From assembly GCF_000829055.1 (NCBI RefSeq), contig NZ_AP012544.1, forward strand, positions 2,852,001 to 2,916,000: a stretch of 64,000 bases of DNA, given 5' to 3'. The stretch comes from Lacticaseibacillus casei DSM 20011 = JCM 1134 = ATCC 393 (GTDB lineage Bacteria > Bacillota > Bacilli > Lactobacillales > Lactobacillaceae). The notes under the pieces are model-generated. The model was not told the origin of the DNA. It ran no database searches and saw only the letters and a program-made list of their open reading frames with translations. The position numbers and the translations under genes were made by a program. Each line of letters opens with the position of its first letter. Positions within the stretch are counted from its first letter, which is position 1. Positions 1-64,000 of this stretch are shown piece by piece.

Positions 1-1345
1 GCGCTGAAAGGTCATAGGAAACCACCAACTCCCCGTCATAATCAGGCAAGGTAGAATGCACATCAAACAATTCGCCATAAGTCTTCCGCAAATTGTTAAG
101 GGTGACATAGATATGATCTAGCAGTTTCTTTTCCATATCGTCTGTGCGGTTTTGGCGTTTTTGATCAACAAAGTCAATGAGTTGACTGAGCGTGGGATAA
201 TCATTGGCGTCTCGTTCCGTAATAAAAGGCTTCTGAGTTAAGCCAATGCTGTCCCCCAGAATCCCTAGTTGACGATACAAGCCGTCGCATTGGGTTGCGA
301 AGTATTGTGCTTCCTGACCGCTGGCATCGTGATTAAACAAGCGATATTTCACACTCAAGTCCTTGAGATGAGCTTTGTAACTGCCAACTGGGTCAACTTC
401 GTTGCTATCACCCACGGTCACACTTGGATAAACCTGCAGCAGATTGATTGTGCCGTAACGACCATCTAAACTAACGACCTTCCCGCCTAGAGCGTGCACC
501 GTGTCTCTAAACTCACCGGATCGATCAAAGATACGTACTAGATCACTCCTAATCGCACGCTCCCAAATAATCTTTTTGAGCTGCGTTGATTTACCTGATC
601 CCAGGTCACCACTCAAAAACAGATTGTAGTAAGTTCGCTGCTTGTCGACTAAAAACTGATCCCAATAGACGGTGCCGCCAGTCTGTGTGTAGCCAAAATA
701 AGACCCAAACGGGTCATTTAAAGAAGTCTGATTATGCGCAAAACTTAAACCTAAAACTTCTCCGCTCAACGGAATTCCTTCGCGTGCATTCTTCAAGTAC
801 CGCTGTTCACCAGCAGGTAGAAACATCGCCTGATACTCTTCCATGCCTTCACCGAGAAAAACGGAAGCTTTGAAGCTCATTTTGCGAATCTGCTTCACGA
901 CTTCATTTACTTTACGTTCCAATTGATCACGAGTTGCCGCATAACAATACACTCGAATGTAGGTTTGCCTGATGACCTCACCGTCTTTACGTAGTGCTAA
1001 GCTCAATGATCGCAGCGGATCAATTTCATTTTGAATCTCATCGGCATCGGCAATATTCTTCGCATGATCTAATTGCACCGTCAGTTCTGTAATAGCTTCC
1101 GCAATGTTGTCAACGAAGTCCGCCTTGGTATTGTTGACCGTATCTACCGTTGTTGTCACGCCGGGGATCTCAGTAATACCTGTGAGCCAAAAGTCGCTGA
1201 ACTCCTCCGGAATATCAAAAATATGGATCGTCGTCATATAGTGATCACCCATATTCAGATAAAGTTCGTTTCGCGTATCAATACCGCCTGCAGGCTGTGT
1301 TTTGAAAACAAAGTGCTGATCTAAATCAAGCTTCTTCAGTTTCAC
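1..1345 (-). CDS. VirB4/TraE-type conjugation ATPase (partial, runs off window)
   Basis: The reading frame opens at a GTG at 1345, preceded by the ribosome binding site GGAGGTGA six bases upstream, and stays open to the window edge (about 448 residues seen). Residues about 246-254 form a Walker A motif (GDLGSGKST), followed by a stretch typical of VirB4 (FDRSGEF, about residue 275). VirB4 proteins are the cytoplasmic ATPases that power type IV secretion channels and pilus assembly. The start overlaps the end of the preceding gene by 20 bases, which indicates translational coupling in the conjugation operon. The C-terminal half with Walker B lies outside the window. The family call is firm; the exact subfamily is inference. 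Confidence 0.85.
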   Translation of the reverse strand, partial: MKLKKLDLDQHFVFKTQPAGGIDTRNELYLNMGDHYMTTIHIFDIPEEFSDFWLTGITEIPGVTTTVDTVNNTKADFVDNIAEAITELTVQLDHAKNIADADEIQNEIDPLRSLSLALRKDGEVIRQTYIRVYCYAATRDQLERKVNEVVKQIRKMSFKASVFLGEGMEEYQAMFLPAGEQRYLKNAREGIPLSGEVLGLSFAHNQTSLNDPFGSYFGYTQTGGTVYWDQFLVDKQRTYYNLFLSGDLGSGKSTQLKKIIWERAIRSDLVRIFDRSGEFRDTVHALGGKVVSLDGRYGTINLLQVYPSVTVGDSNEVDPVGSYKAHLKDLSVKYRLFNHDASGQEAQYFATQCDGLYRQLGILGDSIGLTQKPFITERDANDYPTLSQLIDFVDQKRQNRTDDMEKKLLDHIYVTLNNLRKTYGELFDVHSTLPDYDGELVVSYDLSA

Positions 1346-1922
1346 TAACACTCACCTCCGGATTATTCATCATCTGTAACATCTTCTCCTTTTCAGCAAG
1401 CCCAGCACGCTCAAAGGTATAAAGCGTTGATGCATGCCTAGCTAATTCGAGATTTTTTTCTAGCTCCGGCACACTGTCGCCAAAGAACCAGATCCAACTG
1501 CTTAGCTTGCGATAGGTTTTTTCTAGCTGCTTAAGAACAGCTAGATCGTGTTGCAACAGCTCAAGATAAATGGGATTACGGGTCTGCTCAATTTTCCGCC
1601 GGAAATAAGTCTGTTGCCGTTGGTTGGTCTCTGGAAAATTCATGTATAGTTCCTTGATCGAACCAGGGTATTGTTGATGTAACCCCCAAAGCTCACTCTC
1701 AATTTGATCAGCGTCTTGAACGGACAGTTCAAATAAGTCAAAGCTTTTGGGCTTGAATACGTCCGCATAAAACATGAGACCATTGTGAGCCAGCTTAATG
1801 TAGCCAGAATTAGTGATACCAACAACTGGATAAATACGACCAACACCATCCTTGCGTTCCTTTTTCTTGGCTGCCTCTTTTTGGCGTTTACGTGCTTCAA
1901 CAGCGTCAAACTTTGTTGCCAC
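1326..1922 (-). CDS. Conjugation-operon protein, charged/coiled, unknown function
   Basis: About 198 residues with a lysine/arginine/glutamate-rich N-terminus (EARKRQKEAAKKKERK) and no clear membrane span. The frame is open further upstream, but a GTG at 1922 has a good ribosome binding site (GAGGTGAG, five bases away), while the upstream ATG has none, so I chose the GTG. It sits between the PrgI/VirB3-like gene, whose end it overlaps, and VirB4. That position in Gram-positive conjugation operons is often held by an accessory gene of unknown role. It is probably a soluble partner of VirB4, but this is inference from position only. Confidence 0.6.
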   Translation of the reverse strand: MATKFDAVEARKRQKEAAKKKERKDGVGRIYPVVGITNSGYIKLAHNGLMFYADVFKPKSFDLFELSVQDADQIESELWGLHQQYPGSIKELYMNFPETNQRQQTYFRRKIEQTRNPIYLELLQHDLAVLKQLEKTYRKLSSWIWFFGDSVPELEKNLELARHASTLYTFERAGLAEKEKMLQMMNNPEVSVSETEEA

Positions 1923-2241
1923 GATGCTCACCTCGCTTGAATAGTAGTTGTCTAATTGGATCGTCAATTGCATGGTAAATGACCCGCTTGCGCAGTAACA
2001 ACTGTTTCATAACCTGCAAGTTGTTCTTTTGTGGTACACCGGATTGGATTCGTAACGCTGCAGTTAGCACAAACATTAAAATCAACCCAAACAATGCGAC
2101 AGCCATGGGTGTTGTCACTATTAACACAACAAAAGTGACCCCGGAAACAGCACCTGCAATGAAGACATCGCGTATGGTCAGGAGTTTGTTGTATTGTCCT
2201 TTGACAATGAGACGGCGCGAATAAATCACCTTATGAGCCAT
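1906..2241 (-). CDS. PrgI/VirB3-like conjugation membrane protein
   Basis: 111 residues. A short N-terminal segment is followed by a hydrophobic hairpin of two membrane spans (about residues 26-65) and a cytoplasmic tail. The size, topology and position directly upstream of the VirB4 module match the PrgI/VirB3-type inner channel proteins of Gram-positive conjugation systems, which associate with VirB4. A strong ribosome binding site (AGGAGGTGA) precedes the ATG. Assignment rests on topology and context, not on a catalytic motif. Confidence 0.6.
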   Translation of the reverse strand: MAHKVIYSRRLIVKGQYNKLLTIRDVFIAGAVSGVTFVVLIVTTPMAVALFGLILMFVLTAALRIQSGVPQKNNLQVMKQLLLRKRVIYHAIDDPIRQLLFKRGEHRGNKV

Positions 2242-2246
2242 TTAAG

Positions 2247-3839
2247 TCACCTCCTAAAGGTTGGCTGTTCATTATGATTTTGATACGAGTTCTTTGCACT
2301 TTGGATTACTTTGCGTGTATTGCTTGGAATGGCAGCACCGCGATTATAGGAACGCTGTGCCAGCCGAACGGTTTGCGAATGCTTGGCAAGTGCCGGAACG
2401 ACTCTGCCGCCCCACATCTGACCTAGCGTCCGTGTCTCAGCCGGAATCTGCTGTGGCGCTGAGCCAGTATCAACGGCTTGCGTTCCAGATTCTACTTGCG
2501 TACCACTATCTGGACTAGTATTCCCTATTGATGCTCGGTTTCCCGCCTGACTACCAACGTTGCTGGTCGCTGATTGGCCCTGGGTGTTAGTCCCAGTCGC
2601 AAAGTTTGATCCTTTAGGAGCCGGTTGCCCCATCGTACGTTGTGCTGTTTTAGGTTTTGAAAGCTCGCCTTGATCTCCTTGCATTGGTTCACTACCACTC
2701 AGTGAAGCCATGTCTGGCCCAGCTGCTGCTGGTGCCTCACTGCCTGGTTCTGTGCCACTCAACGAAGCCATATCTGGACCGGCAGCTGCCGGCATCTCAC
2801 TTGCCGGTTCAGTGCTACTGAGCGAAGCCATATCTGGCCCCGTGGTTGCTGGTGCCTCACTGGCTGCCTCTGTACCGCTCAACGAAGCCATATCTGGACC
2901 GGCAACGCTCGATGAGGTTGGATTAGCGTCTGTGCCACTTTGTTTGCCAAGCGCTGGATCTGTTGTCGCTGGTGTTTCCAGATCAGGTGTGGCTGCGTCT
3001 TGTTTGGCTGCTTCTGCACCAATGCCATCAATGGATGGTTTACTACCGCTAGAACGATTACTCTTATTGCTCCTAAACGCATTTGCAAAACCAGCACCAT
3101 ATCCCGCCGCACGAGCAGCGCCATGCACCGTTGCGTGTGCCGCATTGCTGAAACCCCGTGCCATACCACGACCTAGGCCACCAGCGGCACGAAGACCCAT
3201 CGCACCACCAACAAGGGTTGCCCCAATACCACGTGCACCGCCATCCATGCCAAACAAACTTGTCACAATGTTTGGACCATTAATCAAAAACATGGCTCCA
3301 GCAATAATTCCGAAACACTGTGCTACTGGGCTTTGTTGATTTGATGGATTCGCAAGGGCACTTGTCCAGAAGGTGAATAGTTGTAACATGACCGAGGTTA
3401 AAAACAACACAATGAAGGTATCGCGCAGCTTTTGTATCAAGGCTAAATTACGTTTGCCTGAATCAATATCAGACAAGGCCATGCCTTGCGCCAGCATGGT
3501 AATAAAACCGATTTCCATAATGGATACGAAAACCTTGATAATGACCAAGATGATCGCAATGGTAAACGCAAATAACTCGAAAAACGTCAGATACGGATGA
3601 AAAGAGTAACGGTAGTAAGCAATATCGTGGAAGAATGCCTTCATATCGCGTAATTGGTACTTACCGTCACCGCCCATTGTCAGCTGATGCGACATGATTT
3701 CATTCCCAGTCGCATTTAGTTTGGAACCAGCATGATTCAATAGCGTATTCCCAGTATCCAGTGTTTCATTAATATCTAGGTTATTGACGTCGTCAATTGT
3801 TTTGATGCTCGTGCTTGGATTGGGCGATAGGATTTCCAA
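2247..3839 (-). CDS. VirB6/TrbL-like conjugation channel protein, C-terminal part after a frameshift
   Basis: 530 codons from a TTG at 3839. About residues 80-190 hold three or more long hydrophobic segments, followed by a glycine/alanine-rich stretch and a long low-complexity tail (residues about 255-490) with four 20-residue repeats carrying the motif GPDMASLS. The architecture of membrane core plus Gly/Ala-rich region plus disordered tail is typical of TrbL/VirB6-like proteins of Gram-positive T4SS. There is no ribosome binding site before the TTG, and an in-frame TAA lies six bases upstream. The upstream gene (3776-4303) ends in another frame over the same DNA. Both parts probably form one protein of about 680 residues broken by a one-base deletion near 3840, although re-initiation cannot be excluded. 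Confidence 0.65.
   Translation of the reverse strand: MEILSPNPSTSIKTIDDVNNLDINETLDTGNTLLNHAGSKLNATGNEIMSHQLTMGGDGKYQLRDMKAFFHDIAYYRYSFHPYLTFFELFAFTIAIILVIIKVFVSIMEIGFITMLAQGMALSDIDSGKRNLALIQKLRDTFIVLFLTSVMLQLFTFWTSALANPSNQQSPVAQCFGIIAGAMFLINGPNIVTSLFGMDGGARGIGATLVGGAMGLRAAGGLGRGMARGFSNAAHATVHGAARAAGYGAGFANAFRSNKSNRSSGSKPSIDGIGAEAAKQDAATPDLETPATTDPALGKQSGTDANPTSSSVAGPDMASLSGTEAASEAPATTGPDMASLSSTEPASEMPAAAGPDMASLSGTEPGSEAPAAAGPDMASLSGSEPMQGDQGELSKPKTAQRTMGQPAPKGSNFATGTNTQGQSATSNVGSQAGNRASIGNTSPDSGTQVESGTQAVDTGSAPQQIPAETRTLGQMWGGRVVPALAKHSQTVRLAQRSYNRGAAIPSNTRKVIQSAKNSYQNHNEQPTFRR
2701..2905 (-). repeat. Tandem 60-bp coding repeats in the VirB6-like tail
   Basis: Four copies of an in-frame 60-base unit begin at about 2701, 2761, 2821 and 2881 on the plus strand. 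Each contains GAAGCCATNTCTGG and encodes GPDMASLS followed by a Thr/Glu/Ala/Pro-rich spacer. The exact 60-base period suggests expansion by slippage or unequal recombination, so copy number may differ between strains. Confidence 0.85.
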
Positions 3840-4303
3840 CCATTATTGTTGACCCGCATTAAATCAGTCATATTGTTGGAGACGATTGAGACCGCCGGAC
3901 GTGCTTTTTGTAGTGATGTTCCGACGCCAGCAACGACCAATCCAGACAGGGTTGACGTCAAGGTACCAAGGCCAATGAAGATAAACAACGCCACCATGAG
4001 ATTGTTGATCTTCTGGTGAAAGTCAGTCTTGGTACGATGAATCATCATGAAACCGACCCAGGCAATACCCAACGTACAAAGAATCCAAAAGATGGGCTGA
4101 TACGCGGCAACAAAGCCACTGACATCTTTTGAGTTCCAAAAGTCGATGAGTTTAAACGCTTGACTGTACATACTGGTCAAGCCATCAGCCAAATTCGCTA
4201 ACATACGAATGATTTGCCAGCCAATCCAGCGTAGGCCATCGTTGATCCATGTTGCTTTGTGCAACACTGGCTGAAACTTTTCCAAATATTCAATGGTACT
4301 CAA
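3776..4303 (-). CDS. VirB6/TrbL-like conjugation channel protein, N-terminal part
   Basis: 175 codons, with two membrane spans (about residues 65-90 and 103-130) after an amphipathic N-terminus. The ATG overlaps the stop of the VirD4 gene (ATGA), so translation is coupled. The last 20 or so residues, after the sequence RVNNNG, are read in a different frame from the downstream part and look like nonsense. A -1 shift there would continue into the 530-codon frame at 3839, and the combined protein would have the expected VirB6/TrbL-like layout. This is probably the 5' part of a frameshifted gene. Confidence 0.6.
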   Translation of the reverse strand: MSTIEYLEKFQPVLHKATWINDGLRWIGWQIIRMLANLADGLTSMYSQAFKLIDFWNSKDVSGFVAAYQPIFWILCTLGIAWVGFMMIHRTKTDFHQKINNLMVALFIFIGLGTLTSTLSGLVVAGVGTSLQKARPAVSIVSNNMTDLMRVNNNGWKSYRPIQARASKQLTTSIT

Positions 4304-6759
4304 GCATTGTCACCTTCTTTCTTCTTGAATGCATCGAGTTTTTGATAAGCAAAGTCCAGTTGCGCAGCAAAGCTTTTCATGGCTCGCCGAGCATTTAGCC
4401 AATGAGTCATCGCTTCAACAGAATCCAGCGACTGATATTCAGCGTAGTCATCTTGTGTGAGCAGCTCCTGAACGCCCTTTTCAATCATCTGTAGTTGCGA
4501 TTGGCTAAACAAAGCCGATAACGGCGTTGTTTGTTGATCAATCTCTGTGGTGATTTGTTTTTTAGGATCTTGAGGTTCCTGAAACTGCTGCTTTTGTTGA
4601 TTACTGCCTTGGTTTGGCTTCGAATCATGCGTTGGCTTCTGTGAACCCGCAGCTGGCGTTTCTTCGGTCTTTTGTTCCAGATTTTCATCAGTTGCTGCTG
4701 GTTCAGACGCACTTTGTTCTACCTGCGGCTCATCGTTTTCGGCATTGAGTGAATGACCATTCACTTTAACTGTGATTTCAGGATCATCATTTTCATTCTG
4801 CGGTTCAATCGTTGTCACGGTAATATCCAGCAACAGTTTTTTGAGATCAATGTCGTTATGTGCTGGCTTCTTATCGCCATACAACTCGGCAAAGGTTGCC
4901 TGGTGATTAAACCGTGTCAGATATTCAAACGAAAATGGTAACTCAGTGCCCTCATCCGGGTTGGCATGAATCGGCCAAGCTGTAATTGAACGATTCTCAA
5001 GATCAGACCGTTGCTTGCTGCGAATTAGCACCACTTCGCCTTTCCTGAGTCGAAGCAACTCATCAGGCATCATGAGTCTTCTAGTTTCTTGCGACTCACC
5101 AAACGACTTGTCCGTGTCCATTGGTGCCCCGTGACGCGATGGTGCAATCACCGTTGTTTGTCCAATTTGCTTGGAGAAGTATTCTGCATCATCGTAGTTA
5201 TCAGCCAAAATGTCATACTTGTTGCCACAGGCACCCATGATTTCGGCAGCGCCTTCCCTGCCATAATTGGCCTCCAACTGTGCAATTGACTGCAAAATCA
5301 GGTAATAGACCAGACCACGTCCACGACCAACGTTGAGGTAATGTGGTAGTCCTTCAATACGTGGCAAGTTACCCAGTTCCTCATACAGATTAATCACCCG
5401 CCGCTTGAGCTTTGAGTCAGCTGCGAGCGTCGCCATCTTAGCCAACACATAGCCCACCTGCGATAGAAAGGTCGCAACTAGTGAGTAGTTCGAGTTGTCG
5501 TAATCTGGGTAGATGATAAAGAAAGCCACTGGTTTATCACCAGTGGCTAAGTCGGCAATATTAAAGTCGTTTGTGGCCGTTAAGCGGCCAATATTACTAA
5601 AAGCGTAGTTCTTAATGCCTGCCATCGTACCAGTAAAGATACCGCTACGGGTAATCCCTTGCGAAAATTGAATTGTGCCATACTGCAATTTGGCTGGATC
5701 ACCAGAGGGCAACTTGGAGAAGAACTTGTCCAGTTTGGTCATGCCATTCTCATCTGGATTAGCCCCTAGTTCACTCAACATAGTGGTGACAGTATACATC
5801 GTGATTTTCTCAGGTGTGTGTTGATCAAAGCAGACCTTACATACCGCTAGAATCAAGGCGTTTAGCAGTGAAATAGACGACTGTTCCCACATCGGTTCCT
5901 TTGCATTCGGATTGTGGAAAATACTGTAAGAAAAGGTATTGCACAACATCTGCGCATTATCAAAGTCTCCAGCAGCGTACGCTTGTTTCACTAGCTCAAG
6001 TGGGTTATAGGCAATCGAGTAAGTCGGATCAACTAGGTTTAAAGCCGCAACTCGATAACCACGTGCCTCAAATTCTGCTTTGGTGCTACGAAGCATTTCG
6101 CCTTTAACATCGGTGATAATAACAGAGTCATGGACGGATGCTCGCATAATAAAATCCAACACTGGCAAGGAAAATAGTGTGGTCTTCCCACCACCTGGCC
6201 CAGCCACAGCAACTGTATTGGTGCCACTAGTATCCACTAGATCAACGCCATGATGCTGGTCGGCACCGCGATACTGCTGCACAACAGTCTTCAATTCATA
6301 TTTGTCCATTTGATCCTTTTTAATATGGAGCTGAGGTACCCCTGACTTACCGACATATGGATAGTCATTTAATGGAATGGCGATACTTGCGGCCGCCACC
6401 TCTGCTACCCGTGCAAAGCGTCCGGTGCCTTTTTGTCCAGTATTAATGGACTGAAAGGCTTTGCGCCAACGATAGGTGCGTATGAGTACATAAATGACCA
6501 GCGCCACTAGGCCAACCAAGTACAACAGCACTACCAGCAGATAGGTGAAATCAGGCCATAAAAAGTTAGCCGGATGTAGTACCGTTGCGACAATTGTTTG
6601 TAAACTAGGTGCCTGTTTCATCAGTTTTAGGAACATTGACGGAATATGTGTCAACCAATTAAGAATCAGTAGACCACCTATCAACCACAGACCTGCCATC
6701 GCGATTAGAAATCGTTTGTTGCCAAGTGCTTCACGCCACTGCCTTTTTTCGTGGTTCAT
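4300..6759 (-). CDS. VirD4/TraG-type conjugation coupling protein
   Basis: 819 residues. Two N-terminal membrane spans (about 18-35 and 71-93) anchor a cytoplasmic ATPase with Walker A GPGGGKTT at 187-194, followed by the coupling-protein motif ITDVKGEML and a Walker B region (INLYEELGN). The last 170 residues are Gln/Glu/Pro-rich and low in complexity. Coupling proteins bring the relaxase-DNA complex to the secretion channel and drive DNA transfer. The gene has a strong ribosome binding site (AAAGGAGGT) and its stop overlaps the next start. Length and order match TraG/VirD4 in lactobacillus conjugative elements. Confidence 0.9.
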   Translation of the reverse strand: MNHEKRQWREALGNKRFLIAMAGLWLIGGLLILNWLTHIPSMFLKLMKQAPSLQTIVATVLHPANFLWPDFTYLLVVLLYLVGLVALVIYVLIRTYRWRKAFQSINTGQKGTGRFARVAEVAAASIAIPLNDYPYVGKSGVPQLHIKKDQMDKYELKTVVQQYRGADQHHGVDLVDTSGTNTVAVAGPGGGKTTLFSLPVLDFIMRASVHDSVIITDVKGEMLRSTKAEFEARGYRVAALNLVDPTYSIAYNPLELVKQAYAAGDFDNAQMLCNTFSYSIFHNPNAKEPMWEQSSISLLNALILAVCKVCFDQHTPEKITMYTVTTMLSELGANPDENGMTKLDKFFSKLPSGDPAKLQYGTIQFSQGITRSGIFTGTMAGIKNYAFSNIGRLTATNDFNIADLATGDKPVAFFIIYPDYDNSNYSLVATFLSQVGYVLAKMATLAADSKLKRRVINLYEELGNLPRIEGLPHYLNVGRGRGLVYYLILQSIAQLEANYGREGAAEIMGACGNKYDILADNYDDAEYFSKQIGQTTVIAPSRHGAPMDTDKSFGESQETRRLMMPDELLRLRKGEVVLIRSKQRSDLENRSITAWPIHANPDEGTELPFSFEYLTRFNHQATFAELYGDKKPAHNDIDLKKLLLDITVTTIEPQNENDDPEITVKVNGHSLNAENDEPQVEQSASEPAATDENLEQKTEETPAAGSQKPTHDSKPNQGSNQQKQQFQEPQDPKKQITTEIDQQTTPLSALFSQSQLQMIEKGVQELLTQDDYAEYQSLDSVEAMTHWLNARRAMKSFAAQLDFAYQKLDAFKKKEGDNA

Positions 6760-6785
6760 GCTGACCTCCTTTCTGCTACGACCTG

Positions 6786-7364
6786 TTATTCATGACGACT
6801 CGCCATCCATTCCACTAATCGCCAATACACCCTTCTAAGTCTTTGATAAGCGATTTTGAGCACATAGAGTGCTAATGCCACGATGATCGTTATGACAATT
6901 AACATCAGTGGATGCTCTTTAATCCCATATATGTCTTGTTCGAGAACATGTGCGTAGGCCGCCAAAACGAGCAGTCCAATCATGATGCCCCATCGAGGGA
7001 ATATGACGCGCAAGCTTTGCACAAAAAAGACCGCACATACTAGCGCAGCTGCTGTAAGAACAAATTGATATAACTGGGATTGCGTCAGTAAAGCAGCGGG
7101 CAGTGCATGATACAGTAACACCAGTGCCAACAGGCTTACAATTAGCCCAAGCGCACGCTCACTGTGCTGCCGCAACGTGATTGGCTTCATTTGGTCGGCT
7201 GAAACACCCGTCTCATAGATAATCGTTGCTGTTTTACACCACTCTCCTGCAACCGATATGCCAATCACCTGATAACCGGCCGAGATCAGGTATCGGGTGG
7301 TTTCATTAACACGTTCATCGAGGCCATCGCTGGTAAAACTGGAAATTGTTTTTATCGCTCGCAT
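6786..7364 (-). CDS. Conjugation-operon membrane protein with four predicted spans
   Basis: 192 residues. The first 60 or so are soluble, with a short alpha/beta-like segment (YLISAGYQVIGISV). They are followed by about four hydrophobic spans between residues 70 and 175 and a basic tail. The ribosome binding site AGGAGG precedes the ATG at 7364, only nine bases after the SSB-like gene. I do not recognise a family. Its position between the SSB-like and VirD4 genes makes it part of the transfer operon. Confidence 0.6.
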   Translation of the reverse strand: MRAIKTISSFTSDGLDERVNETTRYLISAGYQVIGISVAGEWCKTATIIYETGVSADQMKPITLRQHSERALGLIVSLLALVLLYHALPAALLTQSQLYQFVLTAAALVCAVFFVQSLRVIFPRWGIMIGLLVLAAYAHVLEQDIYGIKEHPLMLIVITIIVALALYVLKIAYQRLRRVYWRLVEWMASRHE

Positions 7365-7372
7365 TTTTCCTC

Positions 7373-7792
7373 CTAGTTGAAGCCTCCTGGTAATACATTG
7401 CTGTAGTTCGATGAATCTATGGGCGTGTCATTTGCCGCCTTTGGTGGGTTAGTTAGCTGATCATCAACCACTGGCGCGGCCTCTTTGACGATTTTGACGA
7501 AACTGGTGGCCATAATGAAGTATCTGGTCGTTGATTGCCCTGGTGCCTCACTGAACACACTGGCGTCAAAGCGACCAGTGATCAAAACACGATCACCCAG
7601 CTTAACGTTCTTAACAAAGTCTGCGGCAGTTTCGTTATAAAGTTTAAAGGGAACATTGACCTTCTTAGTACGATCTTGATGATCTCGAATACATTCCAAA
7701 TAGGCAGAAGCAGTTAGGAAATCCTGATTTTGACGGTGTTTCACATCGGTTATGACGGTTCCTGATAATTGAACACTATTGATGTCTTCCAT
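7373..7792 (-). CDS. Single-stranded-DNA-binding (OB-fold) protein of the conjugation operon
   Basis: 139 residues. The N-terminal 100 resemble an SSB-type OB fold: an opening strand (SVQLSGTVITDVKHR), a central VPFKLYNETAADFV segment and GDRVLITGRF. An acidic, polar tail follows. Element-encoded SSBs coat transferred single strands during conjugation. The tail lacks the DxPF tip used by housekeeping SSBs to bind partners and ends in LPGGFN. The gene lies in the transfer operon with GGAGG before its ATG. Confidence 0.65.
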   Translation of the reverse strand: MEDINSVQLSGTVITDVKHRQNQDFLTASAYLECIRDHQDRTKKVNVPFKLYNETAADFVKNVKLGDRVLITGRFDASVFSEAPGQSTTRYFIMATSFVKIVKEAAPVVDDQLTNPPKAANDTPIDSSNYSNVLPGGFN

Positions 7793-7801
7793 GATGTCCT
7801 C

Positions 7802-9361
7802 CTATTCCACTGTGACCACAATGGTCTGTTGCGTCTGTTGTCCATTCTGATCAGTTGCCGTGTAAATCAGCGTATAACGACCTGCCTTTTGCGTATTAAC
7901 CTCACCCTCATAGGAAATTGTTACTGGGCCGTTAGTTGACGTTGCACTCACACCGGCCATGGGATCAAAGTGATCCCCCAGTTTAATGGTCTGATCTTGT
8001 AACCCTTTGAAAACTGGCTTTTCAGCAATCACATTAATGACACGATCCTGGGTCGTCACATGGCCCCACTTATCAACATACGAGTACGTAACCGACTTTT
8101 GTCCTGGTGTTTTGGTATCGCATGTTGTCACCGTGAAATCACTAGGAGTCGCACTATATGGATCACTAACGGAGACCCCTTTGCGTAAATCCGGCGTTGA
8201 TCCTTGTTGAACCGTCAACGCATCAAGTCCTGAGAAACTGGCATCTTTGGCATAAACCGTAATGTTAATGGTCTTGGTTGTTTGTCCACCATCATGATCT
8301 GACACGCTATAGGTCAGTTGAGACGTCCCTAACTTAGTTGTATCAACGTTGCCTGTAACCTTAACATCCTTCGTCAAATCACCATCTTGCACATCACTTG
8401 CCGTGACATTGGCCATGGGATCAAATGAGGTTCCCACTTCGACTGTTTGATCATTCGCACTGATAACTGGCAAATCATTGGCTACCGTGATCACGCGCTT
8501 CGCGCTGGTCGTTTGACCGGCACTGTCGGTTACCGAATAGGTCAGGGTGTACGTTCCCTCTTTGCTTAGATCAACATTGCCCGTCACCTTAATGGCCTTA
8601 GTAAGATCGCCATCCTCTTTATCCGAAGCCGTAATGCCATTTAGCACATCAAAAGTACCATTATGTGACAGCGAAACCGTTTGATCCTCCGGAACATTTA
8701 AAACAGGGGCAGTGTTTTGATCCGGTTGAACAGGATTAACTGGATTTACGGGATTAACCGGGTCAACTGGGTTATCTGGGTTGTCCGGGTTGACTGGTGT
8801 AATTGGATTGACAGGTTTGTCTGGGTCAACCGGCTCTATGGGATTAACTGGTGTCGGCGTTTTGCCATCATCGTTAGTTTTACTTTGATCAGTTTGTGAC
8901 GTGTTTGTTGTGTCATTGGTCAGCGGCTTTACGCTAGCCGTATCATCGCTATTGTCATTTAAAGCCTTTGGTGGTTCAACCGCCGCCGTAGCCGCTGCCA
9001 GTGATGCTTTTGCTGCTGGCGTATCTAAGGTTTTCGCAATAGCCGCAATTGGATCACTATCCAAGACACTGTTGGTGGCCGATTTGAAGGCATGATCCTC
9101 ATTTGAAGTTGAGGTACTACTCTCTCCTAGGGCCTGGTCAATAATATCGTTGACTGTATTCTTGCCCTTCTCCTTCTTAGCTTGGATACCTTTGGATGCT
9201 TTAGGCTTCTGCATCTTTTTCTGGTAAGACGAGGTGTGAGCAGCCTGTTGATTACTATGTGCTTGTGTGGCAGCCCAAAGGCCACCAGCTCCTAATAGCG
9301 CAACGGCTGTTGCTGTGATGATGATATGACGTTTCTTATTATTCGTTTGTTGATTCTTCAT
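7802..9361 (-). CDS. Cell-surface protein with four Ig-like repeats and a proline-rich stalk
   Basis: 519 residues. An N-terminal hydrophobic segment (about 12-32) acts as signal or anchor. A polar region rich in Thr/Asn/Asp follows, then a stalk of repeated PV[ND]P units (about 168-215), then four bacterial Ig-like domains of about 70-75 residues. The first two Ig units share the motif D.EDGDLTK..KVTGNVD, of the DUF5011/HYR type. There is no LPxTG sorting signal or C-terminal anchor, so the N-terminal span probably tethers it. It may be an adhesin or mating-aggregation factor of the conjugative element, which is inference from context. It overlaps the preceding gene by 23 bases. Confidence 0.7.
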
Positions 9362-10580
9362 AGGGACTCTTCCCTCCTAATGATTTTCTGAGTGCCAACC
9401 AGTTGTGCTGATCTTTGAGTGCTTGTTTCCGATCTGTTTCAGAGAGTTTTGGATTATTTGCGTCCGCTTTAGCCTTCTCATAGGCAGCCTGATAGGTCTT
9501 ACCAACTTCAAGCACTTTGTCGGCATCTTTATTGTTCATGGATTTCGCAAGCGTCGCTGCTTGATCCAACTTTCCTTCATGAATCAACGCGAGAAAGATC
9601 AGCTGTTGCAGCTGTTGACTCTTAATTTCTGAATTGATGGTTAAAGCATTCTCTGGTTGATTCTGGTAAATATAGCTGATAGCCAGTTTTACCTTTCTAA
9701 CTGCCGTTAGATCTGCATCTTGGCTTACCGAAATGACCGTTGAGAACTTCTTCTGCATATAGGCCAAATCAAAACGGCCATTATTTGATGGGTACTTTTG
9801 AACAAACGCAGCTAGCGATTTTTCATCATTATCCTTGACTAACCTAGCTTCAATATCACGATGCTTACTGGGATAGAGCTTGGCGGCTTGAACGTAAGAA
9901 GCATTCTGAATGAGTGTTTGATAGCTTGGAACTGGCTTTGGTCTCATCAAGAAGAGCATAAAAATAGCAACGACTAGAATCGTTGCTGCTGCTAGCACAA
10001 AGCGCTTTATAATTTGTGCAGATAACCTTATTTTTGGCTGCTTCAATTGTGGAAATTGCCACATTGGTTTCTTTCTTGCCTGCCGCCGTAACGGGACTGG
10101 CTTTGATTTTTGCGGTTTTTGCTTTGCAGCAGCTGGCGCTGAGCTTTCCGCTTTACGTACTGCTTCTTCCTCTTTGGAGACAATTGGTTTGAGATGATGA
10201 GCCTTTTCTTGACGAGCAACTACTGGCAAGGTTTCTTGGACTGCTTTTGGCTGTTCCTCAATCGTTAGTTCCTGTCTAACTCGGTCGGAAAATGCTTTAA
10301 ATGCTTCAGGCGATTGATCACTCAAGACGGTTTGGTAGGCATGATCTAGAATCAAGAGAAGGTTATGCAGCCAGCCTTGTCCTGTGCCAATTGAAAGATT
10401 ATCTTCATACTCAATGCCGTCCTGACCAATAATTTTGAAGTTCACATCTTCCTTGAAGTGATGTTGAATCGCATAATCGTCAGCCGCACTAATCATCTTT
10501 TCGGCTTCGGATAAAGACAGTTGTCTCTTTTTCTTTAGAAATTGACGCAACTTTCTTGAACATTCAAATTTAGCGTACAC
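9339..10580 (-). CDS. Single-span membrane protein with extracellular helical repeats (conjugation operon)
   Basis: 413 residues from a GTG with AAAGGAG upstream. The N-terminal 125 residues look soluble and cytoplasmic. They are followed by a basic Ala/Lys/Pro-rich linker, one membrane span (about 189-211) and a helical C-terminal half suggesting TPR-like repeats (for example YIYQNQPENALTI). The topology is broadly like EssB/YukC-type type VII proteins, but I see no specific signature and do not assign that function. Its place next to the VirB2-like gene suggests a structural part of the transfer apparatus. Confidence 0.6.
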   Translation of the reverse strand: MYAKFECSRKLRQFLKKKRQLSLSEAEKMISAADDYAIQHHFKEDVNFKIIGQDGIEYEDNLSIGTGQGWLHNLLLILDHAYQTVLSDQSPEAFKAFSDRVRQELTIEEQPKAVQETLPVVARQEKAHHLKPIVSKEEEAVRKAESSAPAAAKQKPQKSKPVPLRRQARKKPMWQFPQLKQPKIRLSAQIIKRFVLAAATILVVAIFMLFLMRPKPVPSYQTLIQNASYVQAAKLYPSKHRDIEARLVKDNDEKSLAAFVQKYPSNNGRFDLAYMQKKFSTVISVSQDADLTAVRKVKLAISYIYQNQPENALTINSEIKSQQLQQLIFLALIHEGKLDQAATLAKSMNNKDADKVLEVGKTYQAAYEKAKADANNPKLSETDRKQALKDQHNWLALRKSLGGKSPYEESTNE

Positions 10581-10622
10581 GGCCTTCTCCTTTCTTTTAG
10601 AGTGAGGCTTATTCAGACCGAA

Positions 10623-10850
10623 TTAACCTGCCAAGCCTTGTAACCAAGCAACTGCGGCAGAAGCGAAAATAACTACAATCAGCCCAATAGCAACATTGGT
10701 CATACCATCACGCGCCTCGCGGATTTTCTGTTGATCCTTGGTCATGTGAGCAATACCCATTAAGCCAAACTTGACTGCCGCATAGCCGCCGGCAATGGCA
10801 ATAATAAAACCTAAAATAGCGCTCAATAAAGCGATGACTTTTCCTTGCAT
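10623..10850 (-). CDS. VirB2/TrbC-like small membrane protein
   Basis: 75 residues: a hydrophobic span at about 5-27, a short polar loop rich in charged residues (TKDQQKIREARDG) and a second span at about 50-70. This two-span layout at the start of a T4SS gene set matches VirB2/TrbC pilin-like subunits, often present in Gram-positive elements. A ribosome binding site (GAAGGA) precedes the ATG, and the gene starts right after the 58-residue gene ends. Confidence 0.6.
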   Translation of the reverse strand: MQGKVIALLSAILGFIIAIAGGYAAVKFGLMGIAHMTKDQQKIREARDGMTNVAIGLIVVIFASAAVAWLQGLAG

Positions 10851-10851
10851 A

Positions 10852-11028
10852 TTAATGTCCTTCTTTCATATTGAGATTCTTGAGTGCCTGTAGAATCAGT
10901 TTTCGATGGCTCTCAATCTCATCAGTCATTCTTTGGTAAAGCCAGTCTTCATATGCGAGATTTTGTTGTTTCAAAATCTCCGTTAGCATTTGTTTCTGAT
11001 TGTTCATTTGTGCCTTACTAATTGCCAT
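10852..11028 (-). CDS. Small helical protein of the conjugation operon, unknown function
   Basis: 58 residues, beginning MAISKAQMNNQKQML and ending NMKEGH. It is rich in Gln, Glu and Lys, probably one or two alpha helices, with no membrane segment. The ribosome binding site GGAGAT precedes the ATG at 11028, and the stop lies one base before the next ATG. Tight spacing on both sides supports a real gene. Confidence 0.6.
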   Translation of the reverse strand: MAISKAQMNNQKQMLTEILKQQNLAYEDWLYQRMTDEIESHRKLILQALKNLNMKEGH

Positions 11029-11046
11029 AACGACATCTCCTTATTT

Positions 11047-11313
11047 TTAATGCGACTCAACAAATCGCTGAAAACCGTTTTGCGGGCGAACATAAGCCAC
11101 GATCACGCGCTCTTTGCTTGGTAACACCCGCACGATCTCACCAATACAAGTTGTATCTGGCAGAATAGGCCAACCAGTCTCGATGCTTAGCACCGCATGA
11201 CGCAACTTCAACATCAATGCCTTCTCCTTTTGGGGGGGGAATCTGATTTCAAGAAGACCATTGTGCCGCTTAGCTTCCTTGATGTCTTTTGTTTGAAGAA
11301 CCAAATTGAACAT
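11047..11313 (-). CDS. Small conjugation-operon protein, unknown function
   Basis: 88 residues with a strand-rich pattern (RVIVAYVRP near the end) and no membrane span. The ribosome binding site AGAGGTGA precedes the ATG. The coding strand carries a run of eight C (8 G on the plus strand at about 11232-11239) near codon 26, a site prone to slippage. It has the same general size and style as the neighbouring 92-residue gene, and both may be OB-fold- or SH3-like small proteins, but no family is recognised. Confidence 0.55.
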   Translation of the reverse strand: MFNLVLQTKDIKEAKRHNGLLEIRFPPQKEKALMLKLRHAVLSIETGWPILPDTTCIGEIVRVLPSKERVIVAYVRPQNGFQRFVESH

Positions 11314-11324
11314 ATGATCACCTC

Positions 11325-11603
11325 TTATATCAAGTTTTTGGGGACGGACTTAATGCGTTCTCCGCTAATCACTAGACTGCCGTCTTTTTTTAATTCAGCT
11401 GACACCACCTTTAGAACCAAAACATTTTTCAGCTGGTTAGGCGGCTTAATATTGCCAATCACCACCGTCATACCAGGCTTAATTGGATAATCAGCATGAT
11501 CCTTAACCCATGAAGCTCGGACTCGATAAGAAAGAGCATCATGATCTTTCGAAATCAACTTCAAATTGCGATCATGTAACCAAATACCTACAGGTTCAGC
11601 CAT
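11325..11603 (-). CDS. Small conjugation-operon protein, unknown function
   Basis: 92 residues starting MAEPVGIWLHD. The frame is open further upstream, but the ATG at 11603 follows a good ribosome binding site (AAAGGAGA) and the extra upstream part overlaps the tRNA-like hairpin, so I use the shorter form. The sequence alternates strand-like segments (MTVVIGNIKPP, VLVLKVVSAEL, GSLVISGERI) and has no membrane span. It is the first gene after the terminator and tRNA-like hairpin. Confidence 0.55.
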   Translation of the reverse strand: MAEPVGIWLHDRNLKLISKDHDALSYRVRASWVKDHADYPIKPGMTVVIGNIKPPNQLKNVLVLKVVSAELKKDGSLVISGERIKSVPKNLI

Positions 11604-11682
11604 GTTCAGTCTCCTTTCTTTAACGCAAAAAACACCTGCAATTAGCTGGCATTTGGCGTTCATTATTTTGGCATTAGCCAAG

Positions 11683-11721
11683 GCCGCTTCGTGGAATCGA
11701 ACCACGTTTCCCAGTAGCGGC
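11683..11721 (-). other. tRNA-like minihelix (acceptor stem plus T-arm only)
   Basis: On the minus strand a canonical T-arm (stem CGTGG / CCACG around the seven-base loop TTCGATT) is closed by a seven-position acceptor-like stem. GCCGCTA faces AAGCGGC, with six pairs and one A-A mismatch. Only eight bases (CTGGGAAA) replace the D-arm, anticodon arm and variable loop. No CCA is encoded. It lies in the leader of the conjugation operon, about 80 bases before the 92-residue gene. It may be a tRNA mimic, a processing site or a relic of a tRNA attachment site; function is unknown. Confidence 0.5.
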
Positions 11722-11800
11722 ATTTGTTGTCCAGTGACACACCATTAAATTGCGTAGCAGAGCACAACTTTGGTAAAATGGAGGTACGTTAATACCTAAT

Positions 11801-11828
11801 AAAAAGCGCGCCCTAGGGCGCGCTTTTT
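11801..11828 (-). terminator. Bidirectional intrinsic terminator inside the transfer-operon leader
   Basis: A perfect palindrome with a nine-base GC-rich arm (GCGCGCCCT) is flanked by A5 on one side and T5 on the other. The stop codon of the 52-residue gene lies inside it. Confidence 0.85.
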
Positions 11829-11971
11829 GCTTGTTGAAGATGCTTTTCAAGAGCTTCCTGTCGTTCCTCTTCACGAGAACACAATCCGCTAATCCGAATA
11901 GTTGCAAGCTCACACAAAAAGATAAAGCCTAGTAATATCCAGAAACTGCATTTGAGAATCAGCCACAACAC
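11813..11971 (-). CDS. Small single-span membrane protein, unknown function
   Basis: 52 residues from a GTG at 11971 with GAGGAGA upstream. Residues 2-22 form one membrane span (LWLILKCSFWILLGFIFLC), followed by a charged cytoplasmic or exposed tail rich in Glu, Arg and Gln. The TAG stop sits inside the intrinsic terminator, an economical arrangement seen at ends of operons. It lies just downstream of the ribbon-helix-helix gene. No family is recognised. Confidence 0.5.
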   Translation of the reverse strand: MLWLILKCSFWILLGFIFLCELATIRISGLCSREEERQEALEKHLQQAKSAP

Positions 11972-11983
11972 CTTAATCTCTCC

Positions 11984-12172
11984 TCACTTTTCAATTTTTG
12001 AATTGTAGGACGGTAAAAAGCCTGAATCATAAAGTCTTTTCTCAGTAGCAATCAACCGGCGCACCAATGTTGAGGGGCGTTCCTTAGTAACCTGACAAAG
12101 TGCTTTAAGCTGCTGCTTCTCTTCTGGCGTTAAGGTGATTTGGTAACGTTGATTATTTTTGTTGACGGTCAT
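11984..12172 (-). CDS. Ribbon-helix-helix (CopG/MetJ-type) DNA-binding protein
   Basis: 62 residues from an ATG at 12172 preceded by GGAGG (an earlier in-frame ATG has no site). The sequence RYQITLTPEEKQQLKALC followed by ERPSTLVRRLI fits a ribbon-helix-helix fold: a short strand, then two helices. In conjugative elements such proteins act as relaxosome accessory factors or as repressors of the transfer operon. The role here is inferred from its place in the leader region. Confidence 0.6.
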   Translation of the reverse strand: MTVNKNNQRYQITLTPEEKQQLKALCQVTKERPSTLVRRLIATEKRLYDSGFLPSYNSKIEK

Positions 12173-12185
12173 TTTTCCTCCATTC

Positions 12186-12238
12186 AAAAAGTGCCATCAC
12201 TTTTCTTGTGTGAACCAAGAAAGTGATGGCACTTTTTT
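12186..12238 (-). terminator. Intrinsic terminator between the 84-aa and ribbon-helix-helix genes
   Basis: A long inverted repeat (arms include AGTGCCATCACTTT and its complement, plus CTTG/CAAG) is flanked by A and T runs on both sides. It follows the 84-residue gene on the minus strand and stands only 14 bases before the ribbon-helix-helix start, so it could attenuate the operon. Confidence 0.85.
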
Positions 12239-12246
12239 GCTGTTAA

Positions 12247-12501
12247 TTAGTGCATTTTATAGTCGAGCAAAAGGCTTATCAGTAGCAATAAGCTACAAAT
12301 AAATGATGCAGCTTGCAGTGAAATTGAATCCTTCATAATCAGCATTCCCACAATGATCAGAATAATTTGGATCACCGCAACAATGATCATAAAAGTTCGA
12401 TTGTACCGCCCCAATCGCGTGGTGACTTTCTGCTTACGGGTTAACCAAATGATGATCAATACTAAAACAATCGTTAGTAAATTCCAAACTGTTGTAAGCA
12501 T
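12247..12501 (-). CDS. Small membrane protein with three predicted spans
   Basis: 84 residues, almost entirely hydrophobic: spans at about 4-20, 36-55 and 64-80 with a short basic loop (TRKQKVTTRLGRYNR). AGGAGG lies upstream of the ATG. It belongs to the leader gene set of the conjugation region. No family recognised; entry exclusion or immunity are possible roles for such proteins but nothing in the sequence proves it. Confidence 0.55.
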   Translation of the reverse strand: MLTTVWNLLTIVLVLIIIWLTRKQKVTTRLGRYNRTFMIIVAVIQIILIIVGMLIMKDSISLQAASFICSLLLLISLLLDYKMH

Positions 12502-12552
12502 TGTGCACGCCTCCTTTTGATCATATTAAAGCCATTTGTGCCTTTACAGCAA

Positions 12553-12590
12553 CGAAAAAGTCCCGACTGCATTAGGTAACAGTCAGGACT
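12553..12590 (-). terminator. Intrinsic terminator after the small lipoprotein gene
   Basis: An 11-base stem (AGTCCTGACTG with CAGTCGGGACT, one G-T pair) is followed by T5 on the minus strand. The TGA stop of the lipoprotein gene is within the stem. Confidence 0.8.
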
Positions 12591-12681
12591 CTGTGGAGAT
12601 GGTAAACGTTTGACACCCACATCCGGCTAAAAGTAACCCTGACACTAAAATGATTCCACCCGTTTTTACCATCATTTTCAT
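12583..12681 (-). CDS. 32-residue lipoprotein
   Basis: MKMMVKTG, then a hydrophobic core (GIILVSGLLLAG), then a cysteine in a lipobox (LLAGC), so the mature lipoprotein would be only about a dozen residues. AGGAGG is located nine bases before the ATG at 12681. It is too short for routine gene finders, but the signal peptide, lipobox, ribosome binding site and terminator all agree. Small lipoproteins occur in T4SS loci (VirB7 in Gram-negatives) and in entry exclusion; either role here is speculation. Confidence 0.6.
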   Translation of the reverse strand: MKMMVKTGGIILVSGLLLAGCGCQTFTISTES

Positions 12682-12719
12682 TTGTTTCAGCCTCCTATTT
12701 GGCCTCTTCTTATGCGTGG

Positions 12720-12995
12720 TTATAGCAAATTGCTATCAATGACAAGGACTCTTGGCGCTACTTCCTGTTGTAAGGTTTGCTTTTCTTTTTCAATTAAAGC
12801 ATCACGAAAGTCTGCTAAGTCATGCGCTTCAAGCGTTATATCGGCTGCACGCGTCAGAGAAACTTCATGAGGATTTAATTCATCAAAAGCGTTGTCAATT
12901 TCCCCTTTGTAAATTACAATGGCTTCTTCTGGGCTATTAGCTGAAATCAATGCATAATAATCATGATCTTCAGTTCTAAACTCATAGAATCGCAT
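12720..12995 (-). CDS. Hypothetical protein of the conjugation-region leader
   Basis: 91 residues, acidic and soluble, beginning MRFYEFRTEDHDYYALI. AGGAGG lies eight bases before the ATG, and the start overlaps the end of the preceding gene by 14 bases, which suggests a real coupled gene. The segment SANSPEEAIVIYKGEID recalls small alpha/beta proteins of mobile elements, but no function can be assigned. Confidence 0.55.
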   Translation of the reverse strand: MRFYEFRTEDHDYYALISANSPEEAIVIYKGEIDNAFDELNPHEVSLTRAADITLEAHDLADFRDALIEKEKQTLQQEVAPRVLVIDSNLL

Positions 12996-13212
12996 GATGA
13001 TTGCCTCCTATTCGCCATTCCTTAACTGGATGTTGTTGGCGATACGCCCATTCCTGCTCTGGTAATTCCGGTTTAAGCTCCTCAGTTTCTCCTGGTCTTA
13101 AAGCCGTCATGTAATACCCATGATCAACAAAAGTATAACGCACGCCCTTTTCCAAATGTGGTAGAGTCTTCCCCACACCATTAACAAAAGGGACTTTTGT
13201 CTGTTTAAGCAC
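12982..13212 (-). CDS. Hypothetical protein of the conjugation-region leader
   Basis: 76 residues from a GTG at 13212 with GGCGGTGAG upstream. Soluble and Glu/Pro-rich in its second half. It overlaps both neighbours by a few bases, consistent with one transcript. I do not recognise it. Confidence 0.5.
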   Translation of the reverse strand: MLKQTKVPFVNGVGKTLPHLEKGVRYTFVDHGYYMTALRPGETEELKPELPEQEWAYRQQHPVKEWRIGGNHHAIL

Positions 13213-13412
13213 ACAAACTCACCGCCTTCACACTTGATCCTAATACCCCATGTCGTACGACGATTCGTTGATCGGTCTTGCTTTCTGCTAAGATCTCAAT
13301 CCATTCACGTTGTCGTACCGGATCGTGGTCATATAACCGTCGCGCCCGATCATAAGTTGCGTAATCAATACTCGTCAGCCGATGTTGTTGCATAAACACA
13401 AGTAACTGGTCC
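13205..13412 (-). pseudogene. Hypothetical leader gene truncated by IS30 insertion
   Basis: The frame RDQLLVFMQQHRLTSIDY and onward (about 70 codons) is a plausible coding region, overlapping the next start by eight bases. Its 5' end is replaced by the IS30 element at 13413-14461: an ATG near the IS end (ATG CAA TCT AGG) now opens the frame. The missing 5' part is not visible elsewhere in the window. Confidence 0.6.
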
Positions 13413-14461
13413 CTAGATTGCATAATTAAAGTTACCACCCAGAAAATGTGAAAAAAGACCTGTCCGTTCTTGCTAAAATGGTGTTTGCATAACATACCAT
13501 CTAGAGAGAAGGACAGGTCCCATGGCCATTATAACCTTAATTGAACGATCTCAGATAGAACTGATGCAACACCACACGATTCAATACATCGCCGCGACCT
13601 TAGGCCGCTCTCGTATTTCTATTAGGCATGAGCTTCACCGTTGCCCTGAAGGTGATTACTGCGCCATTATAGCTCAGGATCATGCCGATACTTGTCGGCA
13701 TCGTTGTGGTCGGCACTCGATTTTAACGCCTAAGTTGAAGCGGATGGTAACTGAGAAGCTAAACCTGGGTTGGTCCCCTGAAATGGTCGGTTATGCCGTT
13801 CACTGTGCGCCACACACGATTTACCACTGGATTTATCAAAGACAAGTCGATTTTCAGCCAAGCCAACTCTTTGATCACGGTAAACGTCATAAAAGAAGAC
13901 AAGACCTTCGGTCGCGCTATAACCAAGCAGTAGGCACCTCAATTGAGATTCGCAGTGAGTCAGCTAATCGGCGAACCGAAAAAGGACATTTAGAGATGGA
14001 TACAGTTCGCGGTGGTCGCGGGTCAAAGGCTGCTGTTTTGACCATTGTCGATCGGGTGACACGTTTAATGGCGACAACTAAGCTTGAAAACTTATCACAA
14101 AATGCTGTTCTCAAGGGATTTGCAAGACTGATGGTGGACTTTCCGGGTCCGGTTCGATCAGTGATGGTTGATCACGGTAAAGAGTTTTCCTGCGATCAGG
14201 CGCTTACAAAGCGCTATCGGATACCGGTTTACTTTTGCCACGCCTATCACCCGAATGAACGGGGCACAAATGAACGGTTCAATCGAGAACTTCGCTACTA
14301 TTTCCCGAAGGGAACACACTTTGATCAGGTTTCAGAGACCGATATTCAACAAGCCACAGCGCTTATCAATAACAAACCTAGAAAATGTCTCCGTTGGCAA
14401 ACCCCAGTTCAAGCAGTGAGCAAGCCTCTTTCTAGGTGGTAACTTTATTATTGCAATCTAG
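13413..14461 (+). mobile_element. IS30-family insertion sequence, type A, copy 1
   Basis: About 1,049 bp bounded by imperfect inverted repeats that begin CTAGATTGCA and contain AAAGTTACCACC. A copy of the same length and structure lies inverted at 24026-25074. The flanks of copy 1 (TCC left, GCA right) do not form a direct repeat, which suggests rearrangement after insertion. It separates the conjugation region from a histidine kinase fragment. Confidence 0.9.
13522..14442 (+). CDS. IS30-family transposase (type A, copy 1)
   Basis: 306 residues with an N-terminal helix-turn-helix (YIAATLGRSRISIRHEL) and a DDE catalytic core: first Asp in LEMDTVRGG, second in VMVDHGKEF, and Glu in NERGTNERFNRE. 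IS30 transposases cut and join via circular or dimer intermediates and often target sites resembling their own ends. The length matches intact IS30 transposases. It differs from copy 2 at a handful of residues (for example Met versus Thr before VDHGKEF). Confidence 0.93.
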   Translation: MAIITLIERSQIELMQHHTIQYIAATLGRSRISIRHELHRCPEGDYCAIIAQDHADTCRHRCGRHSILTPKLKRMVTEKLNLGWSPEMVGYAVHCAPHTIYHWIYQRQVDFQPSQLFDHGKRHKRRQDLRSRYNQAVGTSIEIRSESANRRTEKGHLEMDTVRGGRGSKAAVLTIVDRVTRLMATTKLENLSQNAVLKGFARLMVDFPGPVRSVMVDHGKEFSCDQALTKRYRIPVYFCHAYHPNERGTNERFNRELRYYFPKGTHFDQVSETDIQQATALINNKPRKCLRWQTPVQAVSKPLSRW

Positions 14462-15365
14462 GCAATGACAACAATCGCAACACAGTATGAAGTGGCGATC
14501 AAGGATATGCTCTTTTGGTTTATTATTTTGCTGGCCATTAATTTCATCAGCGAAGCTTTGTCTTTAGCTGTTTTCAGATCAATCACAGCGGCATCTTATG
14601 GCCCTCAGAGATTCATTTTTGCGATTGCCACGACGAGCATTTCGATGATGCTGGAAGTTTTAATGATTTTCGGACTTAAGTTGGTGTTTTTCCGGAGCCA
14701 AATGTATCTGGAATCGTTAAAACTTCCGGTACTGCTGGCTTTAACGTCAATTCCGCTTGTCTCGATAGGCGTTCTATTCAGCTTTTTAATGGCGAACATC
14801 AATACTTCCGTTCATTCACCTTATTTTGTATTAATGATTGCAGTAGGCGTTTTGTACATGAACCTTTGTGGTCTATATTTATACGGAAGTTTGACGAAAC
14901 ACTTACGACAAATCAATCAGATTACATTACAAAACAAGTAGCTTTCTTTTGAAAGAAAATATCTCACTGAATTGAAAAAGTCACAAGATCAGCTTGCGGC
15001 AATGCGTCATGATTTGAAAAATCAATATATCGTATTGCTTGGGCTATTGGAGAAGAAGCGTGTTGGAGACGCAAAAAGATATCTTTCAAAGTCTACAGAT
15101 AGGCTGAATATGCAACAAAAGTTTTATACACGCGATGTTGTTCTAAATTATTTATTAAACGACAAGCGAGACCTTGCTGACAAGGCGGGGATTAGGTTTG
15201 ACATCAAGGTGTTGCTTGCCGAACAAATAAATGTCGATAACGATGTTTTGGCTATTTTGATTGGCAATCTGCTTGATAATGCTCTTGAGGCGTCTAGGAG
15301 ATTAGGAGACAGCCGTTCTGCAAAAATCTCACTGGTTATTAAGCAGTTTGACAATAAATTGCTAA
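14462..15365 (+). pseudogene. GHKL-family (AgrC-like) histidine kinase, central/C-terminal fragment
   Basis: One continuous frame from GCA at 14462. It encodes several membrane spans, an in-frame TAG at 14939-14941, then the dimerisation motif MRHDLKNQYI with the phospho-acceptor His and the N-box LIGNLLDNALEAS. The 3' end (G-box region) is lost at the type B IS30 element. The 5' end is the IS30 type A copy 1. The missing N-terminus lies 11.6 kb away at 26082-26288 on the minus strand, directly after the response regulator, and joins in frame across a shared GCA. The gene is therefore broken by rearrangement, a nonsense codon and an IS. Confidence 0.8.
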
Positions 15366-16625
15366 CGTAAATTGCAAGAACAAGTTAGCCAGTCGTTGAG
15401 GACAATCCCAGAACAGGCCGTTATCAAATAGAAGTTGTGGCGCTAGAGAGACTACTGGGCCATGCGGCGAACGCGCCGAGCTTCGGCCTCAAAGTTTTGC
15501 TGGGGTGTGCAGTAGCCCTGTTGTTTGCGAGGCAACTGATTCAAGCGGTCTTGCGTGGCCTGCACTTGACTAGGGCTAATGTCATCTAGGGACATGCCCT
15601 TAGGGAAGTCCTGGCGAATCATCCGGTTATGTGCCTCGTTGGTGCCACGGTCGCAGGACGTGTAAGGATGGGCGTAGAAGATCTCAGTTTCCGTCCCAGC
15701 AAAAGCAGTATTTAAGGCGGTGAACTCGGGTCCGTTGTCGGCTGTGATGGTCTTGATGCAAGCTCCCCATTCGCGCTTGATTCCACGCAATGCATAGCTC
15801 ACAGAGTCTGCATCTCGTCCTTCGATCAAGCGGAGAAGTTGGCAACGGGTCTTGCGCTCAATCAGAGTCAAGATGACGCTCTCCTTGCCATTGCGTTTAC
15901 CGACAATGGTATCCATCTCCCAGTGACCGAACTGCCTGCGTCGTTCAACGACCTTAGGCCGTTCCTCGATACTGCGGCCAGCCAGGCGCTTAGCCTTGGT
16001 GTGGTGCTGGTGAGAGGTCTTCCGCTTAGTCTTCTCCAACAGGTCGATATTTCGAATCTCTAGGCGTTGGTCGTCAATGTACTGGTACAAAGTCGAGGCA
16101 CAAACAAGCTCTTCAGGAGTAAACAGCTTGTGTCGCTTGGCATAGCCGATTGAAGCATCCGGCGACCATTTGTCCTGCTTAGCTCGCTGTACGTACCAGG
16201 CTAAGAAGACCTGTACGCTGGCGAACTTGTCAGGACGATGGCAGCTCAAGCGTGCAGTCTCGTAACGTGCCTGAGCAGCCTCTGGCAGGTATTGTCGATG
16301 GTAGACGCGCTTGCCATTACTCTTCTTGACCTGATCTACTGTACCTCGCTTGATTTCATTATTAATGGTCTGCGGGCAGACGCCAATTTCAGCAGCAATC
16401 CAACGATTGGACTTCCCAGCTTGGCGGAATCCGGCCACTTTTCCGCGCTCGAGTGATGTTAAGTGCTGACCTTTTTGGCGGTGTGTGCTATCCTGTTTCT
16501 GCATCAAGACAATATCCTCTTCCATTGTTTGTGTAGGAACTTCAATGATACAGGATATCTGTTCTTGATGTTTTTTATTGTCCAAAAAATTTTGAGACAG
16601 TGGCTAACTTGATTCTAAAATGCGC
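15366..16625 (-). mobile_element. IS30-family insertion sequence, type B, copy 1
   Basis: About 1,260 bp shared almost base for base with 53299-54558 in the same orientation. The ends carry the imperfect inverted repeat AAGTTAGCCA a dozen bases in. Exact ends are uncertain by a few bases because both copies share CG at their borders. It truncates the histidine kinase on its left and an IS3 element on its right. Confidence 0.9.
15452..16585 (-). CDS. IS30-family transposase (type B, copy 1)
   Basis: 377 residues: an N-terminal helix-turn-helix (WIAAEIGVCPQTINNEI) and a DDE core with HWEMDTIVGKRNG, TADNGPEF and RGTNEAHNRM. It is longer than type A by about 70 residues at the N-terminus, a form known in lactobacilli. 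It differs from copy 2 at one visible residue (Ala versus Val after EAAQ). Confidence 0.92.
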   Translation of the reverse strand: MDNKKHQEQISCIIEVPTQTMEEDIVLMQKQDSTHRQKGQHLTSLERGKVAGFRQAGKSNRWIAAEIGVCPQTINNEIKRGTVDQVKKSNGKRVYHRQYLPEAAQARYETARLSCHRPDKFASVQVFLAWYVQRAKQDKWSPDASIGYAKRHKLFTPEELVCASTLYQYIDDQRLEIRNIDLLEKTKRKTSHQHHTKAKRLAGRSIEERPKVVERRRQFGHWEMDTIVGKRNGKESVILTLIERKTRCQLLRLIEGRDADSVSYALRGIKREWGACIKTITADNGPEFTALNTAFAGTETEIFYAHPYTSCDRGTNEAHNRMIRQDFPKGMSLDDISPSQVQATQDRLNQLPRKQQGYCTPQQNFEAEARRVRRMAQ

Positions 16626-16866
16626 GTACGACAAAGAATTCAAACAAAACATTATCAACCTATATAAGCAAGGCGAATCAGCTGCCCAAATGGCCAGAGA
16701 ATATGGCATTGGCTATTCAACAGTTCATAAGTGGATCCAGGGCCAGGCCAAAACTCAATCCGGTAAATCGCCAGACGAAATCAAAGCGATGGAAAAGCGA
16801 CTGGCTTCGCTGTCTGAGGAGAACGAAATCCTAAAAAAAGCCCTAGGCTTTCTTGCGCAGAAGTAA
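16600..16866 (+). pseudogene. IS3-family (IS150-like) OrfA, 5' end lost
   Basis: The frame from 16626 on reads YDKEFKQNIINLYKQGESAA followed by a helix-turn-helix and a leucine-rich coiled segment (SLSEENEILKKALGFL), typical of IS3-family OrfA. The first codons shown come from the end of the adjoining IS30 element, so the native start and left IS3 end are missing. Confidence 0.8.
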
Positions 16867-17866
16867 CCAATATCTTTGATTACATTCACCAAGAAAGCCA
16901 TCACCACCAGGTAACCAAGATGTGCCGAATCCTCGGTGTTTCCAGAGCTCAGTATTATCGTTATCGATCCCCCAAACCTTCAAAACGCCGGGCCGAAGAT
17001 GCGGGCTTGAAACAACGGATTCTGCGGATCTTTGCGGAATTTAAGCAGCGATACGGTGTTATGAAGATCCACCATGAATTGAATCTGGAACTTCAACCAC
17101 TGCAGCTTCGGTGCAGTCCACGACGGATTTCCCGGCTCATGAAGGAACTGGATATCCACTCCGTTACCGTCAATAAGTGGAAAGCGGCTTCGGCTTCCAA
17201 AACCAAGGTTGAACAGCGTCCCAACTTGCTTAAGCAGGATTTCTCGACCACTGGTTTAAATCAAAAATGGACCGCTGATATGACCTATATTCAAACGAAG
17301 CGTAATGGCTAGTGTTACTTATCAACCATCATGGACCTGCACTCACGACGGATTATCGGCTATTCGTTCTCAAAAAAGATGGATACTGATTTAGTCTTAA
17401 AGACCCTTGAAAGCGCGGTTAAAAATCGAACCATTACTGGGGACCTGATTATCCATACGGATTTAGGATCACAGTATACCAGCGATGATTACAATCAACG
17501 TTTAACTGAGCTACATATCCGCCACTCATACAGCCGTAAGGGTTGTCCGTATGATAATGCGCCAATGGAATCCTTTCACGCTTCCCTCAAAAAGGAATGT
17601 GTTTATCCAGTGCCGGTCTTTGAAGATTATGAAACTGCCGCTGCCGTCCTTTTTGAATATGTGCATGCTTTTTACAATAGGAAGAGAATTCATAGTTCAC
17701 TGGGCTACCAGACCCCCTTACAAGTTGAAATTGCAACACTTACGAGCCAAATGGCCGCCTGATTTAATGCTTTCCAGGGTTCAAATAAGTTATTAATCGC
17801 GATTAATGATTTATTTGAGCTGTGGAAGGTAAACGCGGTTCTGAATGTCTCTTAAAATCTGTCTCA
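16626..17866 (+). mobile_element. Truncated IS3-family (IS150-like) element
   Basis: Contains OrfA and OrfB remnants. The left end is removed by IS30 type B copy 1. The right end lies around 17860, where it is itself inserted in an older IS30 gene whose C-terminal part continues at about 17871. The right boundary is inferred from where the second IS30 reading frame begins. Confidence 0.7.
16863..17762 (+). pseudogene. IS3-family OrfB transposase with in-frame TAG
   Basis: The frame carries an HTH_21-like region (MKIHHELNL), the DDE motifs (WTADMTYI; HTDLGSQYTS; the closing Glu of NAPMESFHASLKKE) and the C-terminal NRKRIHSSLGYQTP. A TAG at 17310-17312 replaces what is normally a Trp codon in this family (consensus GWxYLS), and the frame continues unchanged to 17762. 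It is presumably inactive unless suppressed. Confidence 0.85.
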
Positions 17867-17870
17867 AATA

Positions 17871-18449
17871 TTGACTTCAATCCACGTTGACCATCGATCC
17901 AAATATAATCAATCTTTGGGGCGATCAATTGAACAGCGTCCCATGATGATTAATCAACGTAAGCGCATCGGCGATTTTGAACTAGATACAGTCGTTGGTC
18001 CTCGTGGGCATAGTAAGGAAGTTTTATTAACTTTAATCGATCGCAAATCACGGTTCCCTTGGGCATACCGGTTAAAAGATCGGACGACAGCGACTGTTAA
18101 TGAAGCACTAACTAAGTTCCTAACCACTTTTAATGGTCCGGTGCACAGCTTTACTGTGGACCGTGGCACTGAGTTTAGTGGGCTAGTATCACTTGAATCA
18201 CAATATGGTATTAAGACCTATTATTGCCATGCTTATACTCCAGCTGAACGTGGTAGTAATGAACGCTTTAATCGGAATTTACGTTATTTTTATCCTAAAG
18301 GGACTCGTTTTGAGCACATTAGTGCTCAAGATTTAACGACGACGTTACTCCAAATTAACCAGCGACCGCTTAAAATACTCGACTGGCAAACACCGTATCA
18401 GGTTATGCTGATAAATTTGTCCAAAAATTCGGATTAAATTTGCAATCTA
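17871..18449 (+). pseudogene. IS30-family transposase, C-terminal remnant
   Basis: About 188 codons with the DDE motifs FELDTVVGPRG, TVDRGTEFS and RGSNERFNRNL. The N-terminal third is absent, removed where the IS3 element begins. It is a third IS30 type, distinct from A and B. An IS end (TTTGCAATCTACC) follows the stop. It is a relic of an older insertion. Confidence 0.85.
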
Positions 18450-18477
18450 CCCTACGAACAACTCGTAGTCCATCAGT

Positions 18478-19227
18478 TTAATTTTTTTTAGTTGTTGTGC
18501 GCCGGCGGATCACGTGAATAATCAACGTCACAATAATCGCTCCCACTACCAGCAACCCAAACAAGGTGGCTGGAATCTCAATATCAATCGCTGGAATTGA
18601 AATAAAGAGCTTCACAGCAATCAAGGCAATTAAGATGTAGGCCATTGGTTCCAACTCCGGAATCTTCTGCATGAGGCGCATAATAACTTCGGCGACTCCC
18701 CGCATGGCCAGAATCCCAATCAGTCCCCCGATTAGCACAATGACTGGATTAGACGAAATAGCTAACGCTGCTAAGACTGAATCCACCGAGAAAATAATAT
18801 CCATCATTTCAATTTGAAGCACGACGGCCCAAAACAAGGGCAACCATCGATGTTTCTTTTCTGAAGCTAACTTACGGGTATGCTTGACTCGCGTCCGGGT
18901 AAAGAATTGAAAGACCAAGTACAATAGGTATAATGCACCAATGACTTTAATTTCCCAGAAATGAATCAAATACGTTCCCAATCCAATGATAACAAACCGG
19001 AAAAAGTAAGCCCCCCAAATACCATAAAACAATGACTTTTCCTGCTGTTCACGAGTAGGTAGTGACTGCGTTTGCGCGGCTAGAACCACGGCATTATCAA
19101 CTGACAAAAGGCACTCAATTAAGACCAATGAAAAGATAATCAGCCAATCGTCGCCTGAGGTAATCACGGTTTCCCAATTATGGAGATCAAAGAACGGTCC
19201 GTACAATTGACCCAAAAAGTGTAACAA
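18478..19227 (-). CDS. TerC-family integral membrane protein
   Basis: 249 residues with about seven membrane spans. The two family motifs are present: ECLLSVDNAVVLA near residue 40 and EMMDIIFSVDSVLAA near residue 145, each with acidic residues inside the membrane. TerC/YkoY proteins export manganese or other divalent metals, or insert with secreted metalloproteins. The start is a TTG with AGGAG 12 bases upstream, which is weak support. I saw no yybP-ykoY riboswitch upstream. The gene is flanked by IS remnants on both sides, so it is probably imported cargo. Confidence 0.85.
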   Translation of the reverse strand: MLHFLGQLYGPFFDLHNWETVITSGDDWLIIFSLVLIECLLSVDNAVVLAAQTQSLPTREQQEKSLFYGIWGAYFFRFVIIGLGTYLIHFWEIKVIGALYLLYLVFQFFTRTRVKHTRKLASEKKHRWLPLFWAVVLQIEMMDIIFSVDSVLAALAISSNPVIVLIGGLIGILAMRGVAEVIMRLMQKIPELEPMAYILIALIAVKLFISIPAIDIEIPATLFGLLVVGAIIVTLIIHVIRRRTTTKKN

Positions 19228-19464
19228 TGCTTGCTTCAGCTCCTTCAGATATTAATTTTTGCTGGATTTAATGTACCATATTCCCCATTAACTTGCGATT
19301 GATTCTACTAATTTTCCGTAAGTCAGACGTGAGGCGACTGGTAACATTTCACACCATTTTTCTCAAGTTATTAAAAAAGTTACCAAAACGCTACGCTTCT
19401 GTTACCTGTTCGCAACTAAGCCGCGTTACCATGAGGACATTAAAAAGAGGGAAAGGGATTTTAT

Positions 19465-20926
19465 GGGTCTACACTTTCTGGTGTTGAGAAATAATCAACA
19501 CTGAACGTATAGGCCCTTTTTGGATAACGCAAAAAGACACCTACTCAGTGTCCATGCTATGCTTGTTAGCGTCGAAACCAAAAGCAAGCGAGGTTATGAG
19601 TAAATGTCCCAATACGATCCTACACTGTCCGCCCTTGGAATACCAGACCATAATATCAAAGTAGCCTTTGTTCGTCATGAATATCGCGGCAACGGGGTAC
19701 GTCGCCGCCAGTATCATGTGATTGATGCCGAGCTGACTTACCGGTTAACCCGGTGCCCACTGTGTGGCTTTGAGGCCTTGCACCCTAACGGGTTTTACAC
19801 GGCCCACGTGCGCGTCCTCAACGGGGTTGAAATGCCGACAGTCATTGACTTGCACAAGCAACGATGGCGCTGTCATAACTGTTACCACACAGTCAGTGCC
19901 AAGACGCCACTCGTGCAACCCAACCACACGATCGCCGCTCACATGACAGAACGAATCATGAAGTTAGCGCATGAACGGTTGCCAGTCAAAACCATCGCCC
20001 GTATTATCGGAATCTCAGCCTCCTCGGTTCAACGGATCATTGACCAAAATCTCAAACTCCGACCGGCTCGCCGGCTACCCACGCGACTCTGCTTTGATGA
20101 GTTCCGTTCCACTCATGGCATGATGTCGTTTATCTGTCTTGATGCCGATTCACATCGTCTGATTGCCTTGCTTGGTGACCGATTCAACCGCACGATTAAA
20201 AACTTCTTCATCGCTCATTATTCACTCGCTGAACGCACTCGGGTCCAGACGGTCACCATGGACATGAATGCAGCTTATCAGACGATTATTCATGAGGTTT
20301 TCCCCAAGGCCCAAGTCGTCATTGATCGGTTCCATATCATTCAACTTGCGGCTCGTGCCCTTGATCAGGTACGCGTCCAAGCGCTCAAACAGCTTGATGA
20401 CAAGCACAGCCGTCCTTATAAGATCATGAAGACAAACTGGCGGCTTTTTCATCAAACTGCGCCTGACGCTAAACACAAACAGTTCCTGTTTGGTTTGAAT
20501 GAAGACGTCACGCAACAGGAGGCCATCGATATCGCACTTGATACTGAGCCCAAGCTCAAGCAAACCTACGAGACCTACTTAGCGCTTCATGATGCTTTGA
20601 TGGTGAAGAAACATCCCGCGGAACTGGCAAACCTGTTAGCTACTTACGAGCCAAACGGTACGGCAATGGACATGACGATCGCGACGCTTAAGCGACACAA
20701 AGTCGCTGTTCTCGCCGCTGTCACCAGCCCTTATTCCAACGGTCCGATCGAAGGGGTTAACCGCCTCATCAAGTCACTCAAACGATCCTGTTTTGGCTTC
20801 AAGAATCAGCTGAACTTCTTCAAACGAATCTACCAAATCACGGCATAACATGACAAAGACGGCTCCCCAAATGGAGAACCGCCTCAAATGATAAATTTAT
20901 TCTTCAACACCAGTTGACGTAGAGCC
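19465..20926 (+). mobile_element. ISL3-family insertion sequence
   Basis: About 1,462 bp with terminal inverted repeats of the pattern GG.TCTAC.....CTGGTGTTGA followed by AATAA. The eight-base flanks (GATTTTAT and GAATTTGA) are not identical, so a target duplication is not evident. It contains one complete transposase gene. Confidence 0.88.
19604..20848 (+). CDS. ISL3-family transposase
   Basis: 414 residues. An N-terminal zinc-finger-like set of cysteines (RCPLCGF; WRCHNC) precedes a helix-turn-helix (IARIIGISASSVQRII) and the DDE core (CFDEFRS; TMDMNAAY with VIDRFHII; the last Glu in NGPIEGVNRLIKSLKR). The length is usual for ISL3 transposases such as those of lactobacilli. Confidence 0.92.
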   Translation: MSQYDPTLSALGIPDHNIKVAFVRHEYRGNGVRRRQYHVIDAELTYRLTRCPLCGFEALHPNGFYTAHVRVLNGVEMPTVIDLHKQRWRCHNCYHTVSAKTPLVQPNHTIAAHMTERIMKLAHERLPVKTIARIIGISASSVQRIIDQNLKLRPARRLPTRLCFDEFRSTHGMMSFICLDADSHRLIALLGDRFNRTIKNFFIAHYSLAERTRVQTVTMDMNAAYQTIIHEVFPKAQVVIDRFHIIQLAARALDQVRVQALKQLDDKHSRPYKIMKTNWRLFHQTAPDAKHKQFLFGLNEDVTQQEAIDIALDTEPKLKQTYETYLALHDALMVKKHPAELANLLATYEPNGTAMDMTIATLKRHKVAVLAAVTSPYSNGPIEGVNRLIKSLKRSCFGFKNQLNFFKRIYQITA

Positions 20927-21217
20927 GAATTTGAAGGACTTATGGTACATCTCCATGCTCCACCAATACATCTTGATGGCAACTATAAAAAATTGACAAT
21001 ATTGTAAGTTAGTTCACTATACATCATCCGGACTGTAATGGGAACTAGCAGTTGATATAGTTCTTCATTTGCGAGCGTTTTGATACAACTCAAATGCCCA
21101 TTCAGCTCCACGTACAATGTTAGGCTGCCATTAAAAGATAATTGATCATTATCATAAGATAATACTCAAGTCATTCCAGTGGTGAAAATACTATCGACTG
21201 ATTTTTTGCTATTGAAC

Positions 21218-23920
21218 TTACTTGTTGTAGTAATCGTTGAGCGCTAGAATATATGAACCTGAACCGAAGCCGCCCATTGGAACTGAACCGGCATAGTCTT
21301 GGTTAGTGTAATCTAGTAATTCTGGAATTAGGTAATAATTGTTCTGAGCTTGGCTGGTCATCCAGTCAATCAACGTTTTGGATTCTGAACGATCGCCCAT
21401 TTTAGCCAATGCGCCGGCAATTCGTAAATCAATAAAACCCCATTCACGCGAATCATACAAATCACCGTCTTGATCACGCATAAATCCTGGGGTGCTGCCA
21501 GTTTTGATTCGCAGATATTTGTTGTAACTGGCAATCATTCCTTGAGCTAACGATGAATTCGAGGGAACCAAGCCCTGATTGATGGCCTCAACCGTTGAAC
21601 CATCATTTTCATGTTGACTATCACCTTTGCGTTCTATCGATGAAGCAATAATTTGTTGGCCATCTTCTGTGGTAATCAGGTTCTTCAAAATGCTGGTTTT
21701 CAGCTTGGCTGCAGCTTGGCTATACTTTTGATAGGAATCGTTAAAACCAAGTTTTTGCGCCATATCGGCAGCTGATTGTAGACCTGACCAAGCCGTAATG
21801 TCAGTGAAAGCAAATTGTTGTCTGGCTGGAGCATTTTTCAAAACAGAATATGGCGTCCAATGTTCTTCCCAAATTGAAGAATCTGGCTGAATTAAACCAT
21901 TTTGCTTATTGGCCAATTCGATCAGCAAATCAGCATCTTGAGTTGTGATCTTATACCAATTAGTACTTTTAATATTTTCTTGAATGATTGGCTCTTGCTT
22001 AGCCTTTTCTTTGGTCAATTCGGCTTGCTTAACCTTAAGCCAGTTGCTAGCAGTTTGCTGCTGAGCATTTGCATTGACTAAAGCCGACTTGGCAGTCTTG
22101 ACCTGGTCCTTAGCTGTAGTTAGCTGTTGCTGGGCTTGGGCAATCACTTGGTTTTGCTTGTTGAGTTCTTTAGTTAACTCTGCTTGTTTAGCAGTTAACC
22201 AAGCCTGAGCTTTTTGTTTGTCCTGGGCAGTTTTTGCGTGTCGTAAAGTTTGTTTGGCAGCTTTAACAATTCCTTGTTTGCGTTTGATCCAACCCTTTGC
22301 TGTATTAATCGTTGTTTTGGTCGTCTGCTTAACTTGCTCTTCTTTAGCTTTGGCAGTCTGATAGGTGTTCTTAGCGGTTACAGTGGTCTGTTTAGCTGTC
22401 GTCAATCCTTGATTTGCACTATCAACAATTTGTTGTTTGCGGCTAATCCATTGTTGAGCTGTCAGCACCTGTTGATTGTTCAAAAGGAAACTATAGTCAT
22501 GCGTCTGATTAATATAATCATCTAAAACCCATAGGACTAAGCCCCAACCGTCAAATTCAATGTTCGGACCATTGTCATTATAATCAGAGTCCTCGCTGCC
22601 ATCACCAAAATAGCGACAGACTGACAAAAGATAGTTTGAACTCAATTTAGTGTTCAGTCCATAAATTGGAGCTGAAGTATTATTACTTTCAATATAATTT
22701 TTCTGGAAGTAATTCGTCCCATCGCTGTTTTGCTTCGTCTTAGCATTCAAGAAAAAGTTCAAGGCTTCCTTGGCTTCTTGGTAATGCCCCGAGTCAATTA
22801 AGGCTTTAATCGAGTAAGAACCATCGCGAACCCAAGCAATGCTCCATTCGCCTGGAATTAAACTGGCTAGAACCTGACCATAACCTTCGCTCTTTTCTCT
22901 AACCTGCGACATTTTCAAGACAGCAGTTGACTGGCGATAAGTCTGAGTTTCTTGCGAGTTTAGTCCTTTAGGCATCCGTTCTTTAGCGTGCCAATTTTGC
23001 CACCAATTTTCTTCCTGCTGCAAAATTGCGGCCGGCGATCCCTGCAAAGATGTTTGAGCATTACTATCGACCGTTTGACTTAATTGATTTTCATTACCGT
23101 CTTCTCGCAGACCAATTTCAACCCCAAACCATTGACTCTGACCAGCTGAAATTTGAATATTTTTGTTCTCAAACCCATTGACTAGGTCATCACCCTTGCT
23201 CTGAATAGAATTATTCAAGTTACTGTTGCTCTGCAAATAGTTGACTGGTGTCTGATTTTGGTTACCAGTTTGATAGAGCTGATTTTGTGAATTCAGGTTC
23301 TTATAAATCGCAAAGCTGCCAGTTTGAGCGTTGAATTCTTTAATATAGTTGTTAGACGAATTATAGCTTGTCTCTTCGTCCTTTGTCGCGTAGTCTGTAC
23401 CAAGATGCAAGTTCTGCTGTGAAAATAATGAAACATTTCGAGTCGGACCATTATTAGTCACCTTGACCAACATATACATGATTGAGGAACTGCCATCATC
23501 CGTGCCGGAAAATGGTGTGAAGTAATAGCTGTCAAAAGTAAGCTGATCATGGTGTTGGACCGAATGAATGATATTAGTGCCATTAATATATTCTGCTTGA
23601 TCAACTGCAAGATTATTCAACCAAACAGTTTTGTTATTGTTAACTTGGTAGCCAAAATAGGCGTCATAAAGATAGTTAGGTGTTGTACTACCATCTTTTT
23701 CATGTGAAAAAATGTGGTGTTGGAGACGAATCAGCTTCGCATCTTTTTTTGAATAAATGCCAGCACAAATTCCATTTGAAGTTGTCAATTGATCCCATGA
23801 GTTGTGCCCAGTATAACTAGAGTTGGTATCTGCTAATACCTTTCCACCGCCAAATAAAAACGTAAGACAAAAACTCGTCAAAAATACTTTAAACATAAAT
23901 TTTACGCTGCGCAAATTCAT
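21218..23920 (-). CDS. Secreted GH15 glucoamylase-like enzyme with a helical repeat insertion
   Basis: 900 residues from the ATG at 23920, which follows a G8 run and begins a signal peptide ending near KVLADT. The N-terminal beta-sandwich-like domain (about 30-290) precedes an (alpha/alpha)6 barrel with GH15 marks: AWVRDGSYS (362-370), the catalytic acid region SIWEEHW (682-688) and IPELLDY (about 866-872), the probable catalytic base. Family members release glucose from alpha-glucans or dextrans. A Lys/Gln/Ala-rich segment of about 160 residues (487-647) with four W[IL]xxKQ units interrupts the barrel. There is no cell-wall anchor motif. It is flanked by ISL3 and IS30 elements, so transfer is likely. 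The exact substrate is not resolved. Confidence 0.8.
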   Translation of the reverse strand: MNLRSVKFMFKVFLTSFCLTFLFGGGKVLADTNSSYTGHNSWDQLTTSNGICAGIYSKKDAKLIRLQHHIFSHEKDGSTTPNYLYDAYFGYQVNNNKTVWLNNLAVDQAEYINGTNIIHSVQHHDQLTFDSYYFTPFSGTDDGSSSIMYMLVKVTNNGPTRNVSLFSQQNLHLGTDYATKDEETSYNSSNNYIKEFNAQTGSFAIYKNLNSQNQLYQTGNQNQTPVNYLQSNSNLNNSIQSKGDDLVNGFENKNIQISAGQSQWFGVEIGLREDGNENQLSQTVDSNAQTSLQGSPAAILQQEENWWQNWHAKERMPKGLNSQETQTYRQSTAVLKMSQVREKSEGYGQVLASLIPGEWSIAWVRDGSYSIKALIDSGHYQEAKEALNFFLNAKTKQNSDGTNYFQKNYIESNNTSAPIYGLNTKLSSNYLLSVCRYFGDGSEDSDYNDNGPNIEFDGWGLVLWVLDDYINQTHDYSFLLNNQQVLTAQQWISRKQQIVDSANQGLTTAKQTTVTAKNTYQTAKAKEEQVKQTTKTTINTAKGWIKRKQGIVKAAKQTLRHAKTAQDKQKAQAWLTAKQAELTKELNKQNQVIAQAQQQLTTAKDQVKTAKSALVNANAQQQTASNWLKVKQAELTKEKAKQEPIIQENIKSTNWYKITTQDADLLIELANKQNGLIQPDSSIWEEHWTPYSVLKNAPARQQFAFTDITAWSGLQSAADMAQKLGFNDSYQKYSQAAAKLKTSILKNLITTEDGQQIIASSIERKGDSQHENDGSTVEAINQGLVPSNSSLAQGMIASYNKYLRIKTGSTPGFMRDQDGDLYDSREWGFIDLRIAGALAKMGDRSESKTLIDWMTSQAQNNYYLIPELLDYTNQDYAGSVPMGGFGSGSYILALNDYYNK

Positions 23921-24025
23921 GTTTTCCCCCCCCTTATTTAAAATATTAGGATTAATGACAATGTTTGTGTGAAAATGAAAAAAAAGTGGTACCATTCTTC
24001 TACTAAAGCTATAGCATATTGATGC

Positions 24026-25074
24026 CTAGATTGCAATAATAAAGTTACCACCTAGAAAGAGGCTTGCTCACTGCTTGAACTGGGGTTTGCCAACGGAGAC
24101 ATTTTCTGGGTTTGTTATTGATAAGCGCTGTGGCTCGTTGAATATTGGCCTCTGAAACCTGATCAAACTGTGTTCCCTTCGGGAAATAGTAGTGAAGTTC
24201 TCGATTGAACCGTTCATTTGTGCCCCGTTCATTCGGGTGATAGGCGTGGCAAAAGTAAACCGGTATCCGATAGCGCTTTGTAAGCGCCTGATCGCAGGAA
24301 AACTCTTTACCGTGATCAACCGTCACTGATCGAACCGGACCCGGAAAGTCCACCATCAGTCTTGCAAATCCCTTGAGAACAGCATTTTGTGATAAGTTTT
24401 CAAGCTTAGTTGTCGCCATTAAACGTGTCACCCGATCGACAATGGTCAAAACAGCAGCCTTTGACCCGCGACCACCGCGAACTGTATCCATCTCTAAATG
24501 TCCTTTTTCGGTTCGCCGATTAGCTGACTCACTGCGAATCTCAATTGAGGTGCCTACTGCTTGGTTATAGCGCGACCGAAGGTCTTGTCTTCTTTTATGA
24601 CGTTTACCGTGATCAAAGAGTTGGCTTGGCTGAAAATCGACTTGTCTTTGATAAATCCAGTGGTAAATCGTGTGTGGCGCACAGTGAACGGCATAACCGA
24701 CCATTTCAGGGGACCAACCCAGGTTTAGCTTCTCAGTTACCATCCGCTTCAACTTAGGCGTTAAAATCGAGTGCCGACCACAACGATGCCGACAAGTATC
24801 GGCATGATCCTGAGCTATAATGGCGCAGTAATCACCTTCAGGGCAACGGTGAAGCTCATGCCTAATAGAAATACGAGAGCGGCCTAAGGTCGCGGCGATG
24901 TATTGAATCGTGTGGTGTTGCATCAGTTCTATCTGAGATCGTTCAATTAAGGTTATAATGGCCATGGGACCTGTCCTTCTCTCTAGATGGTATGTTATGC
25001 AAACACCATTTTAGCAAGAACGGACAGGTCTTTTTTCACATTTTCTGGGTGGTAACTTTAATTATGCAATCTAG
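24026..25074 (-). mobile_element. IS30-family insertion sequence, type A, copy 2
   Basis: Same length and ends as 13413-14461 but inverted, with a few nucleotide and residue differences, so it is not a very recent duplicate. Flanks are TGC on the left and GAT on the right, again without a direct repeat. It lies about 105 bases upstream of the GH15 start and could influence its promoter. Confidence 0.9.
24045..24965 (-). CDS. IS30-family transposase (type A, copy 2)
   Basis: 306 residues with intact helix-turn-helix and DDE motifs as in copy 1. Substitutions against copy 1 cluster in the last third (VTVDHGKEF, RELHYY, TQFDQVSEANIQRAT). Apparently full-length and possibly active. Confidence 0.92.
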   Translation of the reverse strand: MAIITLIERSQIELMQHHTIQYIAATLGRSRISIRHELHRCPEGDYCAIIAQDHADTCRHRCGRHSILTPKLKRMVTEKLNLGWSPEMVGYAVHCAPHTIYHWIYQRQVDFQPSQLFDHGKRHKRRQDLRSRYNQAVGTSIEIRSESANRRTEKGHLEMDTVRGGRGSKAAVLTIVDRVTRLMATTKLENLSQNAVLKGFARLMVDFPGPVRSVTVDHGKEFSCDQALTKRYRIPVYFCHAYHPNERGTNERFNRELHYYFPKGTQFDQVSEANIQRATALINNKPRKCLRWQTPVQAVSKPLSRW

Positions 25075-25273
25075 GATTTTTCCTCCCTAAATCATTCAAG
25101 GTATATGATTTTCTGCATATATGCCAACAGTACTTCTAAAAATGCTAATTCATGTTGGTGGTATAATCATTTCAATTGACCAAGATCTAAAAGTGTAAAC
25201 CATTCGGAAGTATAAACGTCAATATTTTCCCGTAGATGTCTAATTGAAATGTGCCTTACACTTTTATAGCAAA

Positions 25274-25747
25274 CTATGCCCTCAAGTAAGAAATCAAAAA
25301 TATTAATGCAGTGCCAAAGTCTCGAAAAATTAAAATTAGCGCTTTCGCTACAAAGGTAAGTTCCGGCAATCCGCTATTCATTTTTCTTCTTATCTGTTGT
25401 GTATAATAGGATGCACCAAAGTTAAAAAAAGCAAAAAAGAAGAAGAAAATTGTATCAATTAGGTAGATAACTGGAGCACTTGAAAAATTGGTCGTTATCG
25501 CACCTAATGAGAATACAACGATGAAAAAGTACCAGACAATAACAATGTTGTAAATATGATTAAAGAGATGATTTGACTCATCTGTGGTAAATCTTTGCAT
25601 TTGCTTCCTAGCTTCTAAATAACTTTCACTTGTATATTTTTCTTCTCGCAGCAATGCACTTTTTTGTTTTCCCCTACTAATTGAAACAATTGCAGACGAT
25701 AGTAGCCAGATAAAAACCATGCCAATGAAAGGCATATAGACATCCAT
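25274..25747 (-). CDS. Membrane protein with about four spans, unknown function
   Basis: 157 residues from the ATG at 25747, with AAAGGA 11 bases upstream (an upstream in-frame ATG lacks a site). One span lies near the N-terminus (about 5-25), a polar segment follows, and then three spans (about 66-86, 92-112, 132-155), the second rich in Phe. It is isolated between IS30 type A copy 2 and the split histidine kinase. No family recognised. Confidence 0.55.
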   Translation of the reverse strand: MDVYMPFIGMVFIWLLSSAIVSISRGKQKSALLREEKYTSESYLEARKQMQRFTTDESNHLFNHIYNIVIVWYFFIVVFSLGAITTNFSSAPVIYLIDTIFFFFFAFFNFGASYYTQQIRRKMNSGLPELTFVAKALILIFRDFGTALIFLISYLRA

Positions 25748-26081
25748 ATATTGTAATTCCTTTCTCCAGCCATTTTCTATACATGAGCTAAAGACACGGT
25801 GGCATCCCGCTGCCATTCGGCCTGTTCACAATTAAATATTGGGTACATTAAACAAAAGAACTTCCATTTTGTTGAGTGGGACTTTAGATGCCTCTTAATC
25901 TCATACTGACATCAGGTAATACTTGCTTAACGGTATACTAAAGCTTGCAAAAAATCCATACGGCACTTATCACATTTTATGCGTAGTTAAGCCGTGTTAA
26001 GCGATCTCACCATTTCGCAAAAGAAACGTTTGTTTTTTCTTGAATCAAGCTATCTAAGATAATAGCCCAAAATCCCTAGAT
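25748..26081. other. Intergenic stretch with an IS30-end-like sequence
   Basis: No coding region seen. At 26075-26085 the plus strand reads CCTAGATTGCA, identical to the terminal bases of IS30 type A although no IS follows. It marks the breakpoint of the histidine kinase gene. Confidence 0.5.
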
Positions 26082-26288
26082 TGCAATTAGTGTGACAACG
26101 AGATTGATGAAGGGTTCGACACTAGACGGAGCAACATACGAGGTTACCGCAACAATCGCCGCCAAACCTGCCAATGTCATCATCCAGATAAGTGATCACC
26201 TTTCGGAAACCGACCAACTTGCAAAAAAGAAGCTCAAAAGAAACACGTAGATTAGAAAACTGCACATCCTAATAACAGCATCGATCAT
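26082..26288 (-). pseudogene. GHKL histidine kinase, N-terminal fragment
   Basis: The ATG at 26288 overlaps the response regulator stop (ATGA). The frame encodes a first membrane span (FLIYVFLLSFFFASW), an in-frame TGA at 26196-26198, then SLIWMMTLAGLAAIVAV and on to LVVTLIA, where homology stops at an IS30-end-like sequence. The continuation (MTTIATQYEVAIKDML) lies at 14462 on the other strand, in the same frame and sharing GCA at the junction. This reconstructs the sensor partner of the adjacent regulator. Confidence 0.75.
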
Positions 26289-26992
26289 AACTTACTCCTC
26301 ATTTGCATGATGATTTTTTCCCTTGCGATGTTGCGAAATTTCCTACTGACGGGGACTTCCACGGATGTTGAAGTTTCAGACAAAATGATATAGCCAGCGC
26401 CAATTTCTTTAATAAACTTAGTGTTGATAACATAGGACGTATGCACTTGAACAAAGTTATCATTTAACTTTCCCAGCAGCTCCGACGTCGACATAATCAC
26501 CTGATATTGCTGTTTCTTGTCATGAATGATAACATTACGTCTCTGCTTTTCAAAACAGATAATATCAGAAAGTTTTAAACGATATGTCTTCTTCCTGTGT
26601 GAAAACGAGAAATACTCATCATCCAATTCCAAATATTTAACTACTTTTCTAAGGACGGGAAAGATCTTCTCTTTAGTTATAGGCTTGAGAATATAGTCGA
26701 AGGTTTGCACTTGGAAAACATCTTCCATATATTCCACATAATTGGTGAGAAAGACAATTGGGACATTTAAGTCTTGTTCTCTGATAGCCTTAGCAATATC
26801 GATTCCTGAAGAGGTCGGCAATTCAATATCTAAAATAAAAAAGTCATAACGCTGTTTTTGCAGTGATGAAATTAACGCGTCAGCACTAAAGAATACCGCA
26901 ACATCAAATAGCGCTGAATCGAATACTCTCAGCGTTTCTTCGATGTTCCCCGTTATTTCAGGCGCGTCGTCACAAACTGCAACCTTAATCAT
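26285..26992 (-). CDS. AgrA-like response regulator (LytTR DNA-binding domain)
   Basis: 235 residues. The receiver domain carries the acidic pocket near residues 8-9 (VCDDAP), the phospho-acceptor Asp in FFILDIELP (about 54) and the conserved Lys of ILKPI. From about residue 130, a LytTR DNA-binding domain is seen (ICFEKQRRNVIIH; FVQVHTSYVIN). Such regulators respond to peptide pheromones via GHKL kinases. The kinase gene that should follow is broken, so signalling through this pair is probably lost. No AgrB/AgrD genes are in the window. Confidence 0.9.
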   Translation of the reverse strand: MIKVAVCDDAPEITGNIEETLRVFDSALFDVAVFFSADALISSLQKQRYDFFILDIELPTSSGIDIAKAIREQDLNVPIVFLTNYVEYMEDVFQVQTFDYILKPITKEKIFPVLRKVVKYLELDDEYFSFSHRKKTYRLKLSDIICFEKQRRNVIIHDKKQQYQVIMSTSELLGKLNDNFVQVHTSYVINTKFIKEIGAGYIILSETSTSVEVPVSRKFRNIAREKIIMQMRSKL

Positions 26993-27194
26993 TTTTCCAC
27001 CGCCAAGTATATGTCTATGCGAAACCTTTACTGAGCCCGACTTATTTTGCTCATGTCATCCCGTACCGGATTTTTTCAGTATAGCAAGCCAGGATTTCGA
27101 CCGCAATCTTTCTGGTTTTATAGTATTGCTCGCGAGAAAATAAACAATCCCTTCAAGAACGCTAACCACTGTGTTTATTCAGAGAAACTACATT

Positions 27195-27210
27195 GGTTCC
27201 ACGTGAAACA
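27195..27210. promoter_or_regulatory. Candidate parS (ParB/Spo0J binding) site 1
   Basis: GGTTCCACGTGAAACA matches the Firmicutes parS consensus TGTTNCACGTGAAACA at all defined positions except the first. It lies in the intergenic stretch 26993-27283, which otherwise shows no gene. Confidence 0.65.
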
Positions 27211-27283
27211 CCTTTTGGCCATAAAAATAGACCGATCACAGCCTTCATCGCCGTGAATCGATCCATTTTTATACTATGCAATG

Positions 27284-28141
27284 TCATTTTTGCGACGCGT
27301 CAGGCAACTCCGTTTTCTTGTTCGTGATATCAATAAACTGCGCTTCGCCGACGACAGAATCAACGGCTTTTTGTAGCCGCCGCATTGCTGCACTGGCGAT
27401 TGGTAAGTCGACAAAATCCTTGGTTGCATTGTCCAGCTCGACTTCATCAGCTACGGAATCTTTAAGCGGCCGCGGGTTACTTTCGTCTAAAGCGCGAATG
27501 ACGACTGGCTTAAGTGGGCCCATTTGTAATAAGTCCAAGGTCGTGGCGTAGTCAATGCCATACGCATCGGCAAGATCCAGCGTTTCGCGAATCCCTGCTT
27601 CTGCCGCCATGATCGCGACATTCGTGATCAGTTTAAGCTTGGCGCCATTACCTTGCTCACCAACATATTTAACGGTGCCGAACGTTTTCAGGACCGGAAG
27701 CACCGCGTCAACCGCTTGCTTGTCTCCAGCCGCGATCAGTACCAGGCCAGCTTCACGGGCATATTTCACGCCGCCAATCATTGGCACGTCAAGGAGTTTG
27801 GTGTTTGCCGGCATGACCGCCTGAATGGCCGTAATCTTACGCGGATCCAGCGTGGACGTCACGATAAGCGTGCTGCCGGGCTGCAGATAATGAACAATTC
27901 CGGGCTGCTCAGGGGTACCGATATGCAACGCTGGCACATCATCGGACATGACCGACGTGATCACGACTTTCGACGCGGTTACCGCGTCTTCCAACGATTT
28001 TGCCGCCGTCACGTGCTCTCCTGTCAAAGCTGCCATCTTGGCGGGAACTTTATCCCAGATCACCACGTCATAACCGGCTTTTGCCAGATGCGGTACCATG
28101 TGACTCCCCATATCGCCGACACCAATAAATGTTATTTTCAT
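27284..28141 (-). CDS. NAD(P)-dependent beta-hydroxyacid dehydrogenase (3-hydroxyisobutyrate dehydrogenase family)
   Basis: 285 residues. The N-terminal Rossmann fold opens with ITFIGVGDMGSHMVPHLAKAG (GxGxxG type). The substrate-binding motif is DVPMIGGVKYAREAGL, and the catalytic Lys lies in NGAKLKLITN (about residue 170). The family oxidises beta-hydroxyacids or reduces their semialdehydes (glyoxylate/succinic semialdehyde reductases, tartronate semialdehyde reductase, 3-HIBDH). Length is normal. GGAAGGAAG precedes the ATG. The substrate cannot be told from sequence, and no operon partner is evident. Confidence 0.85.
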   Translation of the reverse strand: MKITFIGVGDMGSHMVPHLAKAGYDVVIWDKVPAKMAALTGEHVTAAKSLEDAVTASKVVITSVMSDDVPALHIGTPEQPGIVHYLQPGSTLIVTSTLDPRKITAIQAVMPANTKLLDVPMIGGVKYAREAGLVLIAAGDKQAVDAVLPVLKTFGTVKYVGEQGNGAKLKLITNVAIMAAEAGIRETLDLADAYGIDYATTLDLLQMGPLKPVVIRALDESNPRPLKDSVADEVELDNATKDFVDLPIASAAMRRLQKAVDSVVGEAQFIDITNKKTELPDASQK

Positions 28142-28380
28142 GTTTTTTCTTCCTTCCCGTTACAAAAACATGCCGCACTGAAAACAGCATATAAAAAACA
28201 CGGTCGTTTCTGACTAATTCAGACACTAAAAAAGTTTTTATCAACTGCTTGCGATCAAAATCAGCATCAATCCGTTCGCACGCCTTAACCTAGCATGATC
28301 ACAAAATGATTTCAATAACAAAGCTCGCGGTGTTCTTGACGCTCATCTCCGAACGCACCTGTTATTGATGCATCCAAAAG

Positions 28381-28779
28381 TCATTCCGGTGCCGTGCCTG
28401 CAACGCGCGTCAAGCTGACCGTCAAGACATTATCGGCAGTCGTGTTGTAATCAGCCAGAATACCCTTCACAATCCCTTTAGAAGGGCCATGGGTTCGCGT
28501 GGTCTCCTCGTAATTTTGAATCCACGTGCTGACAGCATCAAAGCCAAACTCAAAGCCTTCAAAAACCTGCATGTACGCCGAGGAACGCGGATTGGTGGTC
28601 ACAATCGTAATCTTGGTCACACGTCCATTGGCGATCTGCATCGTCAGCTTAATCAAGCCATCATCAAAAAACTTAACGGTGCCGTCTTTAGCCGTTGCCG
28701 GCAACCGATAATCAGCCAGACGCATATTGGCATTGTAAACACGCTGAACATATGCATAACTACCCAGATCTTCGTGCAT
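28381..28779 (-). CDS. Hypothetical protein
   Basis: 132 residues, soluble, with alternating strand-like segments (KLTMQIANGRVTKITIVTTNP) and an end rich in Thr/Val. A modest ribosome binding site (AAAGG) lies upstream of the ATG. I recognise no family. It is a single gene between the dehydrogenase and the TIM-barrel-like gene, on the same strand as both but separated by gaps of more than 200 bases, so it is probably transcribed alone. Confidence 0.5.
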   Translation of the reverse strand: MHEDLGSYAYVQRVYNANMRLADYRLPATAKDGTVKFFDDGLIKLTMQIANGRVTKITIVTTNPRSSAYMQVFEGFEFGFDAVSTWIQNYEETTRTHGPSKGIVKGILADYNTTADNVLTVSLTRVAGTAPE

Positions 28780-28991
28780 TTTCTCACGGCCTTTCTGTCA
28801 TCGCGTCACCCCAGCCTTCGCATTGGAGTGGCTGTTTTGCGTTACCTATAGTGTACAATTTAATGACAAAAAGAAGAATCAAACAGCTCGGCCAGTCTTA
28901 TATTGGCGGAAATCTTCTCTCAATCCGCATCAAACTTCCGGGCACAAAAGTCAGATGTTGCGTTTTTTCACGATAAAAAGGTTCGTCAATC

Positions 28992-29921
28992 CTAACGATT
29001 AATCGACCTTGCCATGCGTTGGATCGTATGCCGTTCCCCGAGAATGGCCTTGCTGACGGCGTACAGATTGTCAACTGGCGACTCAAACCCCCACGCGGAA
29101 TCACCAACATGTTGCATGTCCACGCCGCAGATTTTATTGCGAATAGCCATCTCCTGAAGCACACGGCTGCCGCTGCCTTCCTGACTCGTCCCGATCGCAC
29201 TCATGACCAGTCCGCCAGCGCGATGAACCACCTGCACCACCGCCTTCAAAGCAGCCTCATAAAATCCCGGAATCGATCCAACGGCCGGCGCCAAAATAAC
29301 ATCAGTACCTGCATCGATAAATCTTTTCGCGGTTTCCTCGCTCATCAGCGGTTCATCGACGCCCGAGGCATGCATTTTTCCGGCGATGATTAAGCCGCTG
29401 AAGTACGTTTTGGCCAAAGCAATACTGTGGGCGATTTCCGCATTCGTGACGCCGGTGCCCGGATTACCAGTCAAAACCATAAACTGGAAGCCCATCTCCT
29501 CGGCCTTCTTGATAACCGCCTCGCTGGCCGTACAACCGGGCAAAATGGAAATTTGATTCTCCATCATATTTGGATGGTCACCAATCGGCTCAACATTGAT
29601 GCCAATTGGCCGCCCAACCAGCTTCTGCAGCCGCACAATGCTCGCCTTACCATCATGCTTAGGCGCGCTATATAAATCGCGTTCACCGGGATAAAGTCCG
29701 AAGATTTTCGGATTGTACACATCGAGCCGATTGCAAAGAATCATATCCGCCCCAAACGCCGCAGCGATCTCGGCAGTGGTAATACTATCCAAATTCTCCT
29801 GCGTCACAATATTTTCGCTAACAATAATACGCCCTTCACTCGCTTTAATACTTTCCTTAAGCTCCTGTCCGTTAAATTGCATCACTTCACTGGTACTGGC
29901 ACTCAAAAGTCGTTTAACCAT
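28992..29921 (-). CDS. Predicted TIM-barrel enzyme of unknown function
   Basis: 309 residues from the ATG at 29921, chosen because GAGGT lies eight bases upstream while earlier in-frame starts lack a site. The pattern of strands ending in catalytic-looking loops (ADMILCNRLDVYNP, GINVEPIGDHP, FMVLTGNPGTGV, GLIIAGKMHASG, VILAPAVGSIPGF) suggests a (beta/alpha)8 barrel. Homologues are often loosely annotated as PEP phosphonomutase- or HAD-like, which the sequence does not prove. It is monocistronic. Confidence 0.65.
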   Translation of the reverse strand: MVKRLLSASTSEVMQFNGQELKESIKASEGRIIVSENIVTQENLDSITTAEIAAAFGADMILCNRLDVYNPKIFGLYPGERDLYSAPKHDGKASIVRLQKLVGRPIGINVEPIGDHPNMMENQISILPGCTASEAVIKKAEEMGFQFMVLTGNPGTGVTNAEIAHSIALAKTYFSGLIIAGKMHASGVDEPLMSEETAKRFIDAGTDVILAPAVGSIPGFYEAALKAVVQVVHRAGGLVMSAIGTSQEGSGSRVLQEMAIRNKICGVDMQHVGDSAWGFESPVDNLYAVSKAILGERHTIQRMARSINR

Positions 29922-30193
29922 TTTCGATGACCTCATGTTTAATGATTCCAGATTGATGTACATGTTTTCCTTACTAAGCATTATACTTCGGCTGCAGGAG
30001 GTATAATAACCGGCAAAATTTACAAAAAACCATTTTGAAATTTTTAACACCTTAGGTTGGGATGTAAGGTTAACGCTTCCCATTACGAAAAATTAGGTGT
30101 GATCATGTACAATACAAGTAATGCATCAATTCATATAAACTTAAAGACTATCGATATTGTTGCTATTGTTCTAAAGAGGCTGGGTGAAAGTGG

Positions 30194-30447
30194 ATGAAAT
30201 TTACAATCTCAATAAATGATTGGCTTTATCTTAAGGGAAAACTTGATAACGTTCTAAAAAAATGCCTACGGTCTCAATAGAGAGTGATCAGGTTACAATA
30301 TCGCTGTGCTCAAAGGATGATTTTGACGATTTGGTTAATGCCTATGGCGGGATTATTCAAGATTCCATGGTTGATGAAGAGTTTGCCAGTGATGATACTA
30401 TTCGTCTCGAAAGAATCTGGGATAAACACTTTGTGCGTCGAAATTAG
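30194..30447 (+). CDS. Small acidic protein read across a -1 frameshift at A7
   Basis: An ATG at 30194 opens 22 codons (MKFTISINDWLYLKGKLDNV) to the slippery run A7 at 30256-30262. The zero frame then ends at a nearby TAG, while the -1 frame continues MPTVSIESDQVTISL to 30447. The combined product would be 84 residues. A -1 slip at A AAA AAA, as used by IS elements, or a one-base deletion in the run would explain it. No family recognised. Confidence 0.45.
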
Positions 30448-30479
30448 ATTCAGTATTACTTTTTATGCCCTTTTCCATT

Positions 30480-31150
30480 GCTCTTTAACGCCAACATGAC
30501 AAATAGCCGCTCTTTCTCCAGAGTGACACCTCCGTCTGCTCCAACCATTTCTCAGGCTGGTTCAGATACTTGTGAGTATTAGACACAGTAGCAAAAACTA
30601 ATTGATCTAGTTTGTTGGTATTGACACCAAGCGCCATATACTTTTGGAGCTGAACCACACACCATGCTTCAAGGCTGCCATTGTTTTGCTGTCCATTGAG
30701 ATAGTACGCCGTCCTTTACGTGTCTTTGGCACCTGAACGATCTAGCGGCCTTTCATTTCTTATGTTAGCGTTTTATTGATTCTGATAGTGCTATCCATGA
30801 AATTAATATCCTGCCACGTCAGTGCTAAACACTTGCAGCGCCACAGACCGCCAAACGACAGTACCCTGAACAGGATATATTTTTCCGGCTCTTTATCACG
30901 ATAAATGTAACCGAAAAAAAGAGTCAGTTCATGCTTATCCCCAAAATTTGGGATGCATACTCCGCTTTATCCTGACGCTTTGGCATCGTTACACGTTTAA
31001 CAGGGTTGTCAGCAATATACTGCTGCTTTACCACGTATTCTAAGGTACTGCTCTCATAATTGAACCAACGTTTATAATTCCGGCTTGCCTCTTTTGCCCA
31101 CAGATTCACGGCCCTTTACAGCATAGCAGTGTTCAGCATAGGCAAGCATT
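30480..31150 (-). pseudogene. Tyrosine recombinase (phage/ICE integrase) remnant
   Basis: Fragments in several frames fit a tyrosine integrase. The end of the core-binding domain shows as YIADNPVKRVTMPKR (about 31000). A catalytic-domain start reads FRVLSFGGLWRC followed by LALTWQDINFMDSTIRINKT (about 30780-30870), and then TRKGRRTISMD. Multiple stops and frameshifts make it non-functional. It belongs to the decayed element next to tRNA-Lys. Confidence 0.7.
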
Positions 31151-31343
31151 CACTGGAAACAGTTATCAACGCTCTGCCTGCTATTTTCATGCTTGATGCT
31201 AACTAACGTTTTATCATTGATAACCGTTATTTAGCAGCCGCACCACTAAGCGCAACGGAAACCAAAGCATTGTTAAATGCCGCTAATACTCGATATTATA
31301 GTCTGCTTCAAAGTGCTTTGACCAAACTGAAAGGAAGCTTGCC

Positions 31344-31742
31344 ATGACTCACGATGAACCATCTTCTAACGATGCCAGCCCACTCATCCCCTTTGCCGGC
31401 TTTTCTAGTCGTCAACTCACAACCGGCTTTATTAAACGGCTCTTGTCGCGATGGTATTGGCTCGATAACCACGCCAATGACCTCACCGATCGTGACAAGG
31501 CGGCGCTAACAAAACTATACGAACTACTTAGTGTATTGCCAGAGAATGACGTCAGCGCACTGGCAGCGAGGTTCTATCATGCTAAGCCAATCACGGCTAC
31601 TCAGATGGCGCACGAGCAGGGATGCTCGCTCAACACCTTTCTCAACAGCGAAGCCCGTATCCTCGTTAAAATGGCCGCAGCGAGTCAGCAAGCAAGGCCA
31701 GTAAAATCTGAGCGGACTGGCGAAATAGGCATTTCAAAATAA
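31344..31742 (+). CDS. Hypothetical, possible sigma-like/phage regulator
   Basis: 132 residues with a helical C-terminal half (LPENDVSALAARFY, then a helix-turn-helix-like TATQMAHEQGCSLNTFLNSE) reminiscent of sigma region 4 or ArpU-type phage regulators. AAAGGAAG lies nine bases upstream of the ATG. It sits inside the decayed element between the integrase remnant and tRNA-Lys. Function not assigned. Confidence 0.5.
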   Translation: MTHDEPSSNDASPLIPFAGFSSRQLTTGFIKRLLSRWYWLDNHANDLTDRDKAALTKLYELLSVLPENDVSALAARFYHAKPITATQMAHEQGCSLNTFLNSEARILVKMAAASQQARPVKSERTGEIGISK

Positions 31743-32256
31743 CCCGTGACGACACTTCTAACATCCTAAAGAGTCTTGCAATTCGGACATATCGGACACC
31801 CTAAAAGCAGTAGGCATGTTTACTCACCAGCCATTTCAAGTTAAGGTTTGCATGTAATAAAGTTTATTCACGTTCATGGGGGTGTGACGCCATTCCGCAA
31901 GTAAAAAGGGTCGTTTATATACATGGGAACTCTATTGCTGAATTCCAGCCGGACAAAATTGTCCACATTGGTGATCTGTTCTTAGTGAACGGTCAATCAA
32001 AAACTAAGGTTCTGGGGATGCCGATGCTTCCAGCAGGTCACTCACCCGCATTTCTCATGGCAGGCAAAATAAGCAGCGGTGACACGTTAACGCCTATCCA
32101 GAGATTTCGGAGGCCATAAAGCAAGCACTAAGGCTGAACAAAACTGAACATTATCGGGGTGTGAGGTTTAGCATCGCCAGCCGCTAGAATGCCTGTAGCA
32201 TGAGCATCTAGCGGCTATTTTTATGCTGCTAAAGGGATTGCCAATGTTCACCGTAG
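31743..32256. other. Decayed element DNA without a clear gene
   Basis: An open stretch near 31890-32120 (plus strand) could be a gene relic (VVYIHGNSIAEFQPDKIVHI) but lacks a start and ribosome binding site. It is followed by the hairpin at 32179-32223. Confidence 0.35.
32179..32223 (+). terminator. Intrinsic terminator
   Basis: Ten-base stem AGCCGCTAGA / TCTAGCGGCT with an 18-base loop followed by ATTTTTA. Confidence 0.65.
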
Positions 32257-32390
32257 AACCTTACAAAACCTAACATCAAAAACTTCAGAACTTGACATAA
32301 CTTGACATCGCAGAGCCTGACTAAACCTGACCCAACAACCTCACAAAACCTCAGTCGAAAACCCTAAATAACCCTAAAAATTAATTGCAG
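32257..32390. repeat. Degenerate 11-bp-period repeat region
   Basis: Recurrent units resembling ACCTNACNAAA (for example AACCTTACAAA, AACCTCACAAA, ACCTCAGTCGA, AACCCTAAAAA) fill about 130 bases. Units in the last third are spaced at 11 bases. Confidence 0.5.
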
Positions 32391-32563
32391 ATTTTGCACA
32401 CCGGACAAAACTGCCAACGTGGCAGCATTGCATTGCTGAGGTTGCTACGCATTCACCTCACGCGATATCTGCATGAGCACAGCTCACCTATCTGTATAAA
32501 ATCTGCATAAAAATAGCCACCCTTTTCAGAGTGGCATCCCCGCCCGCAAGCAGATTAATATTT

Positions 32564-32674
32564 GGTGGTTGTCTTTACATTTTTTGTGTTATCAAGAAAC
32601 ACTGGTATAACAATGTTCACAAGTATTTTTGTGGTTGTCTCGGTGGTTGTCTTTGGTTGTCTAAGTGGTTGTTT
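32564..32674. repeat. Five copies of GGTTGTCT, candidate integrase arm-binding sites
   Basis: TGGTTGT occurs at about 32566, 32632, 32644, 32654 and 32666, with the last four spaced 10-12 bases, one helical turn. They lie about 100-210 bases from the 3' end of tRNA-Lys, next to an integrase remnant. This fits arm-type sites of a former attachment region. Confidence 0.45.
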
Positions 32675-32714
32675 TTCGATGTTTTGAGAGCAGCTCTCTC
32701 AGCCTCGAAAGTAA

Positions 32715-32763
32715 CGAAAAACCGCGACCCACAAGCGTTTATCTGTGCTTGTGAATCGCGGTT
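32715..32763 (-). terminator. Terminator of tRNA-Lys
   Basis: A 17-base stem (AACCGCGA.. with ..TCGCGGTT, two mismatches) followed by T5 on the minus strand, 12 bases after the tRNA 3' end. Confidence 0.75.
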
Positions 32764-32775
32764 AAAATCCTAAAA

Positions 32776-32848
32776 TGGGTGGTCAGGGGATCGAACCCTG
32801 GACCCACGGATTAAGAGTCCGTTGCTCTGCCAGCTGAGCTAACCACCC
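32776..32848 (-). tRNA. tRNA-Lys (anticodon CUU)
   Basis: 73 bases folding as a full cloverleaf: acceptor GGGTGGT/ACCACCC, D-stem GCTC/GAGC, anticodon stem ACGGA/TCCGT around CTCTTAA (anticodon CTT, reading AAG), T-stem CAGGG/CCCTG around TTCGATC, discriminator A, CCA not encoded. Its 3' end borders the decayed integrated element. Confidence 0.97.
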
Positions 32849-33488
32849 ATTGACTTATGTCTGTCGCGCTTCACGACTTAAATATAATATCATGTACCCC
32901 TTACTGGCGCAAGTGTTTTACAAACTTTTTTGAAGGAAAATTGATTTTGATACGTTGTAGAGCCAAATGCTGACCTAAATACGCGTTACTAACTGCACTT
33001 CATTAGGCTTACGGACAACAGACAGCAATATGTAAGTTTCCATATTCACTATGAACAGTACCACTTAAATGTCCGTACTTTTATAAATAGAACTCTGCAA
33101 GGCTGTGTTGGTCGTTCTCAGAACTTTTAAAGATATGCCTAGACCGGATATCGCTCACGTTTCAGCCCAAATTTTTGAAGAACTCCGGGAAAAAGGAACA
33201 AACAATTCATGGCGAACAAATAGCCCCATTTTGTCTGATTCTCTAACGGCTATTAGTTGCACTAAGATTCACCATTTTGCTGAAGGAATATTGCTCAGGA
33301 GTTACTGCACACTTAACACGCTAGGTTGCATTTTCCAGAACATCACAACGGTTGAATGGATTGTTAGTATTGAATTTTTGGCTGCGTCAACACTATAAAA
33401 TTCAACCGACACTCTGAACTGAGCACCTACATCACGTTCTTTTTTATCTCACCCTTCCGCTAAATGCCAGGGAGTCGTTATGTCAATC
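32849..33488. other. Intergenic stretch upstream of tRNA-Lys
   Basis: About 640 bases. One short open frame (33105-33398) lacks a ribosome binding site and coding-like composition. I see no supported feature. Confidence 0.4.
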
Positions 33489-33541
33489 AAAAAGGCATCG
33501 ATTCAAGAGAGACAAGGTCATCCCCTGAAACCGATGCATTT
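33489..33541 (-). terminator. Terminator of the galactitol-type PTS operon
   Basis: The imperfect stem GCATCGGTTTCAGG / TCTTGAATCGATGC is followed by CTTTTTG on the minus strand, about 80 bases after the kinase gene. Confidence 0.6.
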
Positions 33542-33618
33542 ATTCGTGTCACGTTAATCTATAGGCTTTCAATTCTAAAAAAGGTTGAAAATTGATCTGA
33601 TTAGCCAGTTTCCAAAAA

Positions 33619-35106
33619 TTAACGAGTTGTTGACAACTCAAAGTCAGTTTTTGTTTTGTAAAGCGCTTTGTACTGCATTTCATAAACCCTAAGAAGTTCA
33701 GCAACCAAAGCTGTCTTTCGAGGTGAAAATTGCTCACTGGGCACTTCAGGCAGACACCAACAATTATTGTTGGAAAAATCGGCCATTATGGTGGCTCCGC
33801 GAGAAACAGCTTCAGGAGTCTCTATTGATTTCACACCGGAAGACATTAAGTCTGCTTTAAGTTGACTCCATAATGGGTCCTTTGTGCCGGGGCCAATCAC
33901 TTTAATTCTCTTTATTGGATGAGTTGTCAAGCTCTCTACCGCATGCTTCAGTTCGAACGTTAACCCAAGGAAGAGACCAAATACCAAATCATCAATATCT
34001 GTTTGGTTGGTGAGTCCGTACCAAAGGCCTTTCGTCACAGTTGATTTGATCGGGCTCCCACTACCGCTGAAATGTGGAATGATGAAGTTAATGCTGTCAA
34101 AATTAATGCTCCCAGCCAGATAGCGTTTATAAACAGAGTCAGACAACCTTAAAAAATCTTTCCCTGTTAAGTTATTGGCTTTTTGAAACCATTCAATGAT
34201 TGATCCAGCTGACGGCAGAGCAGTAAAAACCGTATACAGATTTGGGTTCATATAAATACCATACGCAACCCGTTTCTTTTCCTGATCTGCTCTCATTTCT
34301 AGCTTATCAGAAAGCATCAGAATCCCTTCCGTTGTGCCAGTGGAATCTAATAATTCTCCGATTTTTTGACCGCTAGACACGGATCCCACCATATGATCAT
34401 GTCCTGCTATCGTAACCATTACTGCCTCGGATAATCCAAGGTTGACGGCGACCTTTTTAGTAATATGTGCCATCTTAGTTCCAGATGGATATGGTCGAGG
34501 GAATTCTACGTTTTCGATGCCAAAAATTCTTTTTACTCGGTGAGACCAACGCTTATGCATGATGTCAAATACCATTGTCCTACTTGCAATCGAAAACTCC
34601 GTGTTCATAGTTCCAGTCAAGTGATAAACTAACAAATCAGGAATGCACAACCAAGTGTATTTACGCTGAGGATCAACAACATTTTCCAATAACCATTTAA
34701 TTTTACTGGCAGAGTAATGTGCATGCGCTGGTAATCCAGTTATTGTATAGATTGTTTTTTTCTCTTCAGACGTAAGCTTATCAATGATTGTCTGGGAACG
34801 ATTATCATACCAAGCAAGCATTGGAGACGCGATGTGTCCTGCTTCATCAACAAGAACGCCAGATTCGCCTACGCTTGCGATTGAAATCAATCTAATCGTA
34901 TCGGTATAGTTTTTAACGATATCCTTCAATGCACAGTCTAGACGTCTCCACAACTTGTTAATGTCAAAATTGATAAATTCACCAGTTTCTCGCTTCGGTG
35001 TTTCAAATTTAATCTGTTTTATTGGTCGGATAGGCGTTTCGTCATTCCACAATGAGACTTTAGTATTCGTTGTACCAACATCAATTGTTAGATTTGCCAA
35101 GTTCAT
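33619..35106 (-). CDS. FGGY-family carbohydrate kinase
   Basis: 495 residues. It opens with the phosphate 1 motif LTIDVGTTNTKVSLW, has the sugar-binding region MLAWYDNRS, a GHDHMVGS segment and LDSTGTTEGIL, and ends with the ATP-site motif VIGPGTKDPLWSQLKADLM. FGGY kinases phosphorylate xylulose, ribulose, gluconate, glycerol and related sugars. I chose the ATG at 35106; the frame extends three codons to a TTG without a site. It overlaps the EIIC gene by 26 bases as the last gene of the PTS operon. Since the PTS already phosphorylates the sugar, this kinase may act on a sugar phosphate or on a sugar arriving by another route. Confidence 0.85.
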   Translation of the reverse strand: MNLANLTIDVGTTNTKVSLWNDETPIRPIKQIKFETPKRETGEFINFDINKLWRRLDCALKDIVKNYTDTIRLISIASVGESGVLVDEAGHIASPMLAWYDNRSQTIIDKLTSEEKKTIYTITGLPAHAHYSASKIKWLLENVVDPQRKYTWLCIPDLLVYHLTGTMNTEFSIASRTMVFDIMHKRWSHRVKRIFGIENVEFPRPYPSGTKMAHITKKVAVNLGLSEAVMVTIAGHDHMVGSVSSGQKIGELLDSTGTTEGILMLSDKLEMRADQEKKRVAYGIYMNPNLYTVFTALPSAGSIIEWFQKANNLTGKDFLRLSDSVYKRYLAGSINFDSINFIIPHFSGSGSPIKSTVTKGLWYGLTNQTDIDDLVFGLFLGLTFELKHAVESLTTHPIKRIKVIGPGTKDPLWSQLKADLMSSGVKSIETPEAVSRGATIMADFSNNNCWCLPEVPSEQFSPRKTALVAELLRVYEMQYKALYKTKTDFELSTTR

Positions 35107-36460
35107 CCACTCCAAATACTGACTTTTTTGTCACTCGATACAGCCACCAAATAATCAAACCAATTGCTGGAATTAAACCGAGTGCAATCGGATTTAATTC
35201 AAAGATTTTGACCAACCAGTACCGCAATGGATTGCCACCATCTAGAAAGCTGGTAACCGAGGTGCTTTTTGCACCTGCATAATTAACATTCTGAGCCATT
35301 TTGGTGATGGTTCCCGCCAAAGCTGATGAAATGTACAAATCTGCAATCAAACAAGGAATGCCAATAATGATTGATCGGAAAACATCTCCTTTGGTAGCCA
35401 AAACAATCATGGACGCAAATACTGCTAAATTCGCTAAATCTGCTAAGGGCATTGTGCCGTTTCCCGGCAGCATAAATGCCAAGCCAACAGCAATTGGGGT
35501 TAAAATCAAACCGGTAGAAATAACAGCTGGATTTCCAATTGCTACTGCAATATCTAATCCAATATATAGTTCACCACTATTCTTCACATGCTTATTCAGC
35601 CAATCCTTAACTGCCTCGGAAATCGGAAGTAGACCTTCCATCAGAATTCGTACCATTCTTGGAAGAATAAACATGACAGCTCCCAAGTTGACCCCGATTT
35701 GCAAAATTCCACGAATGTCATATCCGGCTAGGATACCCAATAAAATTCCTAAAATTGTCCCAATCATCATAGGTTCTCCCATGATGCCAAAACGTTTTTG
35801 TATTGTTTCGGGATTAATATGGATCTTATTAAGTCCCGGAATGTGGTCAATGATCCAGTTCCCTAATAAACCGATCGGCCAGAAGGTAATTGAAGAAACC
35901 GTCGGTAAAGAGATCCCCTCTAAACCAAAATATTTTTCGCCTAGTGGCGCGGCCCAATCAGCTAATTTAAAGACGATCACAGTAATAACGCCTGCAGACA
36001 AAATACCCAACCCAAAATTACCAGTGATGTAATAAACAAGTGTTCCTGCTAATGCAAAATGCCAGTAATTCCAAAGGTCTACATCTACCGTTTTAGTCCA
36101 CTTCATTCCCAACATAACGATGTTGATTACGATAGTCATAATGATGACAAATGGTGCGATCGGTAACCCCCAAGTTATTGCGGATAATGCAGGCCAGCCT
36201 AAATCTGCATGTGGTAAACTCAAGCCGATATGCTTGACCATGACCTTCGCTGCTGGCCCAACATTATCGGATAAAATAGTCATAACGGCATTGATACCTA
36301 CAAACCCGATACCAACCGTTAAAGCTGAACGCAAGGCCTTCGTCCATTTAACCCGAAAACATAAGGCTAATATGAATAGGAATAACGGAAGCATTGCGGT
36401 TGCACCCATGCCCAGAACATATTGAACAATACTGTTTAATTGATCAGCTAAATTCGACAT
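35081..36460 (-). CDS. PTS galactitol-family EIIC permease
   Basis: 459 residues with ten or more membrane spans, opening in the style of GatC (IVQYVLGMGATAMLPLFLF) and carrying GIMGEPMMIGT and LDIAVAIGNPAVISTGLI, both typical of this family. EIIC binds and carries the sugar through the membrane during phosphorylation. It follows EIIB after 11 bases. The galactitol family also includes carriers for other polyols and ketoses, so the substrate stays open. Confidence 0.88.
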   Translation of the reverse strand: MSNLADQLNSIVQYVLGMGATAMLPLFLFILALCFRVKWTKALRSALTVGIGFVGINAVMTILSDNVGPAAKVMVKHIGLSLPHADLGWPALSAITWGLPIAPFVIIMTIVINIVMLGMKWTKTVDVDLWNYWHFALAGTLVYYITGNFGLGILSAGVITVIVFKLADWAAPLGEKYFGLEGISLPTVSSITFWPIGLLGNWIIDHIPGLNKIHINPETIQKRFGIMGEPMMIGTILGILLGILAGYDIRGILQIGVNLGAVMFILPRMVRILMEGLLPISEAVKDWLNKHVKNSGELYIGLDIAVAIGNPAVISTGLILTPIAVGLAFMLPGNGTMPLADLANLAVFASMIVLATKGDVFRSIIIGIPCLIADLYISSALAGTITKMAQNVNYAGAKSTSVTSFLDGGNPLRYWLVKIFELNPIALGLIPAIGLIIWWLYRVTKKSVFGVDELGKSNN

Positions 36461-36471
36461 GCTTCTTTCTC

Positions 36472-36771
36472 CTATTCTTCGATTTGCTTTTTAATTTCCT
36501 CTAAGACCTTTTCTCCTCCGATACCCGTGATGAGGGGAAGCGCCTTGATAACCGGTATTTCTGTCTTATACGGAACATTTGTAGTCGCAACGATTAGGTC
36601 GGCATCATGCAAATCGTATTCTGGCAGTGAAGCTACATTTGTTTGGGTATAATTAGCATCTAACCCGTGGTTCTGTAAGAACTCCATCGTCTTCTCTGCC
36701 ACAACTGTCGATGTCGCGATCCCTGTAGCACAGACAAACAAAATATTCTTTTTCTTCCCTGAATTACTCAT
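36472..36771 (-). CDS. PTS galactitol-family EIIB
   Basis: 99 residues with the phosphocysteine loop CATGIATST near residue 14, as in GatB/lactose-type EIIB (FVCATGIATSTVVAEK). It passes phosphate from EIIA to the sugar on EIIC. The start overlaps the EIIA stop by four bases. Confidence 0.9.
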   Translation of the reverse strand: MSNSGKKKNILFVCATGIATSTVVAEKTMEFLQNHGLDANYTQTNVASLPEYDLHDADLIVATTNVPYKTEIPVIKALPLITGIGGEKVLEEIKKQIEE

Positions 36772-37253
36772 TTTAATTCCCCCAAAATAGCTTTCTTAAC
36801 GAATTTTGCAACTCTTGCATCAGAAGCAGTCTTAAATTCATTTAACATTTCTTGATCTTGAACAACTGTCATGATTCGTTTGAGAATATTGAGCTGTTTA
36901 TTCGATTGCCCCAATGACAATAGAAAGATGATTGAAACCTCAACCTTGTCATTTTCTGAACCCATGACCATCATCATAATCGGGGTTGAAAGAATACCAA
37001 CAGATACCGCATTCGTTTTGACGAATTGCGCGTCAGTATGCGGAATTGCAACGCCGATGGGTTCTGTTGGTAACCCTGTCGGAAATTTTTCTTCGCGATC
37101 TTTTACTGCTTGCAGGTAAGCCGTAGTTACTAAATTTTTAGCCAAAAGGTTTGCTGAAAGTTGATCAATAACTTCCGGAAAAGTAACCGCTTTCAAAAAA
37201 TGCTTTACAAACGAGGGATCGAATATGATCTCTTGTGAAACGTTCTCTGTCAT
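36768..37253 (-). CDS. PTS EIIA (fructose/mannitol/galactitol type)
   Basis: 161 residues of the PTS_EIIA_2 fold. The active His is in IGVAIPHTDAQ (about residue 72), and the following strand reads SVGILSTPIMMMVMG. It accepts phosphate from HPr. The gene is 12 bases downstream of the aldolase gene with AGGAGG before its ATG. Confidence 0.9.
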   Translation of the reverse strand: MTENVSQEIIFDPSFVKHFLKAVTFPEVIDQLSANLLAKNLVTTAYLQAVKDREEKFPTGLPTEPIGVAIPHTDAQFVKTNAVSVGILSTPIMMMVMGSENDKVEVSIIFLLSLGQSNKQLNILKRIMTVVQDQEMLNEFKTASDARVAKFVKKAILGELK

Positions 37254-37265
37254 TCTTGCGCCTCC

Positions 37266-38120
37266 TTATCGAACCGGTGTCGGTGATTTACCATTCATAA
37301 CCTGGATTTTGTGATAAACGACATCCTCAATTGCTTTTTCAGCGTCCAATGAAACATTAACTAGATCAAAGCGTTCTGGATCTGCTTGATAATCTTTGCC
37401 AGCAGATTCAATAAATGCTCGACGAAGATCACTTGCAACATTAATTTTAATTACACCATTATCAACCATTTGAGCAATTTGATCGTCTGGGATGCCTGAT
37501 GCCCCATGTAGCACTAAGGGTACCGGACAAATCGCTTTAATCTTCTTTAGCAATGGAAAATCGATATTAGGATCAAGATTTAGGCCATGGACATTTCCAA
37601 CTGCAACAGCCAGTAAATTAACACCCGTTCTAGTGACAAAGTCCACGACTTGGTCTGGATTTGTCTTATTATGGCCTTCAGTAACATCATCATCTTCCTT
37701 ACCAGCAATTGCCCCCAATTCAGCTTCTACGGGGATACCATACCCCTTGGCAAATTGAACTGCCTCATAGGTATGTTTAATATTTTCATCGTAAGCATAT
37801 TTTGCATTATCGGTCATAACCGATGTGAACCCAGCCCGAGCTGCTTGGCGCACGGAATCAAATGTTTTCCCATGATCAAGATGGAGTGCAATTGGTGTAT
37901 CCATATCTTTAGCACAACGTGTTACCATGTCAGCAATAAACCCATATCCCGAAACTGGAATGTTGGTTGGTGCAATTTGAATGAATGCCGGAATTTTGCT
38001 CTTTTCAACCGCTCTTAAAATTCCAACAGTCGTTTCCAAATTTGTTGTGTTAAAAGCACCAGCCACAACGTGTTGTCCTTTAATAATATCAATAAGATCA
38101 AATCCATTTACCAATGGCAT
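37266..38120 (-). CDS. Class II ketose-bisphosphate aldolase
   Basis: 284 residues, the standard length. Zinc ligands appear in HLDHGKTFD (catalytic Asp and His), GNVHGLN and VLHGASGIPD, and the C-terminal part has KINVASDLRRAF. These enzymes cleave fructose- or tagatose-1,6-bisphosphate to DHAP and an aldehyde phosphate. It is the first enzyme gene after the regulator, 16 bases downstream. GatY/KbaY-like tagatose specificity is possible but not provable from motifs alone. Confidence 0.88.
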   Translation of the reverse strand: MPLVNGFDLIDIIKGQHVVAGAFNTTNLETTVGILRAVEKSKIPAFIQIAPTNIPVSGYGFIADMVTRCAKDMDTPIALHLDHGKTFDSVRQAARAGFTSVMTDNAKYAYDENIKHTYEAVQFAKGYGIPVEAELGAIAGKEDDDVTEGHNKTNPDQVVDFVTRTGVNLLAVAVGNVHGLNLDPNIDFPLLKKIKAICPVPLVLHGASGIPDDQIAQMVDNGVIKINVASDLRRAFIESAGKDYQADPERFDLVNVSLDAEKAIEDVVYHKIQVMNGKSPTPVR

Positions 38121-38136
38121 AATTTACAAACTCCTT

Positions 38137-38877
38137 CTAGCGTCTTTGCAACGTAGTAGTTAGAAAGTACTTGTTCCCTTTTAGCCAAACAGAACCATAT
38201 TCAACCGTCTCATTTTCTGACATAAATACAGTTTGTTGCATTTTCAAGGTTGGTGTAGAAGCGGGTAACCCTAAGATTTCGCCTCGCTCCGTTCCAATAT
38301 TTAGTGCCTCATATGTGCTACGTGCAAAACTAATTTGTCTTCCTGCAAGTTCCTCAATTTTTGCAAACAAGCTGATGTTATTAAAGTTTACCTTTTCAAT
38401 ACCTGGACAAAGTTTAATATTGATCCGATTTTCAATTAGCATTAGCTTGTCATCCGCAACCGATCTTAATCGTTCCAAATACAGATACTCACTGCCGACT
38501 GGAATCTTAAGAGTGTCTGCAATCTTTTGGTTTGCCGGCAATAATTCTTGTTTAATCACCTGAGTTGTATAATTCAAATGCTGTTTATCAAGTGACTCCG
38601 CGAACGACATTAATTGGTCGTTCAAGGAATATTCTACGTTTGGGTTGCTGACAAATGTTCCTTTTCCGTGTACCTTTTTAACCAATCCTTCTTTCAGCAA
38701 AACTTCAATTGCCTTTCGAACCGTTCCTCGGCTGACTTTCAAATTCAGACACATCTTTTGCTCTGAATCTAACCTGTCACCATCCTGTAAGCTTCTACCG
38801 TAGACCATGTCTCGCAAGTTATTGGCTATTTGCTCATAGACAGGAATCATTGAAGACTTATCAATTGAGATCTTCAT
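38137..38877 (-). CDS. GntR-family (HutC/UTRA) transcriptional regulator
   Basis: 246 residues. The winged helix at the N-terminus (IPVYEQIANNLRDMV, then LKVSRGTVRKAIEVLLKEGLVKKVHGKGTFV) is followed by a UTRA effector domain. It is the first gene of the PTS operon and probably represses it until a sugar phosphate binds. Palindromic CTGTGTAACACAG and two TTGTGTACA-like sites in its promoter are likely autoregulatory operators. Confidence 0.9.
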   Translation of the reverse strand: MKISIDKSSMIPVYEQIANNLRDMVYGRSLQDGDRLDSEQKMCLNLKVSRGTVRKAIEVLLKEGLVKKVHGKGTFVSNPNVEYSLNDQLMSFAESLDKQHLNYTTQVIKQELLPANQKIADTLKIPVGSEYLYLERLRSVADDKLMLIENRINIKLCPGIEKVNFNNISLFAKIEELAGRQISFARSTYEALNIGTERGEILGLPASTPTLKMQQTVFMSENETVEYGSVWLKGNKYFLTTTLQRR

Positions 38878-38920
38878 ATCTCCACCATCCTTTTTCTAAT
38901 CTATGAGTATCATAGTACAA

Positions 38921-38950
38921 CTGTGTAACACAGGGTACCTCTGTGTACAA
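38921..38950. promoter_or_regulatory. Candidate GntR operators (two adjacent)
   Basis: The perfect 13-base palindrome CTGTGTAACACAG (38921-38933) is followed by CTGTGTACAAG (38941-38951), 44-73 bases upstream of the regulator start. Confidence 0.6.
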
Positions 38951-39051
38951 GATTAATATAAGGTCATATCACTCTATATGCAAGCGTTTACTATTTATAA
39001 TGATTAAAAACTTGCTCTATAATTCATGAAAAAGTAGACACGTACAGTAAT

Positions 39052-39062
39052 TTGTGTACAAT
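39052..39062. promoter_or_regulatory. Third candidate GntR operator
   Basis: TTGTGTACAAT shares the core of the sites at 38921-38950 and lies about 100 bases further upstream, so looping or promoter occlusion is possible. Confidence 0.45.
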
Positions 39063-39325
39063 TAAGCTAAACAATGATAACGAAAGTTCTTACATGTCTT
39101 AAAACCATTTACATTACCAAAAATAATATATTCTTATAATTGGTGCAGATGATTGATCAAAATTCCAATCATATTAAAAATTCTTTACAGACATCACCAG
39201 CCGCAAAAAAGCTAGCCCTCTTTTGGATCATATATTGGCGCTCAAGCCCTTTTTTAGCTTTCCCATATGGCACAAGAACTAGTTTGACATCCACATTCGA
39301 AGACCCACTTGCTCAGGCCAAAAAT

Positions 39326-39366
39326 AAAAAGCAGTACACCTCATGATTGAAGTGTGCTGCCTTTTA
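39326..39366 (-). terminator. Terminator of the PRPP synthetase gene
   Basis: Stem AAGGCAGCACACTT / AGGTGTACTGCTTTTT with G-T pairs, ending in a T-rich run on the minus strand, about 50 bases after prs. Confidence 0.75.
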
Positions 39367-39416
39367 GCATGAATTATCTAGGTAAAAACTAAACGTCGCT
39401 ATCGTTTTTTGCCTTT

Positions 39417-40337
39417 TTAAAACAAAACATGAATCGACTGATTACTATTAATCAACTTAATCGCCTTGCCCAGCATTGGCCCGACGGAAACTTGGGCGAG
39501 TCCTTCGAATTGGTGCTTGGGGTCGAGCTGGATGGTGTCGGTGATGACGACCTTTTTCAAGCCTAGGTGTTTGATTCGGTAAACCGCGCCGCGTGAGAAG
39601 ACACCGTGGGTTGCGGCGGCGTAAATGTCGAGGGCGCCGGCTTCGCTTAAAGCCTTGTAGGAGTCAACGATCCGATCACCGGTATCGATCAGGTCATCAA
39701 TGATGATGGCGTACATGCCTTCAACGTTACCGATGACGCCGATATGATCCTGATCGCGCTTGTCCACGATGGCGATGGGCGTATGTAACTCTTCCGCCAA
39801 CGCCCGGGCCTGTTTGGTGCCGCTGTGATCTGGAGCAATGACCACAACATTGTCGCCGAGATTCAGCTTCTTGAAGTAGTCTCCGATCAACCGGTGGGCC
39901 TTGAGATGGTCAACCGGAATATCAAAGAACCCTTGAATCTGGTCGGCATGCAATTCGACTGCCACAATGCGATCGACGCCATCCATTTCCAACATGTTAG
40001 CGACTAATTTGGCAGTGATCGGTTCCCGTGATCGCGCTTTTCGATCAGCACGCGCGTACCCATAATATGAAATGACCACGTTAATATGGTGTGCACTGGC
40101 GCGGCGCAAAGCGTCAACCATGATCATGAGCTCCATGAAGTTCTCATTAACCGGATCAGAGACTGACTGGATCACATAAACATCAGCACCACGAACACTT
40201 TCCGGCAATTCGATCTGAATCTCACCATCGGCAAAGTGATTAACGCTCGCGGGCGACAGCGGTAATCCGACTTCTTCCGCAATCTTTTCAGCTAATGGAC
40301 GATTACCATTGAGACTGAACAACTTTAATTCGTGCAT
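39417..40337 (-). CDS. prs: Divergent ribose-phosphate pyrophosphokinase paralogue
   Basis: 306 residues, recognisable as PRPP synthetase (YYGYARADRKARSREPITAKLV; VVIAPDHSGTKQARALAE). Two sites depart from the usual enzyme. The catalytic flexible loop after KR is about five residues shorter, with Asp in place of the second Arg of KRR. The PRPP-binding loop reads DDLIDTGDRI rather than DD.IDT[AG]GT[IL]. Normal enzymes are about 315-325 residues. It may be a second, specialised or regulatory Prs; many lactobacilli have two copies. AAGGGAG precedes the ATG. It is transcribed alone. Confidence 0.85.
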   Translation of the reverse strand: MHELKLFSLNGNRPLAEKIAEEVGLPLSPASVNHFADGEIQIELPESVRGADVYVIQSVSDPVNENFMELMIMVDALRRASAHHINVVISYYGYARADRKARSREPITAKLVANMLEMDGVDRIVAVELHADQIQGFFDIPVDHLKAHRLIGDYFKKLNLGDNVVVIAPDHSGTKQARALAEELHTPIAIVDKRDQDHIGVIGNVEGMYAIIIDDLIDTGDRIVDSYKALSEAGALDIYAAATHGVFSRGAVYRIKHLGLKKVVITDTIQLDPKHQFEGLAQVSVGPMLGKAIKLINSNQSIHVLF

Positions 40338-40537
40338 CGATTTCTCCCTTGTTCATATTTAACGGTCTGCACCGTCATTATACGAGAAAAAACAAGAAAT
40401 TGCGACTGGTTATCTAATGAGTTAAAGTGATAGCAGAACATTTGCAGATTCATAAGCAAGGCTTCAGCCAACCTTAGCTTTAGCATTTGCCATGCTTTGA
40501 TCCAACTGCAAGACTTGGAAATGGAGGGCTCTTTATC

Positions 40538-41467
40538 ATGAAACAAAGCCATTTGATCGGCCTTGCAACCCCGTTGTTATTGTCAGCGGGCACCTTAGCA
40601 ACTGCTGAGCGTTTTTATCAATATGCATTTCGCCGAATTAATTATATTCCGGACGCACGCAGCTCCATGCAAAAATACGCTCCGTTATATTACAGTCACG
40701 TCCATTGGGTTGAAAGTCAGCGCCATATCGAAGCCTGGCACATGACCGCCCCGGACAACCAGCGCCTCGAAGCGCTCTGGTTACCACATCCCGGCAGTAA
40801 AAAGGCCGTCATTATCGGCCATGGGTACAAGGGCACCGGTATCACCATGAGTAATTTTGCCCACATGTTTTATGATTTAGGCTTCAACGTCTTGTTGCCG
40901 GATGATCGCGGCCATGGCGAGTCAGATGGCGAATACATCAGTTTTGGCTGGTTGGATCGCCTTGACTACCTGGGCTGGCTGCAGCGCATTCTCGACCGTC
41001 TGGGCAATGACGCGAAGTTACTGCTGTTTGGCACCAGCATGGGCGGCGCAACGGTATCGTTAGTCGCCAGTGAACCAAGTCTGCCTAAGCAAGTCAAAGC
41101 CGTGATTGAAGATTGCGGCTACACGGATGTCGAAACAGAGTTAGCGTACTTGCTCAAAAAGCAGTTCCACTTACCACCGATGCCATTGGTTCCGTTGGCA
41201 AGCTTTATCAATTACCGACGACTAGGCTATCCCCTACGCGTTGTAAATGTTCGCCAGGCGTTGACGCACAATCGGCTGCCATTATTCGTCATTCATGGCG
41301 CTAATGATGTTTACGTACCAACTGAAATGGGCCGCCAGAATTACGCTGCCTCAGCTGGCCCCAAGGCGTTGTGGATCGTTCCCGGCGCCGCCCATGCGGA
41401 AAGCTACTGGGTCAATCCGGCGGCGTATCAGGCGCACGTCAAGCGGTTCCTGGATATTTTCTTTTAA
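40538..41467 (+). CDS. Alpha/beta hydrolase, membrane-anchored or exported
   Basis: 309 residues from the ATG at 40538 (GGAGG upstream). A hydrophobic N-terminus (LIGLATPLLLSAGTLATAE) may be a signal or anchor. The hydrolase fold shows the oxyanion strand VIIGHGYKGTG, DDRGHGESDG, the nucleophile elbow GTSMGG, a catalytic Asp region HGANDVYVP and the His in GAAHAESY. The substrate is unknown. Similar proteins in Firmicutes are annotated as serine aminopeptidase/S33-like hydrolases. Confidence 0.85.
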   Translation: MKQSHLIGLATPLLLSAGTLATAERFYQYAFRRINYIPDARSSMQKYAPLYYSHVHWVESQRHIEAWHMTAPDNQRLEALWLPHPGSKKAVIIGHGYKGTGITMSNFAHMFYDLGFNVLLPDDRGHGESDGEYISFGWLDRLDYLGWLQRILDRLGNDAKLLLFGTSMGGATVSLVASEPSLPKQVKAVIEDCGYTDVETELAYLLKKQFHLPPMPLVPLASFINYRRLGYPLRVVNVRQALTHNRLPLFVIHGANDVYVPTEMGRQNYAASAGPKALWIVPGAAHAESYWVNPAAYQAHVKRFLDIFF

Positions 41468-41489
41468 ACCGGTTACTAATCGGATCAGC

Positions 41490-41529
41490 AAAAAACGCTT
41501 GGATGTCACAACGCATCCAAGCGTTTTTT
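41490..41529. terminator. Bidirectional terminator between two convergent hydrolase genes
   Basis: The 10-base stem ACGCTTGGAT / ATCCAAGCGT (after a GC-rich extension) is flanked by A6 and T6, serving the plus-strand hydrolase and probably the minus-strand one. Confidence 0.85.
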
Positions 41530-41581
41530 CATGGTGATTGATCAAATATCGTCTAGCTCAACATGTTCCGCGGCCCGGCAC

Positions 41582-42535
41582 TCAATCAAATTCGTCTTCA
41601 TCGACTTCGTCATGCTGCTTGCTGAGGTCGTCAAATGTCCGTAGCATTGCCAGATTTGTTTCAATGCTTTCCGGCCATTCCCAGTGCTGGACATTGAAGA
41701 CGTGCTTGAGGTGCGGCCCGGCACTGGCAGGCCATAGCTTGGTCGTGTAGGTGACTTTATTGGCGTCGAAGACTTGCAACAAGGCCTGACTTTGTAAGTA
41801 AAAGCTATCATTTTGGCCGCCAATGAGCATGAATGGCGGCAAATCCAAACCTTTAACCACCTGCGAGAAATTCAAATGTTCCGCTAATGCCTGATCACCG
41901 CCGCTGAGCTTATCCAGATAAAACGATGCCATCTCACTCATGTCACCGGCCGCTTCCGGCAGTTTACTTGGCTCAGCCACGGGGCAGACCAAAGCCACCA
42001 TGGTGAAGTTAAAATTAACCCGGCTAACACCGAAGAGTTCTTGCAGCTCCTCGCTTTGCTGAATGCAGGCAACTAAGGACGCTAGATGGCCGCCTGCCGA
42101 GTCACCGGTCAAGAGGACATGGTCAAGGTCAAACCCGCGCTGAGGGCCATAATGCGACAACCAGCGCAGACTCGAAAAGATGTCTTGAACCTGGCCGCGA
42201 ACATCAACATCCGGCAATAGGCGATAACCCATTCCCATCACGGCATAACCCTGACTCGCCAAGTAGCGACAATAGTTTTGGTTCAGATTCCGATCGCCAT
42301 AAAACCAGCCGCCGCCATGCACATCAATCACAGTTGGCAATGTCGCATTCCGCCGTTTCGCCGGATAATACAGATTCAGCGTCTGCTGGGGATCAGCCGA
42401 ATTCTCATACCGATATTCCGTCTCCCAGTGAACATTTTCGGGAACGCGCTCATCAGCATACCGCGCCTTGTCCCGCGCACCGGTTTGTGCCCAGACTGCT
42501 TGAATCTTCGCCAACATTGCATCTTCATCAGCCAT
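41582..42535 (-). CDS. Alpha/beta hydrolase fold-3 (HSL-like) esterase
   Basis: 317 residues from the ATG at 42535 (AGGAGG upstream). The oxyanion motif HGGGW, the nucleophile elbow GDSAGG (Ser about 148) and a late His (SAGPHLKHVF) define the hormone-sensitive-lipase-like esterase group, with a likely acid in GGQNDSFY. Such enzymes hydrolyse short-chain or phenolic esters. It probably stands alone between the hydrolase at 40.5 kb and the mannitol operon. Confidence 0.88.
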   Translation of the reverse strand: MADEDAMLAKIQAVWAQTGARDKARYADERVPENVHWETEYRYENSADPQQTLNLYYPAKRRNATLPTVIDVHGGGWFYGDRNLNQNYCRYLASQGYAVMGMGYRLLPDVDVRGQVQDIFSSLRWLSHYGPQRGFDLDHVLLTGDSAGGHLASLVACIQQSEELQELFGVSRVNFNFTMVALVCPVAEPSKLPEAAGDMSEMASFYLDKLSGGDQALAEHLNFSQVVKGLDLPPFMLIGGQNDSFYLQSQALLQVFDANKVTYTTKLWPASAGPHLKHVFNVQHWEWPESIETNLAMLRTFDDLSKQHDEVDEDEFD

Positions 42536-42597
42536 ACAAGATTGCCTCCTATTTCTTTTCGTCACCATCGCATTAAAAAGGTTATTCCCATATTAAC

Positions 42598-42630
42598 GCA
42601 AAAAGGCTGTCAGTGACGCACCTGACAACC
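42598..42630 (-). terminator. Terminator of the mannitol operon
   Basis: Stem GGTTGTCAG / CTGACAGCC with an eight-base loop followed by T5 on the minus strand, 26 bases after mtlD. Confidence 0.85.
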
Positions 42631-42655
42631 TAATCGTTTATTTTCATTGTAATTT

Positions 42656-43810
42656 TTAACGGTCCTTCGACTTAACACTGGCTTCGACTTCATCAATCAA
42701 AGCAGCATCTTTCAAGCCGGTGACCGCTTTAATCACGTCAACCAGCGGCTGATCTTTTAGCATTGCCTGAAGTTTAACCGCTTCAGCATCGTTTGGTTCA
42801 ACGTAATGGAACATCATGCCGACAGTATCCATCAAAATGCTGTAATCCAAGCCGCGTTCTTTTAATTCACGAATCGGCCGGATGAAGCGTTCGTTGTAAC
42901 CCAACTTGCGAATCGGCGTGCGGGCAACCCGGGAAATATCATCGGAAATGTAGGGATTCTGGAACCGTTGCAGCACCCGATTTTGATAAGTTTCGAGTTC
43001 CTTTTCGTTAAAGTTCTTGAACTCAGCGAGCAACAATGACCGGGTTTCGGCCAGTGCGCCTTTTGCCTGATTGAAGACTTTTGGATCCTTGATCGCTTCG
43101 CCAATGGTGGTGTAGCCCAGATACTTGCCGGTGTAAGCTGTCGTGGCGTGACCGGTGTTGACCGAGAAGAGTTTCCGTTCGATGTAAGGTTCCAGATCTG
43201 GAACATAATCAACGGTCTTCAGCTTCAGATCCTTGTTCTTCATCTGGCTTTCGTCAACAACCCATTCTTTGAAGTCTTCAACGCTAACCGCCAGCGGATC
43301 GTCATGCTTTTGCTGTGGCACAATACGGTCAACAGCCGCATTCGGGAAGCCAATATACGTATCGGTAAAGGTTTTGCCGGCGTCATCGAGATGTTCATAT
43401 ACGCTCTTTTTAAGGGCCTGAGAACCGCCGATCATGTTTTCACATGCAATCACATCTAGTGGTTGGTGATTGTTGGCTGCGGCACGCGCCTGCAGTCCTT
43501 GCGCAATCAGTGGCGCAATGATTGGCAGAATCTTCGGGCCAATGGCAGTGGTCACCAAATCTGCCTGAGCAATTGCCTTCACAACTGCCTCAGGATCCTT
43601 GGCATTGTTCAAGCCATCAACATTGTCCACGTGAATCTTTTTCTCGCCTGGGGCCGCCAGCGTGATCGTATATTCACCACGCTGATTTAACGCGTTGATA
43701 ATCGTCTCGTTAACATCGACAAAATTGATCTTGAAGCCATTCGCGGCAAGTGTTTCCCCGATGAACCCGCGACCAATATTACCTGCACCAAAATGTACTG
43801 CTTCCATCAT
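42656..43810 (-). CDS. mtlD: Mannitol-1-phosphate 5-dehydrogenase
   Basis: 384 residues. The N-terminal NAD-binding motif is [15 protein letters not shown], and the signature region reads [14 protein letters not shown] with the catalytic Lys earlier at [12 protein letters not shown] (polyol-specific long-chain dehydrogenase type). It oxidises mannitol 1-phosphate to fructose 6-phosphate, the last step of mannitol entry into glycolysis, or the reverse. It is the last gene of the operon, three bases after mtlF. Confidence 0.95.
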
Positions 43811-43813
43811 AAT

Positions 43814-44257
43814 TTATTCAACTTCCTTCAGTAAATTGACGATTTCTTCCGGCGTTTGCGCGTCGGCTAATTTCTGGACATTCTCCACATCACTGCAATA
43901 CAGCGCAATCTGCGACAAGAGCTTGAGATGTTCACCGTTCAATCCGGCAATGCCGAACACCACGGTAACCAAATTCTCATCAGCCGGATCTTCTGACCAA
44001 TCAACACCCCACGGATATTGAACAACCGAGATCCCGGTTTTTTTAATATATTTCATACCTGCTTCCGTACCATGGGGAATCGCAATAAAGTTGCCCATAT
44101 ATACCGAAACGTCACGATTACGATCAATCATTGAATCAATATAAGCCGGTTCAACATTGCCATTGTCGACCAGGAGTTGGCCGGCCTGACGAATGGCTTC
44201 GCCCCTGGTCTTTGCTTCCTGACCAAGCTTGATCGTGTTTACGTCGAGTCCTTTCAT
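43814..44257 (-). CDS. mtlF: PTS mannitol-specific EIIA
   Basis: 147 residues from the ATG at 44257, selected over an upstream TTG-type start because GAAGGTG lies closest to it. The phospho-His lies in FIAIPHGTEAG (about residue 60), and YPWGVDW follows, as in MtlF. It donates phosphate to the EIICB encoded by mtlA and may also phosphorylate or signal to MtlR. Four bases separate it from mtlR. Confidence 0.93.
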   Translation of the reverse strand: MKGLDVNTIKLGQEAKTRGEAIRQAGQLLVDNGNVEPAYIDSMIDRNRDVSVYMGNFIAIPHGTEAGMKYIKKTGISVVQYPWGVDWSEDPADENLVTVVFGIAGLNGEHLKLLSQIALYCSDVENVQKLADAQTPEEIVNLLKEVE

Positions 44258-44261
44258 CATG

Positions 44262-46319
44262 TCACCTTCGATCAATTTTTTGGATTTCGTGCATAAAGAC
44301 TTCAGTCATTACTTGATATAACTGGCTATAGTTGCCTTTTTCAAAAAGCCGTAAGTCAGCTGGTGAGGCGACTAGCTTGGCGCTAACCGCACTCAAAAGC
44401 GTTAATGTTTCCTGTGAAACAGGATTCGGAGTTAGCAGTAACAAAACGCGCTGCAACTGGATTGTCCCCATGTCCATCGCCGGTAGTGGCAACGAGCTGG
44501 TGAGATCAAAGACGCCGATATACGGAGTGGTGACTCCTTGGCTGCTGGTGTGAATCATCGCCAGTCCAGTATCCGGAATACCGACAGGGGCCAACTCCAG
44601 CCGCTTTAACAAAGCTTCTTTAACCACCGGTGCTTCGGCAACAATGGTCGGTAACCGGCTGAGTATCGCGTCAATCGTAGCCGCAATCGTTGTGACTGGC
44701 GCCGTCATGTCAGTTACGGCAAAGTGTTGCAATAAACCATCTGCCGCCATCACCATCGTTTTCAGACTTTCAAATGCCGTGACTGTCTGATCAAGCGATG
44801 GTTGGTTCGCCGGTCGCACCTGTTTAGGCGTGGCCTTTTGAACCAATCGGCGAATTTCGGCCATTTCTTCGCGCCCCAAGATCGGCGTGATCACCAGATA
44901 TTGGTGTTTGAAACCCGGTAACGGCATGGTTGCCAAAACCAAATCGTAATGTTCGAGTTGCTGCTTGGGTAAGTCACTGACCTGAATGATTTTGATCTTG
45001 CGAATTTCGGGCACCTGGACCCGCAGTTTTCCAGCGATCAAACTGCCGGTTCCGGGACCATCACTTGTGATCAGCAACACCGCAACCGGTGCATCGGTTC
45101 GCGTATGATCCAAGACCGAGGCGAAGTACAAAACCAGATAGCCTAACGCATTGCCGGTAAAGGCGCCGCGCCCGAAAACGTCATCGGCCGCTTGTTGGAC
45201 AGCCTGATAAAGTTCCGGATAGTCATCACGCAAATGGGCAAGCACCGGATTCGTCATCGTGAATCCTGGCAACCAATTGCCGCCGGTTGTCCGCTGAACA
45301 TGGGCAAGTAGCGAGGAATAAAGTTGCGTATTTCCGGAAAATTTCCCGGGAAATTTTCGCGCCACTTCGCGAATTAATTCTTGGACTTCCAGGTTGATGG
45401 TCAAATCGAATGGATCAACCTGTTCACCAGCCAAGCCGCCACGAATGTTACTAAGTTCAACTGCTAAAAACTGGTAGTCGCCGACGCGAACTTTTTCCCG
45501 GATGGTGGGATCCATTTCGGCTAGAAACTGGAGTGCCAGTTGTTGATCCTGAAACAGCCGTTCCTGGTCAAAATGGGGTTGGGCCTTCGCATGATGTTCT
45601 TCGCGCAACCGATGCGTGTTAACGGCAACGGTGAGTAACACTGCTTTGCGTTGATTGTCACTCAGGTCGGCTAGCGCTTTGATTCGGGATAATGCCGTAT
45701 TGGCAGCTAGCAGTTCTTCTTGCGGTAACCGTTTGATGAAGTAATCCGTCACCGGATCAAAGGTTTGCCGCGGATCATTTAAGAAACGAAAGAACACATA
45801 CGGATTAATCTCGGCATTCAAGACGCCGACAAGCACCCGCCGAATATCGCCTTCCTGCCCTTCAATCCAAATGCCGGCAGCTTTTTGGCGATTCAACTTG
45901 AGATGATATTCATTGAGTGCCGGTTCCAGAATATCAAGGTCTTGTTTAATGGTGGTCACGCTGACATCCACATCGGTTGCTAAGGCCGTCATGGTTTTGG
46001 GTGCGCCCGCATTCAGCATCATTAAGATCAAGGCACTCTGACGCTGACTGGGATCGAACGTCAGGTTTTGTTGTTGCTGGGCCAACGTCTCCGACAATTT
46101 TGCCAGATCCGTTGTCGCGCCTGTTAACCGGTAGGAACTGCCATCACCTTTGTCGAGCCGTAAGTTCAAGGCGGTAATATCATGCTCCAGTTGCGAAAGT
46201 TCACGGTAAATGGTCCGGCGGCTGACACCCAGCTGTCGTTGCAGCTCATCACGGCTCACACCGGCGGGCTGACTCATCATCAGTTTGATCATTTCCTGTT
46301 CACGATTCGTTAGTAACAT
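44262..46319 (-). CDS. mtlR: Mannitol operon activator with PRD, EIIB-like and EIIA-like domains
   Basis: About 685 residues. Two N-terminal helix-turn-helix regions (VSRDELQRQLGVSRRTIYREL; MTALATDVDVSVTTIKQDL) are followed by two PTS regulation domains, an EIIB-Gat-like domain (VAVLLITSDGPGTGS) and an EIIA-like domain with His in AMIHTSSQG. Bacillus MtlR is controlled by phosphorylation on PRD2 and on an EIIB Cys. Here the EIIB-like loop has Ser/Asp instead of Cys. It binds upstream of mtlA. The ATG at 46319 is preferred; a TTG eight codons upstream is an alternative. Confidence 0.9.
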   Translation of the reverse strand: MLLTNREQEMIKLMMSQPAGVSRDELQRQLGVSRRTIYRELSQLEHDITALNLRLDKGDGSSYRLTGATTDLAKLSETLAQQQQNLTFDPSQRQSALILMMLNAGAPKTMTALATDVDVSVTTIKQDLDILEPALNEYHLKLNRQKAAGIWIEGQEGDIRRVLVGVLNAEINPYVFFRFLNDPRQTFDPVTDYFIKRLPQEELLAANTALSRIKALADLSDNQRKAVLLTVAVNTHRLREEHHAKAQPHFDQERLFQDQQLALQFLAEMDPTIREKVRVGDYQFLAVELSNIRGGLAGEQVDPFDLTINLEVQELIREVARKFPGKFSGNTQLYSSLLAHVQRTTGGNWLPGFTMTNPVLAHLRDDYPELYQAVQQAADDVFGRGAFTGNALGYLVLYFASVLDHTRTDAPVAVLLITSDGPGTGSLIAGKLRVQVPEIRKIKIIQVSDLPKQQLEHYDLVLATMPLPGFKHQYLVITPILGREEMAEIRRLVQKATPKQVRPANQPSLDQTVTAFESLKTMVMAADGLLQHFAVTDMTAPVTTIAATIDAILSRLPTIVAEAPVVKEALLKRLELAPVGIPDTGLAMIHTSSQGVTTPYIGVFDLTSSLPLPAMDMGTIQLQRVLLLLTPNPVSQETLTLLSAVSAKLVASPADLRLFEKGNYSQLYQVMTEVFMHEIQKIDRR

Positions 46320-46354
46320 GTTTTTCGCCCCAGACGGCCGCAACTCGACCTCGC

Positions 46355-48184
46355 TTATTTCATTTTATCAATAAGTTTATCATAGTTCGTTGCGTTCAAT
46401 AGACCGTCGACGGTATAGACTTGGACGTTGGCAAACTGTAATTTAACGCGGCGTGCCGTTTCCTTTGAAGCGATAATCAACACGTTGTCTTTGTCCTCAA
46501 TCTCGCCGATCGCAACATTGCGTACCTTGACATCCTTGTTGAGTTTCCGCAACTCGGAGCGGAAGGTTGCTTGGGCCATCGTTGCGGAGCCGATGTTTTG
46601 ATCATGATGCAGGAAGTCAACTTCCGTAATCTTGTCAAAATCAATCTCGTTCAATTCGTCTTCCGGTGTTTCCTGTTGCGCTTTCGGCGCTTCTGCGGTA
46701 GCCGTTTCATCCGTACCGCCAACCGCTTCTGCTTTCAGACTGGCAATGATTTCATCGTACTTCGGACTATTCAGGAAGTTTTCAACCGCAACGTGAGCAG
46801 CACCCGGCGTCTGTTTCTTGGCACGATCCGCCAGTTCGTCTTGGGTCACAACCAACAGTCCCGGCTTATCTTGCAAATTACTGATTGCTGTGTTGGTAAC
46901 TGAAAGATCCAACCCAGCCTTCTTGACTTTATCACGCAGAATCGAAGCACCCATTGCGCTTGAACCCATGCCGGCATCGCAAGCAAAGATGATTTGTTTG
47001 ATGCCCTTAGCCTGATTCATCACGTCTTTGGCAGCCTCGACATTTTGTCCTTTGGCTTCAGCCTTCATGGACTTCATCTTGGCTTCGCTTTCAGCTAATT
47101 CATCGCCGGTCGTGCTCTTATCACGACGTAGGATGACTGCTGAGATAAGGAAGGAAACAGTTGTGGCTCCGGCAACGCCGATGAGCAAGCCAAGATAGTT
47201 CCAAATATTAACAGGCGACATAGCGAATAAGGATATGATTGAACCAGGTGAAGGTGAACTCTTCAAACCTACATTAAAGATGGAGAACAATGTGGTTCCG
47301 GTAACACCACCAGCCATGACTGACAGGAATAACGCTGGCTTCATCAAGACATATGGGAAGTAAATTTCGTGAATACCACCGAAGAAATGAATAATGATCG
47401 CCGATGGCGCAGATCCTTTAGCAGTCCCTTTACCAAATAATGCAAAGGCTAGCAAAACCCCAAGCCCTGGGCCCGGATCTGGTTCGAGCAAGAACAAGAT
47501 TGACTTACCATGGGCAGCGGCCGCTTGAATGCCAAGTGGCGTTAAAATGCCTTGGTTAATCGCATTATTTAGGAACAAGATCTTCGCTGGCTCAATGAAA
47601 ATATTCGCTAACCAAATCAATCCGTGGCTGATGATCCAGTCAACACCGGCAGCCATAACATTAGTTAAACCAGAAATAATGGGGCCAATTAGAAGAAAAC
47701 CAACAATAGCTAGCAACATGCCGATAATACCAGCACTGAAATTGTTAACCAGCATTTCAAAGCCTTGTCTGATTTTGTCTTGAACTCTATCGTCCCATTT
47801 TTTAATGCACCAACCTGCCAGTGGGCCCATCACCATCGCACCAATGAACATTGGCACATTGGTTCCGACAATAACCCCCATTGTTGCGATCATGCCAACA
47901 ACGCCCCCACGATGCCCATGCACCATGGAACCGCCAGAATAAGCAATTAATAGTGGTAGCAAATAGGTGACCATTGGGCTGATCATTTTTGCAAGCTGTG
48001 GATTAGCCCACCAACCACCTTTAACAAAGATGGTTGTAATGAGGCCCCAAGCAATAAAGGCACCGATGTTTGGCAACACCATGCCGGAAAGCTTGGTCCC
48101 GAATGATTGCATACCGGCCTTCAGATTGAATTTCTTCTTCTCCGTTACCGGCGTGTTTGCTGATTTAGCTTCCAAAGCAAACAC
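46355..48184 (-). CDS. mtlA: PTS mannitol EIICB with a second, degenerate EIIB domain
   Basis: 609 residues. EIIC (about 20-355) has membrane spans and the family motif GGIHEIYFPYV (269-279). EIIB follows at 396-484 with the phosphocysteine at 402 (FACDAGMGSSAMG). After an acidic Ala/Glu/Pro linker comes a third domain (about 519-608) clearly related to EIIB (FLHHDQNIGSATMAQATF) but with His where Cys should be. It imports and phosphorylates mannitol. It is the first gene of the operon, with an MtlR-type palindrome and a cre-like site upstream. Confidence 0.93.
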   Translation of the reverse strand: MFALEAKSANTPVTEKKKFNLKAGMQSFGTKLSGMVLPNIGAFIAWGLITTIFVKGGWWANPQLAKMISPMVTYLLPLLIAYSGGSMVHGHRGGVVGMIATMGVIVGTNVPMFIGAMVMGPLAGWCIKKWDDRVQDKIRQGFEMLVNNFSAGIIGMLLAIVGFLLIGPIISGLTNVMAAGVDWIISHGLIWLANIFIEPAKILFLNNAINQGILTPLGIQAAAAHGKSILFLLEPDPGPGLGVLLAFALFGKGTAKGSAPSAIIIHFFGGIHEIYFPYVLMKPALFLSVMAGGVTGTTLFSIFNVGLKSSPSPGSIISLFAMSPVNIWNYLGLLIGVAGATTVSFLISAVILRRDKSTTGDELAESEAKMKSMKAEAKGQNVEAAKDVMNQAKGIKQIIFACDAGMGSSAMGASILRDKVKKAGLDLSVTNTAISNLQDKPGLLVVTQDELADRAKKQTPGAAHVAVENFLNSPKYDEIIASLKAEAVGGTDETATAEAPKAQQETPEDELNEIDFDKITEVDFLHHDQNIGSATMAQATFRSELRKLNKDVKVRNVAIGEIEDKDNVLIIASKETARRVKLQFANVQVYTVDGLLNATNYDKLIDKMK

Positions 48185-48212
48185 ACTCCTTTCCCTTGTT
48201 TACGGAGATTAT

Positions 48213-48226
48213 TGTAACCGCTTTAT
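48213..48226 (-). promoter_or_regulatory. Candidate cre (CcpA) site of mtlA
   Basis: ATAAAGCGGTTACA on the minus strand matches 12 of 14 positions of the cre consensus TGWAANCGNTNWCA. It lies 29 bases upstream of mtlA and would allow carbon catabolite repression. Confidence 0.4.
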
Positions 48227-48247
48227 GTAATCGCTGACAAAAGCTAC

Positions 48248-48271
48248 TTTGGCACAGTTGGCTGTGCCAAA
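48248..48271. promoter_or_regulatory. Candidate MtlR operator
   Basis: The palindrome TTTGGCACAG / CTGTGCCAAA around TTGG resembles the Bacillus MtlR site TTGNCACA-N4-TGTGNCAA but with a six-base spacer. It lies 64 bases upstream of mtlA. The rest of the stretch 48185-48480 shows no gene. Confidence 0.65.
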
Positions 48272-48485
48272 TATTCACCCCAAGCCTTTTCCAACATTTA
48301 TCTGGCAAAACAGCGAAAAATAGACGATAACAGTATTAGCTAACTGTTTCACGGGTTATCTTAAAAGGCGCAGATTGCTCGGAGACAGCAACATTTAATG
48401 ACGATGTCAGCTTCAAAAACCCGCTTTTCTTCCTTGATACAAATTTTGACGAATGCACAGAAGCTTTCTTAGAAAATTCAAATTT

Positions 48486-48542
48486 AGGTATAGACCATTG
48501 TTGACACGGTTACTTTTTGATGCTATATTGGACTAGACCAGA
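48486..48542 (+). promoter_or_regulatory. nagB promoter with two NagR (dre)-like operators
   Basis: The -35 box TTGACA (48501-48506) and -10 box TATATT (48524-48529) are 17 bases apart. TGGACTAGACCAG overlaps the -10 end, and AGGTATAGACCATTG lies just before the -35. Both resemble the GntR-family NagR site TGGTCTAGACCA. The regulator gene is not in the window. Confidence 0.65.
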
Positions 48543-48559
48543 TAAGGGGGATATCAATT

Positions 48560-49270
48560 ATGGATGTTAAAGTTTTTGATAACGACACAGAAGCAGGTAA
48601 ATACGCATTTGAACTGATTAAGCAAGGGATGGACAACGGCGCCAAGGTGCTTGGTTTGGCTACCGGCAGCACCCCTGTCACCATGTATCAGGCAATGGTG
48701 AACAGTGATGTTGATTTCAGCAACATGACATCGATCAACTTGGATGAATATGTTGGCATGTCACCGGATAACGATCAAAGTTATCGCTACTTCATGCAGA
48801 GCCACCTTTTTGACAAGAAGCCGTTTAAGGAAACCTTCGTGCCAAACGGCCTTGCCAAGGATCCTGAAGAAGAAACCAAGCGTTACAACAAAGTCATTGC
48901 CGATCACCCAATCGACATTCAGGTTTTGGGGATTGGCCGCAACGGTCACATTGGCTTCAACGAACCTGGTTCACCGTTTGACGCAGAAACACGGAAGGTT
49001 CCGTTAACCCAAAACACCATTGACGCCAATGCTCGCTTCTTTGAAAATAAGGACGATGTACCGCGTTACGCTTATTCCATGGGTATCGGTTCCATCATGA
49101 AGAGCAAGAAGATCTTGCTTCTGGCCTTTGGTGAAAACAAAGCCGACGCCGTTCAAAAGATGATCGAAGGCCCGGTTACCAACGACGTGCCTGCATCTAT
49201 TTTGCAGAAGCATCCGGATGTTGTTGTCATCTTGGACAAGGCGGCTGCAAGTAAGTTGAGCAAGAAATAG
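48560..49270 (+). CDS. nagB: Glucosamine-6-phosphate deaminase
   Basis: 236 residues, the usual length for the short Gram-positive enzyme. Motifs: LGLATGSTP (phosphate binding), NLDEYVGM with the catalytic Asp, and [14 protein letters not shown] with catalytic His and Glu. It converts glucosamine 6-phosphate to fructose 6-phosphate and ammonia. AAGGGGG precedes the ATG. It is transcribed divergently from mtlA and alone, ending at a terminator. Confidence 0.96.
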
Positions 49271-49292
49271 AACGTTGTTAAAACGAACTACT

Positions 49293-49322
49293 AAAAGCGG
49301 GCTAATTGGCCTGCTTTTTTTT
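49293..49322 (+). terminator. nagB terminator
   Basis: Stem AGCGGGCT / GGCCTGCT with G-T pairs, then T8. Confidence 0.8.
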
Positions 49323-49463
49323 AATGTGAGCGTGAGTCAGCGCGCTTAGAAGCAAGCAAACGCGTTATGGCATAAGCCCGTTCACACTCTGCAAGCGCTT
49401 CTATTTTTACTATGGATTCATGGTAAAATGAAGCCATCACAAACTCGGATATCGGAGGAAATT

Positions 49464-50249
49464 ATGTATAAAGCCGTTGTATTTTTCGATTTAGATCAAA
49501 CCCTGCTCAACGATGAAAAGCAAGTGCCTCCTGAAAACGTAAAGGCGCTTAAAGCATTGGAGGCCAATGATGTGCTGCCGGTCATTGCTACTGGCCGCAG
49601 CTACTATGAACTAGCCGATATTATGACCGCTACTGGCATTCGGAGCGCGATTACGGCAAACGGCGGGGATGTCTTCCTTAATGGCGAGCATATTTTTCAA
49701 AGCGTCATCGGTGAACCTCAGCTGGTGCGGTTTCTCAATGCAACCGCGACTCAGGATATTCAGGTGGCCATGTACTCCAGCGAGGCCTCTGCTTTAACCG
49801 GCTATGATCAACTCACCACTGATAATTACGCACAAGTGCACCAAACCCCGCCGCCGATCAATCCTAAGTATTATCAGGAAGCAGTCTTGTCGCTGTTGCT
49901 CATCTTTTTGCCTTGGAATCAGACTGGCGATCAGTTAGGTAAGCAGTTCATTCAGGACTTCCCCGAATTGACCTTCTATCGCAATTCCCACTTCTCCTTT
50001 GATGTCGTCAATCATGGCATCTCAAAAGGCAGTGGCATGTCGTTTCTGTTGAACCAGCCAGCTTTGCGTGGGGTGCCTACCTATGCGTTTGGCGATGGCT
50101 ACAACGACATTCCGCTCCTGCAAGCCGCCGATACCGGCATCGCCATGGGAAACGCCTATCCCAAAGTCGCCGCAATTGCCGATTACCAAACCGATGACTA
50201 CCGCAAAAATGGCATTCCCAACGCGCTTGCTCACTTCAACCTGATTTAA
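49464..50249 (+). CDS. HAD-superfamily Cof-type phosphatase
   Basis: 261 residues from the ATG at 49464 (GGAGG upstream). Motif I FFDLDQTLLND carries the nucleophile Asp, motif II is IATGRS, and motif IV is FGDGYNDIPLLQ followed by IAMGNA. A C2 cap lies between, as in Cof/YwpJ/YidA-type enzymes that dephosphorylate sugar phosphates or nucleotides. Substrate unknown. It follows nagB after a terminator, so it is a separate unit. Confidence 0.9.
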   Translation: MYKAVVFFDLDQTLLNDEKQVPPENVKALKALEANDVLPVIATGRSYYELADIMTATGIRSAITANGGDVFLNGEHIFQSVIGEPQLVRFLNATATQDIQVAMYSSEASALTGYDQLTTDNYAQVHQTPPPINPKYYQEAVLSLLLIFLPWNQTGDQLGKQFIQDFPELTFYRNSHFSFDVVNHGISKGSGMSFLLNQPALRGVPTYAFGDGYNDIPLLQAADTGIAMGNAYPKVAAIADYQTDDYRKNGIPNALAHFNLI

Positions 50250-50573
50250 TTGATTCGCATACCAAACTCGGGACTCAAAAAGCATTGCGATTATTAAAAA
50301 TTTGATAGCGACATTGTTACCCCTTTACAAACACGCGTTCTCATCATTTTCTCCAAAATTCATGGCCGAAAATTATTTAATTTTTGCGGCCAAAACGTTG
50401 TCACATCAACGTTTTCAGCGACCCTTATAACGTGTTCGCCACGCAAAGTCAAGACCGCAGTTGTGCGAATTTTCTGCTATACTCAAGGCATGTTGCACGT
50501 TATTTGGGCGTGATCGTGTCACTGATCAGTAACGTTGCGGCATCGCAAAATCTGCTGATGGAGGGGTCTCGTT

Positions 50574-50834
50574 ATGTTAGAACAATCGACAATGCATCCT
50601 GTAGTTTGGATCAACAAACATACTTATATCAGTATCGTTAAAAATGCGGACTATAATTTAGAAGTCTGGGAGATTACCGCCGAAAATCGGCAGCATCGGA
50701 TGGCGCGGATGAACTACAAATATCATCGTGATAATTTCGCCGGGTTCATCTATCGACTCTTTCCGCAGATTGATCTCATCCAAATTCACAATATTCAAAA
50801 GAAGATCAATCCGTATTTCGATTTAGAAGTCTAG
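50574..50834 (+). CDS. Hypothetical small protein
   Basis: 86 residues, soluble, rich in Asn/Tyr/Ile and basic residues (MARMNYKYHRDNF). GGAGGGG lies upstream of the ATG, and the next small gene starts ten bases downstream, suggesting a two-gene unit. No family recognised. Confidence 0.6.
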   Translation: MLEQSTMHPVVWINKHTYISIVKNADYNLEVWEITAENRQHRMARMNYKYHRDNFAGFIYRLFPQIDLIQIHNIQKKINPYFDLEV

Positions 50835-50844
50835 AGGTGTTCAC

Positions 50845-51021
50845 ATGGATAGTCTGGTCGTTCAATTACTAATCATGGTCGTTGTCGCCTTCATCATCAC
50901 GTTGGCGGTGATCGTAACCGAATGGCGCACCAAAACATTCAAGACATGGCAAATCAGTGTCCAATCCGTTGTCGCCATCCTGCTATTAGCTATTGGTATT
51001 AGCTTGTTGACGGTTCGCTAG
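50845..51021 (+). CDS. Small membrane protein with two spans
   Basis: 58 residues: a span at about 3-24, a short basic loop (EWRTKTFKTW) and a second span at about 38-56. GAGGTG lies seven bases before the ATG at 50845. It is coupled with the preceding 86-residue gene. Function unknown. Confidence 0.6.
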   Translation: MDSLVVQLLIMVVVAFIITLAVIVTEWRTKTFKTWQISVQSVVAILLLAIGISLLTVR

Positions 51022-51188
51022 TCCTCCATTTGATGTGGCTGCCATCTGGAAGAAGCTTTTGACGTTCTGCTAACCTTTTGCACCCGTCATAACGCCCGCT
51101 GACCGTCAAATGTTTCGTTTTCTAGATAGCGAACCGCAATATGATCAAAAGGTCGATAACCACAAGTTGGCTCAGCCAGTGAACATTT

Positions 51189-51229
51189 AAAAATCAGTCC
51201 CAACGAATTTTTGTTGGGGCTGATTTTTT
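51189..51229. terminator. Intrinsic terminator
   Basis: Stem AATCAGTCCCAAC / GTTGGGGCTGATT with A and T runs on the two sides. The rest of 51022-51344 shows no gene. Confidence 0.85.
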
Positions 51230-51344
51230 ATGGCGAGCAAGCACACTTTAAAAAACAAGCGATATTTGCGGTAAAGTTTAAATTTATATGCTAGAATTAA
51301 GCAAAATTCTCAGAGAGGCCGGCGCAGAATAAGCGCCCTTCGTC

Positions 51345-51812
51345 ATGTTTATTGGCTCAAAACTAAAAGCACTGCGGGAATTAAACGGCTATACCCGCAA
51401 AGATCTTAGCGTCCAAATCGGGGTAACCGAACAAGCCGTCTGGCAATACGAAACCGAAAATGTTATGCCCAAAATCGAGATCCTTAATGCCCTTCAACAG
51501 ATTTTTAACGTTGACATGGCCTTTTTAGTGAACGGTAATGCACCGAAACATGTTGTGCATGAAGCAAAGATCGCGTTCCGGACGACAGATCGTTCAAGTC
51601 GGAAAAAGACAAAGCTAGAAGCCCGCTATTTAGATTTTGCAGACGGCTTAACTAGCTACTTTGAAAAGTTCGTCAGCGTCAGGCCCGCCGGATTCGATAA
51701 ACTTCAACAAATGGTACAAACAAAGCTGTCTGGAACGAACAACCTGACAAAGATTCGTGAAGTTGCTAAAATAGCCCGACAGTTTCTAGCCTTCAGGATA
51801 ATCATGACTTAA
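51345..51812 (+). CDS. XRE-family regulator, N-terminal part of a frameshifted XRE-ImmA protein
   Basis: 155 codons. The first 60 form a Cro/CI helix-turn-helix (LKALRELNGYTRKDLSVQIGVTEQAVWQYE). After RQFLA the frame drifts into RIIMT and a stop. A one-base insertion near 51792 would restore LQDNHDLMAKLEQVG and join it to the downstream ImmA-like frame, giving one protein of about 390 residues, a common XRE-ImmA fusion. GAGAGG lies some distance from the ATG, so the start is not firmly set. The gene may be inactive. Confidence 0.75.
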   Translation: MFIGSKLKALRELNGYTRKDLSVQIGVTEQAVWQYETENVMPKIEILNALQQIFNVDMAFLVNGNAPKHVVHEAKIAFRTTDRSSRKKTKLEARYLDFADGLTSYFEKFVSVRPAGFDKLQQMVQTKLSGTNNLTKIREVAKIARQFLAFRIIMT

Positions 51813-52516
51813 TGGCAAAACTTGAACAAGTCGGTATCTATATAGTTGAGAAAGACCTCGGTGTCCATATCGACGCCTATTCAACCATAACCGATAACGG
51901 ACATGCATGGATTGTACTAGGCTCCATTAAGAAGTCAGCCGTTCGCCGCAATTTTGATCTCGCCCACGAATTAGGTCATTTGCCTCTTCATGGTGCCATT
52001 GACTTTGACGAACTAACAGCGGCTGAATATAAGCAAATCGAACATGAAGCTCACACTTTTGCAGCAGAATTCCTTTTACCCATTGAGGATTTCACTGCGG
52101 ACTTCAAAAAACTTTATCGACGTTCAAATCCTGATTATTATCTTGATTTAAAACGTAAATATCTGGTCTCGATTGTCGCCATGGCGATGCACGCATACGC
52201 ACTAGGACTTATGAGTTATCAAGAACAACGCTATTTCTTTGGTCAACGTTCAAAAAAGGGTTACAAAATCATGGAACCATTAGATGATCAACTGGTGCCA
52301 GTCCGTCCAGGGAAAATTCGTGCTCTTATAACGCTCCTATTTAATCAGCAAGTGCTGACGCTTCGAGATCTTTCGCGTCATCTTCATGTCAGACCGACGT
52401 TCATTGCCCAGCTCTTCGCATTGGAACCCGACTTCTTCACAAAGTATCAACCGCAGCACAGCTACGCTAATATGCAGAACGTCATTTCATTTCCTCGTCG
52501 TTTTACGAAAAACTAA
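51812..52516 (+). CDS. ImmA/IrrE-family metallopeptidase, C-terminal part of the frameshifted XRE-ImmA protein
   Basis: 234 codons. The zinc motif HELGH (in FDLAHELGHLPLHG) lies at about residue 50, and the third ligand Glu is in EHEAHTFAAEFLLP. ImmA-type peptidases cleave paired XRE repressors in response to DNA damage or signals. The ATG overlaps the preceding stop (TAATG), so it could be translated separately, but the in-frame sequence upstream (LQDNHDL) shows it was once fused to the XRE domain. Confidence 0.8.
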   Translation: MAKLEQVGIYIVEKDLGVHIDAYSTITDNGHAWIVLGSIKKSAVRRNFDLAHELGHLPLHGAIDFDELTAAEYKQIEHEAHTFAAEFLLPIEDFTADFKKLYRRSNPDYYLDLKRKYLVSIVAMAMHAYALGLMSYQEQRYFFGQRSKKGYKIMEPLDDQLVPVRPGKIRALITLLFNQQVLTLRDLSRHLHVRPTFIAQLFALEPDFFTKYQPQHSYANMQNVISFPRRFTKN

Positions 52517-52600
52517 ATTGATTAAAACGATATTGGCGCCTGATGGAGATCCCCATCCATTCCCTTTCACTGACACAAGTATTAACTAAGGAGTCGCACT

Positions 52601-52936
52601 ATGCCTAAGCACCTACGCCAATTTTTATTGACTTACAACGCTGACCTCCGTATGCGTCCTTTAACTTACTGCTTTCTAAATACATGCTTATTCGCTCTTT
52701 ACTTTATTGCGTTCATGAGCATACTCATCTCTTACGAAGCACTTTGGTCAATCTCTATCGTCATATTCATCTGTTTATTGAATTTCCTCATAAACATCAT
52801 TTCAGTCGTCTCTCAGGCAAATAACGCTGCTTTATCCAGTCTCTTTAAAACCAGACGGCGCTGGCTGATTCAATTTATCGGCACTGCTTTAGTGTCTGTT
52901 GCGTTGTTCTCTTTGGGGCTTCTGACTAAACTCTGA
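52601..52936 (+). CDS. Small membrane protein, three spans
   Basis: 111 residues with spans at about 22-42, 48-70 and 91-109 and basic loops. AAGGAG precedes the ATG. It follows the XRE-ImmA locus by 84 bases and may be its target or partner, but nothing in the sequence proves it. No family recognised. Confidence 0.55.
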   Translation: MPKHLRQFLLTYNADLRMRPLTYCFLNTCLFALYFIAFMSILISYEALWSISIVIFICLLNFLINIISVVSQANNAALSSLFKTRRRWLIQFIGTALVSVALFSLGLLTKL

Positions 52937-53086
52937 TTCATTTCGCTGTTTATACCGTTAACAGTATAGTTTCAAAGACATTTTGCCTTGCTTTTTATAA
53001 TTTCTTGAAGGATATCTTTATTTGGTACAACTTTGGTCTCGATCTTTTGAGACCATTTTTTTGTTTCAGTTTCAACCAGCCTAGCC

Positions 53087-53100
53087 GTTTCACGTGAAAC
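53087..53100. promoter_or_regulatory. Candidate parS (ParB binding) site 2
   Basis: The perfect 14-base palindrome GTTTCACGTGAAAC is the core of parS; the two outermost bases differ from consensus. It lies in an intergenic stretch (52937-53298) without other features. Confidence 0.65.
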
Positions 53101-53298
53101 TTTTTAACAAAATTCAAAGGCCCGAAAAATAAGCCGCTTGTTATCTCAAGTTAACAATTCACCTAATTCCCTAGCCTGCTTCATTTGATGCATGACAATA
53201 TCTGCACCGAGTCACCCTTCCAACCTTAAACTGTCATTTATTTTACAAAGTTCGTTTCTTAATCGGAAAACCAACAAAATTCGGCGAAATCTATGATT

Positions 53299-54558
53299 CG
53301 TAAATTGCAAGAACAAGTTAGCCAGTCGTTGAGGACAATCCCAGAACAGGCCGTTATCAAATAGAAGTTGTGGCGCTAGAGAGACTACTGGGCCATGCGG
53401 CGAACGCGCCGAGCTTCGGCCTCAAAGTTTTGCTGGGGTGTGCAGTAGCCCTGTTGTTTGCGAGGCAACTGATTCAAGCGGTCTTGCGTGGCCTGCACTT
53501 GACTAGGGCTAATGTCATCTAGGGACATGCCCTTAGGGAAGTCCTGGCGGATCATCCGGTTATGTGCCTCGTTGGTGCCACGGTCGCAGGACGTGTAAGG
53601 ATGGGCGTAGAAGATCTCAGTTTCCGTCCCAGCAAAAGCAGTATTTAAGGCGGTGAACTCGGGTCCGTTGTCGGCTGTGATGGTCTTGATGCAAGCTCCC
53701 CATTCGCGCTTGATTCCACGCAATGCATAGCTCACAGAGTCTGCATCTCGTCCTTCGATCAAGCGGAGAAGTTGGCAACGGGTCTTGCGCTCAATCAGAG
53801 TCAAGATGACGCTCTCCTTGCCATTGCGTTTACCGACAATGGTATCCATCTCCCAGTGACCGAACTGCCTGCGTCGTTCAACGACCTTAGGCCGTTCCTC
53901 GATACTGCGGCCAGCCAGGCGCTTAGCCTTGGTGTGGTGCTGGTGAGAGGTCTTCCGCTTAGTCTTCTCCAACAGGTCGATATTTCGAATCTCTAGGCGT
54001 TGGTCGTCAATGTACTGGTACAAAGTCGAGGCACAAACAAGCTCTTCAGGAGTAAACAGCTTGTGTCGCTTGGCATAGCCGATTGAAGCATCCGGCGACC
54101 ATTTGTCCTGCTTAGCTCGCTGTACGTACCAGGCTAAGAAGACCTGTACGCTGGCGAACTTGTCAGGACGATGACAGCTCAAGCGTGCAGTCTCGTAACG
54201 TACCTGAGCAGCCTCTGGCAGGTATTGTCGATGGTAGACGCGCTTGCCATTACTCTTCTTGACCTGATCTACTGTACCTCGCTTGATTTCATTATTAATG
54301 GTCTGCGGGCAGACGCCAATTTCAGCAGCAATCCAACGATTGGACTTCCCAGCTTGGCGGAATCCGGCCACTTTTCCGCGCTCGAGTGATGTTAAGTGCT
54401 GACCTTTTTGGCGGTGTGTGCTATCCTGTTTCTGCATCAAGACAATATCCTCTTCCATTGTTTGTGTAGGAACTTCAATGATACAGGATATCTGTTCTTG
54501 ATGTTTTTTATTGTCCAAAAAATTTTGAGACAGTGGCTAACTTGATTCTAAAATGCGC
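53299..54558 (-). mobile_element. IS30-family insertion sequence, type B, copy 2
   Basis: Near-identical to 15366-16625 across about 1,260 bp, including ends. Its right side abuts an ABC ATPase gene whose 5' half is missing; the left side shows no matching ABC sequence, so insertion was accompanied by deletion or rearrangement. Confidence 0.9.
53385..54518 (-). CDS. IS30-family transposase (type B, copy 2)
   Basis: 377 residues with the same helix-turn-helix and DDE motifs as copy 1 and one visible substitution (Val for Ala after EAAQ). Full-length, so possibly active and a source for copy 1 or the reverse. Confidence 0.92.
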   Translation of the reverse strand: MDNKKHQEQISCIIEVPTQTMEEDIVLMQKQDSTHRQKGQHLTSLERGKVAGFRQAGKSNRWIAAEIGVCPQTINNEIKRGTVDQVKKSNGKRVYHRQYLPEAAQVRYETARLSCHRPDKFASVQVFLAWYVQRAKQDKWSPDASIGYAKRHKLFTPEELVCASTLYQYIDDQRLEIRNIDLLEKTKRKTSHQHHTKAKRLAGRSIEERPKVVERRRQFGHWEMDTIVGKRNGKESVILTLIERKTRCQLLRLIEGRDADSVSYALRGIKREWGACIKTITADNGPEFTALNTAFAGTETEIFYAHPYTSCDRGTNEAHNRMIRQDFPKGMSLDDISPSQVQATQDRLNQLPRKQQGYCTPQQNFEAEARRVRRMAQ

Positions 54559-54960
54559 GACCTGAATATTTTTGAAAATGTCCTGATTTCGTTAAGCTAT
54601 GGCGGACACCGGCGATCAGAGGTCCGTGGCAAAATCTCCGAGTTGCTTGAATCAGTCGGCCTCACCGGTATGGAAAACAAATTGCCGCGTAACTTATCCG
54701 GTGGCCAGCAACAGCGGGTGGCGATTGCCCGCGCCTTGGCAAATTCGCCGCAATTTCTGATTGCTGACGAACCCACGGGCGCTTTGGACAGCCACACATC
54801 CGCAGACATTATGCAACTTTTCAAAGAATTACACCGAAAAGGCGGCACGATTATCATGGTTACGCATGATGAACACGTCGCCGAGCAAAGCGATCGGATG
54901 ATTAAAATCCTGGACGGCCAGATCATCAGTGATATGGAGGTGGCCCATGCGACTAAGTGA
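54559..54960 (+). pseudogene. ABC transporter ATPase (MacB/LolD type), 5' end removed by IS30
   Basis: About 134 codons carrying the signature LSGGQQQRVAIARAL, Walker B FLIADEPTGALD and the switch His in VTHDEHVAEQ. Walker A and the Q-loop are absent because the gene starts inside the IS30 end. ATPases of this group drive MacB-like export of peptides or antimicrobials with the downstream permease. Without Walker A the product cannot hydrolyse ATP. It overlaps the permease start by 14 bases. Confidence 0.9.
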
Positions 54961-56140
54961 ACTCATCAGAATCTCCTTCCGCGCACTGGCGGCTAACAAA
55001 CGCCGCAGCTTCTTAACGATGATCGGAATTGTTATTGGGATTGCGTCCGTTGTTACGATTCTTTCGCTAGGTAACGGGATTAAGGCCGCGACCGTGAAGA
55101 ACCTGCAAGCCGACACCCAGGGCCAGCAAACTGCCGAGATCACCTTCAATCCCACCAGCAGCAGCGAAACCGATGCCGGCTTTAAAGAAAGTGACATCAC
55201 GCTGGCGAAGCAAACGGCGCCGGATAAAATCAAAAAGGTCGTCATTAAACATGACAAAGAACGGCTGCAAGTCAACGGTCAGCTGGCAAATGCCGATACG
55301 ATGATGTCCGTGACTTTGGTCAATAAGGCAAAATCTAACATTCAGATGAATGCCGGTCATGGGTTTAGCCAAGAATCGTTACAGACAGACGGCGAGGATG
55401 CGTTAATTTCCAAAAAGCTCGCCAAAAAGGTTTTCCATGGCAATACCGCAGCATTAAACTCCTCCTTGGAACTTGGAACCAAAAACTACAACATTATCGG
55501 CGTTTTCAGCCCGCCCAAAACCCCGTATTCCGCGCTGGACGTTGATGTCTTAGTGCCGGAAAAAGCCTATCGTGCGGGCCAGCTTTCTCAGGAAGGCCGA
55601 AAACTGGCGATCACGTATAAAACCGGCAGCGATGTTAGTAAGTTGACCAACAATGTTGTTCGCCAGCTGAAAAAATCCGGCAGCGAACGACGCAGCGGCG
55701 AGTATTCGTACTTTGATTACGGCGAATTGCTGAAAGGCATTGGCAATGTCATCAGTGCCTTAACGCTATTTGTAAGTGCCATTGCCGGCATCTCCCTTCT
55801 GATTGCAGGTGTTGGCGTCATGAACATGATGTATATTTCCGCTTCGGAACGGTCGCAGGAAATCGGCATCCGAATGGCAGTCGGCGCCACTCCCGCCGAA
55901 ATCATGAAACAATTTCTTTTAGAATCGGTCATGCTGACACTGACAGGCGGCGTGGTCGGATTGATTGTGGGTGCATTAACCGCCTGGATAGTCGCGATGT
56001 TCCTACCATTCAAGCCGGTCGTCACGTTGGGCTCCGTCATCGGCACCTTTGCCATTTCAAGCATTGTCGGCATTGTGTTTGGCTTATTGCCGGCAAAGAG
56101 TGCGGCTAATAAGAACTTGATTGATATTTTGAAGTCATAA
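54947..56140 (+). CDS. MacB/FtsX-type ABC transporter permease
   Basis: 397 residues from the ATG at 54947 (GGAGG six bases upstream). One N-terminal span (ANKRRSFLTMIGIVIGIASVV) precedes a large extracytoplasmic MacB_PCD domain and three C-terminal spans of the FtsX type, with the conserved SERSQEIGIRMAVGA loop. Such permeases work in peptide or drug efflux and sensing. Its ATPase partner is truncated, so this copy is probably orphaned. Confidence 0.9.
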   Translation: MRLSELIRISFRALAANKRRSFLTMIGIVIGIASVVTILSLGNGIKAATVKNLQADTQGQQTAEITFNPTSSSETDAGFKESDITLAKQTAPDKIKKVVIKHDKERLQVNGQLANADTMMSVTLVNKAKSNIQMNAGHGFSQESLQTDGEDALISKKLAKKVFHGNTAALNSSLELGTKNYNIIGVFSPPKTPYSALDVDVLVPEKAYRAGQLSQEGRKLAITYKTGSDVSKLTNNVVRQLKKSGSERRSGEYSYFDYGELLKGIGNVISALTLFVSAIAGISLLIAGVGVMNMMYISASERSQEIGIRMAVGATPAEIMKQFLLESVMLTLTGGVVGLIVGALTAWIVAMFLPFKPVVTLGSVIGTFAISSIVGIVFGLLPAKSAANKNLIDILKS

Positions 56141-56189
56141 TGTTTCGTTCAACCTATAAGGCTGAGCCATAATTCCGTAAGATCATTAA

Positions 56190-57046
56190 GAACCTGTCTA
56201 GTATCTGCTGAATCTGGTAGAATTGTGGAAAACCGACTGAGGCGTTTGTCATGCCAGATTATCCAAGCAATATTTCTCGAGCGCAATTTGCGTTAATACA
56301 ACCTGATTTAGAAAACTTCCGCAAGCATACAAGACCGCGTCGTTATGATCTTTATGACGTATTCAATGCCATCCTTTACTCGCTTACTACAGGGTGTCAA
56401 TGGCGTGAATTACCGCACGATTTCCCGGAATGGCACACTGTCTACCGCTATTACGATATGTGGCGAGATAAACCAGACCCGACAGCTGATTCGCTATTAG
56501 AAAGGCTTTTAAAAAAACTGTTGCTTCCTATCGCTTTGCACAGGGCCGATCGGCCCGAACGTCGTTTGTGATTGTTGATGCTCAAAGTGTTAAAACCACT
56601 GATTTAACGAAAAATAGTGGCTACGATGGCGGCAAAAAGATTTCAGGGATTAAGCGTCATATGGCGGTTGATATTAATGGTTTACCACAAGCCATTCTCG
56701 TGACACGAGCTAATGTATCAGATCGTTCAGGTGCATTGGCTATGTTTAGTTTGGCTAGCCAAAATTTAGAGCTGGTTCAGCATGTCATGGTTGATGGTGG
56801 CTACACTGGCAATGACTTTGCGGATCAGGTGAAGCTCATTTTGAATGCTAAGACGACGGTAGCTAAACGCAACGAGTTGCATATGTTCACGGTGTTACCG
56901 CAACGATGGATCGTTGAACGTTCATGGAGTTGGCTAGACAAATGTCGGCGACTTTGGAAAAACTGTGAACGTGCCCTTAACAGCAGTCTTCAAATGGTTG
57001 TATTGGCCTTCCTGAAGATAGTTCTTAAAAGATACTAGACAGGTTC
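56190..57046 (+). mobile_element. IS5-family (IS427-group-like) insertion sequence
   Basis: 857 bp bounded by the perfect inverted repeat GAACCTGTCTAGTATC. The direct repeat TAA flanks both ends (56187-56189 and 57047-57049), the expected 3-bp target duplication. This is the only IS in the window with a clear duplication, so it is an undisturbed, recent insertion. Confidence 0.92.
56251..57038 (+). CDS. IS5-family transposase made by -1 frameshift
   Basis: The first frame (106 codons) holds the N-terminal DUF4096-like domain ([15 protein letters not shown]). The second frame holds the DDE core: [16 protein letters not shown] and [17 protein letters not shown]. At 56511-56517 a T-TTA-AAA-AAA-C heptamer-like run allows a -1 slip that joins ERLLKK to [12 protein letters not shown] and onward in frame with the second part. 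This is the standard expression mode in this IS group. Confidence 0.88.
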
Positions 57047-57094
57047 TAACAGTTTAAGGAATTCCGAACGATACAGAAAAGGTTTAGGTAACTG

Positions 57095-57310
57095 GTTCCA
57101 GGCCGCGCCAAACTCCGCAATCTCCGGCCAGCTGGGGCTTGCGACGCGAAGCTAGAGCGGAGGGCACGACTTAGAGCCTCTGCAAAACCGGCAGAGTCTC
57201 TAAGCTCGGCCTTGATGTAGGCGGGGCAAAAAGCGCCCCACCAACATCAATTTCACAGCTGAGCCCCATCTGGCCTACGATTGCTCCGCCTTGGCACTCA
57301 TATCTTAAAT
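57095..57310. repeat. Structured intergenic element with several inverted repeats
   Basis: Two strong hairpins lie close together: TTAGAGCCTCTGC / GGCAGAGTCTCTAA (about 57170-57205) and GATGTAGGCGGGGC / GCGCCCCACCAACATC (about 57213-57250). The stretch is GC-rich with no open frame. It looks like a dispersed palindromic unit of the genome, but a search would be needed to show this. Confidence 0.45.
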
Positions 57311-57430
57311 AGTCTCACCGAATTACCCCATAGAAACAAAGGATGAACATACTCTCGCATCGATACGACAAGAGTAAGTTCATCTTTTTTAGCGTGGCTA
57401 TGAATTATGGCTCATTCTCTTTTGCTACCT

Positions 57431-57474
57431 CAAAAAAGCCGCAGCATCCGGTCACTGTGACCAAATACTGCGAC
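57431..57474 (-). terminator. Terminator of the metQ operon
   Basis: Stem GTCGCAG / CTGCGGC enclosing the inner palindrome GGTCACAGTGACC, then T6 on the minus strand, eight bases after the aminotransferase gene. Confidence 0.8.
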
Positions 57475-57481
57475 TTCGTTT

Positions 57482-58650
57482 TTAAAACAACCCTAGCTTC
57501 CCGATGCGCTGGGCTGCTTCTTCTAAACGCTGCGGACTGGTGAGTAAGCCAATTCGCACGTAACCTTCTCCATGGTCGCCAAAGCCGTTACCGGCAGCTA
57601 CGGCCACGTCTGCCCGCTCCAAAAGTAGTTCGGTGAAGGACTCGCTGGTGTAACCGGCCGGCACGGGCATCCAGGCGTAAAACGTGCCGGGAGACTTTTT
57701 CCCATGCCACCCAATGGCCTCTGTCGCCGAAAACCACGCATCGCGGCGTTGTTGATATAAGTCAATCAGTTTGGGCACCGATGTCTGATCACCAAGCAGT
57801 GCTTCGATACCTGCTTCCTGAATCGCAGAAAAACCGAGACAAATAGATGATCCTGAATCAGATTAATGGCCTCGATCATATCAGCATTGCCTGCTGCAAA
57901 GGCCAAGCGCCAGCCGGCCATGTTATAAGTTTTCGAGAGTGTGTAAAGCTCAATACCCACCTCTTTTGCACCGGGACTTTGCAAGAAACTTACCGGCCGC
58001 TGACCATCAAAGCCGAGCGCGCCATAAGCAAAATCACTGACAATGCCGATGTGATGCGCCTTGGCAAAAGCGACGGTTTGATCATAAAACGCCGGAGTTG
58101 CCACCGCAGTCGTAGGATTATTCGGATAGTTCAGATAAAGCAGCTTAGCAGCATCGGCCACCGCTGGATCGATGGCTGCATAATCAGGAAGCCAGTCATG
58201 GTCCGCGGTCAGCGTCATCAGGGCTAGTTTCACGCGCGCCAACGTGACGCCTGACAGATAGTCCGGGTATCCCGGATCCGGCAGCAAAATTGTCTCACCG
58301 GGGTTCATCAAGGCAAGCGGCAGTTCCACCAAGCCGATTTTTGAGCCGCCCAAAACCGCAATTTCCTTTTCCGGATCCAACTGAACGCCATATTCACGTT
58401 CGTAAAACTCGGCCGCAGCCTGCTTGAAGCTTGGTAAGCCGCGGAAAAGTGAATACTTATGATTCCCTGGCTTAGCCACCGCCTGTTGCGCTGCCCGCAC
58501 AATATTGTCGGGTGTCGGCTGATCCGGATTCCCCTGGCCTAAATTGATCACGTCATGACCCGCCGCAATCCGTGCATTGACATGTTTGACGAGGCTGGCA
58601 AAAAACTGCTTAGGCAGCGCTTGAAGCACCGCTGATTCTGAAAATGTCAC
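57482..58650 (-). pseudogene. Class I aminotransferase, frameshifted
   Basis: From the GTG at 58650 (AAGGGG upstream) the frame has HVINLGQGNPD-like opening (ARIAAGHDVINLGQGNPDQP), the PLP-binding Asp/Tyr region (VSDFAYGALGFDG) and the Lys in TLSKTYNMAGWR. After LFVSVF it shifts: one base is missing near 57837 (expected F-P-A-I-Q-E-A-G), and the rest continues in the other frame from VPKLIDLYQQRRDAWF to the Arg-bearing EGYVRIGL and the end. The intact enzyme would have 389 residues. Neighbours suggest it aminates keto-methylthiobutyrate or a similar keto acid. Confidence 0.85.
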
Positions 58651-58702
58651 TGGTCTGATTCCCCTTTTTAATGAGTTTGCATGGTTAGTGTGCCTGGCTT
58701 GC

Positions 58703-59485
58703 TTAATACAGTTCCAGCCGCCGATCCGTAAAGACCGGGATTTGTTGACGCGCGGCCGCAATCTGATCTAGATCGATGGTCACAACGCCGACTTGCGGCT
58801 GATCGTCCAGTTGCAACAGACGCTTGCCGAACGGATCAATCACCTGGCTTTGCCCGCCAAAATCGTTACCGGGATCTTGCCCAACCCGATTCACCGCCAC
58901 CACAAAGGCCTGATTTTCGATGGCGCGAGTGGTCAATAACGCCGCGAACTGTGGCAAGCGCGGCGTCGGCCATTCAGCCGGCAGGAAAAACAGCTGCGTG
59001 CCATCACTGGCCATGCGGCGGAACCACTCCGGGAACCGCAAGTCATAGCAAATCGCCACACTGGCTGGCACCGCAAGCGTAAAGTGGTCAGCCTTGGATC
59101 CGGCAGTAATGAACTTTTCTTCATTCATCAGGCGAAAAAGATGCGCCTTCGCATACGACGCGAGCAAGTGGCCCTGGGCGTCCAGCGTCAAACTGCGATT
59201 GAAAAAATGATCATTTTCTGCCGTGGCGACCGAGCCACCCACAATCGTCAGATGATAGTGGCGCGCAAGATCGCTTAAAAAAGTCTGCGTCCGCAAGCCA
59301 TCCGGATCGGCAAGCGTCTCCAGATGCTCAAGGTCATAACCGGTATTCCACATCTCCGGTAACACCACAACATCCGCTTTTTTTCGGGCTGCTTCGGCCA
59401 CCGCATCGGCCACTGTTTGATAATTTTGCTCGGGTTGCCCAAAAGCAATGTCGATTTGCGCTAAAGCAAGTGTTAACTGAGTCAT
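58703..59485 (-). CDS. Carbon-nitrogen hydrolase (omega-amidase/MtnU-like)
   Basis: 260 residues with the nitrilase triad: Glu in VVLPEMWNTG (about residue 42), Lys in ASYAKAHLF (about 114) and Cys in VAICYDLRFPEWFR (about 145). Family members such as YafV/MtnU/Nit2 hydrolyse alpha-ketoglutaramate or alpha-ketosuccinamate left by glutamine/asparagine transaminases. Being 52 bases upstream of an aminotransferase and downstream of metQ, it fits the keto-acid transamination couple of methionine salvage. Confidence 0.88.
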   Translation of the reverse strand: MTQLTLALAQIDIAFGQPEQNYQTVADAVAEAARKKADVVVLPEMWNTGYDLEHLETLADPDGLRTQTFLSDLARHYHLTIVGGSVATAENDHFFNRSLTLDAQGHLLASYAKAHLFRLMNEEKFITAGSKADHFTLAVPASVAICYDLRFPEWFRRMASDGTQLFFLPAEWPTPRLPQFAALLTTRAIENQAFVVAVNRVGQDPGNDFGGQSQVIDPFGKRLLQLDDQPQVGVVTIDLDQIAAARQQIPVFTDRRLELY

Positions 59486-59521
59486 CTCAATCCCTCTTTT
59501 TTGATCGCGTCCACCTTTGAC

Positions 59522-60361
59522 TCAGAAGGCGGGCACGATGGATCCTTTGAATTCCTTGGCAATATAATCCTTAATGGTTTTGCTCTGATAGTATTTCTTG
59601 ATTTGCTTGATGACTTTATCATTTTGATGCTTGGTTTGTACAACAAAGTAGTTTGGATAAGGATTGTTCTTGGTTTTCTCATGATAAATCGCGTCTTGAT
59701 TGATCGTGAGTCCGGAATCAAAAGCAAAATTCGTGTTGATGGCGGCTGCCGTCACGTCTTGTAAGTGCGTTGGCAATTGCGAAGCTTCCAGTTCTTCAAT
59801 TTTTAGGCCCAGCGGATTCTCGACAACATCTGCTTTCGTCGCCTTTTGGCTAATGCCGGCTTTAAGCTTAATCACGCCAGCGGCTTCAAAAAGCTGCAGC
59901 GCCCGCAACTCGTTTGACGGATCGTTCGGCACCGCGATCGAATCACCCTTTTTGAGTGCTTTCAAGTCCTTAATTTTTTTGGAATAAACGCCCATTGGAA
60001 ACGCCACGGTTTTGAAAACCTGTGTAATCTTGAAATTCTTGGATTTAATCTGTTCTTTCAAAAACGGCAACGTCTGGTAACTATTCGCGCCCAAATCACC
60101 ATCGTTTAAGGCCACATTTGGACTGTTGTAGTCGGTGAATTGCTTTAATTTGATCGTTAAGCCATCTTTTTTAGCCAGTTTTGCGACCTGCTTCATGATT
60201 AATTCGTGCGGTCCGGCAGTAACACCGACCGTGATCGTTTTGTCTGACAGCTGATTCGCCGATGCCTTGCTGCTGGCGCTACTGCTGCCACAGGCGGTTA
60301 AAACGACCAAAAGGCTTAACGCGAGAACTGCTGCCCAGCTTAACTTCAACCATTTTTTCAT
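59522..60361 (-). CDS. metQ: Methionine ABC transporter substrate-binding lipoprotein
   Basis: 279 residues. Signal peptide with lipobox LTAC (Cys about 24), then an NlpA/MetQ domain (ITVGVTAGPHELIMKQV; GDLGANSYQTLPFL; VPNDPSNELRALQLFE; TNFAFDSGL). It binds methionine or its derivatives outside the membrane for a MetNI transporter. metN and metI are not in the window, so it must use a transporter encoded elsewhere or be an extra binding protein. AGGAGG precedes the ATG. A Met-type T-box lies upstream. Confidence 0.93.
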   Translation of the reverse strand: MKKWLKLSWAAVLALSLLVVLTACGSSSASSKASANQLSDKTITVGVTAGPHELIMKQVAKLAKKDGLTIKLKQFTDYNSPNVALNDGDLGANSYQTLPFLKEQIKSKNFKITQVFKTVAFPMGVYSKKIKDLKALKKGDSIAVPNDPSNELRALQLFEAAGVIKLKAGISQKATKADVVENPLGLKIEELEASQLPTHLQDVTAAAINTNFAFDSGLTINQDAIYHEKTKNNPYPNYFVVQTKHQNDKVIKQIKKYYQSKTIKDYIAKEFKGSIVPAF

Positions 60362-60481
60362 GTAAGAATCCTCCTGTTATGGGTTGTTTGACTGATAAAA
60401 TGATGATTTGCATGAAGGGAGCTGACTGTCGTAAGGCGCTTCCTGGCGCAAGAGCCAAGACTAACGCGTTCGCCAGCCCAG

Positions 60482-60750
60482 AAAAAAGGCCCTGCCGAAT
60501 CAATTTAATGATTCAGCAGGGCCGACAATGTCGGGGTACCACCCTGGTTCGTTACTGTGTAACCTTAACGATGCCTGTTGACATCGAGACCGTCTAACGC
60601 AGGCCTAGTGCGTACCCGACTTGTCGCCGGATCCATTCCGCGGTCATTTTCACCAGACGCCTGCATCGATTTCCACCACCCATCGACTCGCTTAAGCTGC
60701 GTTTCTGACTACTCTCCGCTTCATGACGTTTCATCATTTTATCAGTTATT
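60482..60750 (-). promoter_or_regulatory. T-box riboswitch (probably tRNA-Met responsive) of the metQ operon
   Basis: On the minus strand the conserved T-box CCAGGGTGGTACC (60535-60548) is followed by a terminator (GGCCCTGCTGAATC / GATTCGGCAGGGCC then T6, 60482-60523) that competes with the antiterminator. Upstream lies a long structured leader. The codon ATG followed by A at 60645-60647 is the likely specifier, matching methionine. Uncharged tRNA-Met would stabilise the antiterminator and switch on the operon. Confidence 0.85.
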
Positions 60751-60765
60751 TTTAAAGTTGAAAGC

Positions 60766-60794
60766 AGTTTATCTGCATCTGGGTTAAATGTCAA
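60766..60794 (-). promoter_or_regulatory. Promoter of the T-box/metQ operon
   Basis: -35 TTGACA (60789-60794) and -10 TAAACT (60766-60771) with 17-base spacing on the minus strand. Confidence 0.7.
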
Positions 60795-60880
60795 CTGGTT
60801 TGTTTCGCAAGTTGTCCACGGGAACACGCCGCCGTTTATGCCAACTTTTTTCTGAAAACTGAATCTTTTTTATTTTTTGG

Positions 60881-60909
60881 TTGACTTCGCTTATCACAGC
60901 GCGTATGTT
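60881..60909 (+). promoter_or_regulatory. Promoter of the HcxA-like dehydrogenase gene
   Basis: -35 TTGACT (60881-60886) and -10 TATGTT (60904-60909) with 17-base spacing, divergent from the metQ promoter. Confidence 0.55.
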
Positions 60910-60955
60910 AACAATTATCACATAAGATGAGATTTACATGAGAGGAGTTTTGTCG

Positions 60956-62041
60956 ATGGAGCTGGAATTTGATTTACGCCCTGGAGCCAATCGGTTTGTC
61001 AGTGAGGCCGGCGCGCTCGCTTATTTGGATACTATTTTGAAAGATTTCACCAAACCGGTCGTCATTACCGGCGAAAAGAGTTTTGCGGCGTTTGAAAAAG
61101 CCTATCCGGGCACACTGGACTTACCGGTTTGTCACTATGACGGATCGGCCAGTGACGAAAATGGCCATGCTTTGGCCGAAGCCATCGGTCAGGCGGATGC
61201 TGTCTTGGGAATCGGAGCCGGCCGCTTGATCGACACGGCTAAGGTCGCCGCCGAAACGTTGGGTGCCGAACTGATTAGCATTCCGACGCTGGCCTCCAAC
61301 TGTGCGCCGTTCACACCGTTAGCCGCGATCTACCACGCACAGGGACATACGTTTAGTTACGTTGAGTATTTTAAAAAGTCGGCTTATATCACGTTGGTTG
61401 ACTATAACTTACTACTCAGCACGCCGCATGATTTCTTCGTTGCCGGGATTGGTGATACGCTGGCGAAGTGGTACGAAATGGACGGCATCACCCGCAACAA
61501 GGTTGACCAGCTGAATGCTTATGGTCAGCTAAGCCGTGCGTCTGCCAAAACCATTCAGGCAATTCTCTTCAAAAATGCCGAGCAAGCCTTAGCCGATTTG
61601 GATGCCGGTCGGGACACACCTGCCTTCGAAGCCGTTGCCGACACAATCATCGGCCTAGCCGGAGAAGTTGGCGGCTTCGGCGGCGTTGATGGCCGAGCAG
61701 CGGGCGCCCACGCCGTTCATAACGGCCTGTCCTACCTGCCGGAAACCCACGCGATTCTCCACGGCTCAAAAGTGGCTTACGGCATTTTGGTGCAACTCGC
61801 CACAACCGGGGATGACGATGAAATTCGCAGCCTGATGCCTTTTTATGAAAAAATCGGTCTGCCATTAAACCTCGAGGATCTGCACGTCACCGAAAATATT
61901 GGTCCGAAGATGCAGCAAGTAGCTGAATTTGCTGCCAAACCCGAGGAAACCTTTATTTTAATCGACAAGGATCTAACGCCGCAGCAGATTGTATCCGCTA
62001 TGAAAAAAGTGGAACAAGTTACTAGCGAAGCTGCTGCTTAA
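60956..62041 (+). CDS. Iron/zinc-dependent alcohol dehydrogenase family, HcxA (YbdH)-like
   Basis: 361 residues from the ATG at 60956 (AGAGGAG eight bases upstream). The glycerol-dehydrogenase fold shows the NAD site LGIGAGRLIDTAK and metal ligands in FVAGIGDTLAKWYE, GAHAVHNGL and ILHGSKVAYGIL. Resemblance to E. coli HcxA/YbdH, a 2-oxoacid reductase, is clear (AGIGDTLAKWYE; HGTKVAYGILVQ type). In E. coli ybdH lies close to the methionine aminotransferase gene ybdL. Here it is divergent from metQ/amidase/aminotransferase, so 4-methylthio-2-oxobutyrate is a plausible substrate. Glycerol dehydrogenase is the alternative. Confidence 0.85.
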   Translation: MELEFDLRPGANRFVSEAGALAYLDTILKDFTKPVVITGEKSFAAFEKAYPGTLDLPVCHYDGSASDENGHALAEAIGQADAVLGIGAGRLIDTAKVAAETLGAELISIPTLASNCAPFTPLAAIYHAQGHTFSYVEYFKKSAYITLVDYNLLLSTPHDFFVAGIGDTLAKWYEMDGITRNKVDQLNAYGQLSRASAKTIQAILFKNAEQALADLDAGRDTPAFEAVADTIIGLAGEVGGFGGVDGRAAGAHAVHNGLSYLPETHAILHGSKVAYGILVQLATTGDDDEIRSLMPFYEKIGLPLNLEDLHVTENIGPKMQQVAEFAAKPEETFILIDKDLTPQQIVSAMKKVEQVTSEAAA

Positions 62042-62059
62042 CGAACTGGTTAGGAAAAG

Positions 62060-62105
62060 AATACGCCGCTACCCAACTTTATCGAGTTGAGTAACGGCGT
62101 ATTTT
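62060..62105. terminator. Bidirectional terminator between hcxA-like and thrE-like genes
   Basis: A long stem (AATACGCCG..ACCCAACT with AGTTGAGT..CGGCGTATT) ending in TTTT on the plus strand. Confidence 0.85.
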
Positions 62106-62112
62106 GTCGAAC

Positions 62113-62601
62113 TCATGCCGATTTTCCGCCGCGTGATTTTGTCTGTGCTTCAGGCAGTTTGGCGATCAACCGAATCAAAAACGGGCGGATGGCTTTGAAA
62201 ATAACCTCCGCGACCACAAATCCCACCGCCAGTGCCATCGCAATCAAAATAACATTATAGATCTGCTGCGCGGCACTGGCGGCTTTTCCCATGGTAAAAC
62301 TGCGGGCACCCAGATAGGCGATCCCACCTGGCACCAGCGACACGAGGCTAGGTATGTAAATCGTATTCACCGGCACCCGATGGCGAATGGCAAAATAATT
62401 CCCTAACAACCCGATGATCACCGTTGCGGTAAAATTCGGCAGCACCAGACTGTGATCCTGCAAACTGATCAGCCAGTAAGCACACCAGGAAACACCGCCG
62501 GTAATGCCAGCCGGCAACAGCGCGCGCTTGGGAATATTGGTGATGACGCCAAAACCGATGCTCGATAAGATGCTGATAATAAATTCAACGAGTAACCGCA
62601 C
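62113..62601 (-). CDS. ThrE-like threonine/serine exporter, small subunit (ThrE_2/DUF3815 type)
   Basis: 162 residues with five predicted membrane spans, including IPSLVSLVPGGIAYLGARS. Together with the next gene it corresponds to the C-terminal half of the single-chain ThrE exporter of corynebacteria. It starts one base after the partner gene ends. Confidence 0.85.
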   Translation of the reverse strand: MRLLVEFIISILSSIGFGVITNIPKRALLPAGITGGVSWCAYWLISLQDHSLVLPNFTATVIIGLLGNYFAIRHRVPVNTIYIPSLVSLVPGGIAYLGARSFTMGKAASAAQQIYNVILIAMALAVGFVVAEVIFKAIRPFLIRLIAKLPEAQTKSRGGKSA

Positions 62602-62602
62602 G

Positions 62603-63367
62603 TTAACGCCCTCCTAGCACTTGGGTCAAGACAATCGCAATCACGACACCGGACCCGATTGCGCCGGCGACAAAAATGGCATCCACGGTACGGACAATGC
62701 CGCTGATAATCTGCCGAGATAGAATTTCACGAATCGCGTTGGTAATCGCTACCCCTGGCACTAACGGCATCAGGGCACTGATAATAATATTACCGGCATT
62801 ATCGCCCCAGCCAATATTCATGAGCAACTCCGCCAAAATCGCCACCACAAACGCCCCGGTCGCCTCTTTGAAATAAGGCGTTGTGGTGCGCCGACCGACA
62901 AATTCCGCCCCGAGATAACCAAAGATCCCGACAAAAAATGCCCAGGCCAGATCACCGTTCGTTGCTTTAAACAATAGCATCGGCGCCACCGAGACCCAGC
63001 CAGCACCAAGAATGCGCGCCCACCAGGGAAAATTGATGACCTCCCGATCAATCCGCGCCACATCACGTTTCAAAGCGTCAAACGTAATTTTGTGCGCAAC
63101 GAACTCCCGCGAAAGCTGATTCAGCTCATCGACCTTTTGCAGGTTGAACCCACCTAACGAGGACTTGATCAACCGCGTCCGGCTCTCATTTTCCAGACTG
63201 ACAAACACCGCGGTGATCGTGGCATAACAGGCAACCCGTGCCCCGGCAGCATGCCCGATATATTCAACCGTCGTCTCGATGCGCGAAGTCTCCGCACCAG
63301 CATTAAGCAAAATCTCACCGACCTTGCCGCAAACTTCTAAAATTTCTTCTGTATCCGGTTGGCTCAT
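62603..63367 (-). CDS. ThrE-like threonine/serine exporter, large subunit (DUF1212)
   Basis: 254 residues. A cytoplasmic N-terminal domain (ILEVCGKVGEILLNAGAETSRIETT, a conserved opening of the family) is followed by five predicted spans with LMPLVPGVAITNAIREIL near the C-terminus. Such proteins export threonine, serine or related small molecules. The gene has AAGGAGC before its ATG. It forms a two-gene operon with the small subunit. Confidence 0.88.
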   Translation of the reverse strand: MSQPDTEEILEVCGKVGEILLNAGAETSRIETTVEYIGHAAGARVACYATITAVFVSLENESRTRLIKSSLGGFNLQKVDELNQLSREFVAHKITFDALKRDVARIDREVINFPWWARILGAGWVSVAPMLLFKATNGDLAWAFFVGIFGYLGAEFVGRRTTTPYFKEATGAFVVAILAELLMNIGWGDNAGNIIISALMPLVPGVAITNAIREILSRQIISGIVRTVDAIFVAGAIGSGVVIAIVLTQVLGGR

Positions 63368-63578
63368 GCGTCTTGCTCCTTATCGCGTTGCGTTTTGCTA
63401 ATTGTCGGCTTTTTTACCGCCAGTGGCAAGCAACCCGCCATAAAATAGTCATTTAAAAACAGCATATCGTGTTTAACGCAAATTTTCATCAGTTATCGCG
63501 CTTAACCAATGAAAAAAAGCGCCCGCCGCAGCAGACACTTTTTCGGCCGTACGCTTATTGCATACATCAAAATTCACA

Positions 63579-63785
63579 TTAAGGTGTATTAACCCCAAAG
63601 AAAATAATAAATAACGATCCATAAACCAATAAAATCATGGCACCGCCAATCAGTGTTGCCAGCAAACTTTTGAGCAACACGGAAAACTTGCTCTTCCATA
63701 GAATCGCAATCAGGGTCAATGCCAACATGCCAAAGATAAGCAATAGCAAAAAGATCAGTAGCAGCTGCGGCCAAAGAATATCCAT
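63579..63785 (-). CDS. Small membrane protein, two spans
   Basis: 68 residues: hydrophobic spans at about 7-29 and 38-62 separated by a short basic loop (WKSKFSVLLKS). The ATG is preceded by a weak site (GAGGT). No family recognised; it may belong to a gene unit outside the window. The rest, 63786-64000, shows nothing supported. Confidence 0.5.
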   Translation of the reverse strand: MDILWPQLLLIFLLLLIFGMLALTLIAILWKSKFSVLLKSLLATLIGGAMILLVYGSLFIIFFGVNTP

Positions 63786-64000
63786 TCGGTATACCTCATG
63801 CTAATGTATCAGCCATTGATCGTGGTTGATCATCGCTGACCGCTTTTAGAATATCAATATTTTTGCTTCAACACAAAGTCTATGCTTCAATCGCATGTTG
63901 GCGGATACCACTTATGCCAGGACAAAAAACAGAAAAATCAAGACCAGCGCAAGCAAGTAGCAACCCTGCACCACAAGCGCTCCCATCGTCCATCCCCGCA

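Follow-up and report, generated by a model that had tools for sequence, protein, structure and literature searches.

A sensor kinase gene of Lacticaseibacillus casei ATCC 393 divided between opposite strands, with signs of plasmid insertion and of a 58-kb flip between IS30B copies

A LytTR response regulator and the two halves of a GHKL sensor kinase gene, oriented in opposite directions, lie within a 64,000-nucleotide window of the L. casei ATCC 393 genome (NZ_AP012544.1, positions 2,852,001 to 2,916,000). Judged by comparison with related genomes, the two pieces are parts of one gene. We consider it likely that a plasmid inserted into the kinase gene and that a 58-kb segment between two inverted IS30B copies was then flipped, whether by an event in the cell or by an assembly error. 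The flip probably accounts for the orientation of the kinase halves, and an IS30A-bounded plasmid integration for the break itself and for the CAAT at its ends. The features concerned are collected in Table 1.

Table 1. Features of the window that bear on the divided kinase gene (coordinates are window positions unless marked otherwise)
Feature	Coordinates	Strand	Description
Conjugative-plasmid backbone	1..13411		96% to L. paracasei pLPC100_p1; coupling protein (4300-6759) etc.
IS30A copy 1	13412..14462	+	1051 bp; plasmid backbone (GGTC) on one side, kinase 3' piece (CAAT) on the other
Kinase 3' piece (HKC)	14463..15365	+	opens with CAAT (14463-14466); TAG at 14939-14941
IS30B copy	15366..16626	-	1261 bp; encodes a transposase (ORF 15452-16585, -); the 58-kb flip is proposed to break here
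TACGACAAAGAAT	16627..16639	+	13-bp target duplication; second copy adjoins IS30B at own-genome 2807844-2809104
IS3 element, 3' 1258 bp	16627..17884	+	cut by IS30B
925-aa protein	21218..23995	-	weak GH15 match; on plasmid pLPCN-1 as 'family 15 glucoamylase'
IS30A copy 2	24025..25075	-	1051 bp; no target duplication
Segment b	25076..26074		carries a 180-aa ORF (25274-25816, -)
CTAGG	26075..26079	-	last 5 bp of the IS30A right end, beside CAAT
Kinase 5' piece (HKN)	26080..26288	-	69 codons; TGA at 26198-26196; ends in CAAT
LytTR response regulator	26285..26992	-	235 aa, open; Response_reg and LytTR domains

A preliminary description of this DNA had proposed one split kinase with halves in opposite orientation, IS30 involvement and an orphaned regulator, and these points are supported. 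The regulator overlaps the kinase start at 26288; it is 96% identical to the regulator of an L. zeae locus (L030, genome G009). Window positions 26080-29997 correspond to L030 10913-6989 at 94.8% identity, and positions 14462-15382 to L030 10909-11827 at 96.6%, on the opposite strand and from the same starting point, as expected of a missing part located from 14462. In L. zeae, an uninterrupted kinase gene stands beside the regulator. The predicted junction LVVTLIA-MTTIA was present in all three loci opened from the 11 found, none continuing otherwise; the kinases that carry it are 427-434 aa long and adjoin the same regulator (L. zeae LVVTLIAMTTIALHHE, Enterococcus durans LIAMSTIATHYE, Secundilactobacillus kimchicus LIAMITIASQYD).

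A complete kinase was found only in these relatives, with the GHKL domain checked in L. zeae. The rebuilt gene had been regarded as normal, a view that does not hold: IS30B, a second IS30 element, removed the last ~65 residues, a truncation that had been overlooked. Its start at 15366 corresponds to about residue 369 of 434, by arithmetic from the L. zeae alignment, and falls within the GHKL domain, which Pfam places at residues 331-422 in the L. zeae protein. The gene in the window consists of two pieces carrying two stops, with no complete GHKL kinase domain (HATPase_c_5). The TGA and TAG that had been reported are both present, at positions read as sense codons in L. zeae, and constitute further decay. 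A working kinase is not obtainable from the window pieces, and the regulator is without a partner. In the strain's own genome, nothing matched the L. zeae sequence that extends from about residue 369 of the kinase across the adjoining ABC genes.

Turning to the break, the same 4-bp target duplication, CAAT, occurs at both of its ends (26083-26080, minus strand, for the 5' piece), a length of duplication shown by three of six IS30A copies. IS30A encodes an IS30-family transposase (copy at 13412-14462; NF033563, 221.7 bits against a cut-off of 80); its identification as ISLpl1 was dropped, the plasmid genes there being named 'IS30 family transposase' and ISLpl1 being a different gene nearby. On the side of the 3' piece, plasmid backbone runs to 13411 and is followed by IS30A and CAAT; on the side of the 5' piece, CAAT and a 5-bp remnant of IS30A are followed by segment b. 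The CAAT at both ends thus probably reflects an IS30A-bounded plasmid insertion into the kinase gene. Of the IS30 end previously described at the 26.08-kb break, CTAGG is there, amounting to 5 bp of IS30A beside the CAAT duplication and not 11; the match looks longer because ATTGCAAT is part of the target as well as of the IS30A right end. CTAGG would be all that remains of an IS30A copy removed by deletion between the 8-bp ATTGCAAT repeats.

Plasmid homology continues leftward beyond the window, with interruptions, to own-genome 2825593, and own-genome 2825593-2865411 tracks pLPC100_p1 43089-3271 in order, again with interruptions. Most of 17.9-25.1 kb likewise matches plasmids. Segment b gave a lone 38-bp match in the plasmid collection and a 75% match in one of 29 other genomes of the genus; its ORF has seven relatives, none with an assigned name. 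The plasmid rep/par region is absent from the strain's genome except for the last ~0.5 kb of the query, and L. zeae-like sequence picks up again at own-genome 2804596.

The evidence for the flip lies at the IS30B copy that cuts the 3' piece. This copy has no 13-bp duplication of its own; its right 13 bp, TACGACAAAGAAT, are the left 13 bp of an inverted IS30B copy 58 kb away (own-genome 2807844-2809104). An IS3 element is divided at the same place: its 3' portion adjoins the window IS30B, and its 5' end (106 bp, including the shared 13 bp) lies inverted, 58 kb off, at own-genome 2809105-2809210. The two IS3 arms are contiguous in three other copies in the genome. Together, TACGACAAAGAAT and the IS3 arms show two inverted IS30B copies sharing a single target duplication between them. 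The reciprocal flanks, AATAAATTGCTAA and GCTGAAAACTAAT, form no such pair, matching neither each other nor any other copy examined; an extra deletion must therefore be added, and loss of the kinase end beside the window IS30B would explain them. Undoing the single 58-kb flip makes the kinase halves point the same way, one on either side of a ~68-kb insertion. With this flip applied, the five listed blocks matching L. zeae fall in descending order; a flip of 11.6 kb likewise yields that order, so that block order alone does not choose between them.

IS30B is itself of the IS30 family by its transposase (NF033563, 247.5 bits; cut-off 80) and is present in at least 53 full, near-identical copies of 1.26 kb, with further copies possible. 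Among the 53 copies examined, which include one at window position 53299, 30 keep an exact 13-bp target duplication of their own, as do two of four near-identical copies from other species, both from one genome. Exact cross matches between 13-bp flanks numbered four in 2756 ordered pairs and came from three copy pairs, all inverted; the longest match among 812 mispaired control flanks, offsets allowed, was 11 bp. The pair 15496/25238 has both flanks exchanged. Three tandem dimers of IS30B with 2-bp spacers are also present. The 13-bp duplication is the least ordinary part of the whole record, compared with 2 bp for E. coli IS30; the shorter length, which IS30B does not show, is a property of the E. 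coli element and no fixed criterion of the family. No report of a 13-bp duplication in the IS30 family was recognised in the open-access papers searched; in the portions available, PMC2516522 describes an NTG duplication, plus an unrelated 13 bp, and PMC12016507 concerns an IS5-family element.

Together, these observations suggest the following course of events. A conjugative plasmid of the L. paracasei type carrying IS30A would have integrated into the kinase gene, duplicating CAAT and so that ~68 kb of inserted DNA separated the 5' piece, still next to the regulator, from the 3' piece at the opposite end. The IS30A next to the 5' piece would later have been lost, with CTAGG left behind, and IS30B would have entered the 3' piece. 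The kinase C-terminus and the neighbouring ABC-transporter genes, now absent, may have been removed by deletion. Recombination between the two inverted IS30B copies, whose separated duplication is in place, would then have flipped own-genome 2809105-2867365 (58.3 kb), returning the 3' piece in reverse orientation to a point 11.6 kb away from the 5' piece. Certain features sit less easily with this account. No IS30A copy remains at the 5' piece, and its loss must be postulated; IS30A copies 1 and 2 are without matching duplications, and earlier rearrangements are therefore needed. The precursor plasmid is unseen, because segment b (bar 38 bp) falls outside the plasmid collection and rep/par (bar ~0.5 kb) outside the genome. 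Finally, the pair 15496/25238 has exchanged both flanks, unlike the 58-kb pair.

The flip may be a real recombination or an assembly swap. In the latter case, an assembly error at IS30B would have produced the apparent 58-kb flip, and in the cell the halves would share one orientation ~68 kb apart; we count this version within the plasmid-and-flip account and regard it as unlikely. The near-identity of so many IS30B copies favours it, as does the assembly of the published chromosome from 5.9-fold Sanger reads, according to portions of PMC3792948, and assembly swaps would likewise yield the three inverted pairs whose flanks are exchanged, in one case on either side. However, the same portions of PMC3792948 report finishing by gap closing and re-sequencing, and flanks are correctly paired in 30 of the 53 copies, so such errors would not be general.

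Two smaller inversions fare much worse, since both leave the divided IS30B duplication and the interrupted IS3 unaccounted for. The first, proposed in the preliminary description, is an 11.6-kb inversion (14462/26081) between the IS30A right end and a target site within the kinase gene that resembles such an end. Re-inverting this stretch joins both kinase pieces in one frame, ATTGCAAT occurs in both the target and the IS30A end, and IS30 is described, in parts of PMC9333248, as making inversions and inserting beside its own ends. However, this inversion also requires an IS30A copy at 26.08 kb that has since been lost: the stretch is not flanked by IS30 on both sides, there being just 5 bp of IS30A at 26075-26079. 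This inversion does not account for the split IS3 or for a 13-bp duplication common to IS30B copies 58 kb apart, and undoing it renders the two IS30B copies direct rather than inverted repeats. We consider it very improbable. The second would be a 9.6-kb inversion between the existing IS30A copies (13412-14462 and 24025-25075) in a kinase gene first hit by a small IS30A-b-IS30A composite. These copies are inverted and 99% identical, and flipping the segment between them yields 5' piece-CAAT-b-IS30A-CAAT-3' piece, with matching duplications. However, the CATC junction of copy 2 with the gene to its left is common to plasmid pLPCN-1 and a contig of G009, and so looks old and not newly made; with the IS30B and IS3 evidence again unexplained, there is little chance that this inversion occurred. 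An origin of the pieces from two different kinase genes, the condition named earlier as fatal to a single split gene, is rejected because the two adjoin each other within a single L. zeae gene and because L. zeae 11000-15600 gave a match at one place only in the strain's genome.

The proposed plasmid insertion and 58-kb flip illustrate that an attractive short inversion may result from a far larger one, of which one end falls beyond the window. The IS30B duplications of 13 bp can serve as barcodes for reading the chromosome rearrangements of this strain, or swaps in its assembly. For users of the strain, the kinase is dead, and a conjugative-plasmid segment with a lactose PTS operon lies in the chromosome. 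A bolder reading, which we offer tentatively and think doubtful, is that IS30B is an IS30-family element whose staggered cut is unusually wide, at 13 bp, and which retains head-to-tail dimers in the chromosome, and that its 53 or more near-identical copies flip large parts of this type strain's genome, such that the 58-kb segment of an integrated conjugative plasmid occurs in both orientations within one culture, the exchanged 13-bp tags being the record.

In kind, the type of event is ordinary, and the kinase gene has undergone ordinary decay, its steps recorded with unusual clarity. LytTR/GHKL pairs (AgrA-AgrC-like, by one source's name for a relative) occur in L. zeae, E. durans and S. kimchicus, adjoined by genes resembling ABC transporters, with ABC families checked in L. 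zeae only; unlike these pairs, the one in L. casei ATCC 393 has a broken kinase, and the ABC genes have no match. As in IS-mediated plasmid integration through a cointegrate, an IS connects plasmid backbone with a chromosomal gene and a target duplication is present; unlike it, one boundary IS is reduced to 5 bp, and rep/par is missing from the genome bar that short end of the query. As in genome inversion through inverted IS copies, a duplication is divided between near-identical inverted elements, here IS30B, and IS3 is split there; nothing differs in kind, and in this case one of the two flank pairs matches. With respect to E. coli IS30 itself, the transposases of IS30A and IS30B both score above the NCBIfam IS30 cut-off, and target duplications measure 4 bp for IS30A and 13 bp for IS30B, against the 2 bp given for E. 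coli IS30 in the source material available. Dimers, minicircles, cointegrates and inversions are among the products of E. coli IS30, and the tandem dimers of IS30B, with their 2-bp spacers, resemble the dimer intermediates presented in parts of PMC9333248.

The two window pieces of the GHKL histidine kinase gene are neighboring parts of a single gene, because in DNA comparison with L030, an L. zeae locus carrying an intact kinase, window 26080–29997 matched L030 10913–6989 and window 14462–15382 matched the abutting L030 10909–11827. The LytTR response regulator overlaps the kinase start at window 26285–26288, and its closest named relative is that of L. zeae DSM 20178 (96%). The junction predicted in the preliminary description was found in L. 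zeae, E. durans, and S. kimchicus, all three of the loci opened (of 11 found), and both stops that it claimed are there, at places where L. zeae has sense codons. Its rebuilt gene stands as one gene in two pieces but not as a complete kinase: IS30B, an IS30-family element different from IS30A, cuts the GHKL domain from 15366, which had been overlooked. The sensor is dead, as had been proposed, being split, carrying two stops, and lacking its C-terminus. Among six proteins read of 278 matches, the closest by eye to the 3′ piece was P0004 (351 aa), in which a sense codon stands in place of the TAG; it does not prove that L. casei has an intact allele, because the first part of the kinase is missing and the last ~20 residues look frame-shifted.

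Coordinates of features of the kinase locus and of IS elements discussed in the text
Feature	Sequence	Coordinates	Strand
Response regulator (LytTR)	window	26992-26285	-
Kinase 5′ piece	window	26288-26080	-
Kinase 3′ piece	window	14463-15365	+
IS30A copy 1	window	13412-14462	
IS30B copy of the window	window	15366-16626	
IS30B, inverted partner	own C1	2807844-2809104	
IS3, 106 bp of 5′ end	own C1	2809105-2809210	
IS3, other 1258 bp	window	16627-17884	
IS30B dimer, spacer GT	own C1	86427-88950	
IS30B dimer, spacer TT	own C1	120309-122832	
IS30B dimer, spacer AT	own C1	2289962-2292485	
L. zeae regulator	L030	10001-10705	
L. zeae GHKL kinase, 434 aa	L030	10705-12009	

The L. zeae kinase end and ABC-transporter genes (11828–15600) had no match in the own genome, where the adjoining ABC genes are missing; L. 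zeae 12010–20705 gave only two short matches (own 2804082–2804596 and 2803197–2803336). L. zeae has two ABC ATPases there, whose best NCBIfam matches, both far below cut-off, were a lantibiotic-protection family and a daunorubicin-resistance ABC family, respectively. The regulator, presumably without its partner, is still open and differs from that of L. zeae at 16 synonymous and 9 replacement codons among 235.

Turning to the break itself, IS30A (1051 bp, ends CCTAG...CTAGG) has six full copies in the own genome, three of which have identical 4-bp flanks (ATTC, GTTT, and CATG). The kinase 5′ piece ends in TTGCAAT and the 3′ piece, adjoining IS30A copy 1, starts with CAATGACA; L. zeae has GCAAT once only at this point. 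The CAAT at both break ends is a 4-bp target duplication, and thus the gene was probably opened by insertion of something IS30A-bounded. At the 5′ piece IS30A is represented by CTAGG only, suggesting a former copy that has since been lost: deletion between the target ATTGCAAT and the IS30A right-end ATTGCAAT would leave exactly CTAGG.

The window covers own C1 2852001–2916000. Matches to window 1–13411 occur in 39 plasmid records; in 12 of them a single stretch accounts for at least 80% of it, at 92.6–96.3% identity. Together with the 20 kb leftward, it is collinear, with interruptions, with 43089–3271 of the L. paracasei conjugative plasmid pLPC100_p1, the whole collinear part being own 2825593–2865411, and plasmids L080 and L081 continue past the site occupied by IS30A copy 1. 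Genes for TerC, an ISL3 transposase, and a GH15-like protein at window 17.9–24.0 kb likewise occur on plasmids; the plasmid rep/par region (7.9-kb query) had no match in the own genome except its last ~0.5 kb. Sequence resembling L. zeae starts again at own 2804596, with a further stretch at 2798960, so that a foreign block of ~73 kb lies between the kinase and the neighboring chromosome. The kinase was probably opened by insertion of an IS30A-bounded plasmid; we infer this precursor, as well as the origin of segment b (window 25076–26074, between the IS30A remnant and IS30A copy 2).

Left of the window, own 2825593–2836348 is 99% identical to pLPC100_p1 43089–32322, which on that plasmid carries a lactose PTS operon, and own ~2816937–2825373 matches, at 99.5–99.8% identity, Tn3-type transposon DNA with arsenic genes from plasmids of several lactobacilli. 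Window 21218–23995 encodes a 925-aa protein with a weak GH15 match, and its DNA shares 98–99% identity with both an L. paracasei plasmid and a G009 genome contig.

IS30B (1261 bp) appears, from its flanks, to make a 13-bp target duplication. Flanks were read for 53 full copies, of which 30 have an exact 13-bp match; the genome has at least 53 and possibly more, since 40 candidates were scored out of 84 in one genome search and out of 105 in another. Six of the remaining 23 are halves of three head-to-tail dimers with differing 2-bp spacers. Four near-identical copies in other species were read as well: the two in G019 have the duplication, and those in G001 and G025 have none; three more distant copies (72–74%, one partial) show no long flank match.

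The window IS30B copy shows no duplication in its flanks. The 13-bp flank on its right, TACGACAAAGAAT, recurs as the left flank of its inverted partner. Among 2756 ordered IS30B pairs there were four exact cross matches, from three copy pairs, all inverted (this pair, 343140/344798, and 15496/25238); among 812 mispaired control flanks, offsets allowed, no match exceeded 11 bp. One IS3 element is also split between the two loci, its arms being contiguous with a 13-bp overlap in three other own-genome copies. The shared 13 bp and the split IS3 element indicate that flanks were exchanged between the two IS30B copies, which we propose as the mark of an inversion of own 2809105–2867365 (58.3 kb), in the cell or as an assembly swap. 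The other two flanks do not match each other, a mismatch that would come from the deletion that took the kinase end. With this flip undone on coordinates, the kinase 3′ piece comes to lie at the other end of a ~68-kb insertion, beside L. zeae-like chromosome and oriented as the 5′ piece.

The exchange may stem from recombination in the cell or from an assembly swap, as exchanged flanks look alike in both cases; the published L. casei ATCC 393 assembly is described as 5.9-fold Sanger reads with finishing (PMC3792948). The 11.6-kb IS30A inversion at 14462/26081 proposed earlier fits the order along L. zeae as well (of eight blocks matching L. zeae, the five listed and two further to the right keep the order, and one of 228 bp at 77% does not), but is not needed, as the 58.3-kb flip already accounts for the orientation of the pieces; we prefer the latter because of the divided 13-bp duplication and IS3 element, not that order.

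Elsewhere on C1, the inverted pair 15496–16756/25238–26498 has both 13-bp duplications exchanged (AACAAAAAATCTG, TTGACAATTTTAT), the complete signature expected if the 8.5 kb separating the copies had been inverted, or of an assembly swap. The inverted pair at 343140–346058 has one divided 13-bp duplication (CTTTTGATTTTTA), marking a ~0.4-kb inversion. At 1874034–1875307, IS30B in two opposite-orientation pieces adjoins a full copy and is possibly inverted within.

Nothing is new in kind about plasmid integration, inversion between IS copies, or pseudogenes, and the IS30B dimers with 2-bp spacers resemble transposition intermediates of IS30. In open-access papers, we found no report of a 13-bp duplication for an IS30-family element. 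This length, long for the family, sets IS30B apart from E. coli IS30, for which PMC9333248 gives a target duplication of 2 bp.
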